From positions 1 through 64,000 of IMG/VR virus record IMGVR_UViG_3300042509_002208: DNA of 64,000 bases. The stretch is one strand, 5' to 3'. Positions 1 to 64,000 of this stretch are shown here, one piece after another. The first letter of the stretch is position 1, and every line of letters begins with the position of its first letter. A program made the translations under genes and the position numbers. Source of the DNA: a virus. The notes beneath the pieces are model-generated. The model made no database searches, was not told the DNA's origin, and was given only the letters and a program-made list of their open reading frames with translations.

Positions 1-1
1 G

Positions 2-142
2 TATGCGAAGTACAGCGGGACGGAAGTGAATGATAAGATCGATTTGGGACCAATGGGATGTAATGACATTGATTCCAGGACCATCAGTGTAATGATGGGG
101 TTATTAACGACGTTAATATCGTTATCACGGAAGGCAGATTGA
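2..142 (+). CDS. C-terminal fragment of a rightward gene cut by the window edge
   Basis: An open frame of 46 codons runs from the left edge to a TGA at 140-142. It contains two short Gly/Asn-Asp rich stretches and a hydrophobic segment before a basic C-terminus. Its last 18 bases overlap the end of the leftward gene at 125-379, so the two would be convergent. No family is recognised. The frame could be chance, but its length and composition are more protein-like than the other frames here. Confidence 0.4.
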   Translation, partial: YAKYSGTEVNDKIDLGPMGCNDIDSRTISVMMGLLTTLISLSRKAD

Positions 143-379
143 TTCCAGGTAGCTGAGGCGTTTATTGATTTCCATCAAGGCATGATCCCAGGAGCAAGTG
201 GATTCTGATGCTGACTGGTGGATATCAAGCCAATGTTTGGCGTAAGGGTCGTGGCTGGGTAGTAATTCTAATGCTTGGCGGATAGTTTGTATATCTTGAT
301 AGAATTCACGAGTGTCATTGACACCTGTTGCGATAGCGTGCAGTGCAACGAGTGCTTGTTGCTTCAGATTGGGGTCCAT
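125..379 (-). CDS. Small protein with a module shared by neighbouring genes
   Basis: An 84-residue protein of unknown function. Its N-terminal half (LKQQALVALHAI, then TIRQALELLP) matches the C-terminal module of the proteins at 773-1105 (SLKEQALALI, IRRALEQLP) and 1824-2192 (TLKEKALLAL, IRLALEQLPE). It is therefore a single-module relative of those larger proteins. It is probably soluble and helical. It is the last gene of the leftward block. Confidence 0.75.
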   Translation of the reverse strand: MDPNLKQQALVALHAIATGVNDTREFYQDIQTIRQALELLPSHDPYAKHWLDIHQSASESTCSWDHALMEINKRLSYLESICLP

Positions 380-385
380 AATAGG

Positions 386-649
386 TTAAATGATTTCAAG
401 GTTACCTTGATGATCAAGGCTGACGAAGATATGAGCAATATTTGAGCAGGTTACCAGTTGCATGGCTTGTTTATATTCGGTTGTTTCTAGCTCGGGGTAT
501 TTGGGCTTGTATTCCATTGATTCGGGTTCCAGGTAGTTGCAATCTTTATCACCAAGGTGAAAAGTATTTAATGCTTGGCGTGCTTCTTTGAGTTGAGAGT
601 GATCAAGTGCGAATGAGATGGGAACTTTGAAGGTTGCGATAATTGTCAT
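386..649 (-). CDS. Hypothetical small protein
   Basis: An 87-residue protein with ATG start. Its N-terminus looks like a beta strand (TIIATFKVPISFAL), followed by a helix and a C-terminal beta hairpin (HIFVSLDHQGNLEII). There is no signal peptide or membrane segment. It sits 6 nt from the next leftward gene and is probably co-transcribed. No family is recognised. Confidence 0.65.
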   Translation of the reverse strand: MTIIATFKVPISFALDHSQLKEARQALNTFHLGDKDCNYLEPESMEYKPKYPELETTEYKQAMQLVTCSNIAHIFVSLDHQGNLEII

Positions 650-679
650 GGGTGATTAGCGAAGGTGACTACTGTGCCA

Positions 680-751
680 AGGGTCGTGCCGGAATCGAAC
701 CGACTTTCTAGGTGCGTTGTCCGCCTGTCCTTACCAATGGACTACCGACCC
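680..751 (-). tRNA. tRNA-like sequence with a non-canonical anticodon arm
   Basis: Read leftward from 751, the element has a 7-nt acceptor arm (GGGTCGG with ACGACCC, last pair mismatched). It has a perfect D-stem (GTCC/GGAC) around a loop containing TTGGTAA, and a perfect T-arm (GTCGG, TTCGATT, CCGGC). The anticodon stem is poor: AGGCG against CACCT has a C/A mismatch. The seven-base loop GACAACG lacks the expected T33. No anticodon can be assigned with confidence. CCA is not encoded. It may be a decaying tRNA or a tRNA mimic; it lies between two leftward small genes. Confidence 0.5.
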
Positions 752-772
752 ATGACAATTTAGTGGAAGCGA

Positions 773-1105
773 CTACTTGTTGTCGGGAAGTTGTTCAAGG
801 GCGCGGCGGATGGTGTCTATGCCCTTGTCGCTAAGGAAAGGCTGGTTTGCTGGATCATGATTAATCAACGCCAACGCCTGCTCCTTCAAGCTCGGCGCCT
901 TGGGGCGTCGTGCGGCGCAGAGTTGCCGAGATTCACCAGACCAACCTTCTAGATCTAGCCACTCACAGCACGCCTCCAGCTCAGCGTCTGCTCCTGCTCT
1001 GTAAATATCTTCAAACATTGCATAGAGTGATCTCCCTTCTTCAAACTGTTCTGACCACCTCTGGATTAGCTCCGGTGGTGGAGTGATGGGGTGTTGTTGT
1101 ATCAT
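773..1105 (-). CDS. Two-module small protein, member of a local paralogue family
   Basis: A 110-residue protein. The N-terminal module (ITPPPELIQRW, then ADAELEACCEW) and the C-terminal module (RRPKAPSLKEQAL, IRRALEQLP) both recur in the gene at 1824-2192. The first module recurs alone at 2212-2445 and the second at 125-379. Proteins of this layout are, to my recollection, common in Synechococcus phages, but no function is known to me. It carries no membrane segment. Confidence 0.75.
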   Translation of the reverse strand: MIQQHPITPPPELIQRWSEQFEEGRSLYAMFEDIYRAGADAELEACCEWLDLEGWSGESRQLCAARRPKAPSLKEQALALINHDPANQPFLSDKGIDTIRRALEQLPDNK

Positions 1106-1124
1106 GGGTGATTAGTGATAATGG

Positions 1125-1397
1125 TTACTGGGTTTCAAGCTCATCGGCGATGGCAAGGAGTTCTTGTCTCACATCATTTGTTTTTGAAAACAGTGCCCAA
1201 GCATAACCAAAGTCAATGGTTGGACCAATAGATTCTTCTGTAGGCTCTGGTTGCCACGGAACCACCTGATTCGCAACAGCTCGCAAAGCGGAAGCCAGGG
1301 CGTCTGTGTTGTGATAATTGTGCTTCCAGTCATGTAAAGAGTTGTCCTCAGTAAAAGCATCCAGCACTGCTTGTGCAGCGGGTGAAAGTTCAGACAT
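1125..1397 (-). CDS. Hypothetical small protein of a type I recall from Synechococcus phages
   Basis: A 90-residue protein beginning LSPAAQAVLDAF, followed by ALASALRAVANQV and an acidic C-terminus ending LLAIADELETQ. Short proteins with this start are frequent in marine Synechococcus and their phages as I remember them; no role is established. It overlaps the start of the gene at 1397-1630 by one base, which suggests translational coupling. Confidence 0.7.
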   Translation of the reverse strand: MSELSPAAQAVLDAFTEDNSLHDWKHNYHNTDALASALRAVANQVVPWQPEPTEESIGPTIDFGYAWALFSKTNDVRQELLAIADELETQ

Positions 1398-1630
1398 TAG
1401 CCGTCCAGCTCTTTTACGAGTGTCTTAAGGGCTTTGTATTGCCCCCATGTCAGACCAAAGCGTTGTTCGCCGTTACTATTAAGGATAACATCGAAACCTT
1501 CACCGTTATGCCACATTGACATTTCCATGAAGTCATCTCCGTTAATGGTTACGTCATAGTCCGCCAGGGAGACAAAGGCTGATTCGAGCTTGTAGCGCTC
1601 GATTTTCTTGGTTGATTTCTTGTCAGACAT
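1397..1630 (-). CDS. Hypothetical small protein
   Basis: A 77-residue protein with a basic N-terminus (SDKKSTKKIERYKLE) and a mixed beta/helix body ending in LKTLVKELDG. No family is recognised. It is tightly packed between its leftward neighbours (one-base overlap downstream, 14 nt upstream), consistent with one operon. Confidence 0.65.
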   Translation of the reverse strand: MSDKKSTKKIERYKLESAFVSLADYDVTINGDDFMEMSMWHNGEGFDVILNSNGEQRFGLTWGQYKALKTLVKELDG

Positions 1631-1644
1631 GGGATTAGAAGTGA

Positions 1645-1827
1645 TTACTGAGCATCGAGGCAGAACAGTTTGCGGATCCGAGCCGCTTCCTGCTCGTAAA
1701 CGTTCATACCCTCAAACTCGTCGATGCCTGTAAGACGGCACATTTTTGCAAGATCCCATCGAAGACTGTCATTAAATAGACGTTCGTAAAGAAACTCTCT
1801 GATTTCGGTTTTGTGTTCGCGTTTCAT
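1645..1827 (-). CDS. Very small hypothetical protein
   Basis: A 60-residue charged, probably helical protein (MKREHKTEIREFLYERL). Its ATG overlaps the stop of the upstream gene at 1824-2192 by 4 nt (ATGA type), so translation is probably coupled. No family is recognised. Confidence 0.6.
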   Translation of the reverse strand: MKREHKTEIREFLYERLFNDSLRWDLAKMCRLTGIDEFEGMNVYEQEAARIRKLFCLDAQ

Positions 1828-2192
1828 TCGGGCAGTTGTTCAAGGGCGAGGCGGATGTAATGGGCGGGTTCTGTTATATCCATTGAGTGAGCCGCACCAT
1901 CGAGTAGGTGCGATAGCGCCAGTAGCGCCTTCTCCTTTAGGGTTGGCGGTTTGGGGCGGCGAGCAGTCCAGATGTCTTCGGCTAAGCGAACACGGTCGCT
2001 AGTTTCATCGATATAGAAAAGTCCCGCTCCGTCAATAATTTCCATGCGACACGCCTCCAACTCCTGGTCTGCGCCCCATTGAGCGGCGCTGGTGGCCAGT
2101 TGCTGCTTCCATGATGTGGATTTATCGTCTATCGCGTCATACCACTGTTCCACCAGCTCGGACGGTGGGATAACAGGATGTTGCTTGATCAT
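1824..2192 (-). CDS. Two-module small protein, paralogue of the 773-1105 product
   Basis: A 122-residue protein. The N-terminal module has VIPPSELVEQW and GADQELEACR. The C-terminal module has ARRPKPPTLKEKALLAL and IRLALEQLPE. The same two modules appear in the same order at 773-1105, so the pair probably arose by duplication. There is no catalytic motif or membrane segment. Confidence 0.75.
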   Translation of the reverse strand: MIKQHPVIPPSELVEQWYDAIDDKSTSWKQQLATSAAQWGADQELEACRMEIIDGAGLFYIDETSDRVRLAEDIWTARRPKPPTLKEKALLALSHLLDGAAHSMDITEPAHYIRLALEQLPE

Positions 2193-2211
2193 GTGTAATT
2201 AGCGACAAGGG

Positions 2212-2445
2212 TTAAGAAGCGTAAAAATCGCCCAATTTCAATGGGTAGCCATGTTCATCAACTTCGTCATCTGATTCCAGGTGGGGCGGCGGGACAATTT
2301 GCATTAACAGTTGATCCTCTTCGATCAATCGCTGCTTGTAACCCCATTCTGCAGCCTTTAGGATGATTGTCAGGTGATCACCGCGAGCGGCCTTGCACCA
2401 TTTTTGGATCAACTCAGGGGGTGGTACCAATTCAAGCATCGACAT
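2212..2445 (-). CDS. Single-module member of the local paralogue family
   Basis: A 77-residue protein that starts with the shared module (LVPPPELIQKW and AAEWGYKQRL) but ends in an unrelated acidic tail rather than the second module. Its start overlaps the end of the gene at 2432-2599 by 14 nt. Function unknown. Confidence 0.7.
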   Translation of the reverse strand: MSMLELVPPPELIQKWCKAARGDHLTIILKAAEWGYKQRLIEEDQLLMQIVPPPHLESDDEVDEHGYPLKLGDFYAS

Positions 2446-2599
2446 TCTCCGGGTTGAAACTTTTGATTAGCAGTTCCCAATTTTCGTCCAATTGTTTTTC
2501 GGCCCAGCCCCAGGCGCCATGTTCCATTCCGTCGATGTCTGCAGCATCGATTTCTTGGCGTATCAAGTGTCTCAATAACTCAATTTGCTCTCGTTTCAT
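2432..2599 (-). CDS. Small hypothetical protein, first gene of the leftward block
   Basis: A 55-residue frame from ATG at 2599 to TGA at 2432: acidic, helical, Trp-containing (MEHGAWGWAEKQLDENW). Its N-terminus (MKREQIELLRHL) resembles that of the 60-residue gene at 1645-1827 (MKREHKTEIREF), hinting at a further paralogous pair. Its 3' end overlaps the next gene, as is usual in this block. It lies at the edge of the divergent region 2600-2773. Confidence 0.55.
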   Translation of the reverse strand: MKREQIELLRHLIRQEIDAADIDGMEHGAWGWAEKQLDENWELLIKSFNPENVDA

Positions 2600-2733
2600 G
2601 GGATTTAATGTGAGCGCATCCGGACCTTAGCAAGAAATTAGACGATCGTCAACTATTTTGGTGATAATTGATACATTTCCTGGCCTTGAAACCTTAAGAA
2701 ATTGTTTATTGCGCTACATATCTCGGGTGACGT

Positions 2734-2743
2734 GGGACCCTAG
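2734..2743 (+). promoter_or_regulatory. GGNANNCTA motif (candidate late promoter -10)
   Basis: GGGACCCTAG lies in the divergent gap and ends 30 nt before the ATG at 2774. An AT-rich TATATATATAA tract follows it. Confidence 0.4.
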
Positions 2744-2773
2744 GGTTATATATATAAGGTGGGGTGTGTTGCA

Positions 2774-2974
2774 ATGGCTGGGCATCCTGAGAATTCACCA
2801 GAAATCAACGAAGTTATTGAATTCGTCGAGAAGCAGCGGACGTGTTTTGTGTGGTGTGAAGGATGCCAAATGGAACGAGTAATGAATAGTGTATATATCC
2901 CTTATATACCTGACGCGACAATTAAGGAGTGCCGTTTTTGTCGTGATGTAAAGGTCATTGATTTCGGCGGTTAA
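2774..2974 (+). CDS. Small protein with two Cys pairs (possible zinc finger)
   Basis: A 66-residue protein from ATG 2774; a GTG at 2759 would add five residues. It contains CEGC and CRFC pairs about 30 residues apart, a spacing that suits a zinc ribbon. It is the first rightward gene, directly before the head-completion genes. Function is not recognised; the zinc-binding idea is inferred only from the Cys pairs. Confidence 0.6.
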   Translation: MAGHPENSPEINEVIEFVEKQRTCFVWCEGCQMERVMNSVYIPYIPDATIKECRFCRDVKVIDFGG

Positions 2975-2976
2975 TC

Positions 2977-2986
2977 GGAAAACTAA
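2977..2986 (+). promoter_or_regulatory. GGNANNCTA motif (candidate late promoter -10)
   Basis: GGAAAACTAA begins 2 nt after the stop codon of the previous gene and ends 21 nt before the ATG at 3008. Confidence 0.45.
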
Positions 2987-3007
2987 GAGGGGCCTAGACG
3001 TGAATGA

Positions 3008-3511
3008 ATGGCATCACCACTACTGCCATATATCAATTCGCGGTTGTTAATTGAATCGCAGGGTGGTATCACAAAGATTGACGGGCGTATCGAGTGTACG
3101 CAATGTCAGAAGTACCTCGTTAAGCTATTTTTAAAGCGGATGCAAGGCGTCACAACGGACAGTGGCGCCAAGATGATCCCAACACCTGCCAAAGAGGGCA
3201 AAGAGTTCCCTGGGGCCGCTGGAGAGGCGTATACGTACCGTGGTTTCAGTCTGTTATATGCGGAAGTACCTGATACGTACAATTTACGTACAGGAACAGA
3301 CAGTGGTCTCAGGTTTCAAGAGATCAAAACACAGCCATCTTGGATGTTGCCTGGTCGAACTGGGCATTTAAAATTTGGTTCCGACCCGATTTTATATGTT
3401 ACTGTTGGACGCAGCAGTGGATTATTTGGTGGAAATGGTATTGATGATACCATCTACAAAGAAATTGGTGGCGTTATGGTTGCGTTGATTGGCGGGGAAC
3501 TGCAAAACTGA
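3008..3511 (+). CDS. Probable head-tail connector or neck protein
   Basis: A 167-residue protein with a CTQC pair near residue 36 and a Gly/Thr-rich beta body. No named family is recognised from sequence alone. It sits directly upstream of a recognisable head-tail joining protein, with an ATGA overlap, and before the tail chaperones. That position in siphoviruses is normally held by head completion or neck proteins. The role is inferred from position. Confidence 0.45.
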   Translation: MASPLLPYINSRLLIESQGGITKIDGRIECTQCQKYLVKLFLKRMQGVTTDSGAKMIPTPAKEGKEFPGAAGEAYTYRGFSLLYAEVPDTYNLRTGTDSGLRFQEIKTQPSWMLPGRTGHLKFGSDPILYVTVGRSSGLFGGNGIDDTIYKEIGGVMVALIGGELQN

Positions 3512-4005
3512 TGACAAAGCTAGACTTAACAGGCAGAGATTTTGGACTTGATAAATTTGACGGGAAAAAACTTACCATTAGCGGAGCAATTGGTGGACCG
3601 GCATTCAAGGCAACGGTCGACAAAGTAGATACAAAAGCAGCAATTGATCAAATCCAAGATGTTCATCGAAGAACTCTGCAGCTCAGTGCCAGTCGCTTAG
3701 AGGTATTACTTGACAGTGCCATGGCTTCAGGTATATGGGGTGAACTTGGTGACATCATCGATTCAGGTGACCTCAGGGATTCTTTGTCTGTGATCATCGA
3801 GGGTGATGATATTGGGGTGTCATACGACTCTCCGTATGCAAATTTAATTCATTATGGCGGATATATTGCGCCATATGGCAATAAAAACATCGATAAAGTG
3901 TACATTCCAGGCAGGCCATGGGTTGAATCGGTGTTCCTGGGTAATGGCCCCGTTGAATCGATTAATGTACCCGCAATATTTGAGGAAGCAATCAGATCTT
4001 CATGA
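3511..4005 (+). CDS. Head-tail joining / tail completion protein, HK97 gp10-like
   Basis: A 164-residue protein whose C-terminal half carries the signature of the HK97 gp10-like group: SPYANLIHYGG, a loop, then YIPGRPWVESVF. These proteins sit at the neck between capsid and tail and are needed to join them. The position before the tail assembly chaperones fits. The start overlaps the upstream stop by one base. Confidence 0.75.
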   Translation: MTKLDLTGRDFGLDKFDGKKLTISGAIGGPAFKATVDKVDTKAAIDQIQDVHRRTLQLSASRLEVLLDSAMASGIWGELGDIIDSGDLRDSLSVIIEGDDIGVSYDSPYANLIHYGGYIAPYGNKNIDKVYIPGRPWVESVFLGNGPVESINVPAIFEEAIRSS

Positions 4006-4007
4006 TT

Positions 4008-4017
4008 GGCATACTAG
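4008..4017 (+). promoter_or_regulatory. GGNANNCTA motif (candidate late promoter -10)
   Basis: GGCATACTAG starts 2 nt after the stop at 4005 and ends exactly 18 nt before the ATG at 4036. Confidence 0.5.
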
Positions 4018-4035
4018 TCCGCTTAATGGACCAGT

Positions 4036-4608
4036 ATGGCTAAGCTGCCGTTTGTTGTACAGCCAAAATTAAAGCCAATCGTCGAAAGACTTGGTACCGA
4101 AGAATCGGGTATCATCGAGATTGAGCGGCGTGGATATCTGACAGGCGCAGAGAAGACGTTTGTACAGCAAATCCAGCAGCAGGATGGTGGTACGCTGCAG
4201 TTGGTGGCATTATCTCGTCGCATTTCACGCGAGAAGAAGATCCCCCTGGAGAAGGCATACGGGATTCTTGTTGGAATCTTGACGGGCGAAGCAAGCGGCA
4301 AGGTTGCAAGTGATATCGAATCAGATTATGCAGAGGATATCCAGATTGCGATCAACAGCATCAGCGCTTCTCGTACCAAGGAGGAGTTGATCAATGCTGC
4401 TTGTCTGTTGATTCATCGGGTAGATTCGAATATCGGCATGGATAGTGTCGTTGAACTGCATCCTGATCTGATTACTGCTTTGGCGAATTTATACAAGGAT
4501 GAAGAAACCAAATCAGTTGAAAGATTAATTGCAGCCCAGGAAGAGAGTGTCCCACAGGAAATTAATGTAGATGAAATCGAAAAAAAGCAAGAGACCCCAG
4601 CAGTCTGA
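4036..4608 (+). CDS. Tail assembly chaperone, short product (gpG-like)
   Basis: A 190-residue helical protein between the neck gene and the tail tube, ending at TGA 4606-4608. In siphoviruses this position encodes the chaperone pair (lambda gpG/gpGT) that coats the tape measure protein before tail tube polymerisation. Near its 3' end is a canonical slippery heptamer, A AAA AAG at 4581-4587, in the correct reading phase. A -1 shift there gives a longer product that continues to 5216. The family is not recognisable by sequence; the frameshift and synteny carry the call. Confidence 0.75.
   Translation: MAKLPFVVQPKLKPIVERLGTEESGIIEIERRGYLTGAEKTFVQQIQQQDGGTLQLVALSRRISREKKIPLEKAYGILVGILTGEASGKVASDIESDYAEDIQIAINSISASRTKEELINAACLLIHRVDSNIGMDSVVELHPDLITALANLYKDEETKSVERLIAAQEESVPQEINVDEIEKKQETPAV
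4581..4587 (+). other. Programmed -1 ribosomal frameshift site
   Basis: The zero-frame codons GAA AAA AAG contain the heptamer A AAA AAG, the same sequence used in E. coli dnaX. After a one-base slip, reading resumes at 4587. The frame stays open without a stop through 35 codons to the TTG at 4692, then on to 5216. The zero frame stops seven codons later at 4608. Confidence 0.8.
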
Positions 4609-5216
4609 ATATCCCGTTTGAAGAGTACTATTGGGCGCTAAAGTACGAATTTCCCGGTGACCCGGATTTCTACCGGGAGAACTACTGGGATTTGCCGTAT
4701 GATTATATTGTAACGGCAGTACGCAACTTGTTTAAGTTGCGACAGCGTAAGTTGCATGAATACGAAAGACCGATTGCTCTGTTGGCGTCACAGACAGCAG
4801 AGATCAATCGAAACCGCAAAAAGAGGAAGAAGCCTTACACGATTGATGAGTTTTACTTATATAAAGAAAAGGGCGACCAAGACTTACCCAGCTCCAGATA
4901 TGGTGCCGCTGCAAAACGGCTCATTGAGATGGGTGTATTCCCTGTTTGGGCGCTATTTATCTACAAGGACTTGATTTCGCAGGCAGATGATTCACTGCCG
5001 CCAGAGGATCTGGCGTTGGTGGCGGAAGACGCAATCATCCTGGCACCCACTTACGAGGGCTTTGAATGCCACGGCATGTTGATTGCCATGGAATCTGCGT
5101 CAGATCAAATCAGACGGTTCTCAACGGTTCATGGGGACTTCATCGAACTACGGATGCCGACATTGAACGCCAAGGTCAGCGCAATTGAAGATGCTGTGAT
5201 TAAGCTGCTGAAATAG
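4587..5216 (+). CDS. Tail assembly chaperone, frameshift extension (gpT-like)
   Basis: This -1 frame segment is expressed by slippage at 4581-4587. It gives a fusion of 184 residues from the upstream frame plus 209 new ones, 393 in total. Residues before the first possible internal start (TTG 4692) look like real protein, for example EEYYWALKYEFPGD, so independent initiation at 4692 would lose conserved-looking sequence. The extension is basic in its middle (NRNRKKRKKP) and probably binds the tape measure or tail tube protein, as gpT does in lambda. Its 3' end overlaps the antisense HNH gene by 17 nt. Confidence 0.75.
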   Translation, partial: ARDPSSLNIPFEEYYWALKYEFPGDPDFYRENYWDLPYDYIVTAVRNLFKLRQRKLHEYERPIALLASQTAEINRNRKKRKKPYTIDEFYLYKEKGDQDLPSSRYGAAAKRLIEMGVFPVWALFIYKDLISQADDSLPPEDLALVAEDAIILAPTYEGFECHGMLIAMESASDQIRRFSTVHGDFIELRMPTLNAKVSAIEDAVIKLLK

Positions 5217-5595
5217 GACAGAAAGGTGCTGTCCCTAGTTCATTGGCCCACAAGGAGATGACGCGACTTTCGCATTCATGCTCTGAGCAGACGACATTGC
5301 AATCAGATGCTAGCCATTGCCTGATGCGCCATTCTCTGTAGACACTATAGAACTCTTGCCTTCTGTACCAATCAATCCAGTCTTCTGACCCTTTTGAGTG
5401 GTTGCATTTCAGGCAAGCGGGCGTCACATTACTCGTTTTGTCCGAGCCGCCCTTTGATTTGGGCCTGACGTGATCAATTGTCAGGCTAGCGTCATCAATT
5501 GGCGGATTACCACAGTATGCACATTTGTTGTCCCATGCCTCCTTAATAGATTGTCTCCAGATTTTGCGTGCTTCTTTTCGTGTTAGGGCCGACAT
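5200..5595 (-). CDS. HNH homing-type endonuclease
   Basis: A 131-residue protein from the ATG at 5595 (an upstream ATG at 5664 would add 23 residues). It has CAYC at residues 25-28, LTIDHV with the catalytic Asp-His at 41-42, KGG, N56 and CLKCNH at 61-66: a full HNH nuclease core with two zinc-binding Cys pairs. It is the only leftward gene in the 2.7-37 kb block and lies between tail genes, as expected for a free-standing homing endonuclease that inserted there. Target site unknown. Confidence 0.85.
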   Translation of the reverse strand: MSALTRKEARKIWRQSIKEAWDNKCAYCGNPPIDDASLTIDHVRPKSKGGSDKTSNVTPACLKCNHSKGSEDWIDWYRRQEFYSVYREWRIRQWLASDCNVVCSEHECESRVISLWANELGTAPFCPISAA

Positions 5596-5680
5596 GTTAT
5601 ACAGATAATCAGATGAACATTCGTACAGGGGCAAAGAACCCTGCAATGAAGGCCGAAAAGGCATGTTGATTACTGTATTG

Positions 5681-5710
5681 TTGACTTAATTACCGCACTA
5701 GATCTAGGAT
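5681..5710 (+). promoter_or_regulatory. Possible sigma-70 type promoter
   Basis: TTGACT at 5681-5686 and TAGGAT at 5705-5710 are separated by 18 nt, about 100 nt upstream of the tail gene at 5804. It could restart transcription after the antisense HNH insertion. Only sequence resemblance supports it. Confidence 0.3.
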
Positions 5711-5780
5711 TCAGCGTCGTCATAAATCTATTGCAGCCGTCGATTTATAGTTCCTTGCTGACGACTGGAATGTCAAGGTA

Positions 5781-5790
5781 GGAAATCTAT
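5781..5790 (+). promoter_or_regulatory. GGNANNCTA motif (candidate late promoter -10)
   Basis: GGAAATCTAT ends 13 nt before the TTG at 5804 and 22 nt before the GTG at 5813. Confidence 0.4.
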
Positions 5791-5803
5791 AATAGGGTTC
5801 TTA

Positions 5804-6241
5804 TTGGGCGTTGTGGTACAGGCAAAAGCTAGCTCGCCCCTTGTTATTTATAATACATTGATTGCCGATACGACATTTATGTCATATGTCGGCACATATA
5901 CCTTTACGGATGGAACGACAGAGGACGCAATATCCATCATTACTCCCGGCCAGGCGTTACCTCAACTGGACAGTGTAAGCGGCCTGGAGGTCGTTATTCA
6001 TGATTTGGGCATCATTGGTCGCCAAGATTATATAGATGGGCTTTCTGACCCCGTAGCAACGTGGAAAATGTACTTGATTGCATGGGAAGGTGCCACTGGT
6101 TCTAGTATCAATACGGCAGGTCAGTATATTATCCGTCGATTTGGTGGTTCAAATATGATTGAAATCTCCAGTACGGGTACAAATATCGGTGCTTTAACTC
6201 AAAGCTTGATCTTGATTCCTAGTAATGGTGGAATTTTTTAA
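5804..6241 (+). CDS. Probable tail terminator or minor tail protein
   Basis: A 145-residue protein placed between the chaperone pair and the tail tube gene. There is no ATG near the 5' end. TTG 5804 is preceded by AGGG at a suitable distance; GTG 5813 is an alternative. The helix-strand order resembles tail terminators (a short helix LVIYNTLIADTTFMSYV, then a beta-rich body), but this is weak. The displaced gene order, after rather than before the chaperones, means it could also be another tail component. Confidence 0.45.
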   Translation: MGVVVQAKASSPLVIYNTLIADTTFMSYVGTYTFTDGTTEDAISIITPGQALPQLDSVSGLEVVIHDLGIIGRQDYIDGLSDPVATWKMYLIAWEGATGSSINTAGQYIIRRFGGSNMIEISSTGTNIGALTQSLILIPSNGGIF

Positions 6242-6268
6242 TTCAAGGTAATTCGTAGTATACCGTTT

Positions 6269-6278
6269 GGAACTCTAG
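6269..6278 (+). promoter_or_regulatory. GGNANNCTA motif (candidate late promoter -10)
   Basis: GGAACTCTAG lies 63 nt upstream of the proposed tail tube start at 6342. A CGGGG/CCCCG hairpin with a 9-nt loop follows at 6284-6302. Confidence 0.4.
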
Positions 6279-6341
6279 GTTAACGGGGTTCGATTCGCCC
6301 CGGAATTGTCCCTTCGTCCCGGATGATCTCCGGCTGGACCC

Positions 6342-6953
6342 ATAGCAAACTATAGTGCAGCCTTTGGTTACGATGTTTATATCGTGCCCCTTGGTGTTAA
6401 TGACGTTGACACCTCTTTCACTGGTGTAACTACTGGCGTTGGTTCCAGTGGCGGTTTTATTAACCTGGGTACCGCAAATGCTAATGTGATTGCGGCCAAT
6501 GCCACCGTGGCATACAGCAATGGCATCTTCACCGTTGCAGGTTCGCCTTTTGCAATGGACGGCACTGATGATATCGCCCGTCTGTATGGTCTGACCAATG
6601 CTTCCCTGGAGACCGACACCAACTCCGAGGAAGTGGTGACCTATGACTCGGACACCAAGGGCTTCAACCTGAGCATCCCGACCTCCAAGACTTGGAGCGT
6701 GTCGCTGGCTGGCGTGGCTGACTTTAAAGATGCTGGTTACCAGATCCTGCGCTTAACCGAGCAGAACACCGTTGCTGACGCTCTGCGTGTGAAGTTCGTG
6801 CGCATTGGTCCCACCGGCACCGATGAGACTGTGTATGGCTACGGTACGCTGACTGGATACACCGAATCGATTGAAGCTGGTTCAATTGTGTCCTGGGAAG
6901 CAACCCTTCAGGGTTATGGCCCGTACCGCATTGACCTGGACGTTAACGCCTGA
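6342..6953 (+). CDS. Major tail tube protein, possible AUA start
   Basis: A Gly/Thr/Ala-rich beta protein with the composition, size and position of a siphovirus tail tube protein, ahead of the tape measure gene. It is followed by a strong terminator, as expected for a highly expressed product. Reading upstream of the first canonical start (GTG 6384), the frame stays open to a TGA at 6324. It spells ANYSAAFGYDVYI, which looks like a typical tail tube N-terminus. The codon before it at 6342 is ATA. I therefore propose initiation at ATA (203 residues) or, failing that, GTG 6384 (189 residues). No strong ribosome binding site is seen before either. Confidence 0.7.
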   Translation: MANYSAAFGYDVYIVPLGVNDVDTSFTGVTTGVGSSGGFINLGTANANVIAANATVAYSNGIFTVAGSPFAMDGTDDIARLYGLTNASLETDTNSEEVVTYDSDTKGFNLSIPTSKTWSVSLAGVADFKDAGYQILRLTEQNTVADALRVKFVRIGPTGTDETVYGYGTLTGYTESIEAGSIVSWEATLQGYGPYRIDLDVNA

Positions 6954-6970
6954 GCTTTGCCTGGTGATCC

Positions 6971-6996
6971 GGCCCCCAACTGGGGGCCTTTTTTAT
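6971..6996 (+). terminator. Rho-independent terminator after tail tube gene
   Basis: GGCCCCC at 6971-6977 pairs with GGGGGCC at 6982-6988 around a four-base loop, followed by TTTTTT. It is 17 nt after the tail tube stop codon. Confidence 0.9.
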
Positions 6997-7016
6997 TGGA
7001 ATAATGGACTTTACTC

Positions 7017-7026
7017 GGCACTCTAA
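7017..7026 (+). promoter_or_regulatory. GGNANNCTA motif (candidate late promoter -10)
   Basis: GGCACTCTAA lies between the tail tube terminator and the tape measure start, 27 nt before the ATG at 7054. Confidence 0.5.
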
Positions 7027-7053
7027 ACGTAGATTATTGCTTCCACAACCAGG

Positions 7054-10000
7054 ATGGCAAAAGGCGACCTCCAATTCGGTTTAACTATTGATGGTGGCGC
7101 TGCCGAACGGTATGTACAGCAGTGGGTTAGCGATGTAAAGAATCAAACCAAGCAGTTATCCGACGAGATCCAGAAAGCCCTTGGAGGGCCTCCGATCAAG
7201 AAAGAGCTGCAAATTATTACAACAACCGACGAAAACGGAGTCAAAAAACAGGTAACTCAGCTTAAAGAAGTTGGCAGGATCACTGATACAATTAACCAGC
7301 AATGGGTTAATGCCAACAAGTTACAGGACGGCAGTGTAACGAGACTGAGGCAACAAGTAAATGAAGCGAAACAGGCCAGAGATGCAATCTCAAAAATTGG
7401 CAAATCTGCCGATGATTTAAAAACAAAAATCAACAGTATTAACCCTGCTTGGGACTTAGCTAATCAAAAAGTAAGAGCACTTAGTAGGGAACTTGAAATT
7501 GCCAGTGCCAGCAGTTTCTGGCAACGAATAAAGGCAGAATTTAACCTTGGGCCGATTGTTGGTGCTGGCAAGGCTCTGAATGAAATCGTTAATACATTCC
7601 AGAGTTTATCCATCGTCGTTGGCCAGTTAACTGCGCCAATCATTGCATTATCAAATGCACTAAACGAGATCCAGCAGATTGACTTATTATTTAAAGGTAT
7701 TGGTGGCGGCCCCGCTGAAATTTCTAAGATCTTCGCTGATTCTTCCAGGATTGCGCTGGAATATGGCGTTAACCTGAAGACGGTTCGCGAAAGCTTTACG
7801 CAATTAACTCCTGTTATTCTGGCAAGTGGTGGTTCACTTGAAAACGTAAGTCAGATCACCAGTGCATTATCTTCGCGTTTTGCGACGTTTGGTCTTAGCG
7901 CCGACAAATCAAGGCGTGTGATGAATGGTGTCATCCAAGCTTTCGGTAAAGGAAAGCTGATGGCTGAAGAATTAACTCAGCAGATTTCTGAAGCTGATCC
8001 AGCCTTTAAGACTGACTTAGCGAATGCGATTGGCGTTACTGTCGCTCAATTGGGAGAGATGGTCAAGGCGGGCGAGATTACGTCTCAAGTCTTGCTGGAA
8101 GTCCTGCCATTGCTGGCTAAAAATTCAGTTTATTTTGGCAAGTTAGGAACCTCTGCCACCTCTGCAGTTGCTGCCCTAGGCCGTGGCCAGGCTACGATTG
8201 AACAGGTTAAAAACCAGCTAGCAACTCTTAGTCAGCTTAACCTGGAATCACTGGCTGGCCTTTTTAAGCCCTTATTGGGTGCATTCCTGCAAGTTCAGGC
8301 TGCTGTTGTTGATTTTATTACAAATCTTAGAAAGTTAGAAGTCGTCAAGAGTTTGATTAGTGTTGTTAATTCACTGGCTGTTCAGTTGGCCGGGATTTTC
8401 ACGGCATTTACAAATGTAATCATCATAGTTGGCAAATTCGTTGATCCAATTTTTGCTGCAATCAATGCAGTTGATGATTTCAGTCAGAAGCTGGTAGGCT
8501 TTAAAGTTTTATCTGCAGCAGTCGCAGCAATCATAACAGGACTCCTGATTAAATCCATTGTTGGGTTAGCTGCTACGGCTATACCCAAGGCGATTACTGG
8601 TATCCAGGGGCTTGCAACGTCTCTTGGCATCTTGAATGGCCAATCCTTGATGCAATTTGTAACAGGCATCGCGAATGGCGTAAAAAGCATGATTGCCTGG
8701 ATTGCTAGCGCTGGTCAGACAATTGCTGCAAATATTGCACAAGCTGCGAGCTATAAGACTGTTACTGCCGCAGCGTTGGCTACCGCTGCTGCCAAAGAGG
8801 TTGAAGCAAACGCAGGTAATCTTGCATCTAAGGCGGCTGCTAATGCAATCAGGGCCAACAAAGGTGTTGAATCTTCCCTGAACGCTGTTGATGCTGCTTC
8901 TGGAGCCGCCGCAGGTGGCTTTAAGTTGACTGCCGGTGCTGCAGCCGCTGCTGCGGCTGTCCTTGGCGTCGTAGCGTATGCATTTAATACATACAAGACA
9001 ATCACCGAGCAGGGAGATACTGCCGCAAAGAACTTTGACGAAGGATTAAAGCAGCTCAGGGCAGAAATGGCTGCGACTGGCACTGAAGCGCAGAATGCCG
9101 CTACCGACACAGAGATGTTTGCCAATAAGTTAAAAGACTTAGCGGCTCAAACCAGAGACAGAAATGTATTTGATGTTGTAGTTGACGTTGTATTCATGAC
9201 AGACATGAATACAGCAATAGCTGTATTACATGCAAAAGCTGAATTAAACAAGAGATTCAAGGATCTTGAGAAGAATGTAGAGGGCACGAAGCAAAGGCTT
9301 CAGGAGTATAATGCTGCACAAGACAAGAGCGGAGCTGGCGCCAGGGCGTTAAAGCAGGAGATCTTAAATCAAGTTAAGGCTTATGATCTCTTGATTCAGG
9401 AAGCAATCAAGGCCAGAAATGAATTAGCACAAAAGGCTGCGACAAGTGGAGCGGGCTTAGATCCCAAGGAAATTATTGCTCTGAAGAAATTCCAAGAAGA
9501 CATAGAGAAATTCAGAAAAGCCAGGGATGGCTTAATTGAAGAGACCCAAGCAAAAGGCATTCAATTAGATGTAAAGCTGTCGACTGAAGGTGAAGAACAG
9601 GTCATCACGACGATTGCCGGAATTGATGCAGAGCTAAAGAGCATCAAAGAGACCACTACGGTTGCCAGGATAGGGGAGGAAGGAGCAGAAGAGACAGAAA
9701 ACAAGATCAAAGGTTTGGATGGCTTATTGAAATTCATCCAAGAAAACCCTGTTACTGTTAAAATCAAAGCCCAATTTGATATTGACAAGGCTGCAATAGC
9801 TAGTCAGATTGAATACGGTCAAGCAATGATCGAAAACACTCGCTCCAGAGGCGAGCTGGAAGGATCGATCTTTGGCATCTACAAGGCACGTAATTCTTTT
9901 GCGATTCAAACGGCCCAGGAAGAGTTGCAGTCCATGAAGGACCGCAAAGTTAGCGCCGAACAGATCAAACAGAAGGAGAACGAAATAGCTCAGCTCAAAG

Positions 10001-12195
10001 ATAACGAGCGCAAGATTGAACAAGCTGCAATTTTAAAGAAATTGCAGAACATTGGAACAGAGCAGCAACTAGAAAGACAGGTTCTTGAGTTAAAGCAGCA
10101 GGGTCAAAGACTGGAAGCGCAAATGGCAATTGATGCTGCAAACCAACTTGCGATTCAAGCCAGAATTGCGGAGCAAATTGCAATCCAAAATAAATTAAAG
10201 GCACAAGCAACTAAGGATCCAACTGATGACGCACCTGCCGCAAAACTAGTTGATTATGCAAAACAGTATGTCGAATACGCTGACAAGGGAGTAAATTCAG
10301 CAAAGCAGCGTTACAATACATTAACTCAGACGCAAGCTCTGGAAAAAGACACCTTAAACAACCAACAAGCTGCTGCAAGAAATAACTTGAATGCACAAGC
10401 GGCTCAGGTTGGATTGAATTCAACTATCGATAAAGGTGCTCAATCTTATGGGAACTTGAATAAAGAAAGTGCTGGATTCATCAGTGCTGGCGGAAAGACC
10501 GTTCAAGTATACAACGAATTAGGCAATGAAATTCGTCAAACCGGTCGCGATGCAGGCACTTTAGGGCAGCAGTTGAACAGCCTACCTAGAGACCAGTCCT
10601 TAAATATCGGTCTTGACGCAAATCTTGATCCTCAATCCGTCAACCAGGCAGTCTCTGAGGGTCAGGCTGCACTTGATCAGCCCGGCAGGCAATTAACGAC
10701 ACCATTGAAGCCTACCGTTGACACGGTTGGTTTCTACAATGAAGTCCGCCAAGCTGTTCAAACAGTTCAATCTTCTGACGCCACAAAAGTTTCGGCTCAA
10801 TTAAAAGTTGAAGGCCAAGAAATGGCGGCGGCTTCAATCCAAAGTCTTTCTAATTCTGTCGAGGATTACAAAACAAAAGTTGAGACTGCTAATCAAGCAC
10901 AAGGTCAACTCAATACTGCAATTTCTAATTACAATGAAGCTCTAAAAAGCGGTGATCCTACCAGGATTCTAGAAACAGCAGGAGCTTTAAGCTATCAAAG
11001 ACAAGTAGTGGAAGCCGCTAATATTGACCTGCAAAACGCCAAGGCGAATCTGCAAGATGCTGATGCGACCGCCAAAGTTCTTGGCGTTAACATTGGTAAT
11101 GTCGGAACTCAAGCCTCAAATGCATCTCAGCAAATCACCGGGATCGGCTCGGCGATTTCCACATCAGCCAATGAAATCACAAACTACACATCACAGCTAG
11201 AAAATTTCAGCACAAGTGCATCTCAAGGTGTCCAAAATGTCGGGACTGGACTGAATAGCCTGAAAACAGAAGCACAGGAGTTTGTTAATACCTTATCAGG
11301 TGCTCCTCAAGCCTTTGGTGAAATCGGTATTGCTGCTGGTGAATCGGCCAATGGTATAAACGGTATTTCAGAGAATTTGGCGGGCGTATCAGAGAATGCA
11401 GAGAATGCGGGCGACGCCTTTATGAGCATCTCCACTGGAGCTGGTGAAGCCGCAGATGCTGTTGATGATATCCCAAGTTCTCTTGAAGGTGTCGGCGATA
11501 GCGTCGACGGATTAGCCGGATCATTCTCCGATGCTGCTGATTACGCGGGACAGGTAGTCGAGTCTGGTTTTGACGGTGCCGCAGAAAATGCTAGCATTGC
11601 TGGAGACGACTTCAGCAATAGCCTAAGCACTGCCTCGACTCAGGCTGATGAAATTTACAGCACATTATCCAATATTGATGGATTAAATCCAACGGTTACC
11701 GTTAATGTCGTTGGAACCCCTGGCCGATTTGCTGGCGGCCCAGTCGATTCTGGCCAGATGTACCGAGTCAATGAACTCGGCAAGGAAGCATTCTTATCAG
11801 CAAGCGGTCGTCTTTCGATGATTAACAAGCCTAAGAATGCACTGTGGAGGGCACCATCTAGAGGTACTGTGATCCCCGCGCATTTAACCGCTGGTCTCTC
11901 TATCCCAAGCAGTGGTGTCAGCGTTGCAGCAGGGGCTTCTAGAAGGGTCTCCAGTGCAGTCTCTAACATGTCCAGCTCTGCTTCTATTGCACGGGCTGTA
12001 ACACAGGCCCTGAGGGCTTCTGGACTGCTTGAAACTAACAACAGCGCAGCCGCAAACCAGGCAGGGCAAGCGGTTCAGCTTGGAAAGCTAACGCATGCTG
12101 TTAACAAGCTGGTGGACAAGGATTGGAACGTTCAGGTAAACGTTAAAAATCCAAGTCCGTCCGCTTATGTTAATATGATTAACAGACTGTCATGA
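7054..12195 (+). CDS. Tape measure protein
   Basis: A 1713-residue protein, the longest in the window, with long helical and coiled-coil stretches rich in Ala, Gln and Lys. Around residue 300 it has the conserved block GKLMAEELTQQISEA followed by LANAIGVTVAQL and a GEITSQVLLEVL segment, typical of the tape measure N-terminal domain. Hydrophobic segments near residues 490-510 and 625-645 could insert in the host membrane during DNA entry. Tape measure length sets tail length; at about 0.15 nm per residue this predicts a tail of roughly 250 nm. Its end overlaps the next gene by 4 nt. Confidence 0.95.
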   Translation: MAKGDLQFGLTIDGGAAERYVQQWVSDVKNQTKQLSDEIQKALGGPPIKKELQIITTTDENGVKKQVTQLKEVGRITDTINQQWVNANKLQDGSVTRLRQQVNEAKQARDAISKIGKSADDLKTKINSINPAWDLANQKVRALSRELEIASASSFWQRIKAEFNLGPIVGAGKALNEIVNTFQSLSIVVGQLTAPIIALSNALNEIQQIDLLFKGIGGGPAEISKIFADSSRIALEYGVNLKTVRESFTQLTPVILASGGSLENVSQITSALSSRFATFGLSADKSRRVMNGVIQAFGKGKLMAEELTQQISEADPAFKTDLANAIGVTVAQLGEMVKAGEITSQVLLEVLPLLAKNSVYFGKLGTSATSAVAALGRGQATIEQVKNQLATLSQLNLESLAGLFKPLLGAFLQVQAAVVDFITNLRKLEVVKSLISVVNSLAVQLAGIFTAFTNVIIIVGKFVDPIFAAINAVDDFSQKLVGFKVLSAAVAAIITGLLIKSIVGLAATAIPKAITGIQGLATSLGILNGQSLMQFVTGIANGVKSMIAWIASAGQTIAANIAQAASYKTVTAAALATAAAKEVEANAGNLASKAAANAIRANKGVESSLNAVDAASGAAAGGFKLTAGAAAAAAAVLGVVAYAFNTYKTITEQGDTAAKNFDEGLKQLRAEMAATGTEAQNAATDTEMFANKLKDLAAQTRDRNVFDVVVDVVFMTDMNTAIAVLHAKAELNKRFKDLEKNVEGTKQRLQEYNAAQDKSGAGARALKQEILNQVKAYDLLIQEAIKARNELAQKAATSGAGLDPKEIIALKKFQEDIEKFRKARDGLIEETQAKGIQLDVKLSTEGEEQVITTIAGIDAELKSIKETTTVARIGEEGAEETENKIKGLDGLLKFIQENPVTVKIKAQFDIDKAAIASQIEYGQAMIENTRSRGELEGSIFGIYKARNSFAIQTAQEELQSMKDRKVSAEQIKQKENEIAQLKDNERKIEQAAILKKLQNIGTEQQLERQVLELKQQGQRLEAQMAIDAANQLAIQARIAEQIAIQNKLKAQATKDPTDDAPAAKLVDYAKQYVEYADKGVNSAKQRYNTLTQTQALEKDTLNNQQAAARNNLNAQAAQVGLNSTIDKGAQSYGNLNKESAGFISAGGKTVQVYNELGNEIRQTGRDAGTLGQQLNSLPRDQSLNIGLDANLDPQSVNQAVSEGQAALDQPGRQLTTPLKPTVDTVGFYNEVRQAVQTVQSSDATKVSAQLKVEGQEMAAASIQSLSNSVEDYKTKVETANQAQGQLNTAISNYNEALKSGDPTRILETAGALSYQRQVVEAANIDLQNAKANLQDADATAKVLGVNIGNVGTQASNASQQITGIGSAISTSANEITNYTSQLENFSTSASQGVQNVGTGLNSLKTEAQEFVNTLSGAPQAFGEIGIAAGESANGINGISENLAGVSENAENAGDAFMSISTGAGEAADAVDDIPSSLEGVGDSVDGLAGSFSDAADYAGQVVESGFDGAAENASIAGDDFSNSLSTASTQADEIYSTLSNIDGLNPTVTVNVVGTPGRFAGGPVDSGQMYRVNELGKEAFLSASGRLSMINKPKNALWRAPSRGTVIPAHLTAGLSIPSSGVSVAAGASRRVSSAVSNMSSSASIARAVTQALRASGLLETNNSAAANQAGQAVQLGKLTHAVNKLVDKDWNVQVNVKNPSPSAYVNMINRLS

Positions 12196-13352
12196 GTATT
12201 TCAATTGGCGGCTTTACCTTTAATCGGTTAATAGCGCAGCCATTTGGCTACGAAGAGACTGAGACTTCAAGAGGTTTTACAGCAAAAAGATGGGCAATAT
12301 CTGGTCTTGCAACGCCCGCTGAGTGGGTCACGCTGCTTGGGGTATATGATACTTGGCGCGATGCCCGTATAACAGAAGACGATCCTGTAGTTTCTAATAG
12401 TACAGGTACAACCGTAACGTTTTCCGGTACCGGCGCAGGTGGCGTAACGTGGAATACACCTTGCTGGTTCTCCACGGCGCCTCAAGGTACCCAGGACGGT
12501 ATCTACATCTCTATTTCGGTAGAGCTTGTAGACGCAGCGCAAGCCCTTGCAGTCCTAAAAGCAACTGCTACAAGCTCTAGCTCGACAACGACCTTAGCTG
12601 GTACTGTTACGATTGGAGGCGTTAGTTTCTCCAGAATGACCGCCCAGACTTCTGGGTACGATGAAACAGATACTCGAAGAGGCTTTACGGCAAAGAGATG
12701 GTCAGTTACTGGCCTACTGACCAGTGCTGAGTGGGCTTCTTTATTATCGGTTTATGATAGCTGGAGAGATCTGAAGATTGCAGAAGACGACCCTCTAGTA
12801 ACCAATAGTGTCGGAGCCACGGTTGCTATTAGTGGTGCTGGCGTAAATGGTACAAATTGGTCTGCGACTTGCTGGTTCTCTGGTGCTCCCCAAGGTGATC
12901 CAGACCAGTCCGGTTCTTATATCTCAGCCTCGGTTGAACTTGTCGATGCTACGCAGGCTTTAGCGGTTCTGGTTGCAGCAAATGCAGAAGACGGCGGCGG
13001 CGGGGATATACCACCTGATCTTGGGACAGTCACGGTTGGCTCGGCTGTCTTGACACTTAAAAAGCCTCGTGAGACTTTTCAGTCTGTTCCTACGCTTGAG
13101 CTAACTGCGGCTGGTACATCTTATATTACTGGTCCAAGGAAAGCTGTCGAAGTAGAGGACATAGAAGGGGAGACTGACGAAGCAGGATGGAACGCTGTCA
13201 GGGATTGGTTTAAAACTACGATGGAATCAACTCCAGACGCGGGAGATTGGTATCCCATAAGTGTCCCAACCGCTTCTGTTGAACGCCGTATCGTATCTGG
13301 TAGCCCACAGAATATTTATACAGTTTCTTTGCAAAGAGCCAAAGCAAGATGA
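12192..13352 (+). CDS. Distal tail-type protein with a duplicated domain
   Basis: A 386-residue protein made of two near-copies of a domain of about 110-120 residues. Each copy has IGG-F/S-F-R, RGFTAKRW, an aromatic YD-WRD segment, TEDDP or AEDDP, CWFS-APQG, and SVELVDA-QALAVL. A Gly-rich linker follows, then a different C-terminal domain. It directly follows the tape measure gene, where distal tail proteins are encoded. The name is from position; the fold is not recognised. The start overlaps the tape measure stop. Confidence 0.6.
   Translation: MSISIGGFTFNRLIAQPFGYEETETSRGFTAKRWAISGLATPAEWVTLLGVYDTWRDARITEDDPVVSNSTGTTVTFSGTGAGGVTWNTPCWFSTAPQGTQDGIYISISVELVDAAQALAVLKATATSSSSTTTLAGTVTIGGVSFSRMTAQTSGYDETDTRRGFTAKRWSVTGLLTSAEWASLLSVYDSWRDLKIAEDDPLVTNSVGATVAISGAGVNGTNWSATCWFSGAPQGDPDQSGSYISASVELVDATQALAVLVAANAEDGGGGDIPPDLGTVTVGSAVLTLKKPRETFQSVPTLELTAAGTSYITGPRKAVEVEDIEGETDEAGWNAVRDWFKTTMESTPDAGDWYPISVPTASVERRIVSGSPQNIYTVSLQRAKAR
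12204..12986 (+). repeat. In-gene tandem duplication, 408-bp period
   Basis: The two domain copies begin at 12204 and 12612, a period of 408 bp (136 codons). Amino-acid identity is clear but the DNA has diverged, so the duplication is not recent. Confidence 0.8.
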
Positions 13353-15325
13353 CAATTGATATTCGGGCTAAAATAATTTCCAGCGCCGGAGAGGTTATTA
13401 GCGGAGAAGTAAGCGATAGCTATTTACCAGATGCTGGTCTTGTTTTTACTACAGGGTCGATTATTCTAAGCGGAGTCAGGAATCTAGCGATTGGTACAAT
13501 CATCGAGATTTCTTATATAGACATAGATAAGAGACGCGCGGCCCGGATACCTAGACAATTGCGTGTTTTGAGCAGTTTTGCTGATCCTTTGCGCAACCAA
13601 ACCACATTAGAGTTAGGATGTACTTTAACTTATTTCCAGGACAGAAAGCCTTTACCTCTTGAGCAGCCACTTAAGGAGCCGGAGTACGATTGCGAAGAGT
13701 CATATCGAATCCCTCCACGGATTGGTGCTAGTACTGTTTTTAGTAATTGCTGCTTAGCATTAGGTCTTGCATATTCTGGTAATCCACTTACTAACTCATT
13801 TATCACGGATTCTTTTGATTACAGTGCTGGATATGTTGCCATCATAGGCGATCTATTGAAAAGTGAAGGCTATTTTGGCCATATTGACGCAAGAGGAGTT
13901 CTCCAAGTAGTCAGCTTTAATAGCAGTGGAGGAAAAGGTCCAGTGTTGGACGAAACCAATATTATTGATATATCTTCAACAAGCTCTAGCGATATCCCTG
14001 GAGATGCTGTTATTGTTTCTTATAACTCAATTCAATTAAATCCCCCAGATCCCGAAAAAGAAAAAGAAGAAAATGGATCCGAATACATGTACAAAAGGAA
14101 CTGGGAACTTGACGAATCGTATCCAGATCCGGTTATTGTGTATGACGAATGGACGGATTCTGAAGGAAATCAGGTGCGAGATGAATATAAACTTGTGGCG
14201 TGGACGACATCAAGAACCGTGTACGATGTTTGGGATAGGGCAATGTACAGGTTTGAGGTTCAAAATGGACTAATTGCACAAACCTGGAAATCGACATGGT
14301 GGACTTATGAGCTTGAAGCTGGCAGCTCTTATGCTCCAGATCGGGAAAGTGGGAGCGGGTCTGCATGGTGGGATAAAAGCTTGTCTCCCGGAGAAGGTAC
14401 ACCGCGAGAATTTTATTCAGGACGAAATTTTGCAAAACTAATCGGCCAGAACGCAGGCCCGGATGATCCGTGCCTAGAGGATGAAGGAGACGACAAGCCT
14501 GAGAATTATGCTAATGTATTAGTTGAAGAACAATGGGAATCCGGTCCATTGGCTGATATCGTACAGGCATGTGGGTTTTCTGAAACTTGGTATCCGAATA
14601 TAAAGTCATTGCCAATTGAGCGAACCACAAAATTAAGGCAATTTACTTATTACGAAAAGGATGAAGATACCGGAATTACAAAGACTCGCACTGACAAATA
14701 CATTCCTTATGTCCAAACTCCAGAGGGGGCTTACTCTATAGGAAAAAGAGCCGAAGTAGTAGGCCAGTTTGATAGTAGTGTCAATCCATTTGAAGATTCT
14801 GTCCTTAGGATTATCGATGACGCAAGTACCATAGTCAAATATGGTGGTGATACTAAAATTAGAACAGAAAGAGAATTTGGATTACAAAAAAGACCTTCCC
14901 GGCTTGAGCGCACGGTACAAACCTATAGTAGGCAAGCCCCTATAGCTAGCCAGGGTGAAATCGTTTATGCATTTGGGAATAGTAGCACTTCACGTTCTGC
15001 GGTTGAGTTTCAAATGCCGTATGCATCGGACGACAGTATTTCTGGCAGTCAGAGAACGGGCTACAGTTCAATTGCATCCAATGCAGGTCAAAAAGCGGTT
15101 AATTACGGCAGGCTACAAAATCGACTCCTCATTGGTTCAAACAGGGGCGTAAGCCTTCAAATGATGGCATCCGATATGCCATCTTATCCCTTTGAACCAA
15201 TTAATATCTCACTAAGGGGTTACGTTGGTCAATATAGAACAAATGCACAAAGCTGGACTTTTGATTCTCAGGGAATTATAGCTAGTTGTGATGCCCTGTT
15301 CTGGGGAGCGGTAGGGAAAGAATAA
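13349..15325 (+). CDS. Large minor tail / baseplate hub-type protein
   Basis: A 658-residue protein overlapping its neighbours by 4 nt and 1 nt. It is beta-rich and aromatic. An N-terminal segment reads ISGEVSDSYLPDAGLVFTTGSIILSG; the middle is rich in Trp and acidic residues. Position after the distal tail protein suggests a hub or tail-associated protein. No lysozyme or peptidase motif is seen. The family is not recognised. Confidence 0.5.
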   Translation: MTIDIRAKIISSAGEVISGEVSDSYLPDAGLVFTTGSIILSGVRNLAIGTIIEISYIDIDKRRAARIPRQLRVLSSFADPLRNQTTLELGCTLTYFQDRKPLPLEQPLKEPEYDCEESYRIPPRIGASTVFSNCCLALGLAYSGNPLTNSFITDSFDYSAGYVAIIGDLLKSEGYFGHIDARGVLQVVSFNSSGGKGPVLDETNIIDISSTSSSDIPGDAVIVSYNSIQLNPPDPEKEKEENGSEYMYKRNWELDESYPDPVIVYDEWTDSEGNQVRDEYKLVAWTTSRTVYDVWDRAMYRFEVQNGLIAQTWKSTWWTYELEAGSSYAPDRESGSGSAWWDKSLSPGEGTPREFYSGRNFAKLIGQNAGPDDPCLEDEGDDKPENYANVLVEEQWESGPLADIVQACGFSETWYPNIKSLPIERTTKLRQFTYYEKDEDTGITKTRTDKYIPYVQTPEGAYSIGKRAEVVGQFDSSVNPFEDSVLRIIDDASTIVKYGGDTKIRTEREFGLQKRPSRLERTVQTYSRQAPIASQGEIVYAFGNSSTSRSAVEFQMPYASDDSISGSQRTGYSSIASNAGQKAVNYGRLQNRLLIGSNRGVSLQMMASDMPSYPFEPINISLRGYVGQYRTNAQSWTFDSQGIIASCDALFWGAVGKE

Positions 15326-16551
15326 TGAGTATCACTAACGCAAATATTATCACCAGAATCCGAGCATCAGTTTCTCGCTCAAATTCGAATGGATGTACTC
15401 CTCCGGTAGAAGAGGCATGGTTCCCTTTGCCTCCAAGTATTACAGCATTTCCCGTTTCTCCTGGAGTGATAGACCTGCCTCCTGTCCCCGCCGAGACGAT
15501 AAACGTAGAACCGATTCCGGCCGAATCTGCAATACTACCAATAGACTTTGATTTAGACAATCCAGATATCTGCGCTTTGTTTACATCTATACTTAGCGAA
15601 AGTAATGATCCTGTTTACGCGAGAGAGCTTGAGGTTCAAACGTTAATTCTCCCATTTAACGAAATCATCGTTCACACAGCATTGCTTAGAGCGTATTTGA
15701 ATTTAAATAGATATTACTATAGCCTGAAACCAAGGCTACAGGATGCTCCGTTGGATTTGAGGGTTTTATATTATATCACTAGATTGTATAAGTTCAAGAA
15801 AACTAATATAAATTATGATATAGTTAGTCAAGATGCAGTAACAAGGAAAAGCTGGAAATTAGCCGCAGCAAGTGGAAGCTTGCTGATGGAATTCCCTAAT
15901 TCCGCGATAAGACCAATTAAACTGTTTGGAGAGGCCGGTTCACTAGCTCTTAGTTTTGCAAACGCCTCAGTTGGAATACCTGGAACATTTTCGTATGGCT
16001 GGGAAAGTACCCTAGAAACAGGTGTTGGCAGTGCAAGTCCTGTCAATGTATCCTACAGGCGAAACATTCATTTGACGGTTTATCCAGCATCTATTCTGCT
16101 TGCAAATGGAGCCAGGGCCGGCGCAAGGTTCATCAACCTGCGTTGGTATGTCGTCAATTCAGTTCCCGCTGGTAACTCCATACTTGGCATGAATATTCGA
16201 TTATACCATACAACCTCAACAACCGCAAACTCTGCTGTCAATGCAGTCAATGGTATTAAGACCACCGTTTATAGCGATTCTAGCACCACGCCATTCCTTA
16301 AAGCAGAAAGCCTTGGCGTTCTACAAGTTGATTTCAGTACGCCATTTGTGTGGGACGGTGTTAATTCACTGGTTGTGGAAACCTGTACTTCGCAAAATGA
16401 AACCAACTACACTTCCAGAGGAAGCCTTCGTGCAATCGGAACCGCAACAGTAAGAAGATATAACTGGACAGACAGCGCTGGAAGCAGTTGTAGTACAACG
16501 CCAAGCGATACCGCTCAGGCTTATATATCAACTCAGATGGATTACGAGTAA
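15325..16551 (+). CDS. Tail protein with a beta-sandwich-like C-terminal domain
   Basis: A 408-residue protein. Residues about 20-80 are Pro-rich with repeated acidic and hydrophobic patches, a likely extended linker. The C-terminal third (LRWYVVNSVPAGNS, then LQVDFSTPFVWDG, NSLVVETC, NWTDSAGSSC) resembles beta-sandwich surface domains seen in secreted bacterial proteins, suggesting a carbohydrate or host-surface contact. It is the last gene of the overlapping tape-measure-to-tail run. Confidence 0.45.
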   Translation: MSITNANIITRIRASVSRSNSNGCTPPVEEAWFPLPPSITAFPVSPGVIDLPPVPAETINVEPIPAESAILPIDFDLDNPDICALFTSILSESNDPVYARELEVQTLILPFNEIIVHTALLRAYLNLNRYYYSLKPRLQDAPLDLRVLYYITRLYKFKKTNINYDIVSQDAVTRKSWKLAAASGSLLMEFPNSAIRPIKLFGEAGSLALSFANASVGIPGTFSYGWESTLETGVGSASPVNVSYRRNIHLTVYPASILLANGARAGARFINLRWYVVNSVPAGNSILGMNIRLYHTTSTTANSAVNAVNGIKTTVYSDSSTTPFLKAESLGVLQVDFSTPFVWDGVNSLVVETCTSQNETNYTSRGSLRAIGTATVRRYNWTDSAGSSCSTTPSDTAQAYISTQMDYE

Positions 16552-16557
16552 AAACTT

Positions 16558-16567
16558 GGAACACTAG
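16558..16567 (+). promoter_or_regulatory. GGNANNCTA motif (candidate late promoter -10)
   Basis: GGAACACTAG begins 6 nt after the stop at 16551 and ends 29 nt before the ATG at 16597. A 12-bp palindrome, TGACTTAAGTCA, follows within the leader. Confidence 0.45.
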
Positions 16568-16596
16568 CGCATTGTTGACTTAAGTCAGTTCATTCG

Positions 16597-17040
16597 ATGG
16601 CTGCCTTTAATAAGTTTCATTGTTTCTCGAAAGATCTTGCTCATAAAAAGCACAATCTTTCTAGCGATGTATTGAAGGTCTATTTGACCAATAGCGCTCC
16701 AGTAGCGGCAACGAATACTGCCTATGATGGCACGACTGGAGTCACTGGTCCTGCTGAGATTGCTGCTGGTAATGGATATACGGCTACTGGATCTAGTGCT
16801 ACTGTAAGTAGCAGTGATCAATCCAGCGGTACTTATCGATTAATTCTGCAAGATCCCCCAACCTGGACTGCAACAGGCGGCACAGTTGGCCCTCTGAGAT
16901 ATGCTGTTTTATACAATTCGTCAAGTACTGGTAAAGAATTAATTGGATGGTGGGACTATGGCGCCAGTGTCACACTTCAAGACACTGAAACGCTTGCAGT
17001 TGACCTCGATCAAGTTAACGGCGTTCTGACGATTGCCTGA
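16597..17040 (+). CDS. Small structural-type protein
   Basis: A 147-residue Gly/Thr/Ser-rich beta protein (LKVYLTNSAPVAATNTAYDG near the start, AVLYNSSSTGKELIGWWDYG near the end). Similar short proteins are common among tail-associated genes of many phages in my recollection, without a defined role. It leads a three-gene group ending at 19945. Confidence 0.55.
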   Translation: MAAFNKFHCFSKDLAHKKHNLSSDVLKVYLTNSAPVAATNTAYDGTTGVTGPAEIAAGNGYTATGSSATVSSSDQSSGTYRLILQDPPTWTATGGTVGPLRYAVLYNSSSTGKELIGWWDYGASVTLQDTETLAVDLDQVNGVLTIA

Positions 17041-17042
17041 TT

Positions 17043-17717
17043 ATGGCTTTAACAATCTCTTTTAGTCCCAGAGAGCTTGAGCGAGTCGCTTTAGCGGCTT
17101 ATGCTGGCAAACGTCTGAGAGTATTCTTGGCAATCGTCAATACAGAGACATACAATAGCTCCACCGCTGTAGCGACGTGGGAAGCGTTGGAGGTTGTCGG
17201 TAATGGCTACAGCAGTTACAAAGAAATCATTGATCTAGGGTTGTATGATGGGACAGATACTCGGTACGAGCTTGGCGGGATTGACACGGCAGGAGGATAT
17301 ATTGATGCAGAATTTAATGCAACTCCTGGCGGTGTTGGGTTTACATATAACAGAGTTGTAGTGGTAGTGCAAGACGAGTCTTCCTCTAATTTAATTACAT
17401 ATACTGAGCTAACTTCTGACGTAGCAACTGTTACCACGGCCTCTAGTCATGGTCTAACCACTGGTGACGAAGTAGTAATTTCCGGAGCAACAGACAGCAC
17501 ATACAATGGTGTTTATGTTGTTACTGGTACTCCTACAGCTACCAGTTTTACTTTTGATAAAATTCACGCTGACATCACTTCCGCAATAAGTGTTGGCACA
17601 GTGAAGACCTATGCTGACACTGCCTATCCTCATTCCGTCTTAACGGAAGGTCCTGACATAACTCTGGCTCCCGGTCAAGTCATTACATACAGGATTCAGA
17701 TCATCGTTGATGATTAA
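17043..17717 (+). CDS. Tail-associated protein with a FCCH/SH3-like insert
   Basis: A 224-residue protein. Residues about 125-180 (VATVTTASSHGLTTGDEV, ISGAT, YNGVYVVTG) match the short beta-barrel insert often present in phage tail and neck proteins and resembling the E1 FCCH domain. The rest is beta-rich. Probably a minor tail or adsorption component. Confidence 0.55.
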   Translation: MALTISFSPRELERVALAAYAGKRLRVFLAIVNTETYNSSTAVATWEALEVVGNGYSSYKEIIDLGLYDGTDTRYELGGIDTAGGYIDAEFNATPGGVGFTYNRVVVVVQDESSSNLITYTELTSDVATVTTASSHGLTTGDEVVISGATDSTYNGVYVVTGTPTATSFTFDKIHADITSAISVGTVKTYADTAYPHSVLTEGPDITLAPGQVITYRIQIIVDD

Positions 17718-17728
17718 GTTGTGTATTT

Positions 17729-19945
17729 ATGACAACAGAAATAACCGTTGAAATAAAAGGTGGCGAAACCATACTGGACGCTGCTAAGACGGTACAAGCT
17801 AATGCAAGGGCAGATTACGAAGAACAGAAAAAGGAAAAGAAAGCTAAAGATACTGCAGAAGCTGCAGAAACACAACGGCAAGCAGATGAAGACGATGAAT
17901 ACAAGGGTGGCATCCGCGAAGATGAAGAGGAAGATAAACCTGAGAACAGACCAAAATCAAGAAAATGTGGTTTTTGGATTTTTAAAGATTACTTAATAGG
18001 TCGGCCTGACTACGGAGAAACGGGAACTGATGTCCCTGAGGAAAGAGTCGATCTTGATTATGACACTTTCCAGTTAAGCGTAGGAACAGGTGATGGTAAA
18101 AAATGGGCTACTCATTATTTTCAGGGGCCTGCAGGCAAGCCAGCTACTGAAACCAATGTAACAGGAAGTGCCACATTCATTGGCTACTTAAGTTATATAC
18201 AATTTTACACTCAGAGTTTCGGAACCGTTTACACGCTACCAGAAGGCGCGACCGTCGTTCCGTATGACCCAGCGTATTATTTAAATCCTTTGAGTCCTCC
18301 ACCGTCTGGCACTTGTCCGGATGGCTTTTGCTGGACGCTATTTTTCCCTGATGAGCTGAATTCGGGTCCTGGAAGATCCCGAAAAAATGTAACTGTGGTA
18401 AAGAAAGGAAAACCTGTTAATGCGTATGAGCCCACAGTTGCCAACCAGGCTATTTTCAATTTTCCGATCAATAACAAGAAAACTATCGTAGTAGCCGCAA
18501 ATTGGCTTGGCTGGAGTATGGGTACCGGCGGCGAGATATACGATGGCGTATTGCCGGATGAATACTTTTTACATCCCCAGAATATTACTCAGCCCAGTAT
18601 TAGAAGTACTGTATATTATAAGTATCCAGGAGGCGAGGAGACCGGATGGCAGCCAATCTATGGTTATTACTGGTTGATGGATCCGACAGACGAAACGAGT
18701 ATCATGAACTTGAGCCGTTTAGGTCAGTTACTTCCCCTTGATAGCTCTATTATTCATAATTATCAAGGCCAAAGTGAGACAGAAGTAGTTGGCTTTGCTG
18801 TCGGCCCTAATAATGTCAAAAAGCTAGACAGCATTCCGGCTGAAGTCGAAGCAAAAGTAAGAGCAAGATGTCCGGCTCCTTTCTGGGATGAATCGAATAT
18901 TTATTGGGGCAGATGGAATTTCCGCGATGTGGTTGATAACATACCTGGATACCCACAGCAAATTGATGACATCTACAATAATGCTAGCTGGGAAATGAAT
19001 CCAGATGCACACTGCATGGGGATTGCCAGAAATATTTTTTACAGATGGGTTGAATTTAGCTCGCAGGACTTGCCCTATGACTACTGGAATCGAGCAGAAT
19101 CATTTGATGCTGATTATCTAGATAGAAGTTCTGTTATGACGAAGCAAATTCTCGGAGCTTCTCCTGGTATATATGATTCTTATGATCTAGATTTGCAGGA
19201 TCATGCTTTTTATAATCACTTTGGAAAAGGATCCTGGTATGATAGCTGGAGTTTTACGTATTCAGTCAGAGATTCTTGGCTGTCTGATTATGGAGATGTT
19301 AGAATTCATGCGGGAGACATCAGAGAAGGCGCATGGCAGTGGATGAGAAATATAGATGAAACCGATACTGACGACAATCCACCCTGGCATATAACCGTAA
19401 ACGATCTTGCCTGGTTATATCTAAGACCGGATGACAGGCAAGCGTTTATCGATAATTATAAGCAATACAATGCTGTAAATACTTACGATTTCACCCCGGC
19501 TCAAATTAGTTATCTTAACAGTGCTCCCGAAGATCCTGTTTTTAGTTATATATATTATGCAAGAAATGTTGATGCAGAGAAGTTGATTGATGGAGTCAAA
19601 TGGGCAACGGATGGATACGGCGGAGCCTGGACCGATGCGAATTCACCAGCGTTCGATTACAATGATGATCCATTCTATGATGTCCCTTACATGGATATTG
19701 AAGATCCACACTGGATGAAATATAGATTGAAGACAAAATTATCTAATCAAAGAGTTTGGCCGCCTAGCATCAGCAGTGGTTTCGATGATCCAGTCCCAGC
19801 GAATGTCCCGGCTTCCTCAAAAAGCAGTCATCCACTTGCAAGAGGTGGTCTTAATCTTAGCTATGTTATCAATACCGCTTGGGATAATGATTACTCTCAA
19901 GTTTTGTTGGCTATGGGATTCCAGGCTGGAGACTTGAATGTTTAA
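17729..19945 (+). CDS. Large unrecognised structural protein
   Basis: A 738-residue protein. Residues 1-80 are strongly charged and probably coiled-coil (AADYEEQKKEKKAKD type, then acidic). The remaining 650 residues are unusually rich in Trp, Tyr, Asp and Pro with no recognisable motif. It has no signal peptide or membrane segment. Its position between tail genes and the scaffold suggests a virion protein. Nothing in it identifies an enzymatic role. Confidence 0.5.
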   Translation: MTTEITVEIKGGETILDAAKTVQANARADYEEQKKEKKAKDTAEAAETQRQADEDDEYKGGIREDEEEDKPENRPKSRKCGFWIFKDYLIGRPDYGETGTDVPEERVDLDYDTFQLSVGTGDGKKWATHYFQGPAGKPATETNVTGSATFIGYLSYIQFYTQSFGTVYTLPEGATVVPYDPAYYLNPLSPPPSGTCPDGFCWTLFFPDELNSGPGRSRKNVTVVKKGKPVNAYEPTVANQAIFNFPINNKKTIVVAANWLGWSMGTGGEIYDGVLPDEYFLHPQNITQPSIRSTVYYKYPGGEETGWQPIYGYYWLMDPTDETSIMNLSRLGQLLPLDSSIIHNYQGQSETEVVGFAVGPNNVKKLDSIPAEVEAKVRARCPAPFWDESNIYWGRWNFRDVVDNIPGYPQQIDDIYNNASWEMNPDAHCMGIARNIFYRWVEFSSQDLPYDYWNRAESFDADYLDRSSVMTKQILGASPGIYDSYDLDLQDHAFYNHFGKGSWYDSWSFTYSVRDSWLSDYGDVRIHAGDIREGAWQWMRNIDETDTDDNPPWHITVNDLAWLYLRPDDRQAFIDNYKQYNAVNTYDFTPAQISYLNSAPEDPVFSYIYYARNVDAEKLIDGVKWATDGYGGAWTDANSPAFDYNDDPFYDVPYMDIEDPHWMKYRLKTKLSNQRVWPPSISSGFDDPVPANVPASSKSSHPLARGGLNLSYVINTAWDNDYSQVLLAMGFQAGDLNV

Positions 19946-19948
19946 ATT

Positions 19949-20071
19949 ATGGATACCAATATCTACGAAAAGGCCAAGATCGTTCAGATGATAGCCAGGA
20001 TTCAGGCCAAGAAGAAAGCCTCCCAATTGGCGATGCTTCGCAAGTTAAAGGATAAGCCAAAGAAGCGATAG
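19949..20071 (+). CDS. Tiny basic protein
   Basis: A 40-residue frame with ATG 3 nt after the previous stop. It is Lys-rich, with a helical N-terminus and a basic end (KLKDKPKKR). Its tight spacing between two structural genes suggests it is translated. It could be a head-packaged or DNA-binding peptide; no homology is recognised. Confidence 0.5.
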   Translation: MDTNIYEKAKIVQMIARIQAKKKASQLAMLRKLKDKPKKR

Positions 20072-20080
20072 GCATACTAA
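20071..20080 (+). promoter_or_regulatory. GGNANNCTA motif (candidate late promoter -10)
   Basis: GGCATACTAA starts on the last base of the upstream stop codon and ends 30 nt before the scaffold ATG at 20111. Confidence 0.45.
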
Positions 20081-20110
20081 CGCGCAATTTAGGCGTGATG
20101 CCTGCTCCCA

Positions 20111-20848
20111 ATGTCCGACGACAATCAGCAAGCACCTGAGACGGGTGCCATTCAAGGCAACGAAAATACTTTTAGCGGAAACGAAGACAACAAAAGCTAT
20201 AGCGAAGAAGAGGTTCAAAACCTGCTGAAAGCGCTAAAAGCTGAGCGTGAATCGCGTAAGATTTACGAAAAAGAAGTCAAGGAAAAGGCGGCCCAGCTAG
20301 AAAAGTTCGCCCAGATCAACCCTGACGAATATCGAAAGCTTCAAGAAGAAGCTGCTATTGCTGCACGAGAGAAGGCGGCAGCGGATGAACGCACCTCTTT
20401 ACTTGAAGAGAAGTACGGCGCTCAGGCCGCTGAGGCAGTCAAGAAAGCTGATCTTGCACAGCAAGAATTGCTTGAATTCCGCAAGCGGTACGCTCTCGAA
20501 AAGGTGTTCTTTGCTGCTGGCGGTCGTACTGATTCCGCTGATGGGATTTCATTCTTTGATATGATCTTCAATCAGATCGGAACTCAGTTCAGGCTTGAAA
20601 GCAATGGTAACGTAACCGTTGTTGACGCCAGTGGTGATCCTGTGTTGGATTCTGATTCCGGGAAAAGGATCAATCCTGAGGATTACTTGTCCGGCCTGAA
20701 GAATCATCCAATTTATGGAACCTTCTTCAAGGGCAACAAAGGCTCTGGCGCTGGCATTGGTTATGGCGGCACTGACGCCAATGGTGTTACTGGTGAAGAT
20801 CTTGCCGGCCTAAGTCGAGACGAAATTTTCCTTCGGGCGTTTGGTTGA
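20111..20848 (+). CDS. Capsid scaffolding protein
   Basis: A 245-residue protein with a disordered acidic N-terminus and a long charged coiled-coil from about residue 30 to 140 (SEEEVQNLLKALKAERESRK, QLEKFAQINPDEYRKLQEE). A shorter C-terminal region follows, ending DEIFLRAFG. This is the usual layout of siphovirus scaffolds, which guide capsid assembly and are then removed. It directly precedes the major capsid gene. No protease motif is present. Confidence 0.85.
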   Translation: MSDDNQQAPETGAIQGNENTFSGNEDNKSYSEEEVQNLLKALKAERESRKIYEKEVKEKAAQLEKFAQINPDEYRKLQEEAAIAAREKAAADERTSLLEEKYGAQAAEAVKKADLAQQELLEFRKRYALEKVFFAAGGRTDSADGISFFDMIFNQIGTQFRLESNGNVTVVDASGDPVLDSDSGKRINPEDYLSGLKNHPIYGTFFKGNKGSGAGIGYGGTDANGVTGEDLAGLSRDEIFLRAFG

Positions 20849-20855
20849 GCAGACG

Positions 20856-20880
20856 AAAACCGGCTTCGGCCGGTTTTTTT
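20856..20880 (+). terminator. Rho-independent terminator after scaffold gene
   Basis: AAAACCGGC at 20856-20864 pairs with GCCGGTTTT at 20869-20877 around a TTCG tetraloop, followed by further T residues. Confidence 0.9.
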
Positions 20881-20896
20881 GTGATCAATTATCTTT

Positions 20897-20937
20897 ATTG
20901 CGATTCTCAATAACTTAATATTATTGAGAATCGCAAT
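20897..20937. repeat. Perfect 17-bp inverted repeat upstream of the capsid gene
   Basis: ATTGCGATTCTCAATAA (20897-20913) is the exact reverse complement of 20921-20937, with a 7-nt AT-rich loop. No T-run follows, and a terminator already lies 17 nt upstream, so a second terminator is unlikely. It could be an operator or a stabilising RNA hairpin in the capsid leader. Confidence 0.75.
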
Positions 20938-20940
20938 ATT

Positions 20941-20950
20941 GGTATTCTAA
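20941..20950 (+). promoter_or_regulatory. GGNANNCTA motif (candidate late promoter -10)
   Basis: GGTATTCTAA lies 3 nt after the 17-bp inverted repeat and 123 nt before the capsid ATG at 21074. If used, it gives the longest leader among the motif sites. Confidence 0.4.
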
Positions 20951-21073
20951 GGTGAAGTACCCAGCCCTGAACTGGTTGTGATGACCTATCGGGGAGGGTC
21001 TAGCGCAATCGGAACGTGATGTTCTAAAGGCGATTTACCTTTCCTCAAATAGTTATCATCAACTAGGAGAAAC

Positions 21074-21976
21074 ATGGCTCTTACTCTTGCAGAGGCTAAA
21101 AAGCACGCCTCTAACCCCCAAGAACTGGCGATCGTAACCGAACTCGCCGCCGGTCCTCTGCTTCAGAATCTGCCTTTCCGCGAAGTGCAAGGCAACGGTC
21201 TGTTCTGGAAGCGTGAGGAGTCCCTCGGCGACGTGGGCTTCCGTGCCTTCAACGATGGCTATGCCGAAAGCTATGCCACCGTCAAGCAGCAAAGCGAAGC
21301 GCTGAAGTTGTTCGGTGGTGACATCAAGGTTGACCGTGCCATCGTCGACCTGGAAGGCCCCGAAGCTCGCGCTTACCAGATCCAAGCCAAGACCCGCGCA
21401 ATGCGTCTGGCTTTCGAGGCTCTGTTCATCAATGGCGACTCCAACAGCACTGGCGCTGAGTTCGACGGTCTGGCAACCCGCCTGCCCGCTGGCGACTACG
21501 CTACCAACTCCCAGGTGATCCGCAACGCTTCCAGCGCTGCTGCTCTGGATCTGGGCAAACTGGACGAAGTGATTGACGCCGTGGACGCCCAGGGTGGCAC
21601 CAAGTACATCGTGTGCTCGAAGTCCGCTCGCCGCGCTCTGACCAAGGCCGCTCGTAACAGCAGCCAGATCGACATCATGCGTGATGAATTCGGCTATCAG
21701 CAGACCGTGTATGGTGGCCTGCCCGTGCTGGAAATTGACCGCGACCACCAGAACGTGGCAATCCTGGACAGCAACCCTGCTGATCAGTCCCTGTATGTCG
21801 TGTCCTTCGGCAACGATCTGCTGACCGGCCTGCAGAACGGTGGCCCTCAGGTGCGTGATCTGGGTGAAGCAACCGACGCCCCCGTCCTGGTGACCCGCGT
21901 TGAGTGGTATTGCGGCCTGGCTCTGATCAACGGCCGTGCTGCTGCTCGTCTGACCAACGTGAATGCAACCGCCTGA
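21074..21976 (+). CDS. Major capsid protein, HK97 fold
   Basis: A 300-residue protein right after the scaffold gene. A strong ribosome binding site (AGGAG) precedes the ATG and a terminator follows. Typical HK97-type features include an N-terminal helix, an acidic E-loop-like region (EALFINGDSNSTGAEFDGLA), a P-domain helix (AALDLGKLDEVIDAVDAQGG), and a C-terminal beta segment (VLVTRVEWYCGLALINGRAAARL). Codon use is visibly more GC-ending than in the neighbouring tail genes, as expected for the most abundant virion protein. No fused protease domain. Confidence 0.9.
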   Translation: MALTLAEAKKHASNPQELAIVTELAAGPLLQNLPFREVQGNGLFWKREESLGDVGFRAFNDGYAESYATVKQQSEALKLFGGDIKVDRAIVDLEGPEARAYQIQAKTRAMRLAFEALFINGDSNSTGAEFDGLATRLPAGDYATNSQVIRNASSAAALDLGKLDEVIDAVDAQGGTKYIVCSKSARRALTKAARNSSQIDIMRDEFGYQQTVYGGLPVLEIDRDHQNVAILDSNPADQSLYVVSFGNDLLTGLQNGGPQVRDLGEATDAPVLVTRVEWYCGLALINGRAAARLTNVNATA

Positions 21977-21998
21977 ACCTAGGCGCTAGCTAAGATTA

Positions 21999-22025
21999 AG
22001 GGGTCCTAAAAAGGGCCCCTTTTTC
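21999..22025 (+). terminator. Rho-independent terminator after capsid gene
   Basis: AGGGGTCC at 21999-22006 pairs with GGGCCCCT at 22013-22020 (one G-U) around TAAAAA, followed by a T-run. Confidence 0.9.
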
Positions 22026-22029
22026 GTAT

Positions 22030-22039
22030 GGAAAACTAG
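22030..22039 (+). promoter_or_regulatory. GGNANNCTA motif (candidate late promoter -10)
   Basis: GGAAAACTAG directly follows the capsid terminator and ends exactly 18 nt before the GTG at 22058. Confidence 0.5.
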
Positions 22040-22057
22040 TCAGACTAAGGATTGTCT

Positions 22058-23257
22058 GTGATTTTTTCGTCGTCCGATATTGAACGCTTAATCGGCGACG
22101 ATCCGATTATCAAGGCAATTTGCGATATCGAAATAGTCGACGCAAAGCCTGCCCTGAAGGCCGGTAGTGGTGTTGTTATTTATATTAAACGATATCCTGA
22201 GCTGTCCGAATTTGAAGCAAGGTGGGATATCTGGATTATTGACTATGACAACGAACCAGTTGATGTTGTTATCCGTCAACTGAGAAAATTACTGCCTCGA
22301 TTTACACTTATTGAAGAAGGCGTAATCATAAAAGCCAGCACAACAGAACTTAGATCTGAGCGAACCGAAACTGAGATAAAGATCGAGCCAGTTGCAGTTA
22401 CAGAAGATCCTTATGAAGAGAAGTTCCAGGATCTCCTTCAATCCATAGAAGACAGGATGCTGCTCGTTGGTCCTGGCAGATCAGGACGTGACGGCAGAGA
22501 TGGTAAAGATGGCATTAATGGTAAAGATGGCATAGACGGCAAAGATTTAGAAGTTACTGAAGTTGAACTTGGCGATCTCAACGATGTCTTTATTTCTGAC
22601 GCAAATCGTGGCCAGTTCCTCATGTTTGATGGAGCTGGTTGGATTCCACGCTTTGTTCCTCAGGTATTCTCAGGTGGCGGTGGAGGTTCCAGTGAAGGCG
22701 GTGGAGGAGACGGCACAATGCCGGAACCACCAGATGATGGCAGATTCTATCTTCGACAAGTCAACAATGGCGCAGGCCAGTGGGTTGATTTACTGACTGC
22801 ACTGAATGCATTGTATCTTGATGGTGGTGATTTTGACGGAAGAAGAGTTAAGACTTCTACTGGTAATTACGTTGTTACTGGATATAGTTCATCTCGTTAT
22901 ATCATCAAGACGCTTCCTGCGGATAGAGGAACGTTTATTGCATCGGGCGAAAATGGTTCGTTCTTGTTTGATCGGATACTTAAAGCCGATAGCGTTGACT
23001 TAATCGTTGCCGGTTCACCTGCAACAATATCAGCTTCTCGTATTGTAACGGCTGATGCAGCCAGCTTTACTGTAACAGGTCAATCAGGAGATGATATTAT
23101 TGGTTATCGTATTCTTGGAGCAGTTGGCAATATTGACCTGACTGGCTCAGATGGTCAGATTCGTTACAACGAACCCGATGTTCAGTTTTATGGAGATTGG
23201 GCTGCTCAAAACTATGGTTACCTAAGTGAAGTCTACCCTGACGGATGGGCTGGGTAG
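22058..23257 (+). CDS. Fibre protein with a collagen-like segment
   Basis: About 399 residues from GTG 22058, preferred over TTG 22052 because AAGG lies at a better distance. The N-terminal 130 residues form a mixed domain that probably anchors to the virion. A Gly-X-Y collagen-like run follows (GRSGRDGRDGKDG, GKDGIDGKD), then a LGDLNDVFI segment and Gly/Ser linkers. The C-terminal beta-rich domain resembles tail fibre tips. It is the first gene after the capsid terminator and starts the adhesin cluster. Confidence 0.65.
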   Translation: MIFSSSDIERLIGDDPIIKAICDIEIVDAKPALKAGSGVVIYIKRYPELSEFEARWDIWIIDYDNEPVDVVIRQLRKLLPRFTLIEEGVIIKASTTELRSERTETEIKIEPVAVTEDPYEEKFQDLLQSIEDRMLLVGPGRSGRDGRDGKDGINGKDGIDGKDLEVTEVELGDLNDVFISDANRGQFLMFDGAGWIPRFVPQVFSGGGGGSSEGGGGDGTMPEPPDDGRFYLRQVNNGAGQWVDLLTALNALYLDGGDFDGRRVKTSTGNYVVTGYSSSRYIIKTLPADRGTFIASGENGSFLFDRILKADSVDLIVAGSPATISASRIVTADAASFTVTGQSGDDIIGYRILGAVGNIDLTGSDGQIRYNEPDVQFYGDWAAQNYGYLSEVYPDGWAG

Positions 23258-23266
23258 GTAACCTAG
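23257..23266 (+). promoter_or_regulatory. GGNANNCTA motif (candidate late promoter -10)
   Basis: GGTAACCTAG starts on the last base of the upstream TAG and ends 18 nt before the ATG at 23285. The same ten bases recur at 39222. Confidence 0.5.
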
Positions 23267-23284
23267 TTGGAATAACTGAGGCGC

Positions 23285-23638
23285 ATGACAGCTCCAAATT
23301 TGTTGTCGCCAACAACAGTAACTGGTAAGACAGCAATTGCTGAGCTGACCACTTCCTTGGTTGCGATCATCGATAATCCATCGGCTAGCGGCAAGGTTTT
23401 TAAGATTAATACAATTAGGGCAGCTAATATCACGGGCAGTGCTGTTACTATCAGCGTTTGCCACCATAGAGGTCAGCATAATTATCTGCTGAAGGATGGA
23501 GCCCTTGATGGGGCAAAAACAATAATTGTGACCGACAAGAACGAATATGTTTATCTTGAGGAGGGCGATCAGTTAATGGCCTCTTCGTCTTCTGGTTCCA
23601 GTGTTCATTTAACCATCAACTACGAGGAGATTAACTGA
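23285..23638 (+). CDS. Small structural-type protein
   Basis: A 117-residue beta-rich protein (FKINTIRAANITGSAVTISV, EEGDQLMASSSSGSSVHLTINYEE). Proteins of this shape are frequent next to phage fibre genes and may form a collar or fibre base, but I cannot name a family. Its TGA overlaps the ATG of the next gene. Confidence 0.55.
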   Translation: MTAPNLLSPTTVTGKTAIAELTTSLVAIIDNPSASGKVFKINTIRAANITGSAVTISVCHHRGQHNYLLKDGALDGAKTIIVTDKNEYVYLEEGDQLMASSSSGSSVHLTINYEEIN

Positions 23639-24558
23639 TGACTTGGTCTATTTCCCACACGATTACTTACAACACCAATGCAGATAATCACACTGCACTA
23701 ACTTATTTGTTTGACACTTATTTACCAAGCAAGGGTTGGACGACTGCCGCTCATCCAACAAACCCAGCCAGCTTTAGAAGAAAAGCCAAGTTCACTTGTC
23801 TTAATGTATTAACAAATACCAACTATTCCATGTATCATTGGGTGGACTGGTCGAGCACGTCCCCCACCAGCTTGTATTGGTACGAAGATGCAACGTATAC
23901 AACAACTCCTGGCGATTTGTGCAATGACAGCACTAACAGTCAATCGTCCCAATATCCAATGACACTTGCTGGCGAGAACTGGAAGTTCTGCACTAGCACA
24001 GAGAATGCAAATACGGCATTAGTGCTCAAGGGTGGAAAGGTTGCTTTTTACTGGCCTGGAATTACGGAAGGTTTATTTTGGCCCGACCCGGCATGGGCTG
24101 CAGGCTCCACCGACAATAAGGGCACCTGGATTTGTCCAGTGATGGGCTGGTATTACAATAGTTTTGGTGTGGCCAACTCTCCCGTTACCACTAATACAGG
24201 AACTATATATTACATGGTGCCATCAGTGGGAATGCACCCCAGTGCCAGTGCGTCTGGCCATAGACTTGGTGGCAATTATATTGGGACCAATTTTTCTTGG
24301 ATGTATAGCCAAAATAGCACCAGTAGTTTTTATCCTGATTCCAGTAGTCATATTGGTTTCACGAATGGTGGACATACTGATGTAGGCGTTTGGCAGCCCG
24401 CCTCAATTTACAACAGTAGCGATTGCCGCCAACCGTTTGCATATAGCACAAACGGGGTTACATTGCAGATCGGGTCTAATTACTGGTATAAATCATTTAC
24501 TGATTTAGGCAGGCAAGATGTAATCTTTAATTTTGGCACAGTTGATCCTCTGGCGTAA
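23638..24558 (+). CDS. Probable virion surface protein
   Basis: A 306-residue protein rich in Ser, Thr, Tyr and Trp with almost no charge, typical of phage adhesins. It contains several Cys residues spaced along the chain. It overlaps its neighbours by one base on each side and so belongs to a translationally coupled group 23285-24782. No family is recognised. Confidence 0.5.
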   Translation: MTWSISHTITYNTNADNHTALTYLFDTYLPSKGWTTAAHPTNPASFRRKAKFTCLNVLTNTNYSMYHWVDWSSTSPTSLYWYEDATYTTTPGDLCNDSTNSQSSQYPMTLAGENWKFCTSTENANTALVLKGGKVAFYWPGITEGLFWPDPAWAAGSTDNKGTWICPVMGWYYNSFGVANSPVTTNTGTIYYMVPSVGMHPSASASGHRLGGNYIGTNFSWMYSQNSTSSFYPDSSSHIGFTNGGHTDVGVWQPASIYNSSDCRQPFAYSTNGVTLQIGSNYWYKSFTDLGRQDVIFNFGTVDPLA

Positions 24559-24782
24559 TGGCTACCCCTGTTACGGTTGATGGGATCTTCGAGGATACAA
24601 GCATCGTTCCAGGAATGATGCTTGTAAGTGCTGTTAGCATAAGGCCACAGTATAATACATTCCAGTCTCCTGGCACTGTCGGCGATTTTGTTGATGTTGC
24701 AGCAATAAGACCGTTTCAGGCTCCACCTGGGACAGGAACAGTTAACCCCGACTGGCGTAGACCTGATAGAGAGATCGGTTGA
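24558..24782 (+). CDS. Short hypothetical protein in the fibre cluster
   Basis: A 74-residue protein with repeated Gly/Pro/Val-rich segments ending in a basic WRRPDREIG tail. It is coupled to the upstream gene by a one-base overlap. Function unknown; perhaps a fibre-attachment peptide. Confidence 0.5.
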   Translation: MATPVTVDGIFEDTSIVPGMMLVSAVSIRPQYNTFQSPGTVGDFVDVAAIRPFQAPPGTGTVNPDWRRPDREIG

Positions 24783-24790
24783 TTTACCTA

Positions 24791-24800
24791 GGAATTCTAG
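24791..24800 (+). promoter_or_regulatory. GGNANNCTA motif (candidate late promoter -10)
   Basis: GGAATTCTAG begins 8 nt after the stop at 24782 and ends 32 nt before the ATG at 24833. Confidence 0.45.
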
Positions 24801-24832
24801 TTCAGTACTGACTCTGCCGGACTGGAGCCGAT

Positions 24833-27466
24833 ATGCCGATCCCTAGCCCTCGTGTAAGGTTTCAGGTCGCACGAGGCGTTTACGCTAACTTATTAGCAGG
24901 GCTCGGGGAGTTTGAGGATGGCGAGCTTTGCTATGCCAGGGACCAAGACAGCTTATATATCAAGGAAGAGAATGAGTTAATTAAATTAAGCTCGGGCCTT
25001 GATAGCGAACTGGCAAATTACATCAGGGAGATCACAGGAGTAAATTACACCAACGAGCCCATGGGGCACGTTGACAAAAATGAAAGTGTAATCTCTTTCG
25101 ATGCCGATAATCGTATATTTTCTATTGCTCCTGTTGCTGCCAGCTTTACTGTATGGTGCGCTGGTTTTAAGGTAGTTTTCGTAGGGACTGAATCAGTTAC
25201 ACTTCCCGACGAGACTGGTTTATATTATATTTTCTTTGATGAGAATGGTGACCTTGGATACCAAGATGGTTACTTTAACTGGGAACTGCAGGCGCCTACC
25301 GCTTATGTTTATTGGAATGCAGAAACAGCTCAGGCTGCATATTTTGGCGATGAGAGGCATGGTATCACTCTAGATTGGCAGACGCATGAATATCTTCACA
25401 GAACAAGAGGTGCCGTTTTTGCTGATGGCTTTGATATTGGTGGCTATACACTTTCTGGCGACGGTAGTCTTGATGCTGACGCGCAGTTCAGTCTGGATAA
25501 TGGAAGCTTTTTCGATGAAGACTTACAGGTTGATATAAGTCACTCAGAAACTCCTGCTCTTAATACCTGGCAGCAGCATATTACGAGCCCCTGCAGAGCG
25601 CCTGTACTTTACCGTTCTGGCGCTGGATATATACTTGATTCTCCGACTGATTTTCCGGTAAAGGCAGGTGTTTCGTATCCGTTGTACAATTCTGCAACTG
25701 GAGGTGCCTGGTCTACGGTCGAGGCTAGTGCAAACAAATATATTGTAGCATTTGTAATTGCTACAAACAATCTAAACTATCCCGTCATTAGCGTGATGGG
25801 ACAATCTGTTTACAATAATATTGCGGACGCCAAGGCTGTATCATTTGCTTCTTTAAATTTAGAGAATTTTCCATCTCTAGAGTTTAGGACTCTTTATCGG
25901 TTAATACTCCAGACTGGCAATTATGGTAACTCTATCGGCGCCAGATTAAGAGAAGTTCAAGATTTGAAATATGCGACGATTGGCTCCATCAGCCCTGTTG
26001 AACTTAGTTCCGAACAAATTCAAGACTATGCCTCTCAGTTGTTTATAAATGGAATACATTCGGGCTTAAGTTTTTCTTATGACGATGATAACGATAGAAT
26101 TAACGCCACAGCAGATGTCAGGTCTGTCAATAACCAGATTGGCGATGTTTCCCTGGATATGCTGGACGCTTCTGATGCGGCTTTAAGTTTCAGTGATATA
26201 TCGCAAGGCTCCTGGACCGCTACTGGGACCAGCGATCTTCCTGCTATTGCTCAATTCTCTCAATCTGGCAATACTTTAACTTTTCATTCAAATCCGATTG
26301 ATATTGCTGGTCAGTTGACTCAGGGTGACATCATATTACTAAATGCCGTTATAGCAACAGTAGAGAGTACTTCGTCTGTTCCCGCAGAGGACTACTGGAC
26401 TTTAACGGCAAGCGGAGTAACTCTGCCCATCTATTCGGCAGGTGAGACCTTGCAGTTATTTATAAGAACAGACAACCTAATTGCTGATAAAGATGTTTGG
26501 ACCTACAACTTGTCTAGACAGAAATGGGAGCCAAAATCCGCGCTTCAGGCAGAAGACGTACCAGCACTAGTCACTCCTTTGTTTGCTCATGGTTATCATA
26601 CCGGAATTACATTTGAGTACGACGAAGCGAATGCGCATATTGACGCGACTGTTTTAGCGCAAAACATAGAAAGTATCGACGATATTGGAGACGTTGACAC
26701 TTCGACCACTACACCTTCTGACGGACAAGTGCTTACATGGAATGCGATTACCTTAAGGTGGGAGCCGACTACGGTCAATATTGGCGTTACTAGCGTCGAC
26801 ATAATTGGTGGCACTGGACTAACAGCTTCTGGAGGTCCTATTACGAGCAATGGCTCTATTGCGATTGACTTAGACAATACTACTGTTAGCCCTGGTTCAT
26901 ACACGAATGCAGATATTACTGTTGATGCTCAGGGACGTATTACGGCTGCATCGAGTGGCACTCAAGCGAGTACTGCTCTTGATGATCTAACTGATGTAGA
27001 TACATCTACTATTCCGCCTGTTAATGGACAAGCTCTTATTTGGAACCAGACTTCCTCCCAATGGGAGCCAGGAAATGTAGAGACTTCTGGCTCGATTAGC
27101 AGAAGTTCCGCTTCAGCAATTCTCGCTATTGCCGCTGGCGCAACAACCATATCTTCAATTTCACTCTCGAAAAGTTGCATAATATACAAAATTACAGTAG
27201 ATAAGGCTTGTTGGCTGCGGCTTTACAATTCTTTGGCTTCAGCCAATAGTGATAGCACAAGATTGCGCACAGAAGACCCCGAAGCGTCAGGTGGTGTAAT
27301 ATGTGAGATCATAGCAACAGGAGCTGATTCTTACGTACTAACGCCAACGCCAACAGCAATGAACGCAGAGTCGCCCGTATCATCGTATTATCAACTTAGA
27401 GTTACAAATGATGATTCAGTTTCAGATGTTCAAGTTACGATCGAATACTTAACCCTGGAATCCTAA
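24833..27466 (+). CDS. Large tail fibre protein
   Basis: An 877-residue protein. The N-terminus (VRFQVARGVYANLLAGLGEFEDGELCYARDQDSLYI with breaks) is of the type that anchors fibres to the virion; the same kind of start recurs at 28128 and 29777. The C-terminal part holds at least two copies of a DVDTST-PP-GQ-L-WN-WEP module, common in phage fibres, followed by a Gly/Thr-rich shaft. It probably binds a host surface receptor. No enzymatic motif. Confidence 0.75.
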   Translation: MPIPSPRVRFQVARGVYANLLAGLGEFEDGELCYARDQDSLYIKEENELIKLSSGLDSELANYIREITGVNYTNEPMGHVDKNESVISFDADNRIFSIAPVAASFTVWCAGFKVVFVGTESVTLPDETGLYYIFFDENGDLGYQDGYFNWELQAPTAYVYWNAETAQAAYFGDERHGITLDWQTHEYLHRTRGAVFADGFDIGGYTLSGDGSLDADAQFSLDNGSFFDEDLQVDISHSETPALNTWQQHITSPCRAPVLYRSGAGYILDSPTDFPVKAGVSYPLYNSATGGAWSTVEASANKYIVAFVIATNNLNYPVISVMGQSVYNNIADAKAVSFASLNLENFPSLEFRTLYRLILQTGNYGNSIGARLREVQDLKYATIGSISPVELSSEQIQDYASQLFINGIHSGLSFSYDDDNDRINATADVRSVNNQIGDVSLDMLDASDAALSFSDISQGSWTATGTSDLPAIAQFSQSGNTLTFHSNPIDIAGQLTQGDIILLNAVIATVESTSSVPAEDYWTLTASGVTLPIYSAGETLQLFIRTDNLIADKDVWTYNLSRQKWEPKSALQAEDVPALVTPLFAHGYHTGITFEYDEANAHIDATVLAQNIESIDDIGDVDTSTTTPSDGQVLTWNAITLRWEPTTVNIGVTSVDIIGGTGLTASGGPITSNGSIAIDLDNTTVSPGSYTNADITVDAQGRITAASSGTQASTALDDLTDVDTSTIPPVNGQALIWNQTSSQWEPGNVETSGSISRSSASAILAIAAGATTISSISLSKSCIIYKITVDKACWLRLYNSLASANSDSTRLRTEDPEASGGVICEIIATGADSYVLTPTPTAMNAESPVSSYYQLRVTNDDSVSDVQVTIEYLTLES

Positions 27467-27486
27467 TTGTAGACGGGCCTTTGCTC

Positions 27487-27496
27487 GGTATCCTTA
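27487..27496 (+). promoter_or_regulatory. Near match to the GGNANNCTA motif
   Basis: GGTATCCTTA differs at one fixed base (CTT for CTA) and ends 17 nt before the GTG at 27514, matching the spacing of the exact sites. Confidence 0.3.
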
Positions 27497-27513
27497 ATAG
27501 AGGTGTCTAAGCT

Positions 27514-27837
27514 GTGCAGCCTGCTGTATACGATATTACGATATATCAGCGAGCCACGTTTAGGCGTCAGGTGAATTTGCCATTGTCATTAATCGGTCAT
27601 ACGGTTACAGCGCAAGTTTGGGATGAAAAGCGGAGAAGCAAGATATTTGATTTTGACATTGAATGGATCAACAGAGGAAATGGAACCTTCTATTTAGTTG
27701 CTGATTTCGATAAGACAACTAGAATGAAGAAAGATGGAGAATGGGACCTGATGGTTTCCTATCCAAATGGAGATCGTTTTTACTGGGTAGAAGGAAAAGC
27801 TATTTTTGATCCCGGCTACACTGACCCGGATGATTGA
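27514..27837 (+). CDS. Small fibre-cluster protein, beta-sandwich type
   Basis: A 107-residue protein starting at GTG 27514. The pattern ITIYQRATFRRQVNLPLSL, VTAQVWDEKRRSK, LVADFDKTTRMKKDGEWDLMVSYPNGDRFYWVEGK (written here in parts) is that of small beta-sandwich proteins common in phage fibre and baseplate clusters. It probably forms a fibre collar or adaptor. The following gene starts 3 nt after its stop. Confidence 0.6.
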   Translation: MQPAVYDITIYQRATFRRQVNLPLSLIGHTVTAQVWDEKRRSKIFDFDIEWINRGNGTFYLVADFDKTTRMKKDGEWDLMVSYPNGDRFYWVEGKAIFDPGYTDPDD

Positions 27838-27839
27838 AT

Positions 27840-28085
27840 ATGGCTGACGACCCGATTGTCATATCAGATCCTATAACAACTGTAATTACAGTTGAAGTTC
27901 CTGGTCCAGAAGGACCGCCCGGCCCACAAGGCGAGCCTGGGCCAAGTGAACTTAAATTGTTAACAGACGTAGACTCGACAAATATCACAAACAAATCAAT
28001 GTTGATATATGATGCCGCTTTAGAAAAATGGATAGCAAGTCCAGATACTACTGTTGATGAAGTTTTAAATGGTGGAAACTTCTAG
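27840..28085 (+). CDS. Short collagen-like fibre protein
   Basis: An 81-residue protein from ATG 27840. Residues about 22-36 form a Gly-X-Y run (GPEGPPGPQGEPGP) with prolines in the Y position, the position modified by prolyl 4-hydroxylases. A LLTDVD segment and a C-terminal module like those of the larger fibres follow. It may trimerise through the collagen-like stretch. Confidence 0.65.
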   Translation: MADDPIVISDPITTVITVEVPGPEGPPGPQGEPGPSELKLLTDVDSTNITNKSMLIYDAALEKWIASPDTTVDEVLNGGNF

Positions 28086-28092
28086 AATCCAA

Positions 28093-28102
28093 GGAAAACT
28101 AA
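28093..28102 (+). promoter_or_regulatory. GGNANNCTA motif (candidate late promoter -10)
   Basis: GGAAAACTAA begins 7 nt after the stop at 28085 and ends 25 nt before the ATG at 28128. Confidence 0.45.
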
Positions 28103-28127
28103 TTCGGGTTCCCTTTATTTTACTCTG

Positions 28128-29708
28128 ATGGCCAATACCATCCGCATTAAACGCCGCGCTAGCGGCAATGCCGGCGCTCCTGCGAGCCTGAAAAACGCAG
28201 AATTAGCATATAATGAAGTAGATGATGTACTTTATTATGGTCGTGGTGCGGATGGTAGTGGCGATGCATTAACGATCCCCGCCATTGGCGGCTTTGGTGC
28301 GTTCGTTGGTCTCGCCGGTAATCAAACAATCACCGGCACTAAAACTTTTACGGGCAGTCTAGCTCTAACTGCCGCAACGATTGATGGTTTTAGTACCACT
28401 GGCAACATTACAGTTGGTGGTAATTTAATCGTCCAAGGCACCACTACTACAGTTTCTTCGACGACAATTGAAGTCGCCGATAAGAATCTCGAACTCGGCA
28501 AAGTAGATACTCCGACCGATTCTACTGCCGATGGTGGTGGTATCACACTGAAAGGTACTTCGGACAAGACCTTCCAGTGGTATGATACTACAGACGCCTG
28601 GACTAGTTCGGAGCATATTGATCTTGACTCTGGCAAGTCTTACTACATTGACGGCAATTTAGTTTTAAGCGCCACTGGTTTGGGTTCTGGTGTTACCGAC
28701 TCCAGTCTCACTAGCGTTGGCACTTTAACCGGTGGCACCTGGCAAGCAAATACTATTGGTACCGGCTATGGCGGTACTGGTTACGCTGGTGGCTATGCCA
28801 ATGGCGAACTTCTGATTGGTAACAGCAGTGGCGGTCTGACCAAGTCAACCTTGTCTGGTGGCACTGGCATCCAAATCACTAACACCAGTGGCGGAATCGA
28901 GATCTCGTCTACCGGTGTTCAGTTTAGCGCTGGTGACGGCCTTGATCTTACTGATGCAATTCTGACTGTTACTCCAAAAGCAAATAGCGGTATTGTTATT
29001 GATTCTGGCGAAGTTTCGCTCGATCTTGGCGCTAGCGCTATCACTGGCACTCTCGCCATTGGCGACGGTGGTACTGGTGCTACGAGTGCAGCAGATGCAC
29101 GCACAAATCTTGGTCTTGTAATTGGTTCTGACGTTCAAGCGTATGACGCAAACATCGTTAGCGATGCCAGCTACGTCCATACCGACAACAACTTTACTAC
29201 CACTCTCAAGAACAAGCTTGATGGTATTGAGGCTGGCGCCGAAGTCAATGTCCAGGCTGACTGGACCGAGTCCGACTCGAATAATGACGCCTACATTCTG
29301 AATAAGCCTACGCTTGGCACTGCTGCGGCTACGGATGCTACTGACTACGCAACCGCTGCTCAGGGTAGCCTGGCCGACAGTGCTCTGCAACCTGGCGATA
29401 TTGGCGTCAGCGTTCAGGCTTACGATGCCGAACTGGCAACACTGTCTGGCATGACTTCGGCCGCAGCAACTTCACTTGCTGCCCTGACTTCTGCCGAGAT
29501 TGCCATACTGGATGGTGCAACTGTCACGACGGCAGAGCTTAACATTCTTGATGGCAACGCTTCCGCGACTGCAACAACCCTTACCGCAGCAGATAAGTTT
29601 ATCGTAAACGATGGCGGAACGATGGTTCAGGTCGCTCTTAGTGACCTTGTGACCTTCTTCGAGAATGGTAGTGTTTCTGGATTCGATCTCGACGGCGGCG
29701 AGTTCTAG
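28128..29708 (+). CDS. Tail fibre protein
   Basis: A 526-residue Gly/Thr/Ser/Ala-rich fibre. It starts with the virion-anchor motif ANTIRIKRRASG-AGAP, followed by a TITGTKTFTG shaft module. In the C-terminal third it carries the YVHTDNN, GIEAGAEVNV, ILNKPTLGTAA module that is repeated several times in the 30771 gene. Its second half is probably exposed. Sharing modules with the large fibre suggests recombination between fibre genes. Confidence 0.8.
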   Translation: MANTIRIKRRASGNAGAPASLKNAELAYNEVDDVLYYGRGADGSGDALTIPAIGGFGAFVGLAGNQTITGTKTFTGSLALTAATIDGFSTTGNITVGGNLIVQGTTTTVSSTTIEVADKNLELGKVDTPTDSTADGGGITLKGTSDKTFQWYDTTDAWTSSEHIDLDSGKSYYIDGNLVLSATGLGSGVTDSSLTSVGTLTGGTWQANTIGTGYGGTGYAGGYANGELLIGNSSGGLTKSTLSGGTGIQITNTSGGIEISSTGVQFSAGDGLDLTDAILTVTPKANSGIVIDSGEVSLDLGASAITGTLAIGDGGTGATSAADARTNLGLVIGSDVQAYDANIVSDASYVHTDNNFTTTLKNKLDGIEAGAEVNVQADWTESDSNNDAYILNKPTLGTAAATDATDYATAAQGSLADSALQPGDIGVSVQAYDAELATLSGMTSAAATSLAALTSAEIAILDGATVTTAELNILDGNASATATTLTAADKFIVNDGGTMVQVALSDLVTFFENGSVSGFDLDGGEF

Positions 29709-29713
29709 TCATC

Positions 29714-29723
29714 GGAAAACTAG
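29714..29723 (+). promoter_or_regulatory. GGNANNCTA motif (candidate late promoter -10)
   Basis: GGAAAACTAG begins 5 nt after the stop at 29708. The terminator stem starts only 2 nt downstream, so a transcript starting about 7 nt after the -10 would lack part of the 5' arm. Confidence 0.45.
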
Positions 29724-29725
29724 TG

Positions 29726-29750
29726 GGCCCCGTACATACGGGGCCTTTCC
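29726..29750 (+). terminator. Terminator-like hairpin after fibre gene
   Basis: GGCCCCGT at 29726-29733 pairs with ACGGGGCC at 29738-29745 around ACAT, followed by TTTCCTT. The T-run is short, so termination may be partial. Confidence 0.7.
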
Positions 29751-29776
29751 TTGCTATATAGCAAACAAGGAGCCAA

Positions 29777-30208
29777 ATGGCGAACACAATTAAGATAAAA
29801 CGGAGTGGGGTACCCGGAAAAATACCATCCACATCCGACCTCCAGCTTGGCGAGTTAGGAGTTAACTTTTTTGACGGCAAATTGTTCTTAAAAAAGAACA
29901 ATGGAGCCGAAAGTATTGTCCAAGTTGGAGCTAGCCAAGGCGATCTGGCAGCAGATTCCAGTGTCGCCGATGTCTTAAGTGTCGCCGGAGGCGTTCTTAG
30001 TAGCACTGATCCAGGTGTTACTAAGATTGTTTACTGGGATGATACATCAGGAAAGCTGTCGTATCTTTCTATCGGTTCTGGCCTTTCGATTGGCAGTGGT
30101 TCGCTAAGTTCTACAGGCGGAAGCGGTGGTACTGGCGCGTTTGCTGATTTTGGCCTCATTACCGAAAATATATTATCATCTGAATATGATCTAGGAGGTG
30201 TCGTGTAA
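29777..30208 (+). CDS. Short tail fibre protein
   Basis: A 143-residue protein beginning with the same anchor motif as the 28128 gene (ANTIKIKRSGVPGKIP, then LGELGVNFFDGKLFLKK). The remainder is a Ser/Gly-rich tail. A clear ribosome binding site (AAGGAG) precedes the ATG. It is coupled to the next gene by a one-base overlap. Confidence 0.7.
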   Translation: MANTIKIKRSGVPGKIPSTSDLQLGELGVNFFDGKLFLKKNNGAESIVQVGASQGDLAADSSVADVLSVAGGVLSSTDPGVTKIVYWDDTSGKLSYLSIGSGLSIGSGSLSSTGGSGGTGAFADFGLITENILSSEYDLGGVV

Positions 30209-30771
30209 TGGCTAGCCAGGTTAAATTCAGAGGGGGAACAACTTCCCAGCATTCTTCTTTCACTGGCGCCGAAAGAGAAGTTACGGTCGACACTACCCTG
30301 AAGACCCTCAGGGTACATGATGGGTTAACCGCAGGAGGTTTCAGGCTTGCTAAATATAGCGAGCTTTTTTCTGGATCTTATGACGATTTAGCCAATAAGC
30401 CCTCACTGTTTTCCGGGGCGTACAACGATTTATCCGGTAAGCCCTCGCTGTTTTCCGGATCATATAATGATTTAACAAATAAACCATCCCTTTTCTCCGG
30501 GTCCTACTTAGACTTATCTAACAAGCCGTTTATCCCATCCGACCTTGGAGACTTAACTAATACACCAGGATATCTGACCGGTAGCGACCTGCCTGCTGCC
30601 GGAGTTGGCACTGGTGGCAACACCGATCAAATATTTCACTTGAGCGACGCCGTAGCAACTACGAATTATTCGATTCCGGTTGGGAAGAATGCTCTTGTAG
30701 CCGGTCCGCTGGAAATTCAAGCTGGCGTTGAAATCACTGTCCCTGCAAACTCCCACCTCCTGATCCTCTAA
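30208..30771 (+). CDS. Fibre protein with short tandem repeats
   Basis: A 187-residue protein. Its N-terminal 50 residues (VKFRGGTTSQHSSFTGAERE, VHDGLTAGG) are of the type found at the base of phage fibres. It is followed by four copies of a 14-residue repeat (LFSGSYNDLTNKPS and variants) at about 30364-30530, a known shaft module in phage fibres. It overlaps both neighbours by one base. Confidence 0.7.
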   Translation: MASQVKFRGGTTSQHSSFTGAEREVTVDTTLKTLRVHDGLTAGGFRLAKYSELFSGSYDDLANKPSLFSGAYNDLSGKPSLFSGSYNDLTNKPSLFSGSYLDLSNKPFIPSDLGDLTNTPGYLTGSDLPAAGVGTGGNTDQIFHLSDAVATTNYSIPVGKNALVAGPLEIQAGVEITVPANSHLLIL

Positions 30772-33700
30772 TGACTTACGGAACTCTTAAGGTTGACCAT
30801 CTGCAGTCCAGCGACGGCACAGTCTTTGCTATCAATGAGATTGGCGGACCTAAAGCCGATCTGGTTAATGGCAAGATTCCGGCTGGTCAACTCCCTAGTA
30901 TCGCGATTTCGGACTTCCTTGGCGAAGCCGCAGACGGCACAGAGCTGGTTGCGCTGGCTGGGGAGAAGGGTGACTGGGCCATCAGGACGGACACCGGCTC
31001 TACATGGGTGATCGTCGACAACGACGGGTCGTCCTTGGCCGACTGGGTAGAAATTGCATCGCCTGCAAGCCCCGTTACCAGCGTCAATGGGCAGGTTGGG
31101 GCTGTCGTTCTGGCCGCGTCGGACGTGAACGCTGCCACAGCGGCCCAGGGCGCTTTGGCCGATAGCGCAATTCAGCCCGGCGATAACATCAGTGCTCTGA
31201 CGAACGACGCTGCTTTTATCACCTCAGCTCAGGCCCCTGTCCAGTCGGTGGCAGGTAAGTCGGGTGCAGTCACCTTGGTGAAGGCAGATATCACTGACTT
31301 TGCAGATGGTGACTACGCGACGGCGGCCCAAGGCGCTCTTGCGGACAGTGCATTGCAGGCCGGAGATATTGGCAGCTCAGTGCAGGGCTATGACGCCAAC
31401 ACCGTGGTGGATGGTACCTACGTCCACACCGACAACAACTACACCAGCGCAGAGAAGGCGAAGCTGGCGGCGATTGAAGAAGGCGCCGAAGTCAACGTCA
31501 GTGCTGACTGGAATGCCACTTCAGGCGATGCTGCAATTCTGAACAAGCCGACGCTTGGGACCGCCTCGGCCCAGGACGTGGCCTATTTCGCGACTGCGGC
31601 ACAAGGTGCTCTTGCTGATACTGCGCTGCAGCCAGCGGCCATCGGCGTGAGCTTGCAGGCCTTTGATGCGAGTCTCGTTTCTGACGGCGCCTACGTCCAC
31701 ACCGATAACAACTACACCACGGCAGAGAAAGACAAGCTCGCTGGCATAGAGGCTGGTGCCGAGGTCAACGTCAACGCCGATTGGAGCGCTGCCAGCGGTG
31801 ATGCTGCGATCCTGAACAAGCCCGCACTTGGAACTGCTGCGGCTGAGGATATTGAGGCGTTTGCCACCGCAGCCCAGGGGGGACTGGCTGATAGCGCCCT
31901 CCAGCCTGGCGACGCAGTGAGTGACCTCACCAACGACGCTGCCTACATCACATCCGCTGAGGCCCCAGTCCAGTCTGTGGCTGGCAAGACCGGCGCTGTC
32001 ACTCTGGTGAAGGCTGATGTTGGCCTGAACAACGTCAACAACACCGCTGACGCCAATAAGCCCATCAGCAACGCCACGCAAGCGGCTTTAGACGGCAAAG
32101 CGGATCTTGAAAACGGCAAGCTGAAGGCCGATCAGATCCCGGATCTGGCCATCAGCAGCTTCCTGGGTGAGGCCGCGAGCGAGGCAGCGATGCTGGCGCT
32201 CTCCGGTCAGCGCGGCGACTGGGCCGTGCGCACTGACACCAGCGAGAGCTACATCCTTGTTGCCGACGATGCATCGCAACTCGCGAGCTGGCGCAAGCTG
32301 TTGACCCCCGTGGACGCCGTCCTGAGCGTCAACGGTGAAACCGGTGCGGTCTCGCTCGATGCGGCTGATGTAGGCGCAGCCACCAGCGCCCAGGGTGCTC
32401 TGGCAGACACTGCCGTTCAGCCTGGTGACGACATCAGTGACCTCGTTAATGATGCCGGTTACATCACTTCTGTCGAGGCTCCGGTCCAGTCCGTAGCCGG
32501 CAAGACCGGCGCTGTCTCGCTGGTCAAAGCAGACATCTCTGATCTGGTTGAAGGCGACTACGCCACTGCTGGACAAGGCTCGCTGGCCGACTCGGCTCTG
32601 CAGCCTGGTGACATTGGGGTCAGCGTCCAGGCCTTCAGCGCTGACACCGTTGTGGACGCATCTTACGTCCACACCGACAACAACTACACCAGCGCAGAGA
32701 AGAGCAAGCTCGCTGGGATCGCCGATGGGGCTGAAGTCAACGTCAATGCTGACTGGAGTGCCTCCAGTGGGGATGCTCAGATCCTGAACAAGCCTACCCT
32801 GGGTACCGCTGCTGCGCAGGACTCAACCGCGTTCGCGACTGCAGCGCAAGGAGGCCTTGCCGACAGCGCCATTCAGCCTGGCGACAACATCAGCGAGCTG
32901 ACCAACAACGCCAACTTCATCACCGCAGCAGGTGCTCCGGTCCAGTCCGTAGCCGGCAAGACCGGAACCGTCACTCTGGCCAAAGGTGATGTGGGGCTCG
33001 GGAATGTCGACAACACCAGCGACGCCAACAAGCCTGTGAGCACCGCTGCCCAGGCAGCTCTCGATCTGAAGGCCCCGCTCGCGTCCCCAGCTCTGACTGG
33101 TACGCCCACGGCGCCTACAGCAGCCGCAGATACCAACTCCACGCAGGTGGCGACTACGGCCTATGTGGTGGGCCAGGGCTACCTGAAGTCGGCAGCCGCC
33201 GCCTCGACCTACGCGCCGATCGCAAGCCCGACTCTGACCGGAACGCCGGCAGCCCCGACTGCCGCTGCAGACACCAACTCCACGCAGATCGCCACAACCG
33301 CCTATGTGGTGGGCCAGGGCTACCTGAAGTCAGCAACAGCTAGCAGCACCTATGCCCCGCTCGCCTCTCCTGCACTGACGGGCGCTCCGACTGCTCCGAC
33401 AGCAGCCGCAGGGACCAACACCACCCAGATCGCAACCACGGCCTTCGTCCAGGCTGCGACCGACGCAGCCAAGCAAGGGCTCACGGTTAAGCAAAGCTGC
33501 CGGGTAGCCACAACAGCAAACATCACGCTGAGTGGCACGCAGACGATCGACGGAATCTCCGTCGCGGCTGGTGAACGGGTCCTGGTGAAGAACCAGACGA
33601 CTGGATCCGAGAACGGCATCTACGTCGTCGCGTCTGGCTCCTGGGCTCGGGCCACAGATTTCGATGCCTCTGCGGACGTTGCTGACGGCGCCTTCACCTT

Positions 33701-35096
33701 TGTGGAGGAGGGATCGAGCAACGCCGACTCCGGCTGGGTTCTGACCACAGACGGCGCGATCACCGTCGGCACCACTGCCTTGAGCTTCACTCAGTTCAGT
33801 GGCGCCGGTCAGATCACCGCCGGCAATGGCCTGACCAAGACCGGCAACCAGATCGATGTGGTCGGCACCTCCGGCCGGATCGTGGCCAATGCCGACTCGA
33901 TTGATTTGGCCTCTGGTGTGGCGACTGCCGGCACCTACAAGTCGGTCACCGTGGATACCTACGGACGGGTGACGGCAGGCACTAACCCCACCAGTCTTTC
34001 GGGGTATGGCATCACTGATGCCCAGCCACTGGATGCTGATCTCACCGCCATTGCCGCTCTGGCCGGCACCTCCGGCCTGCTGAAGAAAACAGCGGCTGAC
34101 ACCTGGAGCCTGGACACCAGCACCTACTTGACCGGCAACCAGAGCATCTCCGTGACTGGTGATGCAACTGGTTCAGGAACCACCTCAATCAGTCTCACAC
34201 TGGCCAACAGTGGCGCCACGGCCGGCACCTACCGCTCGGTCACGGTTGACGCCAAAGGTCGGGTGACTGCAGGGACCAACCCGACCACTTTGAGTGGTTA
34301 CGGCATCACTGATGCAGCTAGCAGCACCCACGCCCACGGCAACATCACCAACGCTGGCGCGATTGGCAGCACCGCCAACCTGCCGATCATCACGACCACC
34401 AGCGGGGTCCTGACCACTGGCAGCTTTGGCACTGCAGCCAACACCTTCTGCCAGGGCAACGACAGCCGGCTGAGCGACACCCGTAACACCAGCAATTCCG
34501 TCACCTTCAACAACGGAGGAACTGGTGCAGCATCGGGCGGCACCTTCAACGGCAGTTCTGCCGTCACAGTCAGCTACAACACGGTCGGCGCCCCGTCCAC
34601 CACTGGCACAAACGCCAGCGGTACCTGGGGAATCAGCGTCACCGGCAGTGCCGCATCCGCCACTTCTGCCACCACCGCAAGCACGGCCAACGCGCTCAAT
34701 ACGGCCAACAACTATCAGGTGAACAGCCTGGGCGTTGGTACAGCAGCATCTGGAACGGCAGGTGAGATTCGCGCCACCAACAACGTCACCGCGTACTACT
34801 CAGACGAACGTTTGAAGACCCGGCTGGGCGAATTTGAAGACCCCCTAGGGATGGTGGAGAAGCTGTCTGGCTTCTACTACGAGGCAAACGAGACAGCTCA
34901 AGCTCTCGGCTACACCCCCGTTCGCGAGGTCGGCGTCTCGGCCCAGGAAGTTGAGGCGGTGCTGCCGGAAGCAGTGGCCCCTGCACCGATTGATGAGCAG
35001 TATCTGACGGTGCGCTACGAGCGGATCGTTCCACTGCTGATCGAAGCGGTTAAGGAGCTATCCAAGCGGGTCCAGCAACTCGAAGGAGGCAACTGA
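30771..35096 (+). CDS. Giant tail fibre with C-terminal S74 intramolecular chaperone
   Basis: A 1441-residue fibre. Residues about 30-770 hold repeated cassettes (PVQSVAGKTGAV, YATAAQGALADSALQPGD, YVHTDNNYTSAEK, GAEVNVNADW, ILNKPTLGTAA). Residues about 770-900 hold three fibre-2-type repeats. Residues 1344-1441 are a peptidase S74 chaperone: SDERLK with the Ser-Asp and Lys expected for self-cleavage, a GVSAQEVE segment and a C-terminal helix. Such chaperones trimerise the fibre and then cut themselves off before Ser1344. The gene is much more GC-rich than its neighbours. Confidence 0.85.
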   Translation: MTYGTLKVDHLQSSDGTVFAINEIGGPKADLVNGKIPAGQLPSIAISDFLGEAADGTELVALAGEKGDWAIRTDTGSTWVIVDNDGSSLADWVEIASPASPVTSVNGQVGAVVLAASDVNAATAAQGALADSAIQPGDNISALTNDAAFITSAQAPVQSVAGKSGAVTLVKADITDFADGDYATAAQGALADSALQAGDIGSSVQGYDANTVVDGTYVHTDNNYTSAEKAKLAAIEEGAEVNVSADWNATSGDAAILNKPTLGTASAQDVAYFATAAQGALADTALQPAAIGVSLQAFDASLVSDGAYVHTDNNYTTAEKDKLAGIEAGAEVNVNADWSAASGDAAILNKPALGTAAAEDIEAFATAAQGGLADSALQPGDAVSDLTNDAAYITSAEAPVQSVAGKTGAVTLVKADVGLNNVNNTADANKPISNATQAALDGKADLENGKLKADQIPDLAISSFLGEAASEAAMLALSGQRGDWAVRTDTSESYILVADDASQLASWRKLLTPVDAVLSVNGETGAVSLDAADVGAATSAQGALADTAVQPGDDISDLVNDAGYITSVEAPVQSVAGKTGAVSLVKADISDLVEGDYATAGQGSLADSALQPGDIGVSVQAFSADTVVDASYVHTDNNYTSAEKSKLAGIADGAEVNVNADWSASSGDAQILNKPTLGTAAAQDSTAFATAAQGGLADSAIQPGDNISELTNNANFITAAGAPVQSVAGKTGTVTLAKGDVGLGNVDNTSDANKPVSTAAQAALDLKAPLASPALTGTPTAPTAAADTNSTQVATTAYVVGQGYLKSAAAASTYAPIASPTLTGTPAAPTAAADTNSTQIATTAYVVGQGYLKSATASSTYAPLASPALTGAPTAPTAAAGTNTTQIATTAFVQAATDAAKQGLTVKQSCRVATTANITLSGTQTIDGISVAAGERVLVKNQTTGSENGIYVVASGSWARATDFDASADVADGAFTFVEEGSSNADSGWVLTTDGAITVGTTALSFTQFSGAGQITAGNGLTKTGNQIDVVGTSGRIVANADSIDLASGVATAGTYKSVTVDTYGRVTAGTNPTSLSGYGITDAQPLDADLTAIAALAGTSGLLKKTAADTWSLDTSTYLTGNQSISVTGDATGSGTTSISLTLANSGATAGTYRSVTVDAKGRVTAGTNPTTLSGYGITDAASSTHAHGNITNAGAIGSTANLPIITTTSGVLTTGSFGTAANTFCQGNDSRLSDTRNTSNSVTFNNGGTGAASGGTFNGSSAVTVSYNTVGAPSTTGTNASGTWGISVTGSAASATSATTASTANALNTANNYQVNSLGVGTAASGTAGEIRATNNVTAYYSDERLKTRLGEFEDPLGMVEKLSGFYYEANETAQALGYTPVREVGVSAQEVEAVLPEAVAPAPIDEQYLTVRYERIVPLLIEAVKELSKRVQQLEGGN
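31230..33030 (+). repeat. Long imperfect repeats within the giant fibre gene
   Basis: The cassette with CCAGTC-GTGGC-GGTAAG (PVQSVAGK) recurs at about 31239, 31970, 32485 and 32940. The TACGTCCACACCGA cassette (YVHTDNN) recurs at about 31420, 31690 and 32665. Copies are similar at DNA level and could recombine. Confidence 0.75.
33081..33460 (+). repeat. Three tandem 141-bp repeats in the giant fibre gene
   Basis: Copies begin at 33081, 33222 and 33363, exactly 141 bp (47 codons) apart. Copies 1 and 2 share long identical stretches, such as the segment encoding AYVVGQGYLKS. The third copy is cut short after TTAFVQAA. Confidence 0.85.
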
Positions 35097-35097
35097 G

Positions 35098-36069
35098 ATG
35101 CCACTTAATTCCACAGGCCCTATCAGCATTGGCGGATCAACATCCGGCCAATCCATCAACATCGAACTGGGTCGTAGCGCGACGGCCCAGTCGTCAATGA
35201 ACGATGCAGGCCTAAGAGGTCTTGCGGGAGTCGCGAGTGGAGCAATCAGCTTGTCGAATTTCTACGGCAAGTCCAATGCTCAGCCACTGAGCCTGAACAT
35301 CTTGCTGCTTGGAGGTGGTGGCGGGACTTCGTCAACTTATACCACCAACATCGCTGACGATGATTTTCTTATGCCCTATCATTTCCCTGGCGGCGGCGGT
35401 GGTGGTGGCGGTCTTAGCATCGCTAACTACACAATGAACCCTGGATCGACAATCTATTTGACTGTTGGTGCCGCCGGTTCAGGCGCATCCAATGGTGCGT
35501 CGACATCGGCTGGCACAACGAGTGCTGGCACGCAGATCGGCTCTGTTCTTGGGGGCGGTTCTGGTTCCAGATCTGCCACTGGCTCGCGCGCCTCAGGCGG
35601 CGGTGGACCAGCGTCGGCCGGGACCTGGCCTGGCTATACAGGCACAGCGGGTCAAGGCAATACCGGCGGCAGTGGTAATTATCAAAGTTCAGGTGGCGGT
35701 GGCGGATACGGTTCTGTTGGAGGTAACGCTGGGTATTACGCAGGCGGCACCGGAGGCTCTGGTTACAACCAGAGCACTTTTGATGCTGGGGCGACTAACT
35801 GGCTAGCCGCAGGCGGCGGCGGGACCGGCTCTAGTACACAGGGCTCAAATGGCAATAGCGTAACGGCCGGACTTGCTAATTCAGGCGTTGGTGCCAAAGC
35901 AGGTACATGGAATACAAACCACTCCAATGCTGGTGGTTCAGGTCTTGTTATTGTTCGCTATCCAGGAACAACTGTGAAAATGACTGGTGGCTCCACTTAC
36001 ACAGCCACGGTAGGCGGTACGGCTTATGTCTTCCATAGGTTTACCGGCACCGGTACACTTGTTTATTAA
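35098..36069 (+). CDS. Glycine-rich tail adhesin
   Basis: A 323-residue protein. Residues 1-60 (PISIGGSTSGQSINIELG, then LSNFYGKS) are a common fibre-attachment module. The rest is an extreme Gly/Ser-rich domain with GGGGGGG runs that probably forms a polyglycine-helix adhesin, ending GGSGLVIVRYPG and YVFHRFTGTGTLVY. This C-terminal closure is typical of glycine-rich phage adhesins. It starts 1 nt after the giant fibre stop, so both are probably made together. Confidence 0.75.
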   Translation: MPLNSTGPISIGGSTSGQSINIELGRSATAQSSMNDAGLRGLAGVASGAISLSNFYGKSNAQPLSLNILLLGGGGGTSSTYTTNIADDDFLMPYHFPGGGGGGGGLSIANYTMNPGSTIYLTVGAAGSGASNGASTSAGTTSAGTQIGSVLGGGSGSRSATGSRASGGGGPASAGTWPGYTGTAGQGNTGGSGNYQSSGGGGGYGSVGGNAGYYAGGTGGSGYNQSTFDAGATNWLAAGGGGTGSSTQGSNGNSVTAGLANSGVGAKAGTWNTNHSNAGGSGLVIVRYPGTTVKMTGGSTYTATVGGTAYVFHRFTGTGTLVY

Positions 36070-36077
36070 GATTTTCC

Positions 36078-36365
36078 ATGGCACACTTTGCACTGCTCGA
36101 CGCAAACGACACGGTCGTCAACGTTTTGGTCGTTGACAATATCGTACTAATGGAACCAGACGGCTCCGAAAATGAAGCCAAAGGCATTGCACATCTAGAG
36201 CATGTCTGCGGCCCTGAATTCAAGTATGTCCAGACCAGTATCAACGCAAACTTTCGCGGAGAATATGCCACGATTGGCGGTACCTATGACAGGGCCAATG
36301 ATGTCTTTAGGTCAATCGCTGATAGCCAGCCCAGTCAACCGCAAGAGGGATTTGAGTGGAACTGA
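36078..36365 (+). CDS. Small conserved-type phage protein next to fibres
   Basis: A 95-residue protein (AHFALLDANDTVVNVLVVDN, then FKYVQTSINANFRGEYATIGGTYD). I recall very similar short proteins beside fibre genes in many cyanophages. The role is unknown; a fibre-tip or virion-surface component is likely. Its 3' end overlaps the oxygenase gene by 10 nt. Confidence 0.65.
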   Translation: MAHFALLDANDTVVNVLVVDNIVLMEPDGSENEAKGIAHLEHVCGPEFKYVQTSINANFRGEYATIGGTYDRANDVFRSIADSQPSQPQEGFEWN

Positions 36366-36970
36366 TCTTTTATGATGACCCCTTCCCTCATATTGCCGCG
36401 CAAGATTGTCTGAGCCCTTCTCAGCTTGAGCTGATATGGTATGAGATTCAGTTCTTATCCTCTCCAGCTAAGTTGCATCGCCCTGGCATCGACCACGGTG
36501 CATACGGGCTTAATGGGCTGACCAGTAGCCGTGCGGCAATCCTCGAAAGGATTTACGCGCGGCCTGAGGTATCCGACATCATTTGCACCATGACTGAACT
36601 CACGTTCATGCTAGGTCGCAAGGCAGCAGAGCACTGGCCTGAATTTGTGGGAGCCGGGAACATAGAGCGTCTCACAACGAAGCTGCGCTACTACCACGAC
36701 GGGGATGAGTACGCGACCCATACTGACAGCTCGAAAGAATATCTGATGTTTTTTTATCTGCACAAAGAACCAAAAGCTTTTACCGGTGGAGAACTCTTCT
36801 TTGAGCCCCATAGCTATATATTCCCGGCTCATAGCAATACCGCCATCTTTATGGCGGCCAATACCCCTCATGGGGTCAATCGGGTCAGTATCCCTGAGAA
36901 TGATTACTGGGCCGGTAATGGTAGATATGCCCTTACCCAGTTTGTGAACGGGATACATCTCCCCTTGTGA
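36356..36970 (+). CDS. 2-oxoglutarate/Fe(II)-dependent oxygenase, prolyl 4-hydroxylase-like
   Basis: A 204-residue protein starting at GTG 36356. It has the full metal and cosubstrate set: H122 and D124 in YATHTDS, H172 in NTPHGVNRV and R176 for 2-oxoglutarate, on the expected double-stranded beta-helix pattern (FFYLHKE, TGGELFFEP). These enzymes hydroxylate proteins or small molecules using O2. Being directly downstream of fibre genes suggests that its substrate is a virion fibre, perhaps the collagen-like prolines at 27840-28085. That link is inference. Confidence 0.85.
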   Translation: MELIFYDDPFPHIAAQDCLSPSQLELIWYEIQFLSSPAKLHRPGIDHGAYGLNGLTSSRAAILERIYARPEVSDIICTMTELTFMLGRKAAEHWPEFVGAGNIERLTTKLRYYHDGDEYATHTDSSKEYLMFFYLHKEPKAFTGGELFFEPHSYIFPAHSNTAIFMAANTPHGVNRVSIPENDYWAGNGRYALTQFVNGIHLPL

Positions 36971-36989
36971 GTTTTAGCCCCATTCAACA

Positions 36990-37682
36990 ATGGTATCTGT
37001 GTACTCGATTCATCATTCTGCACGTTGCGGCTCAACACTTCTTGTTTCGCTGCTGTCGTCGATCGCTCCAGCGTATGCCGAGCCAGGTTGGTGTCGTCAG
37101 TACTGGGAAGACGGAGCCGACATCCCAGAAAGCCGAGATGGCGCAATCGTCAAGCTCCCGTCCTTCGCGCTATTTCATCATATTCTCCCAGGCCCTCAAA
37201 TATTTCTCTACAGGCCACTTGCCCAGCATTTGCTGAAGTACAAGGGTCTGCCAGCAAATTGGCTGGCACCGAGACTCAACAGAATTGGCGATTGCATCGA
37301 CGTTTCTGGATTGTCGGGCACTACACAAGTATTTGCTGCGTTCTGGGCCAAGCAAATAGCACTGGCCATCGACATTGATGCGCTGTTTATCAAGTCAAAC
37401 TCACTTTTTTCCGAGCCAGAGACTGTTGCCAATTCTGCCCTGCGGCACTTTGGTCTGAATGGTCAACCTGACCTCAGATTCCTTGACTATGATGTTAAAG
37501 CCGCTCGATTGATTGGCCAAAATGATCCGATCAGCTTTGGCAGCTTTCGCTCTGTCCCTTTGCGCAGCAAGTCCGACTATGGGGTCTGTACGACAGAGGA
37601 CGCTTTGGCAGACCCGCTAATCAAGGCAACAGTGGAATGGGCTGAAATGGAGTTTCCTCAGTGCAGGCCATTCACGCGATAA
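36990..37682 (+). CDS. Sulfotransferase-like protein
   Basis: A 230-residue protein. The N-terminal SARCGSTLLVSLLSS (residues 10-24) fits the 5'-phosphosulfate binding loop of PAPS-dependent sulfotransferases (consensus with R-S/C-G-S/T-T/S). A second basic segment (YRPLAQHLLKYKG) is a candidate 3'-phosphate site. The rest is divergent, so a kinase-like P-loop protein is possible. It follows the oxygenase by 19 nt, suggesting a two-enzyme modification cassette. Its end overlaps the antisense zincin gene by 25 nt. Confidence 0.55.
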   Translation: MVSVYSIHHSARCGSTLLVSLLSSIAPAYAEPGWCRQYWEDGADIPESRDGAIVKLPSFALFHHILPGPQIFLYRPLAQHLLKYKGLPANWLAPRLNRIGDCIDVSGLSGTTQVFAAFWAKQIALAIDIDALFIKSNSLFSEPETVANSALRHFGLNGQPDLRFLDYDVKAARLIGQNDPISFGSFRSVPLRSKSDYGVCTTEDALADPLIKATVEWAEMEFPQCRPFTR

Positions 37683-38227
37683 CACGGCGCGCCTCTTTCC
37701 TGCCTGTAAAGCCTCATAACCTGCCAATCAAGTTTGCGGCCTGTTCTGAGCGCCGCGAATGTTTCAGCCACGAATTCGATTGGGTCTCTTGATGCGTAAC
37801 GACTGACTCTCTGCGCTATCCGCTGATCCTCATCATTGCTCCAGGTGACGAGCCCTAACGCGACGCGACGCCGATTGTATTGATCTCTCGTGTGCGCTAT
37901 CTCGTGATACAGGAAGGCGACAGGATCCCCAGACGACAGGTACCCCTTCAGTCGTGATTCACGAGATACAGTCCATGGATCGCCCCAGAAGCGGTGCGCA
38001 GCGTTCAAGTCCACGTACCGATAGCCAGGTGACGTGTTCGCACGTATACCTGAAGCGTAAGACTCAATGCGGACAGTGAGTCCGTAACCCTCTAGGAAGA
38101 ATCTTGCGATTGCCAGGTTGTGATCGACATCATCCTTGATCCAGTTCAGCATCGCTGCCCTGGGTACTGGCTTGCAGATCGTGTGCGGCGGCCTGAAGTT
38201 CCCTTTTATAAAAATTTTTGAATGCAT
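37658..38227 (-). CDS. Zincin-like metallopeptidase domain protein
   Basis: A 189-residue protein on the strand opposite to its neighbours. It has an H-E-I-A-H zinc-binding motif (YHEIAHTRDQ, H108, E109, H112). A downstream FVAETFAAL contains the likely third ligand (E151 or E155), as in zincin peptidases. No signal peptide or transmembrane segment is seen. It may act on phage or host proteins inside the cell, or in the virion. It is a single-gene antisense insert, convergent with the sulfotransferase-like gene. Confidence 0.65.
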   Translation of the reverse strand: MHSKIFIKGNFRPPHTICKPVPRAAMLNWIKDDVDHNLAIARFFLEGYGLTVRIESYASGIRANTSPGYRYVDLNAAHRFWGDPWTVSRESRLKGYLSSGDPVAFLYHEIAHTRDQYNRRRVALGLVTWSNDEDQRIAQRVSRYASRDPIEFVAETFAALRTGRKLDWQVMRLYRQERGAPCYRVNGLH

Positions 38228-38306
38228 TTGCGGAAAAGATACTACATAGTGTCCCGCCAGTTTTGCAATAGGAATCTTATTATTGACTGGATCTAATCTC
38301 TACGAG

Positions 38307-38316
38307 ATCAGTCTAT
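38307..38316 (+). promoter_or_regulatory. Near match to the GGNANNCTA motif
   Basis: ATCAGTCTAT has NANNCTA intact but lacks the leading GG. It ends exactly 18 nt before the ATG at 38335. AGGAG lies between motif and start. A TTGACT 20 nt upstream may be a -35. Confidence 0.35.
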
Positions 38317-38334
38317 TCAAAACAGGAGACTAAC

Positions 38335-38685
38335 ATGGCTCAACGTTCTGCTGGAGTGTTCCCCCGCGAGAAGTTTGATCTCGATGCTGCTTTCGAGGTT
38401 ACCGCTACTTCCGCCGCTGCTCCTATCCCCCTGACCAGTATTGGCACCATCCGTGTGGTTGTGCTCGATGCAGGCGGCATCGACGATGCTGGTACTAATA
38501 AGATCACTGTTAACGTGGGTGGCAAGTCCGTGGTGTTTGCTGCTGCTGACCTGGACAAGAACGGCGTGGGTATTGCCCATATCCGTGGCTCCCTGTGTGA
38601 CGCCAACAACAACATGGATTACGACCTGGGTGGTACCGCCACCGTGGGTGCTGTGTACCTGGACGTTGTGGACAACGTGGGCTGA
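38335..38685 (+). CDS. Abundant small structural protein, possibly capsid decoration
   Basis: A 116-residue beta-rich protein with a strong ribosome binding site (AGGAG), its own terminator and the same GC-ending codon preference as the capsid gene. These features point to very high expression. It is Val/Ala/Gly/Asp-rich with no charge clusters, similar in size to head decoration proteins. It stands alone far from the capsid gene. The decoration role is inference; it might instead be a secreted or internal head protein. Confidence 0.6.
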   Translation: MAQRSAGVFPREKFDLDAAFEVTATSAAAPIPLTSIGTIRVVVLDAGGIDDAGTNKITVNVGGKSVVFAAADLDKNGVGIAHIRGSLCDANNNMDYDLGGTATVGAVYLDVVDNVG

Positions 38686-38703
38686 GCCTAAGCCAACCAC
38701 ATC

Positions 38704-38713
38704 GGCAAACTAT
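38704..38713 (+). promoter_or_regulatory. GGNANNCTA motif (candidate late promoter -10)
   Basis: GGCAAACTAT is immediately followed by the terminator stem at 38714 and ends 24 nt before the ATG at 38738. Confidence 0.45.
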
Positions 38714-38736
38714 GGGGCGGTAACGCCCCTTTTTAT
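38714..38736 (+). terminator. Rho-independent terminator overlapping the next gene's leader
   Basis: GGGGCG at 38714-38719 pairs with CGCCCC at 38724-38729 around GTAA, then TTTTT. The next ATG is at 38738, directly after the T-run. Confidence 0.85.
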
Positions 38737-38737
38737 T

Positions 38738-39040
38738 ATGTACCTTCGTAATCGTCCAGCATATTACACAAACGGCGAGCAGACCATTGCCGTAAACTAC
38801 AGTGCTCACGCAAGAGACCTTGAGCAGACTGGCTGGACGCTTGTTGAGAAGGTCGAAGTAAAAGTGGAACCCAAGATTGAGTCTGCTCCAGAGCCTGTGT
38901 CTGAAGCTGTTACCAGCGATACTGATCTCCCTTCTTTGACCAAAAGTGAACTGCTTGCTTACGCAGAAGCCATGGGTCTAGAGGCGAAGTCTACTTTTAC
39001 TAAATCTGAAATCATCAGCTTGATCGAAGCAAATGATTGA
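38738..39040 (+). CDS. Small protein with a SAP/Rho-N-like C-terminal motif
   Basis: A 100-residue protein from ATG 38738. The N-terminal part reads YLRNRPAYYTNGEQTIAVNYSAHARDLEQTGW in segments; the middle is acidic. The last 35 residues (LTKSELLAYAEAMGLEAKSTFTKSEI) have the helix-extended loop-helix pattern of SAP or Rho N-terminal domains, which bind nucleic acid. It could be a head-tail connector-like or DNA-binding protein. Confidence 0.6.
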   Translation: MYLRNRPAYYTNGEQTIAVNYSAHARDLEQTGWTLVEKVEVKVEPKIESAPEPVSEAVTSDTDLPSLTKSELLAYAEAMGLEAKSTFTKSEIISLIEAND

Positions 39041-39218
39041 ATTTGAGCACGTCAAGGGGCCACGGATCCTTGAAGATGGCACGAATATTGATGCCGATAT
39101 CATTGCTTATGAGCCGGTAATTCAGCGTCGAAATATTACAGATCCCGTCTCTGATGGATCTCTGGGCACCCCTGGCTATCAACCAGGACAAAAGAACAGA
39201 GACGGCTCGCCGCTGTAA
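39033..39218 (+). CDS. Small hypothetical protein
   Basis: A 61-residue polar protein overlapping the upstream gene by 8 nt, so probably translationally coupled. No motif or family is recognised. Confidence 0.5.
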   Translation: MIEFEHVKGPRILEDGTNIDADIIAYEPVIQRRNITDPVSDGSLGTPGYQPGQKNRDGSPL

Positions 39219-39221
39219 GCA

Positions 39222-39231
39222 GGTAACCTAG
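39222..39231 (+). promoter_or_regulatory. GGNANNCTA motif (candidate late promoter -10)
   Basis: GGTAACCTAG begins 3 nt after the stop at 39218 and ends 18 nt before the ATG at 39250. It is identical in sequence and spacing to the site at 23257. Confidence 0.5.
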
Positions 39232-39249
39232 TTGGTAACGGGATTTACC

Positions 39250-39336
39250 ATGGCAATGCCATTAGCTATTGCAAAGCAATTTGGCAAGAAAGGTAAGCCT
39301 AAGAAAGGTAAGGGCAATGGCACCAAAAAAGCGTAG
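39250..39336 (+). CDS. Tiny Lys/Gly-rich peptide
   Basis: A 28-residue frame (MAMPLAIAKQFGKKGKPKKG and so on) exactly 18 nt after a promoter-like motif. It overlaps the start of the next gene by 20 nt. Very basic; possibly a nucleic-acid-binding or leader peptide. Confidence 0.45.
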   Translation: MAMPLAIAKQFGKKGKPKKGKGNGTKKA

Positions 39337-39610
39337 CACCGCAGATTTTTACGCCAAAAATCCTGAGGCGTATAAGAAGAAGCTTGCTTATGACAAGAAG
39401 CGCAATGCCCGACCCGACCGTAAGGATTATAGAGCTGAATTAGCACGGGAACGTCGTGCCAGGGGTATTATGGGCAAAGGTGGCCCTGATGTCAGCCATA
39501 CCAGCGATGGCAAGTTTAAACTGGAAAACCCGAAAACTAACCGGGCTCGCAATGGTCATGGCAAGAACGCACGCTTAGCACCTGGCAAAGGTACAAAGAA
39601 ATCAAAGTAG
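39317..39610 (+). CDS. Small basic protein of a type common in marine phages
   Basis: A 97-residue protein from ATG 39317, very rich in Lys and Arg, beginning APKKRSTADFYAKNPEAYKKK and containing GKGGPDVSHTSDGKFKL. I recall close relatives in many cyanophages and other marine phages, always unassigned. The charge suggests nucleic-acid binding, perhaps packaged in the head. It overlaps the 28-residue gene. Confidence 0.65.
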   Translation: MAPKKRSTADFYAKNPEAYKKKLAYDKKRNARPDRKDYRAELARERRARGIMGKGGPDVSHTSDGKFKLENPKTNRARNGHGKNARLAPGKGTKKSK

Positions 39611-39642
39611 TGAATTGTTTGAGTAAACTAGATAAGTATTAG

Positions 39643-39652
39643 GGCACTCTAT
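39643..39652 (+). promoter_or_regulatory. GGNANNCTA motif (candidate late promoter -10)
   Basis: GGCACTCTAT ends exactly 18 nt before the ATG at 39671. A weaker relative, AGTAAACTAG, lies 21 nt upstream at 39622. Confidence 0.5.
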
Positions 39653-39670
39653 AGCAGATGCTCAATAGAG

Positions 39671-39859
39671 ATGACTGGTATCGTAGCTTATCTGGTTGCC
39701 CACGGCCCTGAAATCCTTGCTGCATTGATTGCAGTTCATGCTGCAGCAGTTGCTATTGTCAACCTAACTCCCACCCCTAAGGATGACGCTGCAGTTGCTA
39801 AACTTTATCGTGTAATCGAAATCCTGGCAGGCATTGTCACCAAACTGTCAAAGGGCTGA
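39671..39859 (+). CDS. Single-span membrane protein, holin candidate
   Basis: A 62-residue protein with one long hydrophobic segment (ILAALIAVHAAAVAIVNLT) followed by a TPTPKDD turn and an amphipathic helix. It is the first membrane protein upstream of the endolysin. Similar short proteins near endolysins of marine phages are, in my recollection, called holins or unknown membrane proteins. A second candidate lies at 40158. Confidence 0.55.
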   Translation: MTGIVAYLVAHGPEILAALIAVHAAAVAIVNLTPTPKDDAAVAKLYRVIEILAGIVTKLSKG

Positions 39860-39871
39860 GTCGATCGGATA

Positions 39872-39910
39872 CCCGTTGGCTTCTTCGTTTCTCTACTAGA
39901 AGCCAGCGGG
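39872..39910 (+). other. Long stable hairpin without a T-run
   Basis: CCCGTTGGCTTCT (39872-39884) pairs with AGAAGCCAGCGGG (39898-39910), 13 bp with one G-U pair and a 13-nt pyrimidine-rich loop. It lies between the holin candidate and the next gene. It may protect or process the mRNA. Confidence 0.7.
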
Positions 39911-39924
39911 AAGAAGTTGAACGG

Positions 39925-40137
39925 TTGATCTCAAAAGTTAGATTCTATCAAACATTAAATAGTAAGGTAACTCTTGAAATTAATCGCGTAAAAGAAGAAA
40001 TGGCCGAGATGGAACAAGCCTCTCAGCCGACAACAGTTAATCATCCGATCGACGACAATTTACAGACTGGTGACTCTAGACTACTTGGCGGTGGGATGAG
40101 TATTCATGCCCCTTGGTCAAAGGAATCGGAAGAATGA
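39925..40137 (+). CDS. Small hypothetical protein, helical
   Basis: A 70-residue protein starting at TTG 39925 with GGGAAGAAG upstream. The N-terminal 35 residues form a likely helix (LEINRVKEEMAEMEQ); the rest is polar and disordered. Position in the lysis region allows a spanin-like role, but there is no membrane segment or lipobox, so this is not supported. Confidence 0.45.
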   Translation: MISKVRFYQTLNSKVTLEINRVKEEMAEMEQASQPTTVNHPIDDNLQTGDSRLLGGGMSIHAPWSKESEE

Positions 40138-40157
40138 CAATAGGGTTAATTTTTTAG

Positions 40158-40430
40158 ATGGCACCTCAGGAACCTACCCCATACGGGGGTGACATCTATC
40201 ATATTTTAGGTAACCTTGAAGGAAAAATGGACGCCCTGATTGCGCGCACTGCAGAGTACCGCGCAGACTTGCAGACTGCATTTGAAAGAATATCTAAACT
40301 GGAGAATAAGCAAGCTTGGATCATGGGTGCTGCCGTTGTTGTCAGTCTGGTGATGCCGACGATTGTCGGAATTGCATCTCGTAACTTTGATATCAAAATA
40401 GACCCGATCATAGAGAATCAAGCGAAATAA
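40158..40430 (+). CDS. Membrane protein with coiled coil, holin candidate
   Basis: A 90-residue protein: an N-terminal coiled coil (LEGKMDALIARTAEYRADLQ, FERISKLENKQ), then one transmembrane segment (AWIMGAAVVVSLVMPTIVGIA) and a short polar C-terminus. This layout matches a class of phage holins and related membrane proteins. It directly precedes the endolysin gene. Confidence 0.6.
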   Translation: MAPQEPTPYGGDIYHILGNLEGKMDALIARTAEYRADLQTAFERISKLENKQAWIMGAAVVVSLVMPTIVGIASRNFDIKIDPIIENQAK

Positions 40431-40435
40431 ATTCA

Positions 40436-40445
40436 GGTAGACTAC
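40436..40445 (+). promoter_or_regulatory. GGNANNCTA motif (candidate late promoter -10)
   Basis: GGTAGACTAC ends 10 nt before the ATG at 40456 and 19 nt before an in-frame ATG at 40465. The usual spacing favours the second start for the endolysin. Confidence 0.4.
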
Positions 40446-40455
40446 ATCGCATTAA

Positions 40456-41616
40456 ATGCGATTCATGAGTTATGTAACCTGGGGGCAGGTTTCTCGGTGG
40501 GCGAGTGAAGCCGGCTCAAAGTTCCCCGAGCTAACTGCTGCTCAGTTTGCGCTAGAGAGCAATTGGGGCTCTCAAGTAAGCGGAAAAAATAATCTGTTTG
40601 GGCTTAAAGGTGCTGGCAGCACTGTTAAGACAACGGAGTTTATAAATGGCAAAGAAGTTATTGTCTATGATGACTTCATTGACTTTGATACACCGGAAGA
40701 GTCTGTTCAATATCTGGTTGATAGATGGTACAAAGATTATGAATATGATGGTTTGACTTATCGCGGTGTAAACAATGCCGCAACAAGAGAGGATGCTGCA
40801 AAGATGCTGGTCTCGGAAAAATATGCCACTGACCCTTTGTATAGTAGCAAACTAATTGACATAATGAATAAGAATAGCCCTCCAGTTGCCACTCCAGTTT
40901 CACAACCTAGGTCGATCAACTTAGAAGATGCAGCGAGATGGTATTCGGCTCAGCCACACCAAATCGAGGCCTGGCGCAATCTGCAGGAGACGTTAACACC
41001 AGAGCAGTTAAGCACCTTTGCGGCTGATTACCGGGCCTCCAGGAAGCCTCTAGGAGCCCCTACGATTGTATCTTTTCCTTTAAAGGTTCCATACTTCTAT
41101 CAGCGGGACAGCAAGACAGGACATGGCGAAAGATCCTGTCAGTCTTCTGCGATTGCCATGGTTGTGGAATTCTTGAATCCCGACCTGATTAAAGATGATG
41201 ATGATTATCTAAATCTGGTACTCAGATTCGGCGATACCATTTCGCAAGCGGCTCAAGCCAAAGCTCTTAATGCTTTGGGTTTAAAGTATCAATTCAAACA
41301 AAACGGAACAGAAAGTGAGCTTATCCGAATTCTTAATTTAGGGTATCCCGTACCGATTGGAATCTTGCACAAAGGAAATATTCAGAATCCTACTGGTGGA
41401 GGCCACTGGATTACTCTGATTGGTTATGATGAAAAATACTTCTATGTGCATGATCCGTTTGGTGAACTGGATCTCATCAATGGAGGATATCCGAAGACTG
41501 GACCGACTGATGGCAAGTCCAAGAAATACACCAGAGCAAATCTGCTTAAGCGTTGGCTAATCCACAGCAAGAGCGATGGCTGGCTTTGGGATCTTAGCGA
41601 GAATAAGCGGCAATGA
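40456..41616 (+). CDS. Two-domain endolysin: glucosaminidase plus C39-like peptidase
   Basis: A 386-residue protein; the true start may be the ATG at 40465. Residues about 5-145 form a glucosaminidase domain (E34 in FALESNWGSQVSGKNNLFGLKG, written across the active-site helix) that cuts the glycan strand. Residues about 215-375 form a papain-like C39 peptidase domain with C228 (RSCQSSAIAM), H317 (GGHWITLIGYD) and D333 (VHDPFGE). A linker of about 60 residues joins them. There is no signal peptide, so release needs a holin. One protein could thus cut both sugar and peptide bonds of peptidoglycan. Confidence 0.85.
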   Translation: MRFMSYVTWGQVSRWASEAGSKFPELTAAQFALESNWGSQVSGKNNLFGLKGAGSTVKTTEFINGKEVIVYDDFIDFDTPEESVQYLVDRWYKDYEYDGLTYRGVNNAATREDAAKMLVSEKYATDPLYSSKLIDIMNKNSPPVATPVSQPRSINLEDAARWYSAQPHQIEAWRNLQETLTPEQLSTFAADYRASRKPLGAPTIVSFPLKVPYFYQRDSKTGHGERSCQSSAIAMVVEFLNPDLIKDDDDYLNLVLRFGDTISQAAQAKALNALGLKYQFKQNGTESELIRILNLGYPVPIGILHKGNIQNPTGGGHWITLIGYDEKYFYVHDPFGELDLINGGYPKTGPTDGKSKKYTRANLLKRWLIHSKSDGWLWDLSENKRQ

Positions 41617-41834
41617 GACAACAAATTTTATTGCCGTTCTTGCCAGGCTATATGTTCGATGGAAACAGGGTTGTGTCCACGGGCGTGGCCCTCCCTCCTA
41701 CTCAGCACATCCACCCTGAAACGGGTGAGATCGTCTATTATCTGAAACCGATCTTCGATATCGGCGGCGCGTCAATCGGTTTATTCATTCGGCACAAGGG
41801 AATCACTGATTGGGTGGATGCACTGGGGGAGTAG
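41613..41834 (+). CDS. Small hypothetical protein after the endolysin
   Basis: A 73-residue protein coupled to the endolysin by an ATGA overlap. It has PPTQHIHPETGEIVYYL and FIRHKGITDWVDALGE segments; no membrane segment. Co-translation suggests a lysis-related or late role, but no family is recognised. Confidence 0.6.
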   Translation: MRQQILLPFLPGYMFDGNRVVSTGVALPPTQHIHPETGEIVYYLKPIFDIGGASIGLFIRHKGITDWVDALGE

Positions 41835-41842
41835 ACTCCCCC
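41825..41842. terminator. Hairpin between convergent operons
   Basis: GGGGGAG (41825-41831) pairs with CTCCCCC (41836-41842) around TAGA. The TAG stop of the rightward gene is in the loop. No long T-run follows on either strand, but the position between convergent transcripts fits a bidirectional terminator. Confidence 0.55.
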
Positions 41843-41871
41843 AATACAGGTTCCCCCGAACCAATTACAGT

Positions 41872-42333
41872 TTAACGGTCCTCTAGGGGAATTCCTTCGT
41901 CTTCGTCGTCAGCATCGTCACTGGTTGCGTAGGTTAGGCCTGGGATGCTTTCGACAACCATCCGCATGTAACGATGAATATCTTCCTCTTCCCAATCGCA
42001 TTCGTTATACAGGCGGGAACCAAGTTCGTTGAGTGCCATTGAATGGTTCTCACGCCAGAAGCCGATATTTAAAGCGTCTTCTTTTACCTTGGATACCATC
42101 ATCAATATTTCTAATTCTGTGCTCATGTCTGACTGGAGGACGACCTGTTCTGTGTAATTGGTCCGCTTCCTGTCAATCAGCCAGAGGACAAATTTAAAAG
42201 AATGAGCAACGCCGCGTAACGCTAAATCTGATAAGGTAACGTGAACATTCACAAAGAATTCAAATATAATCCTCAGTCCTTCTATAAAGTTCTCGCCGAA
42301 TGAGCCAACTAAGTTGTAGAGCTTGTTTCTCAT
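41872..42333 (-). CDS. Hypothetical protein, end of the leftward replication operon
   Basis: A 153-residue, largely helical protein with a strongly acidic C-terminus (DDADDEDEGIPLEDR). The N-terminal half is amphipathic (FGENFIEGLRIIFEFF) but not clearly transmembrane. It overlaps the helicase stop by 4 nt, so a link to replication is likely. Family not recognised. Confidence 0.6.
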   Translation of the reverse strand: MRNKLYNLVGSFGENFIEGLRIIFEFFVNVHVTLSDLALRGVAHSFKFVLWLIDRKRTNYTEQVVLQSDMSTELEILMMVSKVKEDALNIGFWRENHSMALNELGSRLYNECDWEEEDIHRYMRMVVESIPGLTYATSDDADDEDEGIPLEDR

Positions 42334-44102
42334 CGTCTGATCCTGGAACTTTTGACAACATCAATGTTTTGCATCGTGTCATCATTTTTCAGACTTGAGG
42401 TCTGATAGTCCAATTGTATCAGCGACATCGAAACAAATCCCTGGACAGTTAAGATTTGCTCGTTTGGAGGTTGACCTTCCCAGAAAGCTTGCCTGCCGCG
42501 TACCTTAGAGTGCCAAACCTCAAGTTTTCGATCGTTAGGTTCTCCTTCCGCAGCCTTATGTTTACGAATGAGCCAGACCGCATGGGAGACATGCGACAAG
42601 GCGTCAGTGCCACGAATCTGATCAAGCTCTGGTGGTCTTGGTTGGGCCTTCATATCTTGTTGTTCATTCTTGATTCCTACTTGGTTCATCTGAGCCAGGA
42701 CAAACAGATCGATGTCCAGTTCCTTGGCTGCGGTCATCAGCTTGTAGGCTCTTTCTTCCAGCATTGAAGGATTATCGCGAGGAGCCTTTTGGTGTCGCGA
42801 CAGGACGTGGAAGTGATCGAGAACAACTGCTCTCAGTTCCGGATTCTGTGCTTTCATTGCACGCATCGAATTAACAACAGTGTCAACACATGCGCCCCAT
42901 GGAGCCTCAATCAACAACTTGCCATGCTGTTGTTCAAGTTCAAAAGCAAGCATCCCAATCAGATTAGCTAGGCTCTCTTTGTCATTCAGATTAGGACTTT
43001 CAAGTTCACCCACTGTGACGTAACCAATTCCATCTTCAGTGGCTTTCCAGTGGTAGCCATGCTTTGCCAGCAGCTTTCGACTAAGGCTTGCCATCAGCCT
43101 TGCTTCGATAGCCGGATAATCAAGTTCTGCTGAAATAAATCCAACTGTCAGTCCTTTGGTGCATAACGAAGCTGCTATCTGACAGCCAATTGCCGTTTTG
43201 CCCACAGAGGTTCTGGCGGCAACGGTCATAAGACGCCCACCACAAGACTTGCGGGTATCGGGATAGGCGACACCACCTTCAATATCAATATCAAAAGCAT
43301 CAATACCAGTAGATGCTGGTCTTGTGATTCTGGAGAGCGCAGACAGACGATCAATCCAGTTCTGTCTTTGTGCGCCTGGATTACCGATAATAGCATCAAT
43401 CAATCCAACTGCCTGTCCCTGGTTGCCAATACTGCCGCGCATCATCCCAACGCCTTCCATAGCGCGTTGCTGTAAATATTCAAGCGCTTCTTCTAATTTT
43501 GTATCAGCTTTTATGTTTTGTTTTGCATTATGAAGAGTCTCAAGATACAGCGCTCTAACTCGTACTTGTTTTAGTACGTCTAATGCTGTCTCCCACTCCG
43601 ATATTTCGTCACCGTATCTTTCTATTGTTTCTGGATCGGCGAGTTCTGTTATCGTTTGATTAAAATCAATTAGCGATACACTTCTGGATGATTGATTGAG
43701 ATTAGAATAGTTCGCAATCAAAGATTCACGGGAAATTACCTGACCGGTTCTTTCTCCTATGAATGTTAGATCTATTTCTTTGGCGATAGCTCGAAAGCAT
43801 TCGTCAGACCAAAGAGATGAGGGTATTAGTTGATTATGACCAATACCAAATCCAGTCCTAAGCTGAGACCACAATTCTCTGGCGAGACCGCTCCTTGACG
43901 ACAAGACGCGGCTAAGAACAATCGCTTCCTGACTGATTGTTTCTTCTCGTTCTTGTACGCTTGTTGGCTGAAGCTTGTCTACGGTACGCGCAACTTCCAT
44001 TGCACGATGGATGACCTCTGTATTGGTTGAGACAATACGGTCCCCTTCGGACTGGAGTAGCCCGAGGTCTACGGCTTTCTGGAGGTAGAAAGGTAAGGTC
44101 AT
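42330..44102 (-). CDS. DnaB-type replicative helicase
   Basis: A 590-residue protein. The C-terminal RecA-like domain has Walker A ARTSVGKT (Lys302), Walker B LRAVVLDHFHVL, and the DnaB-typical segments FVLAQMNQVG and DQIRGTDALSHVSHAVWLIRK. It unwinds DNA at the phage fork as a hexamer. The N-terminal domain is longer than in typical DnaB (about 290 residues before the Walker motif) and poorly conserved, perhaps for binding the primase at 54293 or the upstream gene product. It lies 6 nt downstream of the probable loader gene. Confidence 0.9.
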   Translation of the reverse strand: MTLPFYLQKAVDLGLLQSEGDRIVSTNTEVIHRAMEVARTVDKLQPTSVQEREETISQEAIVLSRVLSSRSGLARELWSQLRTGFGIGHNQLIPSSLWSDECFRAIAKEIDLTFIGERTGQVISRESLIANYSNLNQSSRSVSLIDFNQTITELADPETIERYGDEISEWETALDVLKQVRVRALYLETLHNAKQNIKADTKLEEALEYLQQRAMEGVGMMRGSIGNQGQAVGLIDAIIGNPGAQRQNWIDRLSALSRITRPASTGIDAFDIDIEGGVAYPDTRKSCGGRLMTVAARTSVGKTAIGCQIAASLCTKGLTVGFISAELDYPAIEARLMASLSRKLLAKHGYHWKATEDGIGYVTVGELESPNLNDKESLANLIGMLAFELEQQHGKLLIEAPWGACVDTVVNSMRAMKAQNPELRAVVLDHFHVLSRHQKAPRDNPSMLEERAYKLMTAAKELDIDLFVLAQMNQVGIKNEQQDMKAQPRPPELDQIRGTDALSHVSHAVWLIRKHKAAEGEPNDRKLEVWHSKVRGRQAFWEGQPPNEQILTVQGFVSMSLIQLDYQTSSLKNDDTMQNIDVVKSSRIRR

Positions 44103-44108
44103 AATCGA

Positions 44109-45110
44109 TTATAGCTCGTCATCGTAACGCCAGAAGCGCTCGCGTGACTCCTCAGGTTCAGGGATATTGCTAGGCCAGCTTGGTAGCTGGTACTTCATTC
44201 TAAATTTAGACGGATCAAGTTTTTCTTTGATGAATTGTTCTTCTACTTCCAGGATTTGATCCGATAATGTATCTATGCTACCGGGATCATTTCTGAGCAT
44301 GTTAAAATATAGATAATGGAGTTCATCATATCGATCAATTAGTTTCCTAAGCCTTGCTGGTAGTGTTACTTGATCTGTTCGATCTTCCTCGTTAACAGCT
44401 TCTGCTTCGTCATAATTTAATCCTTCATTGTAAAGCGAATATACATTTTGATATTTCTTTTGCATCGGAGCGCCAATCCCGATAATACTTTGAAGTGTCT
44501 TACTGGTGTTCTCCTTTGACCAGAACGGTGAATGGTCAACTCCGGCTTTGAGTATAGAGAAGAAGTGTTCATAGTCGTGTGGAGTTATCTCAAGCGCTTT
44601 GATATGAAGGTCTAATGATTTCATGAGCTGATCGCTCATTTTATTAATCTTAGCGTAATCTTTGGGCCGATAATTATTCCAAGCAATTCTTGCTTGTTCT
44701 AGGTAGTTTACTTTTTGCTTTTGTTCTTTTGGTTCTGACTTGGGCGCTTTTTCATAATAAGATGGATCAAGGATTTCCGTATCAACTATCTCTCGGCTTC
44801 TTATATCTGCAACTCTAAGTTTTCTCAGAACAGGAATTGGGTCTTTTAATATAATATGTTCGTTGGTACCAGAGATAAAACCTAGTTCTCTAAGTTCTGC
44901 CATACATCTAATCCTGGTGGCACGATGTATACCAATTCTTCTATCCAGAACTCCTTTGTCTACGGGCATGTAATCAGCCTGGCTGGCCAGGATCATCCAA
45001 AGAAGCTTGGTGTTCGCCTGCAAATCATCGCAATAAAGCAACTCAAATGGAGCCTTTGCGAAGCGCCCTACTGCCCAGTCGTGGCTTTTTGAGATCGAAA
45101 TCTTAGTCAT
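44109..45110 (-). CDS. Probable replication initiation / helicase loader protein
   Basis: A 333-residue protein. Residues about 35-85 form a winged helix-turn-helix (LLWMILASQADYMPVD, LDRRIGIHRATRIRCMAELRELGFI). Such N-terminal domains are found in phage replisome organisers and DnaD-like loaders. The rest is helical without an ATPase motif. As first gene of the operon upstream of the helicase, it probably recognises the origin or loads the helicase. The specific family is not certain. Confidence 0.6.
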   Translation of the reverse strand: MTKISISKSHDWAVGRFAKAPFELLYCDDLQANTKLLWMILASQADYMPVDKGVLDRRIGIHRATRIRCMAELRELGFISGTNEHIILKDPIPVLRKLRVADIRSREIVDTEILDPSYYEKAPKSEPKEQKQKVNYLEQARIAWNNYRPKDYAKINKMSDQLMKSLDLHIKALEITPHDYEHFFSILKAGVDHSPFWSKENTSKTLQSIIGIGAPMQKKYQNVYSLYNEGLNYDEAEAVNEEDRTDQVTLPARLRKLIDRYDELHYLYFNMLRNDPGSIDTLSDQILEVEEQFIKEKLDPSKFRMKYQLPSWPSNIPEPEESRERFWRYDDEL

Positions 45111-45355
45111 GGCGGGGGAACCAACGTCGACAGGCTAGCCGCTTTTGGATTCTTGTCAAATTATTACGATTTACAACGAAACAATTTGCAACAATGCTGA
45201 TAAATGCAACAAAACAGGTTGCTTCTTGAAACACAATATGTTGACTCGTGAAACGATGGCGTGTTGTGTTTTGCTACAGGGGGCAGAGGAGCGCGTTGCA
45301 AAAAACAACCCTATACTAGAATAGTATTTAAGCTTCTTACAGAGGCTTAAGGTTT
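45111..45355. promoter_or_regulatory. Divergent control region with GCAAC repeats, possible origin
   Basis: This 245-bp gap separates the leftward replication operon from the rightward early genes. It is AT-rich in the middle and holds TTGCAACA (45186), ATGCAACA (45204), and inverted copies GTTGC (45218) and GTTGCA (45295). It also has TTGACT at 45241 and CCTATACTAG at 45310, the latter like a -10. The repeats could be operator or initiator-binding sites. No gene is seen in it. Confidence 0.5.
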
Positions 45356-45730
45356 TTGTTTAAACCACTAGAACAAAAACAACAACTAGAACAACTAGAT
45401 TGGCTGCAGCGCTCCGCGCCAGGTCGTTATGGTGGTGGCATGGAGAAGCAACCAACCAAGCGATCGGCCAAGGAGGTCCAGGCGGCAGAGGAAGCCTGGG
45501 AGGAAATCGGCGCTGCCCTGGCTGCAACGGTTGTGGAGGGCGGGAAGAGCCGTTCCTGGGTTTGGGACTTGATAAAACCGCTTGGTTTGTACAAGCGTTG
45601 GATGGTCGGTTATTGGATTGAGAAATACGAGACTCTTAATGCGGCCCGTTTAGAAGCTCTTAAGAAAAACAAAAGATCCCGGAAAAAAGTCCTGGAATTG
45701 GTTCCGGTATTTGACGAACGGACGGATTAG
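45356..45730 (+). CDS. Hypothetical early protein, helical and basic
   Basis: A 124-residue protein from TTG 45356 with AGAGG upstream; an ATG at 45440 would give 96 residues. It is helical with a Trp-rich middle (SWVWDLIKPLGLYKRW) and a basic segment (ALKKNKRSRKKVLEL). As first rightward gene from the divergent region, it may be an early regulator or DNA-binding protein. Family not recognised. Confidence 0.55.
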   Translation: MFKPLEQKQQLEQLDWLQRSAPGRYGGGMEKQPTKRSAKEVQAAEEAWEEIGAALAATVVEGGKSRSWVWDLIKPLGLYKRWMVGYWIEKYETLNAARLEALKKNKRSRKKVLELVPVFDERTD

Positions 45731-45768
45731 TGGTATCTGTTATCCTGAATAGACACCCCATCTAAACC

Positions 45769-46485
45769 ATGGCCGAGATTCCGAACCTTGCTGGAGTAGC
45801 AACAACTGATCTTGTCGAAACCATTGGCTCCGGCAGTTTTAAAGCTAGTTATATCAATTGGTCGCGAACCTTAAATCTGCTACGTCAGAACGCGCCTGGC
45901 TGGAACGTTGAAGCTGTAGCTTCCATCGATGGCGGACTGATCCATCGAGATCCGGTTGGCGGTCACCTGATGATTTGCTATCGACACATCGATGGCACAG
46001 TGACTCCTCAGGTTCCGCAGGCGATCATGGATCACCGGAACCAAGCGATTCCTTACGAGAAGATTACGGCCAGAGACGTGAGTGATACGCATCGTCGCGG
46101 AGCTTGTCTCGTGGCTGCAATGCAGTTTGGCCTTGCTCATGAGCTGTGGGCCAAGATGCCCCTTGAGAGCGGTTACGGCTCTGATGTGGATAAAGACGCG
46201 CCGCGCATCTCAGAGGCCCCCAGAACAGCCTCTGAGCCGCCTCAGAAGGCGGTAACGAAGGAAGACTTCCTGGAAGCCGCCCTGGAGAAGGGGCTCCATA
46301 CAAAAGCTGCAGAGGCGCTGCTAGAAAAAGTTGGCACAAACTACGCTGGTGGCGTCAAAACATTGGCAGCCAAAGACCTGGCCTGGGTTGACCAGCAAAA
46401 CGCTCCTTTCTTGGAGGAAGCTGCCCCAAAGCAATCGAAGCCAGCGGCAAAGAAAACTACCAAGCCAGACCCCAGCGAGTACTAG
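45769..46485 (+). CDS. Single-strand annealing protein, Sak/DUF1071 family
   Basis: A 238-residue protein. The first 130 residues carry the family pattern: YINWSRTLNLLRQNAPGW, a VTPQVPQAIMDHRNQAI strand-helix, and TARDVSDTHRRGACLVAAMQFGLAHELW in segments. These Rad52-like proteins anneal complementary strands during phage recombination. The C-terminal 100 residues are a linker with basic tail (KPAAKKTTKPDP). It works with the exonuclease at 49429 and SSB at 47501. Confidence 0.85.
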   Translation: MAEIPNLAGVATTDLVETIGSGSFKASYINWSRTLNLLRQNAPGWNVEAVASIDGGLIHRDPVGGHLMICYRHIDGTVTPQVPQAIMDHRNQAIPYEKITARDVSDTHRRGACLVAAMQFGLAHELWAKMPLESGYGSDVDKDAPRISEAPRTASEPPQKAVTKEDFLEAALEKGLHTKAAEALLEKVGTNYAGGVKTLAAKDLAWVDQQNAPFLEEAAPKQSKPAAKKTTKPDPSEY

Positions 46486-46616
46486 AGAAACAAGATTTCC
46501 CCAGACTGCTGGACTACCAAGAACTTCCCCAAGCGGAGTTCATCGATGTAGCAGCCAGCAGCTTGGCGAAATATTTCTCTGGAGAAATTATTAAAGATTA
46601 CGAGGGGCCTGTCTAA
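46482..46616 (+). CDS. Possible -1 frame extension or small ORF after the annealing protein
   Basis: In the -1 frame relative to the annealing gene, the sequence stays open across its stop and reads like protein (FPRLLDYQELPQAEFIDVAA, then KYFSGEIIKDYEGPV) to a TAA in the loop of the next terminator. There is no ATG, GTG or TTG start before 46563. It may be expressed by frameshifting or from a CTG, or be a remnant. Confidence 0.3.
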   Translation, partial: LEKQDFPRLLDYQELPQAEFIDVAASSLAKYFSGEIIKDYEGPV

Positions 46617-46627
46617 GCCCCTTTTTC
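46603..46627 (+). terminator. Rho-independent terminator
   Basis: AGGGGC at 46603-46608 pairs with GCCCCT at 46617-46622 around an 8-nt loop, followed by TTTTTCT. Confidence 0.8.
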
Positions 46628-46660
46628 TCTGTTAGATTGATTTTGCTAATTCCTTTGACG

Positions 46661-47473
46661 ATGGAACTCAACCAGGACAGCCTGACCCACTGGATGAACA
46701 GAGCCGGGTCTAAGCCCCTGTTGGATCAGGTTGAAATTGATAATATCGCCAGGATTATCCAGTCATCCGAGCCTGGCTCTAAGAAATATAAAAAATATGT
46801 CAACAAGATTGTCGAGCACAACCTTCGCCTTGTCGTGAAGTTTGTCCATGCGTTTATGACGCATAAGACGATGAACAATTGGGGATCGCCAGATACCCTT
46901 GACTATCTTCAAGTTGGTTCACTTGGCTTGTATCGGGCAGCAGAAAAGTACGACCCAGATAGAGGATATAAGTTTTCTACTTACGCAACACACTGGATTC
47001 GTTCATTTGTCGGCAGGTATAACCTGAAAACAATGAGCACTTTTACGATACCAGAGCACGCCTCTCGTAATGCTCATTATTTTGAGGCTCACGGGACTCC
47101 AAAGAGACGCAAAAGTGGCGTCATGCCAACCGATGGCGAAACAGTCGAAATGGTCAAGCTATTGCGTAATGCGCAACGGCCTATGTCGCTGGATGTAACC
47201 ATTGATGCCTGTGGCGTTACATTGCTTGACACCATAGATAGGCAATACGAGGCGCCGGATGCTTTTGTTGAAGGGTGCTTCGATACAGAGACTGAAGACC
47301 TCTTCGTTAAAGCCGGGCTCAGCGGAAAACAGATCTTCATCCTTCGAGGACTCTTCGTTGATAACGCCAAAGCAGGTGACATCCAAAAGGATCTATGCAT
47401 CTCCCAAGGGCAGTATCTGAAACTAAAGAAGCAGGCTTTGGACTCGCTAAAGTCTGTATTAGAACCGGTATAA
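46661..47473 (+). CDS. Sigma-70 family factor with regions 2 and 4
   Basis: A 270-residue protein from ATG 46661. It has a region 1.2-like start (SLTHWMNRAGSKPLL) and a well-conserved region 2 (VEHNLRLVVKFV, DYLQVGSLGLYRAAEKYDPD, YKFSTYATHWIRSFVGRY). The C-terminus (LSGKQIFILRGLF, then ISQGQYLKLKKQALDSLKSVL) fits region 4. It probably redirects host RNA polymerase to phage promoters, both -35 and -10 types. It follows a terminator and precedes ssb. Confidence 0.85.
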   Translation: MELNQDSLTHWMNRAGSKPLLDQVEIDNIARIIQSSEPGSKKYKKYVNKIVEHNLRLVVKFVHAFMTHKTMNNWGSPDTLDYLQVGSLGLYRAAEKYDPDRGYKFSTYATHWIRSFVGRYNLKTMSTFTIPEHASRNAHYFEAHGTPKRRKSGVMPTDGETVEMVKLLRNAQRPMSLDVTIDACGVTLLDTIDRQYEAPDAFVEGCFDTETEDLFVKAGLSGKQIFILRGLFVDNAKAGDIQKDLCISQGQYLKLKKQALDSLKSVLEPV

Positions 47474-47500
47474 TGTACTGTAAACCCTTTTTGGGGAACG

Positions 47501-47851
47501 ATGGCTACGATTGCAATTGCAGGAACTGTTACTGGAAAGGCAGGCGAATCTCCTGTCACTCTAAAGACGTTTGATAACGGGGATACTGTCGCAAGCTTCT
47601 CGGTTGCTGACCGGGCATATGTATATGCCAAGCCAGGCGAAGATCGCCAAGGTCAATTCTATCGCTGCGAAGTGCGCGGCAAAGCTGCCGAAATCGCTGC
47701 AGAGCGGATCAACCGTGGTGACAAAGTGGGTGTTTCTGGGCAACTGGTTCAGCGAACCTATAACGACAAGCTGTATCTTGACGTGAAGAACGCCTCGATT
47801 ACTTTCCTGGAAACTCGCAACCAGGACTCCAAGGGCGAAATGCCGTTCTGA
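47501..47851 (+). CDS. ssb: Single-stranded DNA-binding protein
   Basis: A 116-residue OB-fold protein (ATIAIAGTVTGKAGESP, FSVADRAY, FYRCEVRGKAAEIAAERINRGDKVGVSGQL in parts). It ends in the acidic-hydrophobic tip GEMPF used by SSB proteins to recruit partners. It coats single strands during replication and recombination. A TATAAT-containing sequence (GGTATAATGT, 47467) lies 24 nt upstream of the ATG. Confidence 0.9.
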   Translation: MATIAIAGTVTGKAGESPVTLKTFDNGDTVASFSVADRAYVYAKPGEDRQGQFYRCEVRGKAAEIAAERINRGDKVGVSGQLVQRTYNDKLYLDVKNASITFLETRNQDSKGEMPF

Positions 47852-47862
47852 TCTAGAGCACC

Positions 47863-47882
47863 GGGCCGGCGAAAGTCGGCCC
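47863..47882 (+). terminator. GNRA-capped hairpin after ssb
   Basis: GGGCCGGC pairs with GTCGGCCC around a GAAA tetraloop. No T-run follows, so it may stabilise the ssb mRNA end rather than terminate. Confidence 0.5.
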
Positions 47883-47897
47883 TAGCTATTTAACATA

Positions 47898-48353
47898 ATG
47901 GAAAGCGCCAAACACGAATTGCCAGGAGGTATCGGCCTTTTCATTGATGAAATGCCATTGTTGACGACGGCTCAGGTGCGGCCTTATGTTATTGCTACAT
48001 TGCTGCATCGTGGAGCTGTTCGATACGGAGAAGTGCTTAGTAGTTTGACTCCTCACTGCTCTACTTCTGATCTTAAAACAGGCGGATGGGATCCGCTTGA
48101 TGGAGAATGGTGTGAAGGAACTCGTCTAGAGAAGTTAGTAGACGAAGTGCTTGGTGAATTCACCTCTGAAGGAGTAGTTCGTTATAATGAGGAGCAGGAG
48201 CTTTGGGTGCTTACATCAAAGCATTTATCAACAATTATCTCGTGGGTTGCTGCACTTGGAGCAAAAATGCCGAGTCATCTCTTGATGGAGATGAGTAGAG
48301 ATCAGCTTTGTCGAATACCTGATTACATCAACATCGAAAATGAGAACACTTAA
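47898..48353 (+). CDS. Hypothetical protein, possible winged-helix fold
   Basis: A 151-residue protein. VRPYVIATLLHRGAVRYGEVLSSL followed by LVDEVLGEFTSEGVVRYNEEQELWVLT (in parts) has the helix-helix-wing rhythm of a winged helix. DNA binding is possible but unproven. It overlaps the next gene by 14 nt in a tightly packed run to 49410. Confidence 0.5.
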   Translation: MESAKHELPGGIGLFIDEMPLLTTAQVRPYVIATLLHRGAVRYGEVLSSLTPHCSTSDLKTGGWDPLDGEWCEGTRLEKLVDEVLGEFTSEGVVRYNEEQELWVLTSKHLSTIISWVAALGAKMPSHLLMEMSRDQLCRIPDYINIENENT

Positions 48354-48591
48354 GGACGGAACCGTCAAGTACAAGAAAAGTTCATACAAAGAATCAGAAA
48401 GGCTGTCGATGCCTTCTTTCCCTTTGCCTCGTTTTACGAAAGGGTCAAAGGTGCAAGTTTACCTTGGTGCCGGGTGGGGTTCTGGTTATGTCGTCGATAG
48501 TTACCAGGATCGTTGTGTCGTTAGGCTTTCTATGGGCAATCGAATCATCACAGTATTCGATGCTCGTTCGGTCCGCGCTGCCCAGGAATGA
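48340..48591 (+). CDS. Small protein with an SH3/KOW-like segment
   Basis: An 83-residue protein. After a basic N-terminus, KGSKVQVYLGAGWGSGYVVD, CVVRLSMGNR and TVFDARSVR give the strand pattern of a small SH3-like barrel, often found in nucleic-acid or protein binders. Overlaps both neighbours. No specific function. Confidence 0.5.
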   Translation: MRTLKDGTVKYKKSSYKESERLSMPSFPLPRFTKGSKVQVYLGAGWGSGYVVDSYQDRCVVRLSMGNRIITVFDARSVRAAQE

Positions 48592-49046
48592 AAACTCAAA
48601 AGCAAATTGAGTCTGTATGTGACTCCATCAAGAACATGCTTCTTGAAAAGAACAAGAAGTATGGAGACTCTGCACTGTCGCCAGTCAGAATCTTCAGCAA
48701 GGCTGATGCTGTCGAGCAGATCTTGGTCAGGATTGACGACAAGCTCTCTCGTATTTCTAAGGGAGTGGGACTTGTTGCTGCTGATGAGGATGTAGTCAAT
48801 GACTTGATTGGCTATCTGATCTTGCTGAAGATTGCTAAACAGCAAGACTCTTCTCAGTGGGATGGTAGTGACATTGAACCCACCCCTGGCAAGCAATCGG
48901 CGACCATGTACGACGACATCATTTCTTTCAACACTAACTCCGTCGAACAATATTTCGGGAACAATATGGCTAATTCCTGGATCTCTTGTAGTCAGGAGGA
49001 CGCTACTCTTGCCGATGTCTACTCCTCGGGAGATCGTTTCGCCTGA
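48588..49046 (+). CDS. Nucleotide-modification-associated (DUF1599-like) protein
   Basis: A 152-residue protein. LLEKNKKYGDSALSPVRIFS, IDDKLSRI and EDVVNDLIGYLILLKIA match the all-helical domain found in phage proteins linked to nucleotide modification and related to MazG-type folds. It may bind or hydrolyse a nucleotide. The last 50 residues are disordered. It overlaps the RusA gene by 32 nt. Confidence 0.65.
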   Translation: MKTQKQIESVCDSIKNMLLEKNKKYGDSALSPVRIFSKADAVEQILVRIDDKLSRISKGVGLVAADEDVVNDLIGYLILLKIAKQQDSSQWDGSDIEPTPGKQSATMYDDIISFNTNSVEQYFGNNMANSWISCSQEDATLADVYSSGDRFA

Positions 49047-49410
49047 TTACGAAATCGTAATTCAGCAGCCATTATTCTCTAAGGCACGCCCAAGGCTGAC
49101 GAGAACTGGACACGCTTACATGCCTGCTCCGTACAAAGCGGCGCAGGCTGTAATGCGAAAACAAATCAAGCAGCAATGGAAGCAGGGTCCACTAGAAGGC
49201 CCTGTTTCCTTGTGTATGTATGTCTCCGGCGAAGGGCGCGGTGATCTGGATAACATTGCTGGCGCCTTTATGGATGCCGCTCAAGGGATACTGTTTGTCG
49301 ATGACAGGGTAAGCGTCATACCGGAACTGTATATCTCATGGACAAAAGCAACCAAGCTGAAGTCAGAGTGGATCATCCACGTATACCATCTGACGGGGTC
49401 GTTAGAATGA
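49015..49410 (+). CDS. rusA: RusA-type Holliday junction resolvase
   Basis: A 131-residue protein from ATG 49015, matching the family length of about 120. It has SKARPRLTRTGHAYMP (substrate arm), then GRGDLDNI with D77 and D79, D87, and FVDDRVS with D96/D97: the acidic residues that hold the metal in RusA. The Lys that follows in the E. coli enzyme (KPDxDNxxK) is Ala here. It cuts recombination junctions, together with the annealing protein and exonuclease nearby. Confidence 0.85.
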   Translation: MSTPREIVSPDYEIVIQQPLFSKARPRLTRTGHAYMPAPYKAAQAVMRKQIKQQWKQGPLEGPVSLCMYVSGEGRGDLDNIAGAFMDAAQGILFVDDRVSVIPELYISWTKATKLKSEWIIHVYHLTGSLE

Positions 49411-49428
49411 GCAATATAACCATGGCAA

Positions 49429-50280
49429 ATGGCAAGCGTCGCTTATAACCAGCCAGATCCTGCCTATCGCAGAGAGATAGGTGAAAATCAAAGCTCGTTA
49501 AAAAGCATCCTCGTCAGCCCGGCTCATTACCAGGCCGCTAAGAAAAGGCGCTTCGCTCCAACGATCAACATGGAGATTGGCTCGGCCCTTCACTGTAAAG
49601 TTTTAGAAGGTGACGAAGAGTTCGACAAAAGATATATCATGCGTCCTGATGGTATATCATTGAACACCAAGGAAGGAAAAGAGTGGAAGGCAGAAAATTC
49701 TGGGAAAACCGTTCTTACTAACTCAGAACGAGAAAGAGCCTGGGATAGTGTTCTCGGAATGGCAGAGTCGCTAAGAAAGCTTGACTGGTTTAAAGAAGAT
49801 CAGATTGATTACCGTAAGTTCAACGAACTTTCGATTTACTGGGATGTCGACGGTATTCCCTGCAAGGGCAGGCTTGACAGGCTTGTCGATACCGGAGAAG
49901 AATTACTTGTCTTGGATTTGAAGACAACGGACTCCGTTGATCCTTCTACATTTAACAAGAAAGCAGCAGGTGGAATGAATTATATATTTCAGGCTGCCTG
50001 GTATGCGGAAGCGGCTTCTGTTGCTTACAACAAGCCAGCAAAGTTTATTTTTGTTGCTATCGAACGAGCCTGTCCTTGGAGCATTGGCATCTTCGAGGTA
50101 TCAGAAGAGACAATGGCTGAGGGCTACAGGCAGATCAACCAAGCAAGAACAATTTTAAAGGAATGCTTAAAAGAAAAAAGGTGGCCGGGTCCAGAAATCC
50201 AGTATAATATGCTTGATCTACCAACTTGGTATCGCTCTCCCCTTAAGGTTGAGACACCCGGTTTCGATGACCTCTTCTGA
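49429..50280 (+). CDS. PD-(D/E)XK exonuclease, RecE/DUF3799-like
   Basis: A 283-residue protein. Active-site residues are seen in family order: H55 (GSALHCKVLE), E133, D150 in KGRLDRLVD, D163 and K165 in LVLDLKTT, and a Gln in YIFQAAWY. Proteins of this group chew back one strand of double-stranded DNA to provide a tail for the annealing protein. With the genes at 45769, 47501 and 49015 it completes a phage recombination set. Confidence 0.9.
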   Translation: MASVAYNQPDPAYRREIGENQSSLKSILVSPAHYQAAKKRRFAPTINMEIGSALHCKVLEGDEEFDKRYIMRPDGISLNTKEGKEWKAENSGKTVLTNSERERAWDSVLGMAESLRKLDWFKEDQIDYRKFNELSIYWDVDGIPCKGRLDRLVDTGEELLVLDLKTTDSVDPSTFNKKAAGGMNYIFQAAWYAEAASVAYNKPAKFIFVAIERACPWSIGIFEVSEETMAEGYRQINQARTILKECLKEKRWPGPEIQYNMLDLPTWYRSPLKVETPGFDDLF

Positions 50281-50486
50281 TGAGCAACTCTACGACAACC
50301 TCTAGCTCTACCGGCATCAGTACCACGGGACTGCTTGGCGTCCTGTTTGTTGGTCTGAAGCTGACAGGGGTGATTAACTGGCCCTGGTTATGGGTTCTTG
50401 CTCCTTTCTGGATTCCAGTCGCGATCCTGCTGGCGATCTTACTGGTCCTTGCCGCTATCTGGGTAATTGCCAAAATCACTGAGTGA
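50280..50486 (+). CDS. Two-span membrane protein, Fragile-X-F-like
   Basis: A 68-residue protein with a Ser/Thr-rich N-terminus and two hydrophobic segments (TGLLGVLFVGLKLTGVI and FWIPVAILLAILLVLAAIWVI), joined by WPWLWVLAP. The GVLFVGLKL and WVLAPFWIP pattern matches small phage proteins annotated as transmembrane Fragile-X-F proteins. The function is unknown; a role in superinfection exclusion has not been shown. One-base overlap with the exonuclease gene. Confidence 0.65.
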   Translation: MSNSTTTSSSTGISTTGLLGVLFVGLKLTGVINWPWLWVLAPFWIPVAILLAILLVLAAIWVIAKITE

Positions 50487-50490
50487 CCTA

Positions 50491-51147
50491 ATGCACGACG
50501 CTAAACTCATCGCCATCACCCCAGACGCAGAGAAGATCTGCATTCATTGCGCCAGGGTTAGCAATCCCGCGAACCAGGACAATCCTGAATATGCAAGGCT
50601 GGTTAAGTATCTGATCAAGGAGCGCCACTGGAGCCCATTTGAAATGGCAAATATGGTAGTAGAAATTAATACTACCAGAGCAATTTCGCCACAAATTCTT
50701 CGTCACCGTTCATTTTCATTCCAGGAATTTAGTCAGCGTTACTCGAAAAGCACCGAACTAGCAGGCGAGTTTCCTTTGCCTCATCTTCGCCGGCAAGATA
50801 ACAAGAACAAGCAGGCCAGCCATGATGACCTGGATGAAATCCTTAAAAGAAACCTTGAGTTCGAAATCGACTCGCTTTATGAGCACGCAACGTCTGTCTA
50901 TAAGAGTCTCCTCGACAGCGGCGTGGCTAAAGAGTGCGCCAGAGAGGTTCTTCCTCTGGGTGTACCTACTCGTTTATACATGAATGGCAATCTTCGTAGT
51001 TGGATCACTTACATTGCTCTTAGAGAGAAGAACGGGACGCAGTTAGAGCACCAGAACATTGCTTTGTCTTGCAAGAAGATCCTGAGCGAACATTGCCCTG
51101 TTATCGCTGAAGCTCTTGGTGGCCCAGACGCCCCATGGGAGCTATAA
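50491..51147 (+). CDS. thyX: Flavin-dependent thymidylate synthase
   Basis: A 218-residue protein from ATG 50491 (TTG 50467 would add 8). The ThyX motif RHRSFSFQEFSQR is at residues 71-83. FEMANMVVEINTTRAISPQ and a C-terminal LREKNGTQLEHQNIA segment complete the fold. It makes dTMP from dUMP using FAD, NADPH and methylene-tetrahydrofolate. Many cyanophages carry it to supply DNA synthesis. Confidence 0.92.
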   Translation: MHDAKLIAITPDAEKICIHCARVSNPANQDNPEYARLVKYLIKERHWSPFEMANMVVEINTTRAISPQILRHRSFSFQEFSQRYSKSTELAGEFPLPHLRRQDNKNKQASHDDLDEILKRNLEFEIDSLYEHATSVYKSLLDSGVAKECAREVLPLGVPTRLYMNGNLRSWITYIALREKNGTQLEHQNIALSCKKILSEHCPVIAEALGGPDAPWEL

Positions 51148-51169
51148 GTTGGAACAATAGGTAACGCAT

Positions 51170-51805
51170 ATGGCGAGAAGCCCCGTGTCAGAATGGCGTG
51201 AAGCCAAGCCGCCTAAAGGTGAGCCAGGTCCAATTTACGGTTTCAGAAGAGGCTACAGGGTCAGAGATGCTGGTCGCCATGAAACAGCGGATCAATACTC
51301 CGCGTTTCAAAAGTTTCTTCTGTTACAAGGGAACAGAACCTTCACTGCCTTAGAGCAGGCAACTGGCTATTCGACGCCAACACTTTCTTCTTGGGCAGAA
51401 AATTATAACTGGCAAAAACGCGCTGCAGCTTATGATAAAAACCAGATGGCTATCGTCTGGAAAGAAGCGCAAAGGATGCAGCGCAATAGCCATCGCGACG
51501 CCATTGTAGAATTCAGGGAATCTTCAGAGCGTCAAGCCAAGATGATGGCTCGCGTCTCTGAAGATCTTTTGCGTATTCTTGGCAAAAGAATTGAAAGAGC
51601 TGACCAGGAAGGGGAAGATGTCCCCATGAACCTTGTTTCTGGTCTACTTAGGGCTGCGGCCAACATCAACGAGCAGTCAAGGCAGTCGTGGGCCACATCT
51701 CTTGGCGTTAACGAGATGTTGGATATGATTGATACTGAAGTAACCAAGGTAAACGTTGAGGATGTTACTGAAGTTGATGCTTATGACATCCCCTTAGACG
51801 AATGA
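51170..51805 (+). CDS. Probable terminase small subunit
   Basis: A 211-residue protein. Residues about 60-85 (FTALEQATGYSTPTLSSWAENYNWQKRAAAYD) form a helix-turn-helix with the wing pattern shared by small terminase subunits. A long helical oligomerisation region and an acidic C-terminus follow. It recognises phage DNA for packaging. It is one small gene upstream of the large subunit. A near-match GGAACAATAG lies 9 nt before the start. Confidence 0.75.
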   Translation: MARSPVSEWREAKPPKGEPGPIYGFRRGYRVRDAGRHETADQYSAFQKFLLLQGNRTFTALEQATGYSTPTLSSWAENYNWQKRAAAYDKNQMAIVWKEAQRMQRNSHRDAIVEFRESSERQAKMMARVSEDLLRILGKRIERADQEGEDVPMNLVSGLLRAAANINEQSRQSWATSLGVNEMLDMIDTEVTKVNVEDVTEVDAYDIPLDE

Positions 51806-51975
51806 CGTATCCTGATTTCCCAATGACCGTCACCCAAGAAGAAGACGGCAGTTTTACTATTGAATGGGATCAAAACCATCCCGTTACATCTTACTTCAAT
51901 GATTTCACCGAAGAAGATTTCATTGAAATGATTATGGCTCGTTGCAAATTAGTATTGGGTGAAGAGATAGAGTAA
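51802..51975 (+). CDS. Small acidic protein between terminase genes
   Basis: A 57-residue frame with ATGA overlap to the small terminase and one-base overlap to the large one: MTYPDFPMTVTQEEDG, then FNDFTEEDFIEMIM. Its strict coupling on both sides argues that it is real. It may modulate packaging; no family is recognised. Confidence 0.6.
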   Translation: MTYPDFPMTVTQEEDGSFTIEWDQNHPVTSYFNDFTEEDFIEMIMARCKLVLGEEIE

Positions 51976-53501
51976 TGGCCATTAAACTCGGCAAGGATTT
52001 CCTGGAGAGGTCAGCTTCCGACCGGGAGATGGTCCGCAAGCTGCGGGAAATTAAGACTGAAAGGAAAGAAGGTGCCAAGAAGGTAATCCTTTATAAGTTC
52101 ATTAAGGAAGTTTGTGCCAGTTATAAGTTCTACAAGGTTCACGCAGAGCTGACTAGACAGCTTCAAAGGGTTATTGACGGAGACTGCAAACGACTAATTA
52201 TCCAGATCCCTCCCAGAACTGGAAAGTCGATGCTGTCATCAAAGTTGCTGCCGGCAGCTTATCTACTTGCACATCCTGATCGTTACGTCGGCATCAGTTC
52301 CTACAGTGCGGAATTGGCAGAAGGTTTTTCACGCGCAGCCAGGGACTACTACAGGGAAGCTGGCGGGCTATTCGACCCTCACAAGCAGGCTGTGAACGAC
52401 TGGGGTACCCAAGGTGGCGGTGGCCTGTGGGCTGCTGGCGTCGGCGGCGCCATCACCGGTCGTTCTGGTCACTTGTTGATCATCGACGACCCGGTGAAAA
52501 ACAGAGAAGATGCAGACAGCCCCAGAGTCATGGAGAAGCTGTGGGATTGGTACACATCTACTTTATATACACGACTTGAACCGGTGGTTGGCTCTATTGT
52601 CGTCATTCAGACTAGATGGAGCGAGAACGATCTAATTGGCAAGCTTCTTGAGTCTGAGATGAATGTCTCAGAGAAAGGCCGAGAGAATTGGACAATCCTG
52701 GATCTTCCGGCAATCTCGGAAGATATGGGTTCACGTCCGCCTTTGCCATCTCATTGTGATGTTGTAGAAGATTGGAGAGAGAAATCCGGGGAAGCGCTTT
52801 GTCCGCAACGCTATGGGATCGATGAATACGAACGCATCAGAGAAGCAATTGGTACTCGCGACTTTGCTGCCTTGTATCAACAAAGGCCAGCTCCTGTCGG
52901 CGGTAACATGTTCGATCCTAGCTGGTGGCAATATTATGAACATGACACGGTAATGCCTGAATTCCAGCGCATCATGCTCAGTGTCGACTGTACTTTCACC
53001 AGCAACAACAATAGCGACTATGTTGTTGGCAGCGTCATCGGACAAGCCGGAAACAGGTTCTATGTGATTGACATGGTCAGAGAAAGACTCGATATCGTCG
53101 GAACAATCAACATGATTTCAAGGATGTATAACAAGCACTCCTTGAGCGGTACGATTATCGAACTTGCAGCTTCCGGCTATGCCGCTTACCAAATGCTGCA
53201 ACAGCGGGTTCCAGGACTGATTGGCTTCAAGCCGGAGAAATCAAAATCAGCTAGAGCTGCCGGTATCGTGCCAATTGTTGAGGCTGGAAATGTCTTCCTG
53301 CCAGCCAGTGCCACATGGCTCGATTCGTATATAAATGAATTCAGCCTGTTTCCTGCTGCAAAGAATGATGACATCGTCGACTCTATTACGATGGCGATTA
53401 ATTATATGGCGCAAAGATCTGCGCCTGTCATGACCGAAGTGACATGGGGGCGCACTGCTTTTGTTCCTGGGGCGACCGCTAGAATAGAAATAAACACATA
53501 A
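51975..53501 (+). CDS. terL: Terminase large subunit
   Basis: A 508-residue protein. ATPase: Walker A PPRTGKS at 79-85 and Walker B LLIIDDP with D171-D172, then VVIQTRWSENDL (coupling motif). Nuclease domain: first Asp in MLSVDCTF near residue 337 and last acidic pair in KNDDIVDSI near 465. It drives DNA into the procapsid through the portal and cuts the concatemer. Overlaps neighbours by one base on each side. Confidence 0.95.
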   Translation: MAIKLGKDFLERSASDREMVRKLREIKTERKEGAKKVILYKFIKEVCASYKFYKVHAELTRQLQRVIDGDCKRLIIQIPPRTGKSMLSSKLLPAAYLLAHPDRYVGISSYSAELAEGFSRAARDYYREAGGLFDPHKQAVNDWGTQGGGGLWAAGVGGAITGRSGHLLIIDDPVKNREDADSPRVMEKLWDWYTSTLYTRLEPVVGSIVVIQTRWSENDLIGKLLESEMNVSEKGRENWTILDLPAISEDMGSRPPLPSHCDVVEDWREKSGEALCPQRYGIDEYERIREAIGTRDFAALYQQRPAPVGGNMFDPSWWQYYEHDTVMPEFQRIMLSVDCTFTSNNNSDYVVGSVIGQAGNRFYVIDMVRERLDIVGTINMISRMYNKHSLSGTIIELAASGYAAYQMLQQRVPGLIGFKPEKSKSARAAGIVPIVEAGNVFLPASATWLDSYINEFSLFPAAKNDDIVDSITMAINYMAQRSAPVMTEVTWGRTAFVPGATARIEINT

Positions 53502-54130
53502 TGGCCCGTAAATCTCTGGATTTTCAGCTCACGCCTGAGCAACAGAAGATGGCCGCTGATAATATTAATCTAGCAAGAAGAGAGGCTTGGCGGATCCAGA
53601 GAACTACAGGCATAGATTATTCAACACTTGAAGGCGCGGCGTTTCTTGGTCTGTGCAAGGCTTGCCATCGATATGATCCGGATTCCGGATACAAGTTTTC
53701 TAGTCTGGCTACGCCGACAATTAGAGGTGAATTGCTGCACTGGGTCAGAGACAGGACTTACGCAATGCGGTTATCTCACAAGATGAGAGAAAACTGGATT
53801 AAAGGTAGGAAGATGCTGTATTCCGGATCTAGCGATATCGAGGTTGCAGACGAGCTTGGCCTGAGCTTGCAGGAATGGCAAGAGACAAGATCCGCTTGCT
53901 CCGGCCCTCCATTAGAATTAAAGGATCAGTCTATGCCGACAGATCCACTTGAAGCTGAAGAGATCAATTTCAGGGAGATATATCAGGAAAAGGCTACTGA
54001 TATCATAGAAAGCTTAAGCGAAGAAGATAAGGAATTCCTGGATGACTATTTCAATAGCCAGGGAGTCAAGCCTCCTGTTAGAAAATTTCAAGTGCTCTGG
54101 GAAGAGCTGTCTAAACGTAAACTAACGTGA
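53501..54130 (+). CDS. Divergent sigma-70 family factor, no recognisable region 4
   Basis: A 209-residue protein. Region 2 is clear: NINLARREAWRI, YSTLEGAAFLGLCKACHRYDPD, YKFSSLATPTIRGELLHWVRD. It is followed by a region 3-like part (MRLSHKMREN, SDIEVADELGLSLQEW). The C-terminal 50 residues (SLSEEDKEFLDDYF, then WEELSKRKLT) show no convincing helix-turn-helix. A sigma with region 2 only would recognise -10 elements without a -35, as T4 gp55 does. It overlaps the terminase gene by one base, placing it in a late-acting cluster. Confidence 0.75.
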   Translation: MARKSLDFQLTPEQQKMAADNINLARREAWRIQRTTGIDYSTLEGAAFLGLCKACHRYDPDSGYKFSSLATPTIRGELLHWVRDRTYAMRLSHKMRENWIKGRKMLYSGSSDIEVADELGLSLQEWQETRSACSGPPLELKDQSMPTDPLEAEEINFREIYQEKATDIIESLSEEDKEFLDDYFNSQGVKPPVRKFQVLWEELSKRKLT

Positions 54131-54186
54131 AATACCCTTGCTAAGCGCGATCTGGGTTCTAAGATGCTTCCATCAGCTCATAGCGC

Positions 54187-54306
54187 ATGACCTGGCTTGG
54201 CCACCATCTAGCTGATGTCTTGGTTATGGTAGCGCCATTGCTGCCACTTTCTTTGGCATTGCTAATTTTGTACCTCATCGCTACGGCTCCAGATGATCAT
54301 AAGTGA
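54187..54306 (+). CDS. Tiny single-span membrane protein
   Basis: A 39-residue frame with one hydrophobic segment (VLVMVAPLLPLSLALLILYLIA) and a short polar end. It overlaps the primase start by 14 nt. Too short to classify. Confidence 0.45.
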   Translation: MTWLGHHLADVLVMVAPLLPLSLALLILYLIATAPDDHK

Positions 54307-55873
54307 CACAACGCTGACAGCCATACGCGAAATACCTTTCACTACGATTCTGCAAAAAGAGAATATATCATTTAAAAAGATCGGCAAAGAAGCAGTTACA
54401 TTATGTCCATGGCACAATGACAGTAATCCGTCGATGACGGTTAGCGATGAAAAGAACTTGTGTTATTGCTTTGTCTGTCAATATGGCACTGATACTATTG
54501 GGTTCCTGCAGCAAAAGCTAGGGCTTGACTTCAGTGATGCAGTTCATCGCATAGCTAATTGCGGCGATCTTGTCGTAGAATATGACAACATCGACCCCAA
54601 GCTTGCCGTCCAGGAAGCCAAGAGAAGAGCGGAGCTGTTTGACAAAACCAACAGACAACAAGAGAATTTCCGTAAAAATATAACCGATGCGAGAGCTATT
54701 CGTATCCATCAAATCTTAGAAGAGAGAGATATAGCTCCCTCGACAAGTCGTCACTTTGGGCTTGGGTATGCAATCGATGGCTTTTTTGCTGATCGCATTA
54801 CTGTTCCAATTCATGACCATCAAGGTTACTTAGTTGGATTCACCGGACGGGCAACAAGAGATGAAGCAAAGCCAAAGTATAAGAACTCTGAAAACGGTGA
54901 GATATTTGACAAATCAAGAATTGTTTATAATGAATACAGAGCGAGCGAAGCTATCAGGGAAGCTGACAGCGTTATCTTTGTTGAAGGGCATTTTGACGTT
55001 ATTAGCTTGTGGCAGCACGGGATCCGTAATGTTGTAGCAATGCAGGGGACCGCCCCACCCAGTGAAGCTATCCTGAAAAGACTGTCTAGAAAGACGAAAC
55101 GATTCATCTTATGCTACGACAGCGATGAAGGTGGAACTAAAGCTATCGAGAACTTCATCAAGGTAGCCGGACCCGCCGCTTGCAGAGGTGAGATAACAAT
55201 ATCTGTGGCTGAGTTGCCTGATGGAATGGATCCCGATGAGTGCATCAGAGATGAATCTATCGATTTCTTTTCTATTATCGAGAATTCGGTTTCATGGCTT
55301 GACTGGCAGTTGGATGTATGGCTTGCCAACGTAGATAGGACAGATACGGCAAAGTTCATTCAGATAGAAACTAGTGTCAGGCAGTTGGTTGAATCTATCA
55401 ATTCGCCTAGTTTGCGTCAATACTATATTGACAAGGCCTCCAAAATTTTGGCTGCAAATCAAAAGTCTGCCGCAAAAATTGCTAAGGAGTGGTCCGAGAA
55501 TATTAAAGTAGTCAGATTAAAAAGAACATGGACAAAGCCAACACCTGCGGAAACAAGGATTGGGGCTGAAAAGAAGTTGCTGCGGATGTACATCCACATA
55601 CCAGAACTGCGGGAAGAGTGCCGCAAGTTGATGGATCGACTGCAATCCCCTAGTCATAGGTGGCTGTGGCAGAGGATCAATGAATTGGAGGAGCACGACA
55701 CCAGACCGCTAGAGCCAGAAGCTGTAATGGCGGTCTTGGCGGTATGCGAGCCCTATTACACCAGGCAGTTGCGACCTATAGCGGTTCCTACAATAAAAGT
55801 GCTGAATAACTCAGGCATCCTTAAACACATTCAAAAAACACTGAGTGAGGAGTTGACGATCAATGGCATCTAG
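54293..55873 (+). CDS. DnaG-type primase
   Basis: A 526-residue protein. The N-terminal CHC2 zinc finger uses C38, H41, C59 and C62 (CPWH, CFVC). The Toprim core has VIFVEGHFDVISLW near residue 226 and CYDSDEGG near 275 for metal binding. It makes RNA primers for the lagging strand and probably works with the DnaB-type helicase encoded 10 kb away on the other strand. The C-terminal third is divergent. Its 3' end overlaps the glutaredoxin gene by 11 nt. Confidence 0.92.
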   Translation: MIISDTTLTAIREIPFTTILQKENISFKKIGKEAVTLCPWHNDSNPSMTVSDEKNLCYCFVCQYGTDTIGFLQQKLGLDFSDAVHRIANCGDLVVEYDNIDPKLAVQEAKRRAELFDKTNRQQENFRKNITDARAIRIHQILEERDIAPSTSRHFGLGYAIDGFFADRITVPIHDHQGYLVGFTGRATRDEAKPKYKNSENGEIFDKSRIVYNEYRASEAIREADSVIFVEGHFDVISLWQHGIRNVVAMQGTAPPSEAILKRLSRKTKRFILCYDSDEGGTKAIENFIKVAGPAACRGEITISVAELPDGMDPDECIRDESIDFFSIIENSVSWLDWQLDVWLANVDRTDTAKFIQIETSVRQLVESINSPSLRQYYIDKASKILAANQKSAAKIAKEWSENIKVVRLKRTWTKPTPAETRIGAEKKLLRMYIHIPELREECRKLMDRLQSPSHRWLWQRINELEEHDTRPLEPEAVMAVLAVCEPYYTRQLRPIAVPTIKVLNNSGILKHIQKTLSEELTINGI

Positions 55874-56102
55874 GAACAACAATCGCCCCGTCGAGTATGT
55901 TATGTACACCATGAACGGGTGCCCTTTTTGCAATCAGGCAAAGGCGCTGTTTGAATATTATGGCGTGAATTATGAGACTAAATACGAGAAAGCACCTGAT
56001 TGGGATACTTTTCCAGGTATCTATAAGGTCACAGAAGAGGGGCCAAAGCTGATCGGTGGCTTTACCGAATTGGCAAAGTATTCATATGACAATGGCTTAT
56101 AG
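55863..56102 (+). CDS. Glutaredoxin-like protein
   Basis: A 79-residue protein with the active-site CPFC at residues 17-20 (YTMNGCPFCNQAKALFEYYG) and the GPKLIGGFTEL segment in place of the usual TVP-x-IFIxGxxIGG. It can reduce disulfides with glutathione and probably regenerates the ribonucleotide reductase encoded 0.7 kb downstream. Confidence 0.88.
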   Translation: MASRNNNRPVEYVMYTMNGCPFCNQAKALFEYYGVNYETKYEKAPDWDTFPGIYKVTEEGPKLIGGFTELAKYSYDNGL

Positions 56103-56105
56103 GTA

Positions 56106-56336
56106 ATGGACGCCGGTCTCCTGGCAGTACTAGTCGCAATTCTCGCATTCTACCTAGTCCTGCCAGTTGACTTTTACCTGTTGACAGAGACTTGCTTGGT
56201 TACGCTGAGACTGGTGGTACTTAACTACTACCTAATGTTTCAGGCGTGGCGGTTGCATCGTCTAATCTGCAAGGATCTGGCTAGAATTGGAATGGCTAAG
56301 CCGGCATTTAAGTTCACCCCGATCTGGGAAAGGTAA
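56106..56336 (+). CDS. Small membrane protein
   Basis: A 76-residue protein with two adjacent hydrophobic stretches (AVLVAILAFYLVLPVDFYLL and LVTLRLVVLNYYLMF) and a basic C-terminus. It lies in the nucleotide metabolism run with a one-base overlap downstream. No function can be assigned. Confidence 0.6.
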   Translation: MDAGLLAVLVAILAFYLVLPVDFYLLTETCLVTLRLVVLNYYLMFQAWRLHRLICKDLARIGMAKPAFKFTPIWER

Positions 56337-56467
56337 TGGCAACCAAGAAGACCCTCACTGGAAACAACCGCCCAATGGAGCGGATCGGCAAAATTACCCA
56401 CCAAGGAAGCGGCTTAAGATCCCGCCCAAAGCGTGGTAAGAAACGCTACAGGGGCCAGGGGCGCTGA
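56336..56467 (+). CDS. Tiny very basic protein
   Basis: A 43-residue frame linked by one-base overlaps to both neighbours. It is Arg/Lys/Gly-rich (LRSRPKRGKKRYRGQGR). Likely to bind nucleic acid. I recall similar peptides in cyanophages but no function. Confidence 0.6.
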   Translation: MATKKTLTGNNRPMERIGKITHQGSGLRSRPKRGKKRYRGQGR

Positions 56468-56748
56468 TGTCACAAGGATCCGTCTCTAATTATCAAATTC
56501 AAGAAGCAGTTGATTCAATCTATGCAATGATCAAAGAGGGGAAGCTTGCTCAAGCTTTATCTCTTTTGTATTTCATGCATAAATTGAATTTATTAGAATG
56601 GGTCCTAGTTAAAAGAGAATTGATTTCTTCTGCTAATACTGTAAAAAAACTGCAGTTAATAGCAACGCTACTAGAAGCATCAAAGAAATCAACACTAGCA
56701 GAATCAAGTGTTTTGGTCCCAGGTTTAATCTGCGATCCAAGGGACTAA
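56467..56748 (+). CDS. Hypothetical helical protein
   Basis: A 93-residue protein, helical and hydrophobic in parts (LAQALSLLYFMHKLNLLEWVLVKREL) but not clearly transmembrane. It directly precedes the ribonucleotide reductase gene. No family is recognised. Confidence 0.55.
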   Translation: MSQGSVSNYQIQEAVDSIYAMIKEGKLAQALSLLYFMHKLNLLEWVLVKRELISSANTVKKLQLIATLLEASKKSTLAESSVLVPGLICDPRD

Positions 56749-56775
56749 AATTAGCCTAACAACGCTGTTAAAAGC

Positions 56776-56785
56776 GGCAGTCTAT
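56776..56785 (+). promoter_or_regulatory. GGNANNCTA motif upstream of ribonucleotide reductase
   Basis: GGCAGTCTAT ends 19 nt before the ATG at 56805. It is the only exact match found so far outside the structural and lysis region. Confidence 0.4.
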
Positions 56786-56804
56786 CTTCGCATCTCCAAA
56801 AACA

Positions 56805-59159
56805 ATGGCAGAATTTAGTTCTTTTGCCCCGTCTGCTCCTGCTGTTTTTTACCGCTCTTATTCTCGCAGAAAAGAGGACGGAACTCGGGAAAATTTCGCT
56901 GAAGCGATTCATCGGACTATTACAGATATTGCTGATATTGGTCATTTCACCAAAGAGCAGCTCGACATGGCCCTTGAGATGGGCCTCAAGCAGCATTGCT
57001 TCCCCAGTGGTCGATCTCTTTGGGTCGCGGGCACAGAGTGGGGCAAGAAGCCGGAAAATTTCCCCGGTTACTACAACTGCTGCTCGATGCACGTCGATGA
57101 CGTTTCCATCTTTGGCTTGCTCATGGAGCTTGCAATGATGGGTACTGGCACGGGCGCTGTGCTGGAACTTGATGTGATTCGCAGGCTTCCTGAAGTCAAG
57201 CGTGGCCTGCATTGCGAAATTGTCAAGCAAAACGAAGGAGCGAAAGGTGGTCGTGCTCAGACTGAAATTAAACTGATTGGGATTAAAGACGAGAATCCAA
57301 CCATTCTGGTCTCCGTTGGCGATTCCCGTCAGGGCTGGGCTTCTGCCTACCAGGGCTTGATCGAGCTTGCGATGGGCACTCCTGCAGAAGGAGAAGAGGA
57401 AGAGACGACTTGCATTGACGCTAATATCGTCCTGGACTTGAGCCAGGTACGTCAGGCCGGTGAGCCCCTCAAAGGCTTCGGTGGAACCGCGAACCCTGTT
57501 CGCTTACAAGACACCATGGAGCGAGCCATGGCGATCCTTACAAAAGCAGTAGGACGCAAGCTCACTTCGATCGAATGTTGTCTGTTGATCGACGAAGCGG
57601 CTAGCGCAGTTGTGGCCGGTAATATCCGTCGCAGCGCCGGGATGCGTCAATTTACCGCTGAAGACAAGGCGGCAGCAGTGGCTAAAGACGGTCTTTATAA
57701 GCAAGACGAAGAGGGCAACTGGAGCGTTGATCCAGAGAAAGAAGCTCTGCGGATGGCTAACCATACGCGCTGCTTCCACCAGAAGCCCATGCTGCAAGAC
57801 ATCAAGGACGCTGTTACGAAGCAGTTCTGGTCTGGCGAAGGCGCTATCCAGTATGTGCCTGAGATGGTTGCCAGATCCAATGCGGACCTGCTGGATTCGC
57901 CGGAGAAAAAGGCTAATTTCCTTGATATTTATGTGAAGTTCAGCAAGAATCACGCTGCTGAATACTTGCGGACGCTTGCTACGGAAGCGGGCGAACCGAC
58001 TGATGATCGGATTATTCAGCATCGGATTGAGCGTTATGGTTTGAATCCCTGCGGTGAAATCAGCCTCCGGGATAATTTGTGCAATCTCTCCGAGATTCAT
58101 TTGAATACAATTGATCCGAAGGATCTTGAACTTCAACGCAAGGCTTTCTATGTAGGCGGTTTACAGGTTGCGGCTCTGCTGAACCATAAATTTGTCCCTG
58201 AAAGGCTTGCCTATAGCCGTGAGAATGATCCCATCGTCGGCGTATCATTCACTGGCCTGTTTGACTTCTTCGTTCATGCATTTGGGGCTGAATGGCTTGG
58301 GTGGATGATGAAAGGTCGTCCAACCGGTCAGGCATTCAAAAAGTTCACCCAGAAGGAAGAAGCCTTCCTTAAACTCTGGAAAGAAGCCGCCGAGCAAGGC
58401 GTTAAGGACTACTGCCAGCAACAAGGGCTCCGACTCCCGAACCGCTACACCACTGTGCAACCCGCCGGCTCCAAGAGCTTGTTGACTGGTGCTTCCCCTG
58501 GCTGGCATCCTCCTAAGGCACAACGCTTCATTCGCCGGATCACCTTTGGTGTCAACGATCCCCTTGTTAGCGCATTGCGTGATTATGGATACAACGTCAT
58601 CCCAGCCCAAAGCGCACGAGACGAAGAAGGGAATCTCCTGGACGACATCTCTGATCCCAGGGTTCAAGAGGTTTTGGTTGAGATTCCAACTGAAGTTTCT
58701 TGGGCGAATTTACCTGGCTGTGATGAGCATGATCTGAGCCAGCTTCCTGTTAGTGCTCAATGGGGCCTGTATATGCAAGTCCAAAATCACTACACAACCC
58801 ACAACACCTCTGCCACTCTTGAGTTCCGGGAAGCTGAAATCCCTGTCCTTAGTCAGCTAATCTATGACAATATCAGGCAGGATGGTGGATACATCTCTGC
58901 TGCACTCTTGGCTCGCTTCGATGCGAACGAGACATTCCCTCGTTTGCCATTTGAACCAATCAGCAAAGAAACGTTCCAACGAAGAATGGCAGCAGTCGCG
59001 GCTGTTCGGAGTGGATTAGCTGAACATGTGACGATGCTTGACCTGCTTCAGCAGTACGATCGCCCTGATTATGAGCTGAAAGGGGCCGCTGGTTGCGATT
59101 CCGCGAAATGCTTAAGTGAATCTGACAAAGACAAGGATCAGATTGGGCAACTGATCTAA
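56805..59159 (+). CDS. nrdJ: Class II (adenosylcobalamin-dependent) ribonucleotide reductase
   Basis: A 784-residue monomeric enzyme with no separate beta subunit gene in the window. Redox Cys in YYNCCSMH (C92), thiyl radical Cys C416 in NPCGEISLRDNLCNL, QPAGSKSLLTGASPG near residue 550, and the C-terminal pair C764/C769 in GCDSAKC for re-reduction. It converts ribonucleotides to deoxyribonucleotides using B12, supplying dNTPs for phage DNA. Fits the glutaredoxin, ThyX and dCTP deaminase genes nearby. B12-dependent reductases are frequent in cyanobacteria and their phages. Confidence 0.93.
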   Translation: MAEFSSFAPSAPAVFYRSYSRRKEDGTRENFAEAIHRTITDIADIGHFTKEQLDMALEMGLKQHCFPSGRSLWVAGTEWGKKPENFPGYYNCCSMHVDDVSIFGLLMELAMMGTGTGAVLELDVIRRLPEVKRGLHCEIVKQNEGAKGGRAQTEIKLIGIKDENPTILVSVGDSRQGWASAYQGLIELAMGTPAEGEEEETTCIDANIVLDLSQVRQAGEPLKGFGGTANPVRLQDTMERAMAILTKAVGRKLTSIECCLLIDEAASAVVAGNIRRSAGMRQFTAEDKAAAVAKDGLYKQDEEGNWSVDPEKEALRMANHTRCFHQKPMLQDIKDAVTKQFWSGEGAIQYVPEMVARSNADLLDSPEKKANFLDIYVKFSKNHAAEYLRTLATEAGEPTDDRIIQHRIERYGLNPCGEISLRDNLCNLSEIHLNTIDPKDLELQRKAFYVGGLQVAALLNHKFVPERLAYSRENDPIVGVSFTGLFDFFVHAFGAEWLGWMMKGRPTGQAFKKFTQKEEAFLKLWKEAAEQGVKDYCQQQGLRLPNRYTTVQPAGSKSLLTGASPGWHPPKAQRFIRRITFGVNDPLVSALRDYGYNVIPAQSARDEEGNLLDDISDPRVQEVLVEIPTEVSWANLPGCDEHDLSQLPVSAQWGLYMQVQNHYTTHNTSATLEFREAEIPVLSQLIYDNIRQDGGYISAALLARFDANETFPRLPFEPISKETFQRRMAAVAAVRSGLAEHVTMLDLLQQYDRPDYELKGAAGCDSAKCLSESDKDKDQIGQLI

Positions 59160-59203
59160 GGCGTTTATGGATCGTTAGACTGGACAAGATCCAGGCTACC
59201 CCT

Positions 59204-59452
59204 GTGCCAAGTCGCAGAGATCCACCTAAGTGCCATAAGCATTACAGCCCGGAAGTCCAACAGGCTGTAATGCATTTTCAAGATATGTGGGCTGTTTATA
59301 CGAATTCTACTTTCTATGAACTGAAAGAGAATGACTACCGGGTAGTCGCCGTACAAACAGCCTTCAATCAACTTGTTAGAGCGCGTAAACGCGAAACAGG
59401 TACTGGTTTTTACTTGACAGCACAGGAGTACAAAGATGTCAACAATCTGTGA
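59204..59452 (+). CDS. Small hypothetical protein
   Basis: An 82-residue protein starting at GTG 59204. It is mostly helical (SPEVQQAVMHFQDMWAVYTN, VVAVQTAFNQLVRARKRE) with a basic middle. It overlaps the dCTP deaminase start by 17 nt. No family is recognised. Confidence 0.5.
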   Translation: MPSRRDPPKCHKHYSPEVQQAVMHFQDMWAVYTNSTFYELKENDYRVVAVQTAFNQLVRARKRETGTGFYLTAQEYKDVNNL

Positions 59453-60053
59453 TTATCAGATTGCTCAATATGCAAAGAAAGGGCTCATTGAACCCTTCAA
59501 TGAGAAACAGGTTAATCCTGCATCTTATGATGTCAGACTGAATGGCTGCTTGCTGCTTGAGCACGAGCCGGACAAAGATTACCCAGAAGAATCGCTAAAG
59601 TGCGATTGTAGATGGGTCAAGCATATCTGTGATGAAGGTGGTTACCTTCTGAAGCCTGGTGAGTTTGTACTGGGCTGCACGGAAGAGTTCTTCAGTGTAC
59701 CACCAGAACTCGAAGCTGTGTTTCAGCTCAAATCTTCCCGTGGAAGAGAGGGATTTGAACATGTGCTGAGTGGTTACATTGACCCAGGATTCTCTGGTAG
59801 ATTGACATTGGAATTAGTAAATGTCAACAGATACCATGATTTACTATTGCTTCCTGGAATGCTAATTGGGCAAGTCCGTTTTATGAAACTGGACGAACGT
59901 CCCAGGAGAGACTACTCACAAACTGGTCATTATCAAAATGACACAAATGTGCAGTATTCAAAAGTAGATGTCTTTGGTAATCAGGCTCAAGACCAAGAGC
60001 GAGGCTCGTTTGGTGTGTCGATTGCCGAGGCTGGTGTATTCCCGGAATCCTAG
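59436..60053 (+). CDS. dcd: dCTP deaminase
   Basis: A 205-residue protein of the dCTP deaminase/dUTPase fold: NPASYDVRL at 27-35, KSSRGREG at 99-106, GYIDPGFSGRLTLELVN at 113-129 with the catalytic Glu at about 126. It turns dCTP into dUTP, which after hydrolysis feeds ThyX. Whether it also hydrolyses dUTP cannot be told from sequence. Part of the nucleotide block with nrdJ and thyX. Confidence 0.9.
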   Translation: MSTICDYQIAQYAKKGLIEPFNEKQVNPASYDVRLNGCLLLEHEPDKDYPEESLKCDCRWVKHICDEGGYLLKPGEFVLGCTEEFFSVPPELEAVFQLKSSRGREGFEHVLSGYIDPGFSGRLTLELVNVNRYHDLLLLPGMLIGQVRFMKLDERPRRDYSQTGHYQNDTNVQYSKVDVFGNQAQDQERGSFGVSIAEAGVFPES

Positions 60054-60097
60054 ATGAGTCAAGGCGAGATGCCGGCCAGTAGTAGGCGCTATGCCCC

Positions 60098-61585
60098 ATG
60101 CATATTGTGCATCCAGTTAACGATCCTGCTCTAGTCAGTTATCACCGGCCTGAGCTGGTCGATTTGCTGCCAGGCCTAGAGCTGGCTTTAGATTGCTGGA
60201 ATCTGCTGAGCACAACAGGTCGCGGCTCCGTAAAAGGCAAGTATCTAGGCAAAGAACCTGGCGAGCCCTCCAAGGCGTATGAAGCACGTCTTGGTAGATC
60301 GACATATACACCGATTTATCGCGATTCAATCAAGGCCTATGCAGGGTTATTGAATCGCTTTCAACTGGTCGATGTTCCGCCTAGCCTGCTGAATTCTGAG
60401 ACCAATGTAGACCTGCAGGGCTCAAGCGTCCAGAGTTTTTGGAATCGCTGTGACGAAAACGCCATCAGAGACGGTGGCGTTTATGTCATGGTTGACATGA
60501 TGCCGGAAGTTGCGGATAAAACTAACTTCTTTGATCAACAGCGTGACGGAAGGCATCCCTATCTAATCATGGTAGAACGGAAGGATGTCATCAACTGGTC
60601 TGTCGAATACAAGAACGGCAGAGAATCAATACAACATGCGACAATCCGCCAGGTTAAGTCGTTTCCGATTGAAAACGGATACGGCACCAAGCTTGAGCCT
60701 GTCTACTACGTATTGAAGCCAAATCTGGTAGAAGAGTACCGTCTTCAGAAAAAAGATGGCAAGTGGTTCCAGGTTTTAACTGACAGGGTACAGACAACGC
60801 TGCCTGTTGTACCCCTTGTTTGGTACGGTGCCTCCTCCAGCAGATTTGCTCAGGGCGACATCCCGATGAATGGACTTGCCGAATTAAGCATCCAGCACTT
60901 CCAGATGAGGTCCGACCTGACCGAGCTGCTGCACAAGTGTGCCATGCCCGTGCCTGTCAGGAAGGGCGCCCCTGTTGGACCTGATGGGCGGCCTGCACCC
61001 TTGGTGCTTGGTCCGAATACTGCGGTTGATCTTCCTGGTGAAGGTGGTGAATTCAGCTTTGCTGAGCCAACTGGCAAGAGCCTTGAGCGCCATCAGGCCG
61101 AAATCAATCATATCGAATCCTTGATGGATCGGTCTGGATTGAACTTCCTGTACGGTGCCAATATCAAGACGGCTACGGAGGCTTCTCTGCGTGCGTCCCA
61201 GGTCGCCTCACAGGTTTCGGCTATCGTCCGCAACAAGACCAGTGCTTTCTCTACGGTGATGAGGCTTTGGGCCGCCTATGCGGGTGAGATTGACTCGATC
61301 AATCCAGAGTCCGGTATCGCAATCAATGATTCGCTAATTAACCGCCCGATTGATCCTAGTGGTATCGCTCAATTAGTAAACCTGTTTAATGCAGGTCTGC
61401 TGAGCCGCGAAACGGTTCTTAGTGAGCTGCAGAGAGGCGGGGTTCTTGATCCTGATATCAAAATTGTTGAAGAACAGAACAGAATCACCGAGGAAGAGCA
61501 GAAGAGACTGGATGAGCAAGTCGCTGTCGCTGAAGCTGCCAGGAATACCGAACCTGTAACTCAGAATCCGTTGGCAAACCAGTAA
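60098..61585 (+). CDS. Portal protein, DUF4055-like
   Basis: A 495-residue protein. Features of this portal group include SYHRPELVDLLPGLELALD, YTPIYRDSIKAYAGLLNR, GGVYVMVDMMPE, VVPLVWYG, and the long helix with SGLNFLYGANIKTATEASLRASQ (in parts). The last 70 residues are helical and Gln/Glu-rich. Twelve copies form the DNA channel at one capsid vertex. It sits 8 kb downstream of the terminase and 39 kb from the capsid gene, an unusual separation. Confidence 0.88.
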   Translation: MHIVHPVNDPALVSYHRPELVDLLPGLELALDCWNLLSTTGRGSVKGKYLGKEPGEPSKAYEARLGRSTYTPIYRDSIKAYAGLLNRFQLVDVPPSLLNSETNVDLQGSSVQSFWNRCDENAIRDGGVYVMVDMMPEVADKTNFFDQQRDGRHPYLIMVERKDVINWSVEYKNGRESIQHATIRQVKSFPIENGYGTKLEPVYYVLKPNLVEEYRLQKKDGKWFQVLTDRVQTTLPVVPLVWYGASSSRFAQGDIPMNGLAELSIQHFQMRSDLTELLHKCAMPVPVRKGAPVGPDGRPAPLVLGPNTAVDLPGEGGEFSFAEPTGKSLERHQAEINHIESLMDRSGLNFLYGANIKTATEASLRASQVASQVSAIVRNKTSAFSTVMRLWAAYAGEIDSINPESGIAINDSLINRPIDPSGIAQLVNLFNAGLLSRETVLSELQRGGVLDPDIKIVEEQNRITEEEQKRLDEQVAVAEAARNTEPVTQNPLANQ

Positions 61586-61604
61586 GTAGCTTATATAAAT
61601 AAGC

Positions 61605-61841
61605 ATGCTATATTTAGTTAGAGATGCTCGTCCCGTGATTTTAGCTCGTTTTGAATTTAGACCCGAAGAAGCGCATCGCTTTATAGAGTCTTCAGATTCT
61701 TCTCAAAATATCATAGAGCAGATTTTTGTGTCGGTCGACGACCTGATCGAAACGACCAAGGAATTTGAGCCCTATCTGCTTGACTGCACGGCGCTTGTCA
61801 ATGGTAGAATGCTTTGCCTAAGCTCTTTTAAGACTACATGA
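61605..61841 (+). CDS. Small hypothetical protein
   Basis: A 78-residue protein with mixed strand/helix content (LYLVRDARPVILARFEF, IIEQIFVSVDDLIE). It overlaps the next gene by 4 nt. No family is recognised. Confidence 0.55.
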   Translation: MLYLVRDARPVILARFEFRPEEAHRFIESSDSSQNIIEQIFVSVDDLIETTKEFEPYLLDCTALVNGRMLCLSSFKTT

Positions 61842-62206
61842 GCCATCCAATGCCGCAAGGCAAATGGATAAAATCACCGGGTGGTAGTTTCGCTTACCAA
61901 GTCATAGGTCCTGTCTGTCGGCTTTATGACAGGGAAGAGCTTCCTTGGCCCTGTTGCCGGCTTGGTTGGAAAACGAAAGAACCAAGCTGGAACAGAGTAG
62001 GCAAAAGATTTGTTGCGGACATTGCTGCGTCCAGGTGTCCAAGCTACGCTGTAATGGCTATAGACCAATGGGGGAACGAATGGGAGCAGGTGCTGACCCT
62101 TTACAGCCACAGGCTGAGCCAGAACGAGAAGGACTGGTGGATAACGAAGAAGCCCCAGGACAAGCCGTTCCCAGAATTAGAGGTCTTAACTGGACGGAAA
62201 TTTTAA
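61838..62206 (+). CDS. Hypothetical protein, overlapped by another gene
   Basis: A 122-residue protein with five Trp residues in its first 60 and a basic body. Its last 139 nt (residues about 78-122, for example AIDQWGNEWEQVLTLY) are overlapped in another frame by the gene at 62068-62283. No family is recognised. Confidence 0.5.
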   Translation: MSHPMPQGKWIKSPGGSFAYQVIGPVCRLYDREELPWPCCRLGWKTKEPSWNRVGKRFVADIAASRCPSYAVMAIDQWGNEWEQVLTLYSHRLSQNEKDWWITKKPQDKPFPELEVLTGRKF

Positions 62207-62283
62207 GAAAAACTGGGCTGGAGACACCTGGATACCACGAAACAATAGCTAAGATGAAGAAAGAAGGAAGGATCAAAGGCTGA
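62068..62283 (+). CDS. Small protein, largely overlapping its upstream neighbour
   Basis: A 71-residue frame from ATG 62068 (ATG 62080 also possible). The C-terminal 33 residues (LNWTEILRKTGLETPGYHET, AKMKKEGRIKG) look like a compact conserved domain, similar to short helix-turn-helix-like tails. The N-terminal half is compositionally odd (Gly/Glu/Pro-rich), as expected for overprinted sequence. Its stop overlaps the next ATG. Confidence 0.55.
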   Translation: MGERMGAGADPLQPQAEPEREGLVDNEEAPGQAVPRIRGLNWTEILRKTGLETPGYHETIAKMKKEGRIKG

Positions 62284-62714
62284 TGGGGCTCTATTCGACT
62301 GTCTATAGTTCATTCGAAAGGCTCGGCACTGAATTCCTCGGTGAGTTCCAAACCAAGGACTTGGAATCATTGATGGAAGAATATTGGCTATCGCCAAACG
62401 GGGAACTGTTCTTCCTGAACTATTCAAACTGCTTTGAGGCTTTTGTTAACGATTTCCCGAAGAACTTTCTTGACCATATTAGGTATGAGCCCACTGGGTC
62501 TCATGCCAAAATGGAGCCGTGTGCTTACAATGGCTTGCTGACAATTTATACAGGTCGCAACAACGAGTGGATTGAAGCCGATCTTTACCTTCAAGACGGC
62601 ATTGTCTCGTTAATATTAGACAAGAGACACACTCCATCAAAACGTGAGCGATCTGCTGCAGGATCAGTACAACCGCTATCGTCGGGCTGGGCAGCTAATA
62701 GCGGCCTATCTTGA
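62283..62714 (+). CDS. Hypothetical protein
   Basis: A 143-residue protein, mixed alpha/beta, aromatic (MEEYWLSPNGELFFLNYSN, LDHIRYEPTG, LLTIYTGRNNEWIEADLYL in parts). The last 24 residues are overlapped by the next gene. No family is recognised. Confidence 0.55.
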   Translation: MGLYSTVYSSFERLGTEFLGEFQTKDLESLMEEYWLSPNGELFFLNYSNCFEAFVNDFPKNFLDHIRYEPTGSHAKMEPCAYNGLLTIYTGRNNEWIEADLYLQDGIVSLILDKRHTPSKRERSAAGSVQPLSSGWAANSGLS

Positions 62715-62862
62715 GCGCCCTGGTAGCGACTTCCTAAGAAAAGCTGAAGATGCTGGTGTCCTAGATGAGGCAGAATTCCTGCTGGAGGAGACCCGTGCCT
62801 GGCTGGATGACGACGACTACTACGAGGATCTGGCCTGGAATAGGGTCAATGGAACCCTCTAG
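62644..62862 (+). CDS. Small acidic protein
   Basis: A 72-residue protein starting at GTG 62644, overlapping the previous gene by 71 nt. It is helical and acidic (EAEFLLEETRAWLDDDDYYEDLAW), a composition often seen in DNA mimics or inhibitors; this is only a composition note. Confidence 0.5.
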   Translation: MSDLLQDQYNRYRRAGQLIAAYLERPGSDFLRKAEDAGVLDEAEFLLEETRAWLDDDDYYEDLAWNRVNGTL

Positions 62863-62877
62863 CCTTTTGCCTCGGGG

Positions 62878-62906
62878 TTGACAGAAGCAGGCTCAGGGGT
62901 TATGGT
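62878..62906 (+). promoter_or_regulatory. Probable sigma-70 promoter
   Basis: TTGACA (62878-62883) and TATGGT (62901-62906) with a 17-nt spacer lie 27 nt before the ATG at 62933. This is the best consensus-type promoter in the window and probably uses the host housekeeping sigma. Confidence 0.65.
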
Positions 62907-62932
62907 ATGGGAGTAATTGGCGGGTTTCACCC

Positions 62933-63442
62933 ATGACTGCTACCATCCAACGCCGTTCCAACCGGCCCCTGACTAAATATGCCTGCGATTTCCTGGATGA
63001 TTTCCTGAAGGGTAAATTAGAGTCATTCCAAGACTTCAACGAAAATACTGCAGTCAAATGCAGTATCACGAAGTCGTCTGCTGGTGAGGTTGCCTCTTTC
63101 AGTGTCTTCCTGTATCACGCCGAGGTTCTCCAGGTGATCATGGTCAATGAAGACGCTGCTTCGGTCAAGGTCAGCATTGGTGACCACTTCACTGATGAGG
63201 GCTATCCGAAAAAGACAACCATCGAACGCCTCAATGGCCTGCTCGATGAGCTTGGCTGCCATGGGATCATCCCTGAAGGCGTTCGGATCTTCAAGGACAG
63301 GATCGAGAACTTGTTTTACCTAGGCAAAGGTGACAACAAGGTTGCGGTTGGCAAAGGTCTTGCTACCAGGGTAATGTTGGCTCCAGACTCCGAAGAATTT
63401 ATCATACAAGCAACTGACTTGAATTTTGGCAATGGAAGGTAA
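62933..63442 (+). CDS. Hypothetical protein behind a host-type promoter
   Basis: A 169-residue protein with a basic N-terminus (TATIQRRSNRPLTKYACDF) and a strand-rich middle (SFSVFLYHAEVLQVIMVNED). It is the first gene after the TTGACA promoter, so it may be expressed early. No family is recognised. Confidence 0.6.
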   Translation: MTATIQRRSNRPLTKYACDFLDDFLKGKLESFQDFNENTAVKCSITKSSAGEVASFSVFLYHAEVLQVIMVNEDAASVKVSIGDHFTDEGYPKKTTIERLNGLLDELGCHGIIPEGVRIFKDRIENLFYLGKGDNKVAVGKGLATRVMLAPDSEEFIIQATDLNFGNGR

Positions 63443-63671
63443 TCCTAGGGAATATCCAATCTGGATCTGTCATGACTGCGGCCTAAGGTATTGCAAGGGC
63501 ATTACCGAAAGGCATTATGCCACGTACCATACTGGCACATGTCAATGCTGTATGACTTCTGGGGTACCGGTGACAGAACCAAGGGATTACGGGCACTTCG
63601 TAGAATGGCCTGTAAGAACTGGCTCCGCAAATGTCAAATCGTTCGCGAATCAAGACTTGGGGGAAATTTAA
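63426..63671 (+). CDS. Small Cys-rich protein, possible zinc binder
   Basis: An 81-residue protein with WICHDCGLRYCKGI and TCQCC, plus His residues between (ERHYATYHTG). The CHDCG and CQCC pairs could form a zinc site. It overlaps both neighbours. Function unknown. Confidence 0.55.
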   Translation: MAMEGNPREYPIWICHDCGLRYCKGITERHYATYHTGTCQCCMTSGVPVTEPRDYGHFVEWPVRTGSANVKSFANQDLGEI

Positions 63672-63852
63672 AAACAGGGCTATCTTTGACTTTCTGTTCA
63701 TAGAGCAAGAACCGATTGTTCCTTTAGATCCCCAAGTCACATTTAGTCTTGGACGTTATTACGGCATTGGATTCAGCTTCCTTTGCCGTAATTTTTTGAT
63801 TGAATTTAATTTGCTGCCTTTGCTGGAGTACACCAACGATGGATTCTTTTAA
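63631..63852 (+). CDS. Small hypothetical protein
   Basis: A 73-residue protein from ATG 63631, with aromatic and hydrophobic content (RAIFDFLFIEQEPIVPLDPQ, FLCRNFLIEFNLLPLLEY) and overlap of 41 nt with the upstream gene. No family is recognised. Confidence 0.45.
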   Translation: MSNRSRIKTWGKFKNRAIFDFLFIEQEPIVPLDPQVTFSLGRYYGIGFSFLCRNFLIEFNLLPLLEYTNDGFF

Positions 63853-63853
63853 G

Positions 63854-64000
63854 ATGTCAACAATAAGGACACTTCCGGACTCTCTCCATTTGTACGAAGT
63901 CTTTTACCAGGACGGAACTTCGCGATTCCTGTATGGCAATGGCGGAGCGCATGCTTGGGCTCAATCAAGAGAAATTTGGCCGGCTCAGCAAATACAGGAG
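63854..64000 (+). CDS. N-terminal part of a gene cut by the window edge
   Basis: An open frame of 49 codons from ATG 63854 (STIRTLPDSLHLYEVFYQDG and so on) with no stop before the edge. It begins 1 nt after the previous stop, in line with the local packing. Confidence 0.5.
   Translation, partial: MSTIRTLPDSLHLYEVFYQDGTSRFLYGNGGAHAWAQSREIWPAQQIQE

Follow-up and report, generated by a model that had tools for sequence, protein, structure and literature searches.

A sigma factor lacking region 4 and a single-element late-promoter motif predicted in cyanobacterial siphoviruses

The DNA analyzed here (the window: 64,000 nucleotides of a 79,110-base virus record) comes from a siphovirus with close synteny to Synechococcus phage S-CBS2 and codes for two sigma-70 relatives. 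One of these, which we call sigma-B, has no recognizable region 4 and is most likely a late sigma factor that reads GGnAnnCTA, a motif found mostly before the structural genes. We consider it probable that sigma-B steers the host RNA polymerase (RNAP) to this single-element promoter, with a clamp tether in those relatives that end in a QxxLF tail forming part of the same explanation. In such a mechanism, sigma-B would redirect the cyanobacterial RNAP to tnGGaAncCTAg, with its regions 2 and 3 binding the core polymerase and reading the promoter element; region 4, predicted from structure to be cut short with the loss of its recognition helix, would then read no -35 element. Presumably expressed with the terminase/primase block, sigma-B would turn on the structural module. 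On phage DNA that is being replicated, the tail of the QxxLF subfamily would anchor the holoenzyme to the host's β sliding clamp, and the window's own branch would use the same promoter element with no clamp tether.

The sigma-B gene and its family

The sigma-B gene directly follows that of the large terminase, and the coupling of the two proposed in an earlier note on this DNA takes the form of a 1-nt overlap, the sigma-B ATG sharing one base with the terL stop codon (TAATG). The two sigma factors, the neighbors of sigma-B and its parts are as follows.

46661–47473, + strand: sigma-A, the second phage sigma, regions 2–4, RpoS-like (Pfam, PHROG, phmmer)
51975–53501, + strand: large terminase (terL), directly 5' of sigma-B (gene search, Pfam, PHROG)
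53501–54130, + strand: sigma-B, 209 aa, regions 2–3 without region 4 (ORF, Pfam, PHROG, AlphaFold2)
53567–53755, + strand: Sigma70 region 2, residues 23–85 (Pfam PF04542, E=1.8e-7, the sole Pfam match of sigma-B)
53774–53899, + strand: region-3-like part, residues ~92–133, beginning LSHKMRENWIKGRK (phmmer/HMM alignment to FliA and SigA; AlphaFold2 helices)
53897–53926, + strand: CSGPPLELKD block, residues 133–142, a candidate sigma finger (region 3.2) from its position (alignment)
53969–54127, + strand: C-terminal three-helix part, residues 157–209, fast-evolving, probably a truncated region 4 (AlphaFold2, no Sigma70_r4 match, alignment)
54293–55873, + strand: DnaG-type primase, directly 3' of sigma-B (Pfam; order as in S-CBS2, S-CRES1 and S-CRES3)

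Sigma-A spans both regions 2 and 4, as had been claimed for it, and aligns to RpoS over its full length (residues 7–267 to RpoS 66–326, E=3.7e-20, phmmer). Residues 1–181 of sigma-B match PHROG 36098, "RNA polymerase sigma factor" (E=3.9e-77), which places it in a phage sigma family already on record; by this match and the Pfam region 2 hit it counts as a sigma-70 relative, though not as a complete sigma-70 factor. Its named relatives are S-CBS2 gp077 ("SigF", 63%), the proteins of S-CRES1-3 (60-63%) and P-SS2 ORF003 ("type III sigma", 49%). Of these, S-CBS2 gp077, S-CRES1 gp20, S-CRES3 gp21 and P-SS2 ORF003 are orthologs with 43-65% identity over the protein, and the position directly 3' of terL is shared by all named relatives examined; a DnaG primase gene directly follows in S-CBS2, S-CRES1 and S-CRES3 as well. 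The protein is thus not new: the P-SS2 ortholog was annotated in 2009 as a group 3 sigma "likely" to serve a specific regulon, with no promoter assigned to it (PMC2784084). An Rfam scan of the window gave no match.

More than 80 sigma-B relatives were collected from viral contigs, of which 55 make up the alignment; the tail counts below refer to 58 non-redundant full-length members. The one match in a bacterial genome (L145, DGOV01000074.1, 57%), from a metagenome-assembled genome labelled Proteobacteria, is probably a mis-binned phage contig. Across the 55 aligned members regions 2-3 and the CSGPPLELKD block, the first seven residues of which are invariant, are nearly unchanged, and the last ~50 residues vary freely. 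The absence of region 4 and this free variation of the C-terminus would suit a decaying or decoy sigma fragment with no promoter function. However, about 38 residues are invariant across the alignment, synteny is kept, and dN is low, with dN/dS at 0.022 for the core in the pair L074/L083 and 0.038 for the whole protein in L056/L057. The core is under strong purifying selection, and therefore we give next to no credence to sigma-B being a decaying fragment.

A C-terminus that probably ends ahead of the recognition helix

ORF 53501 had been described from the sequence as having region 2 and a region-3-like part with no recognizable region 4, and Pfam, phmmer and AlphaFold2 agree on this. When the 55 relatives were scanned singly, all 55 matched Sigma70_r2 and none matched any Sigma70_r4 model. 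The AlphaFold2 model of the window's protein (mean pLDDT 81) has helices at 93-107, 112-119 and 123-133 in the region-3-like part and at 157-171, 174-185 and 193-204 toward the C-terminus (block pLDDT 74-88). In an ordinary sigma region 4 it is the fourth helix that reads DNA; this recognition helix is absent from the model, the chain stopping at 209, and the predicted C-terminus hence consists of three helices. The model of a QxxLF-form sigma-B also has three helices at the C-terminus, together with a tail predicted at low confidence. The C-terminus is probably a region 4 cut off ahead of the recognition helix. In Foldseek the full-length model aligned to sigma factors, but the TM-scores were poor, and the correspondence of the C-terminal domain to region 4 is therefore a putative one. 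A PDB search with the C-terminal 60 residues returned chance matches only. A hidden full region 4 was rejected, there being neither a profile match nor a recognition helix in the model.

By sequence, the closest solved relatives of sigma-B over regions 2-3 are the group 3 sigmas (FliA/SigF/SigB). Among solved structures, phmmer puts FliA and cyanobacterial SigA closest, with matches that cover regions 2-3 only (residues ~22-138). Such similarity accounts for the database names "SigF" and "type III sigma". FliA, SigF and SigB have region 4 and use promoters with a -35 plus a -10 element, whereas sigma-B lacks region 4 and its presumed motif lacks a -35.

A -10-only motif before the structural genes

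The motif, GG[ACT]A..CTA[AG] as a regular expression, was taken by eye from upstream regions of the window; hence, it is the other phages that serve as real tests. Predicted late-promoter motifs in the window, followed by two further motif sites, are as follows.

2977–2986, + strand: GGAAAACTAA, 31 nt 5' of gene 3008
4008–4017, + strand: GGCATACTAG (4008–4016 being GGCATACTA), 28 nt 5' of gene 4036
5781–5789, + strand: GGAAATCTA, 23 nt 5' of gene 5804
6269–6278, + strand: GGAACTCTAG, 115 nt 5' of gene 6384
7017–7026, + strand: GGCACTCTAA, 37 nt 5' of the tape-measure gene 7054, just 3' of a terminator hairpin
16558–16567, + strand: GGAACACTAG, 39 nt 5' of gene 16597
20071–20080, + strand: GGCATACTAA, 40 nt 5' of gene 20111
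20941–20950, + strand: GGTATTCTAA, in the 133-nt leader of the predicted major capsid gene 21074
22030–22039, + strand: GGAAAACTAG, 22 nt 5' of gene 22052, 6 nt 3' of a terminator hairpin
23257–23266, + strand: GGTAACCTAG, 28 nt 5' of gene 23285
24791–24800, + strand: GGAATTCTAG, 42 nt 5' of gene 24833
27457–27466, + strand: GGAATCCTAA, 57 nt 5' of gene 27514
28093–28102, + strand: GGAAAACTAA, 35 nt 5' of gene 28128
29714–29723, + strand: GGAAAACTAG, 63 nt 5' of gene 29777
39222–39231, + strand: GGTAACCTAG, 47 nt 5' of gene 39269
39643–39651, + strand: GGCACTCTA, 29 nt 5' of gene 39672
40436–40444, + strand: GGTAGACTA, 20 nt 5' of the predicted lysin gene 40456
56776–56784, + strand: motif GGCAGTCTA, 29 nt 5' of the predicted ribonucleotide reductase gene 56805, outside the structural module
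60044–60053, + strand: motif GGAATCCTAG, 54 nt 5' of the predicted portal gene 60098

The window's record has 25 motif sites on the plus strand versus 4 on the minus strand. For GG[ACT]A..CTA, a gene start follows within 70 nt at 16/25 sites in the window (p=6e-16), 28/36 in S-CBS2 (p=5e-25), 23/30 in S-CRES1 (p=1e-19) and 16/18 in P-SS2 (p=2e-17), and the motif is commoner before genes of the structural module in all four phages (Fisher tests: 0.003, 6e-8, 7e-7 and 0.015, respectively). Near ORF starts it ranks first of 180 (itself and 179 permutations of its letters) in 18 of 22 records with sigma-B. Of the four in which it does not, G008 and G009 are fragments, and G011 and G012 are among the most divergent members. 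A de novo EM search blind to the regular expression recovered a GGnAnnCTA-like motif in the window, S-CBS2, S-CRES1, G015, G016, G018 and, on the minus strand, G013. An altered motif in the two divergent records was rejected: in G011 the search did no better than on shuffled sequence, and in G012 it gave only a weak pattern unrelated to the motif. Over 83 pooled sites (consensus tnGGaAncCTAg) there is no -35 element: no upstream column exceeds 0.2 bit except two flanking bases, and none beyond -2 upstream of the motif exceeds 0.1 bit. The -10-only motif that the earlier note had picked out, including the stretch 4000-4040 that it proposed as a template, is thus real and far above chance, and is as described in lying mostly before structural genes and in differing from the T4 late promoter TATAAATA.

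Within GGnAnnCT the A and the T stand as far apart as -11A and -7T do in a -10 element, and in this presumed register the GG would fall at -14/-13, the extended -10 position. In S-CBS2, S-CRES1 and P-SS2 the motif mostly stands 27-34 nt before the start codon, leaving a short leader. This tight spacing is what one would expect if GGnAnnCTA were no promoter and acted in the RNA, at a set distance from the start codon, to direct translation or mRNA processing. We regard that as very unlikely, since spacing in the window is loose (20-63 nt, with ~130 nt for the capsid gene), the A/T spacing fits a -10 element, and some S-CBS2 motifs lie inside or just before a hairpin. Furthermore, several motifs come just 3' of a hairpin that resembles an intrinsic terminator, and the tape-measure genes of the window, S-CBS2 and S-CRES1 offer the clearest examples. 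Such a placement fits a promoter because transcription must restart there. At the capsid gene of the same three phages a GGnAnnnTA variant follows a terminator ~130-150 nt upstream.

The capsid leader in the window (20860-21073) runs ~130 nt past the promoter-like site, which a terminator and an inverted repeat precede; those of S-CBS2 and S-CRES1 are similarly long, with a GGnAnnATA variant of the motif. In a few other places a terminator-like hairpin overlaps the motif or comes right after it (window 29714-29745; S-CBS2 32942-32975 and 33353-33383), so that RNA initiated at the motif would be missing part of the hairpin, and RNA reading through from upstream could be terminated. The structural module of the window also contains an HNH endonuclease gene in the opposite orientation (5200-5664, - strand), and one is similarly placed in S-CBS2 (10394-10858) and S-CRES1.

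Which sigma factor reads the motif

Sigma-B is the best candidate reader of GGnAnnCTA because its lack of region 4 matches the lack of a -35 in the motif, and because the two co-occur: every genome found with the motif also has sigma-B, and cyanosiphoviruses that lack the factor do not have the motif. S-CBS1, S-CBS3 and S-CBS4, cyanosiphoviruses without sigma-B that serve as controls and are not close relatives of the sigma-B phages, have zero motif sites near ORF starts. The idea of factor and motif as a late switch, put forward in the earlier note, is partly supported, by their joint distribution over the phage family; that the factor acts directly on the promoter is inferred.

The motif could instead be a promoter of sigma-A or of a host sigma, with sigma-B, for example, modulating elongation or serving another regulon. 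Sigma-A has a region 2 too and occurs together with sigma-B in most records searched. However, its region 4 and its RpoS-length alignment lead one to expect a -35 element at its promoters, and none is present at the motif; moreover, S-CBS1 and S-CBS3 have a sigma-A-like group 2 sigma, no sigma-B and no motif near ORF starts. The authors of the P-SS2 genome, who looked for sigma-70 promoters only and predicted only sigma-70-like ones, gave these to its group 2 sigma (PMC2784084). We therefore hold it unlikely that sigma-A or a host sigma is the reader and favor sigma-B.

The C-terminal QxxLF tail and the sliding clamp

In 32 of the 58 non-redundant full-length members, sigma-B has Q-x-x-[L/V]-F as its exact C-terminus (QGSLF in 15, QPSLF in 4, QASLF in 3, and others), and Q-x-x-[L/V]-F is found at 0 of 12,734 other positions. 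The carriers form the largest subfamily; the window's own protein ends without the tag, as do its close relatives and P-SS2. On the tree four gains or losses of the tag are needed, which fits a large clade with later losses. The L074/L083 pair is 47% identical in the tail and yet keeps the last five residues with silent changes, and the distant members L064 and L065 retain little of the tail except QG[SR]LF. L121, in a clade that otherwise lost the tag, has the C-terminus ESDLF, which may be a clamp motif degraded by a Q-to-E change. Neither a frameshifted QxxLF 3' of the window's sigma-B, in other frames after 54130, nor another QxxLF protein among the plausible genes of the window's phage was found.

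The bacterial β-clamp-binding motif is Q-x-x-[L/M]-[F/L] (PMC11139829); the tail fits it and looks like a putative clamp binder. In peptide studies clamp binding is weakened by Gly at position 2 (PMC11139829), the residue that most tags have there, and hence modest affinity is predicted. Scans for a bacterial-type clamp (DnaN, PF02768) gave no match in 11 phage records; PF02916, a low-power control, gave none in 8, and no family A polymerase scored above the cut-off in 8. The S-CBS2 and P-SS2 annotations have a helicase and a primase and no DNA polymerase. With no clamp gene found in the phages, the partner of the tail would be the host clamp.

We tentatively propose, at somewhat less than an even chance, that in most relatives QxxLF tethers the region-4-less sigma to the host clamp, which would be a convergent second case outside the T4 family; the late switch in these phages may be clamp-dependent. 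If the tether is real, GGnAnnCTA late promoters would fire on replicating phage DNA without a phage-encoded clamp. It is also fairly plausible, though less likely than not, that QxxLF is no clamp tether and contacts RNAP or another phage protein. The suboptimal Gly (PMC11139829) speaks for such a contact, and so does the conservation of other tail residues, R at -7 (31/32) and G at -15 (29/32), which suggests that the tail may do more than bind the clamp. Against it, Q, L/V and F are fixed at the exact clamp-motif positions at the very C-terminus, the match to the bacterial motif is close (PMC11139829), and L064 and L065 have kept the pentapeptide while mostly losing the tail. As for the host-clamp tether, the absence of the motif from the window's protein and clade means that the tether cannot be essential to the system; judging from the genomes, GGnAnnCTA is used with or without the tag.

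Relation to T4 gp55 and phiEco32 gp36

Phage sigmas without region 4 that use single-element promoters are known twice, in T4 gp55 and phiEco32 gp36 (PMC8948821). T4 gp55 combines a sigma-2-like core, a divergent linker and a C-terminal clamp epitope (PMC2988020, PMC7892883). Sigma-B resembles it in having region 2 without region 4, in its predicted and presumably late -10-only promoters and in a divergent linker; the likeness of the C-terminal, putatively clamp-binding motif to the gp55/gp45 system is confined to the QxxLF subfamily. It differs in having a region-3-like part and a three-helix C-terminal part, in its phages' promoter, GGnAnnCTA versus TATAAATA, and in that no phage clamp gene was found, so that the host β clamp would substitute for gp45. 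In hhalign, with gp55 as a single sequence, homology of the two was rejected (probability 0.05%, E=0.8). As the proteins are not detectably homologous, their shared plan of sigma core, linker and clamp tail would be convergent.

Hence, gp55, which the earlier note had offered as the known precedent, is a parallel in architecture with no sequence similarity found. The parallel is closer than was claimed for many relatives, given their clamp-motif ends, but the window's own protein lacks the motif. Nor is gp55 the sole precedent: phiEco32 gp36 too has no region 4, and its single element, tAATGTAtA, lies upstream of middle and late genes (PMC8948821). Sigma-B shares with gp36 the lack of region 4 and, as predicted here, the use of a single promoter element. 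PhiEco32 differs in being an E. coli podovirus and in the sequence of the element, and the passages on gp36 consulted report no clamp motif.

What is new here is a predicted cyanosiphovirus promoter code, the matching of a truncated region 4 to -10-only promoters, and the clamp-motif tail. GGnAnnCTA, found in the S-CBS2, S-CRES1 and P-SS2 genomes as in the window, would be a concrete late-promoter code for a widespread group of cyanobacterial siphoviruses, tied to a sigma that has probably lost its -35-reading part. A review of T4 late transcription calls the restriction of clamp-activated transcription to T4-related phages "puzzling", no other natural case having been found (PMC2988020), and our search of a limited literature collection likewise found no other case of clamp-coupled transcription outside them. 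The clamp-type tail of many sigma-B relatives makes this puzzle testable, and the natural split into tagged and untagged family members is a ready comparison.

Among the orthologs, S-CRES1 and S-CRES3, both tag carriers, end in QGSLF, whereas P-SS2 and the window have no tag and the deposited S-CBS2 frame is broken before QGSLF. As deposited (GU936714.1, 8001-8800), S-CBS2 gp077 stops early at ...SRVPQGRC*, and the frame directly 3' of this stop runs on to ...GRLQGSLF*, which may reflect a natural frameshift or a sequencing error; S-CRES3, a close relative of S-CBS2, has an intact 244-aa frame. The RusA resolvase of S-CBS2 (52103-52474) ends in QEPLF, possibly a clamp-binding C-terminus in its own right that was not seen in S-CRES1.
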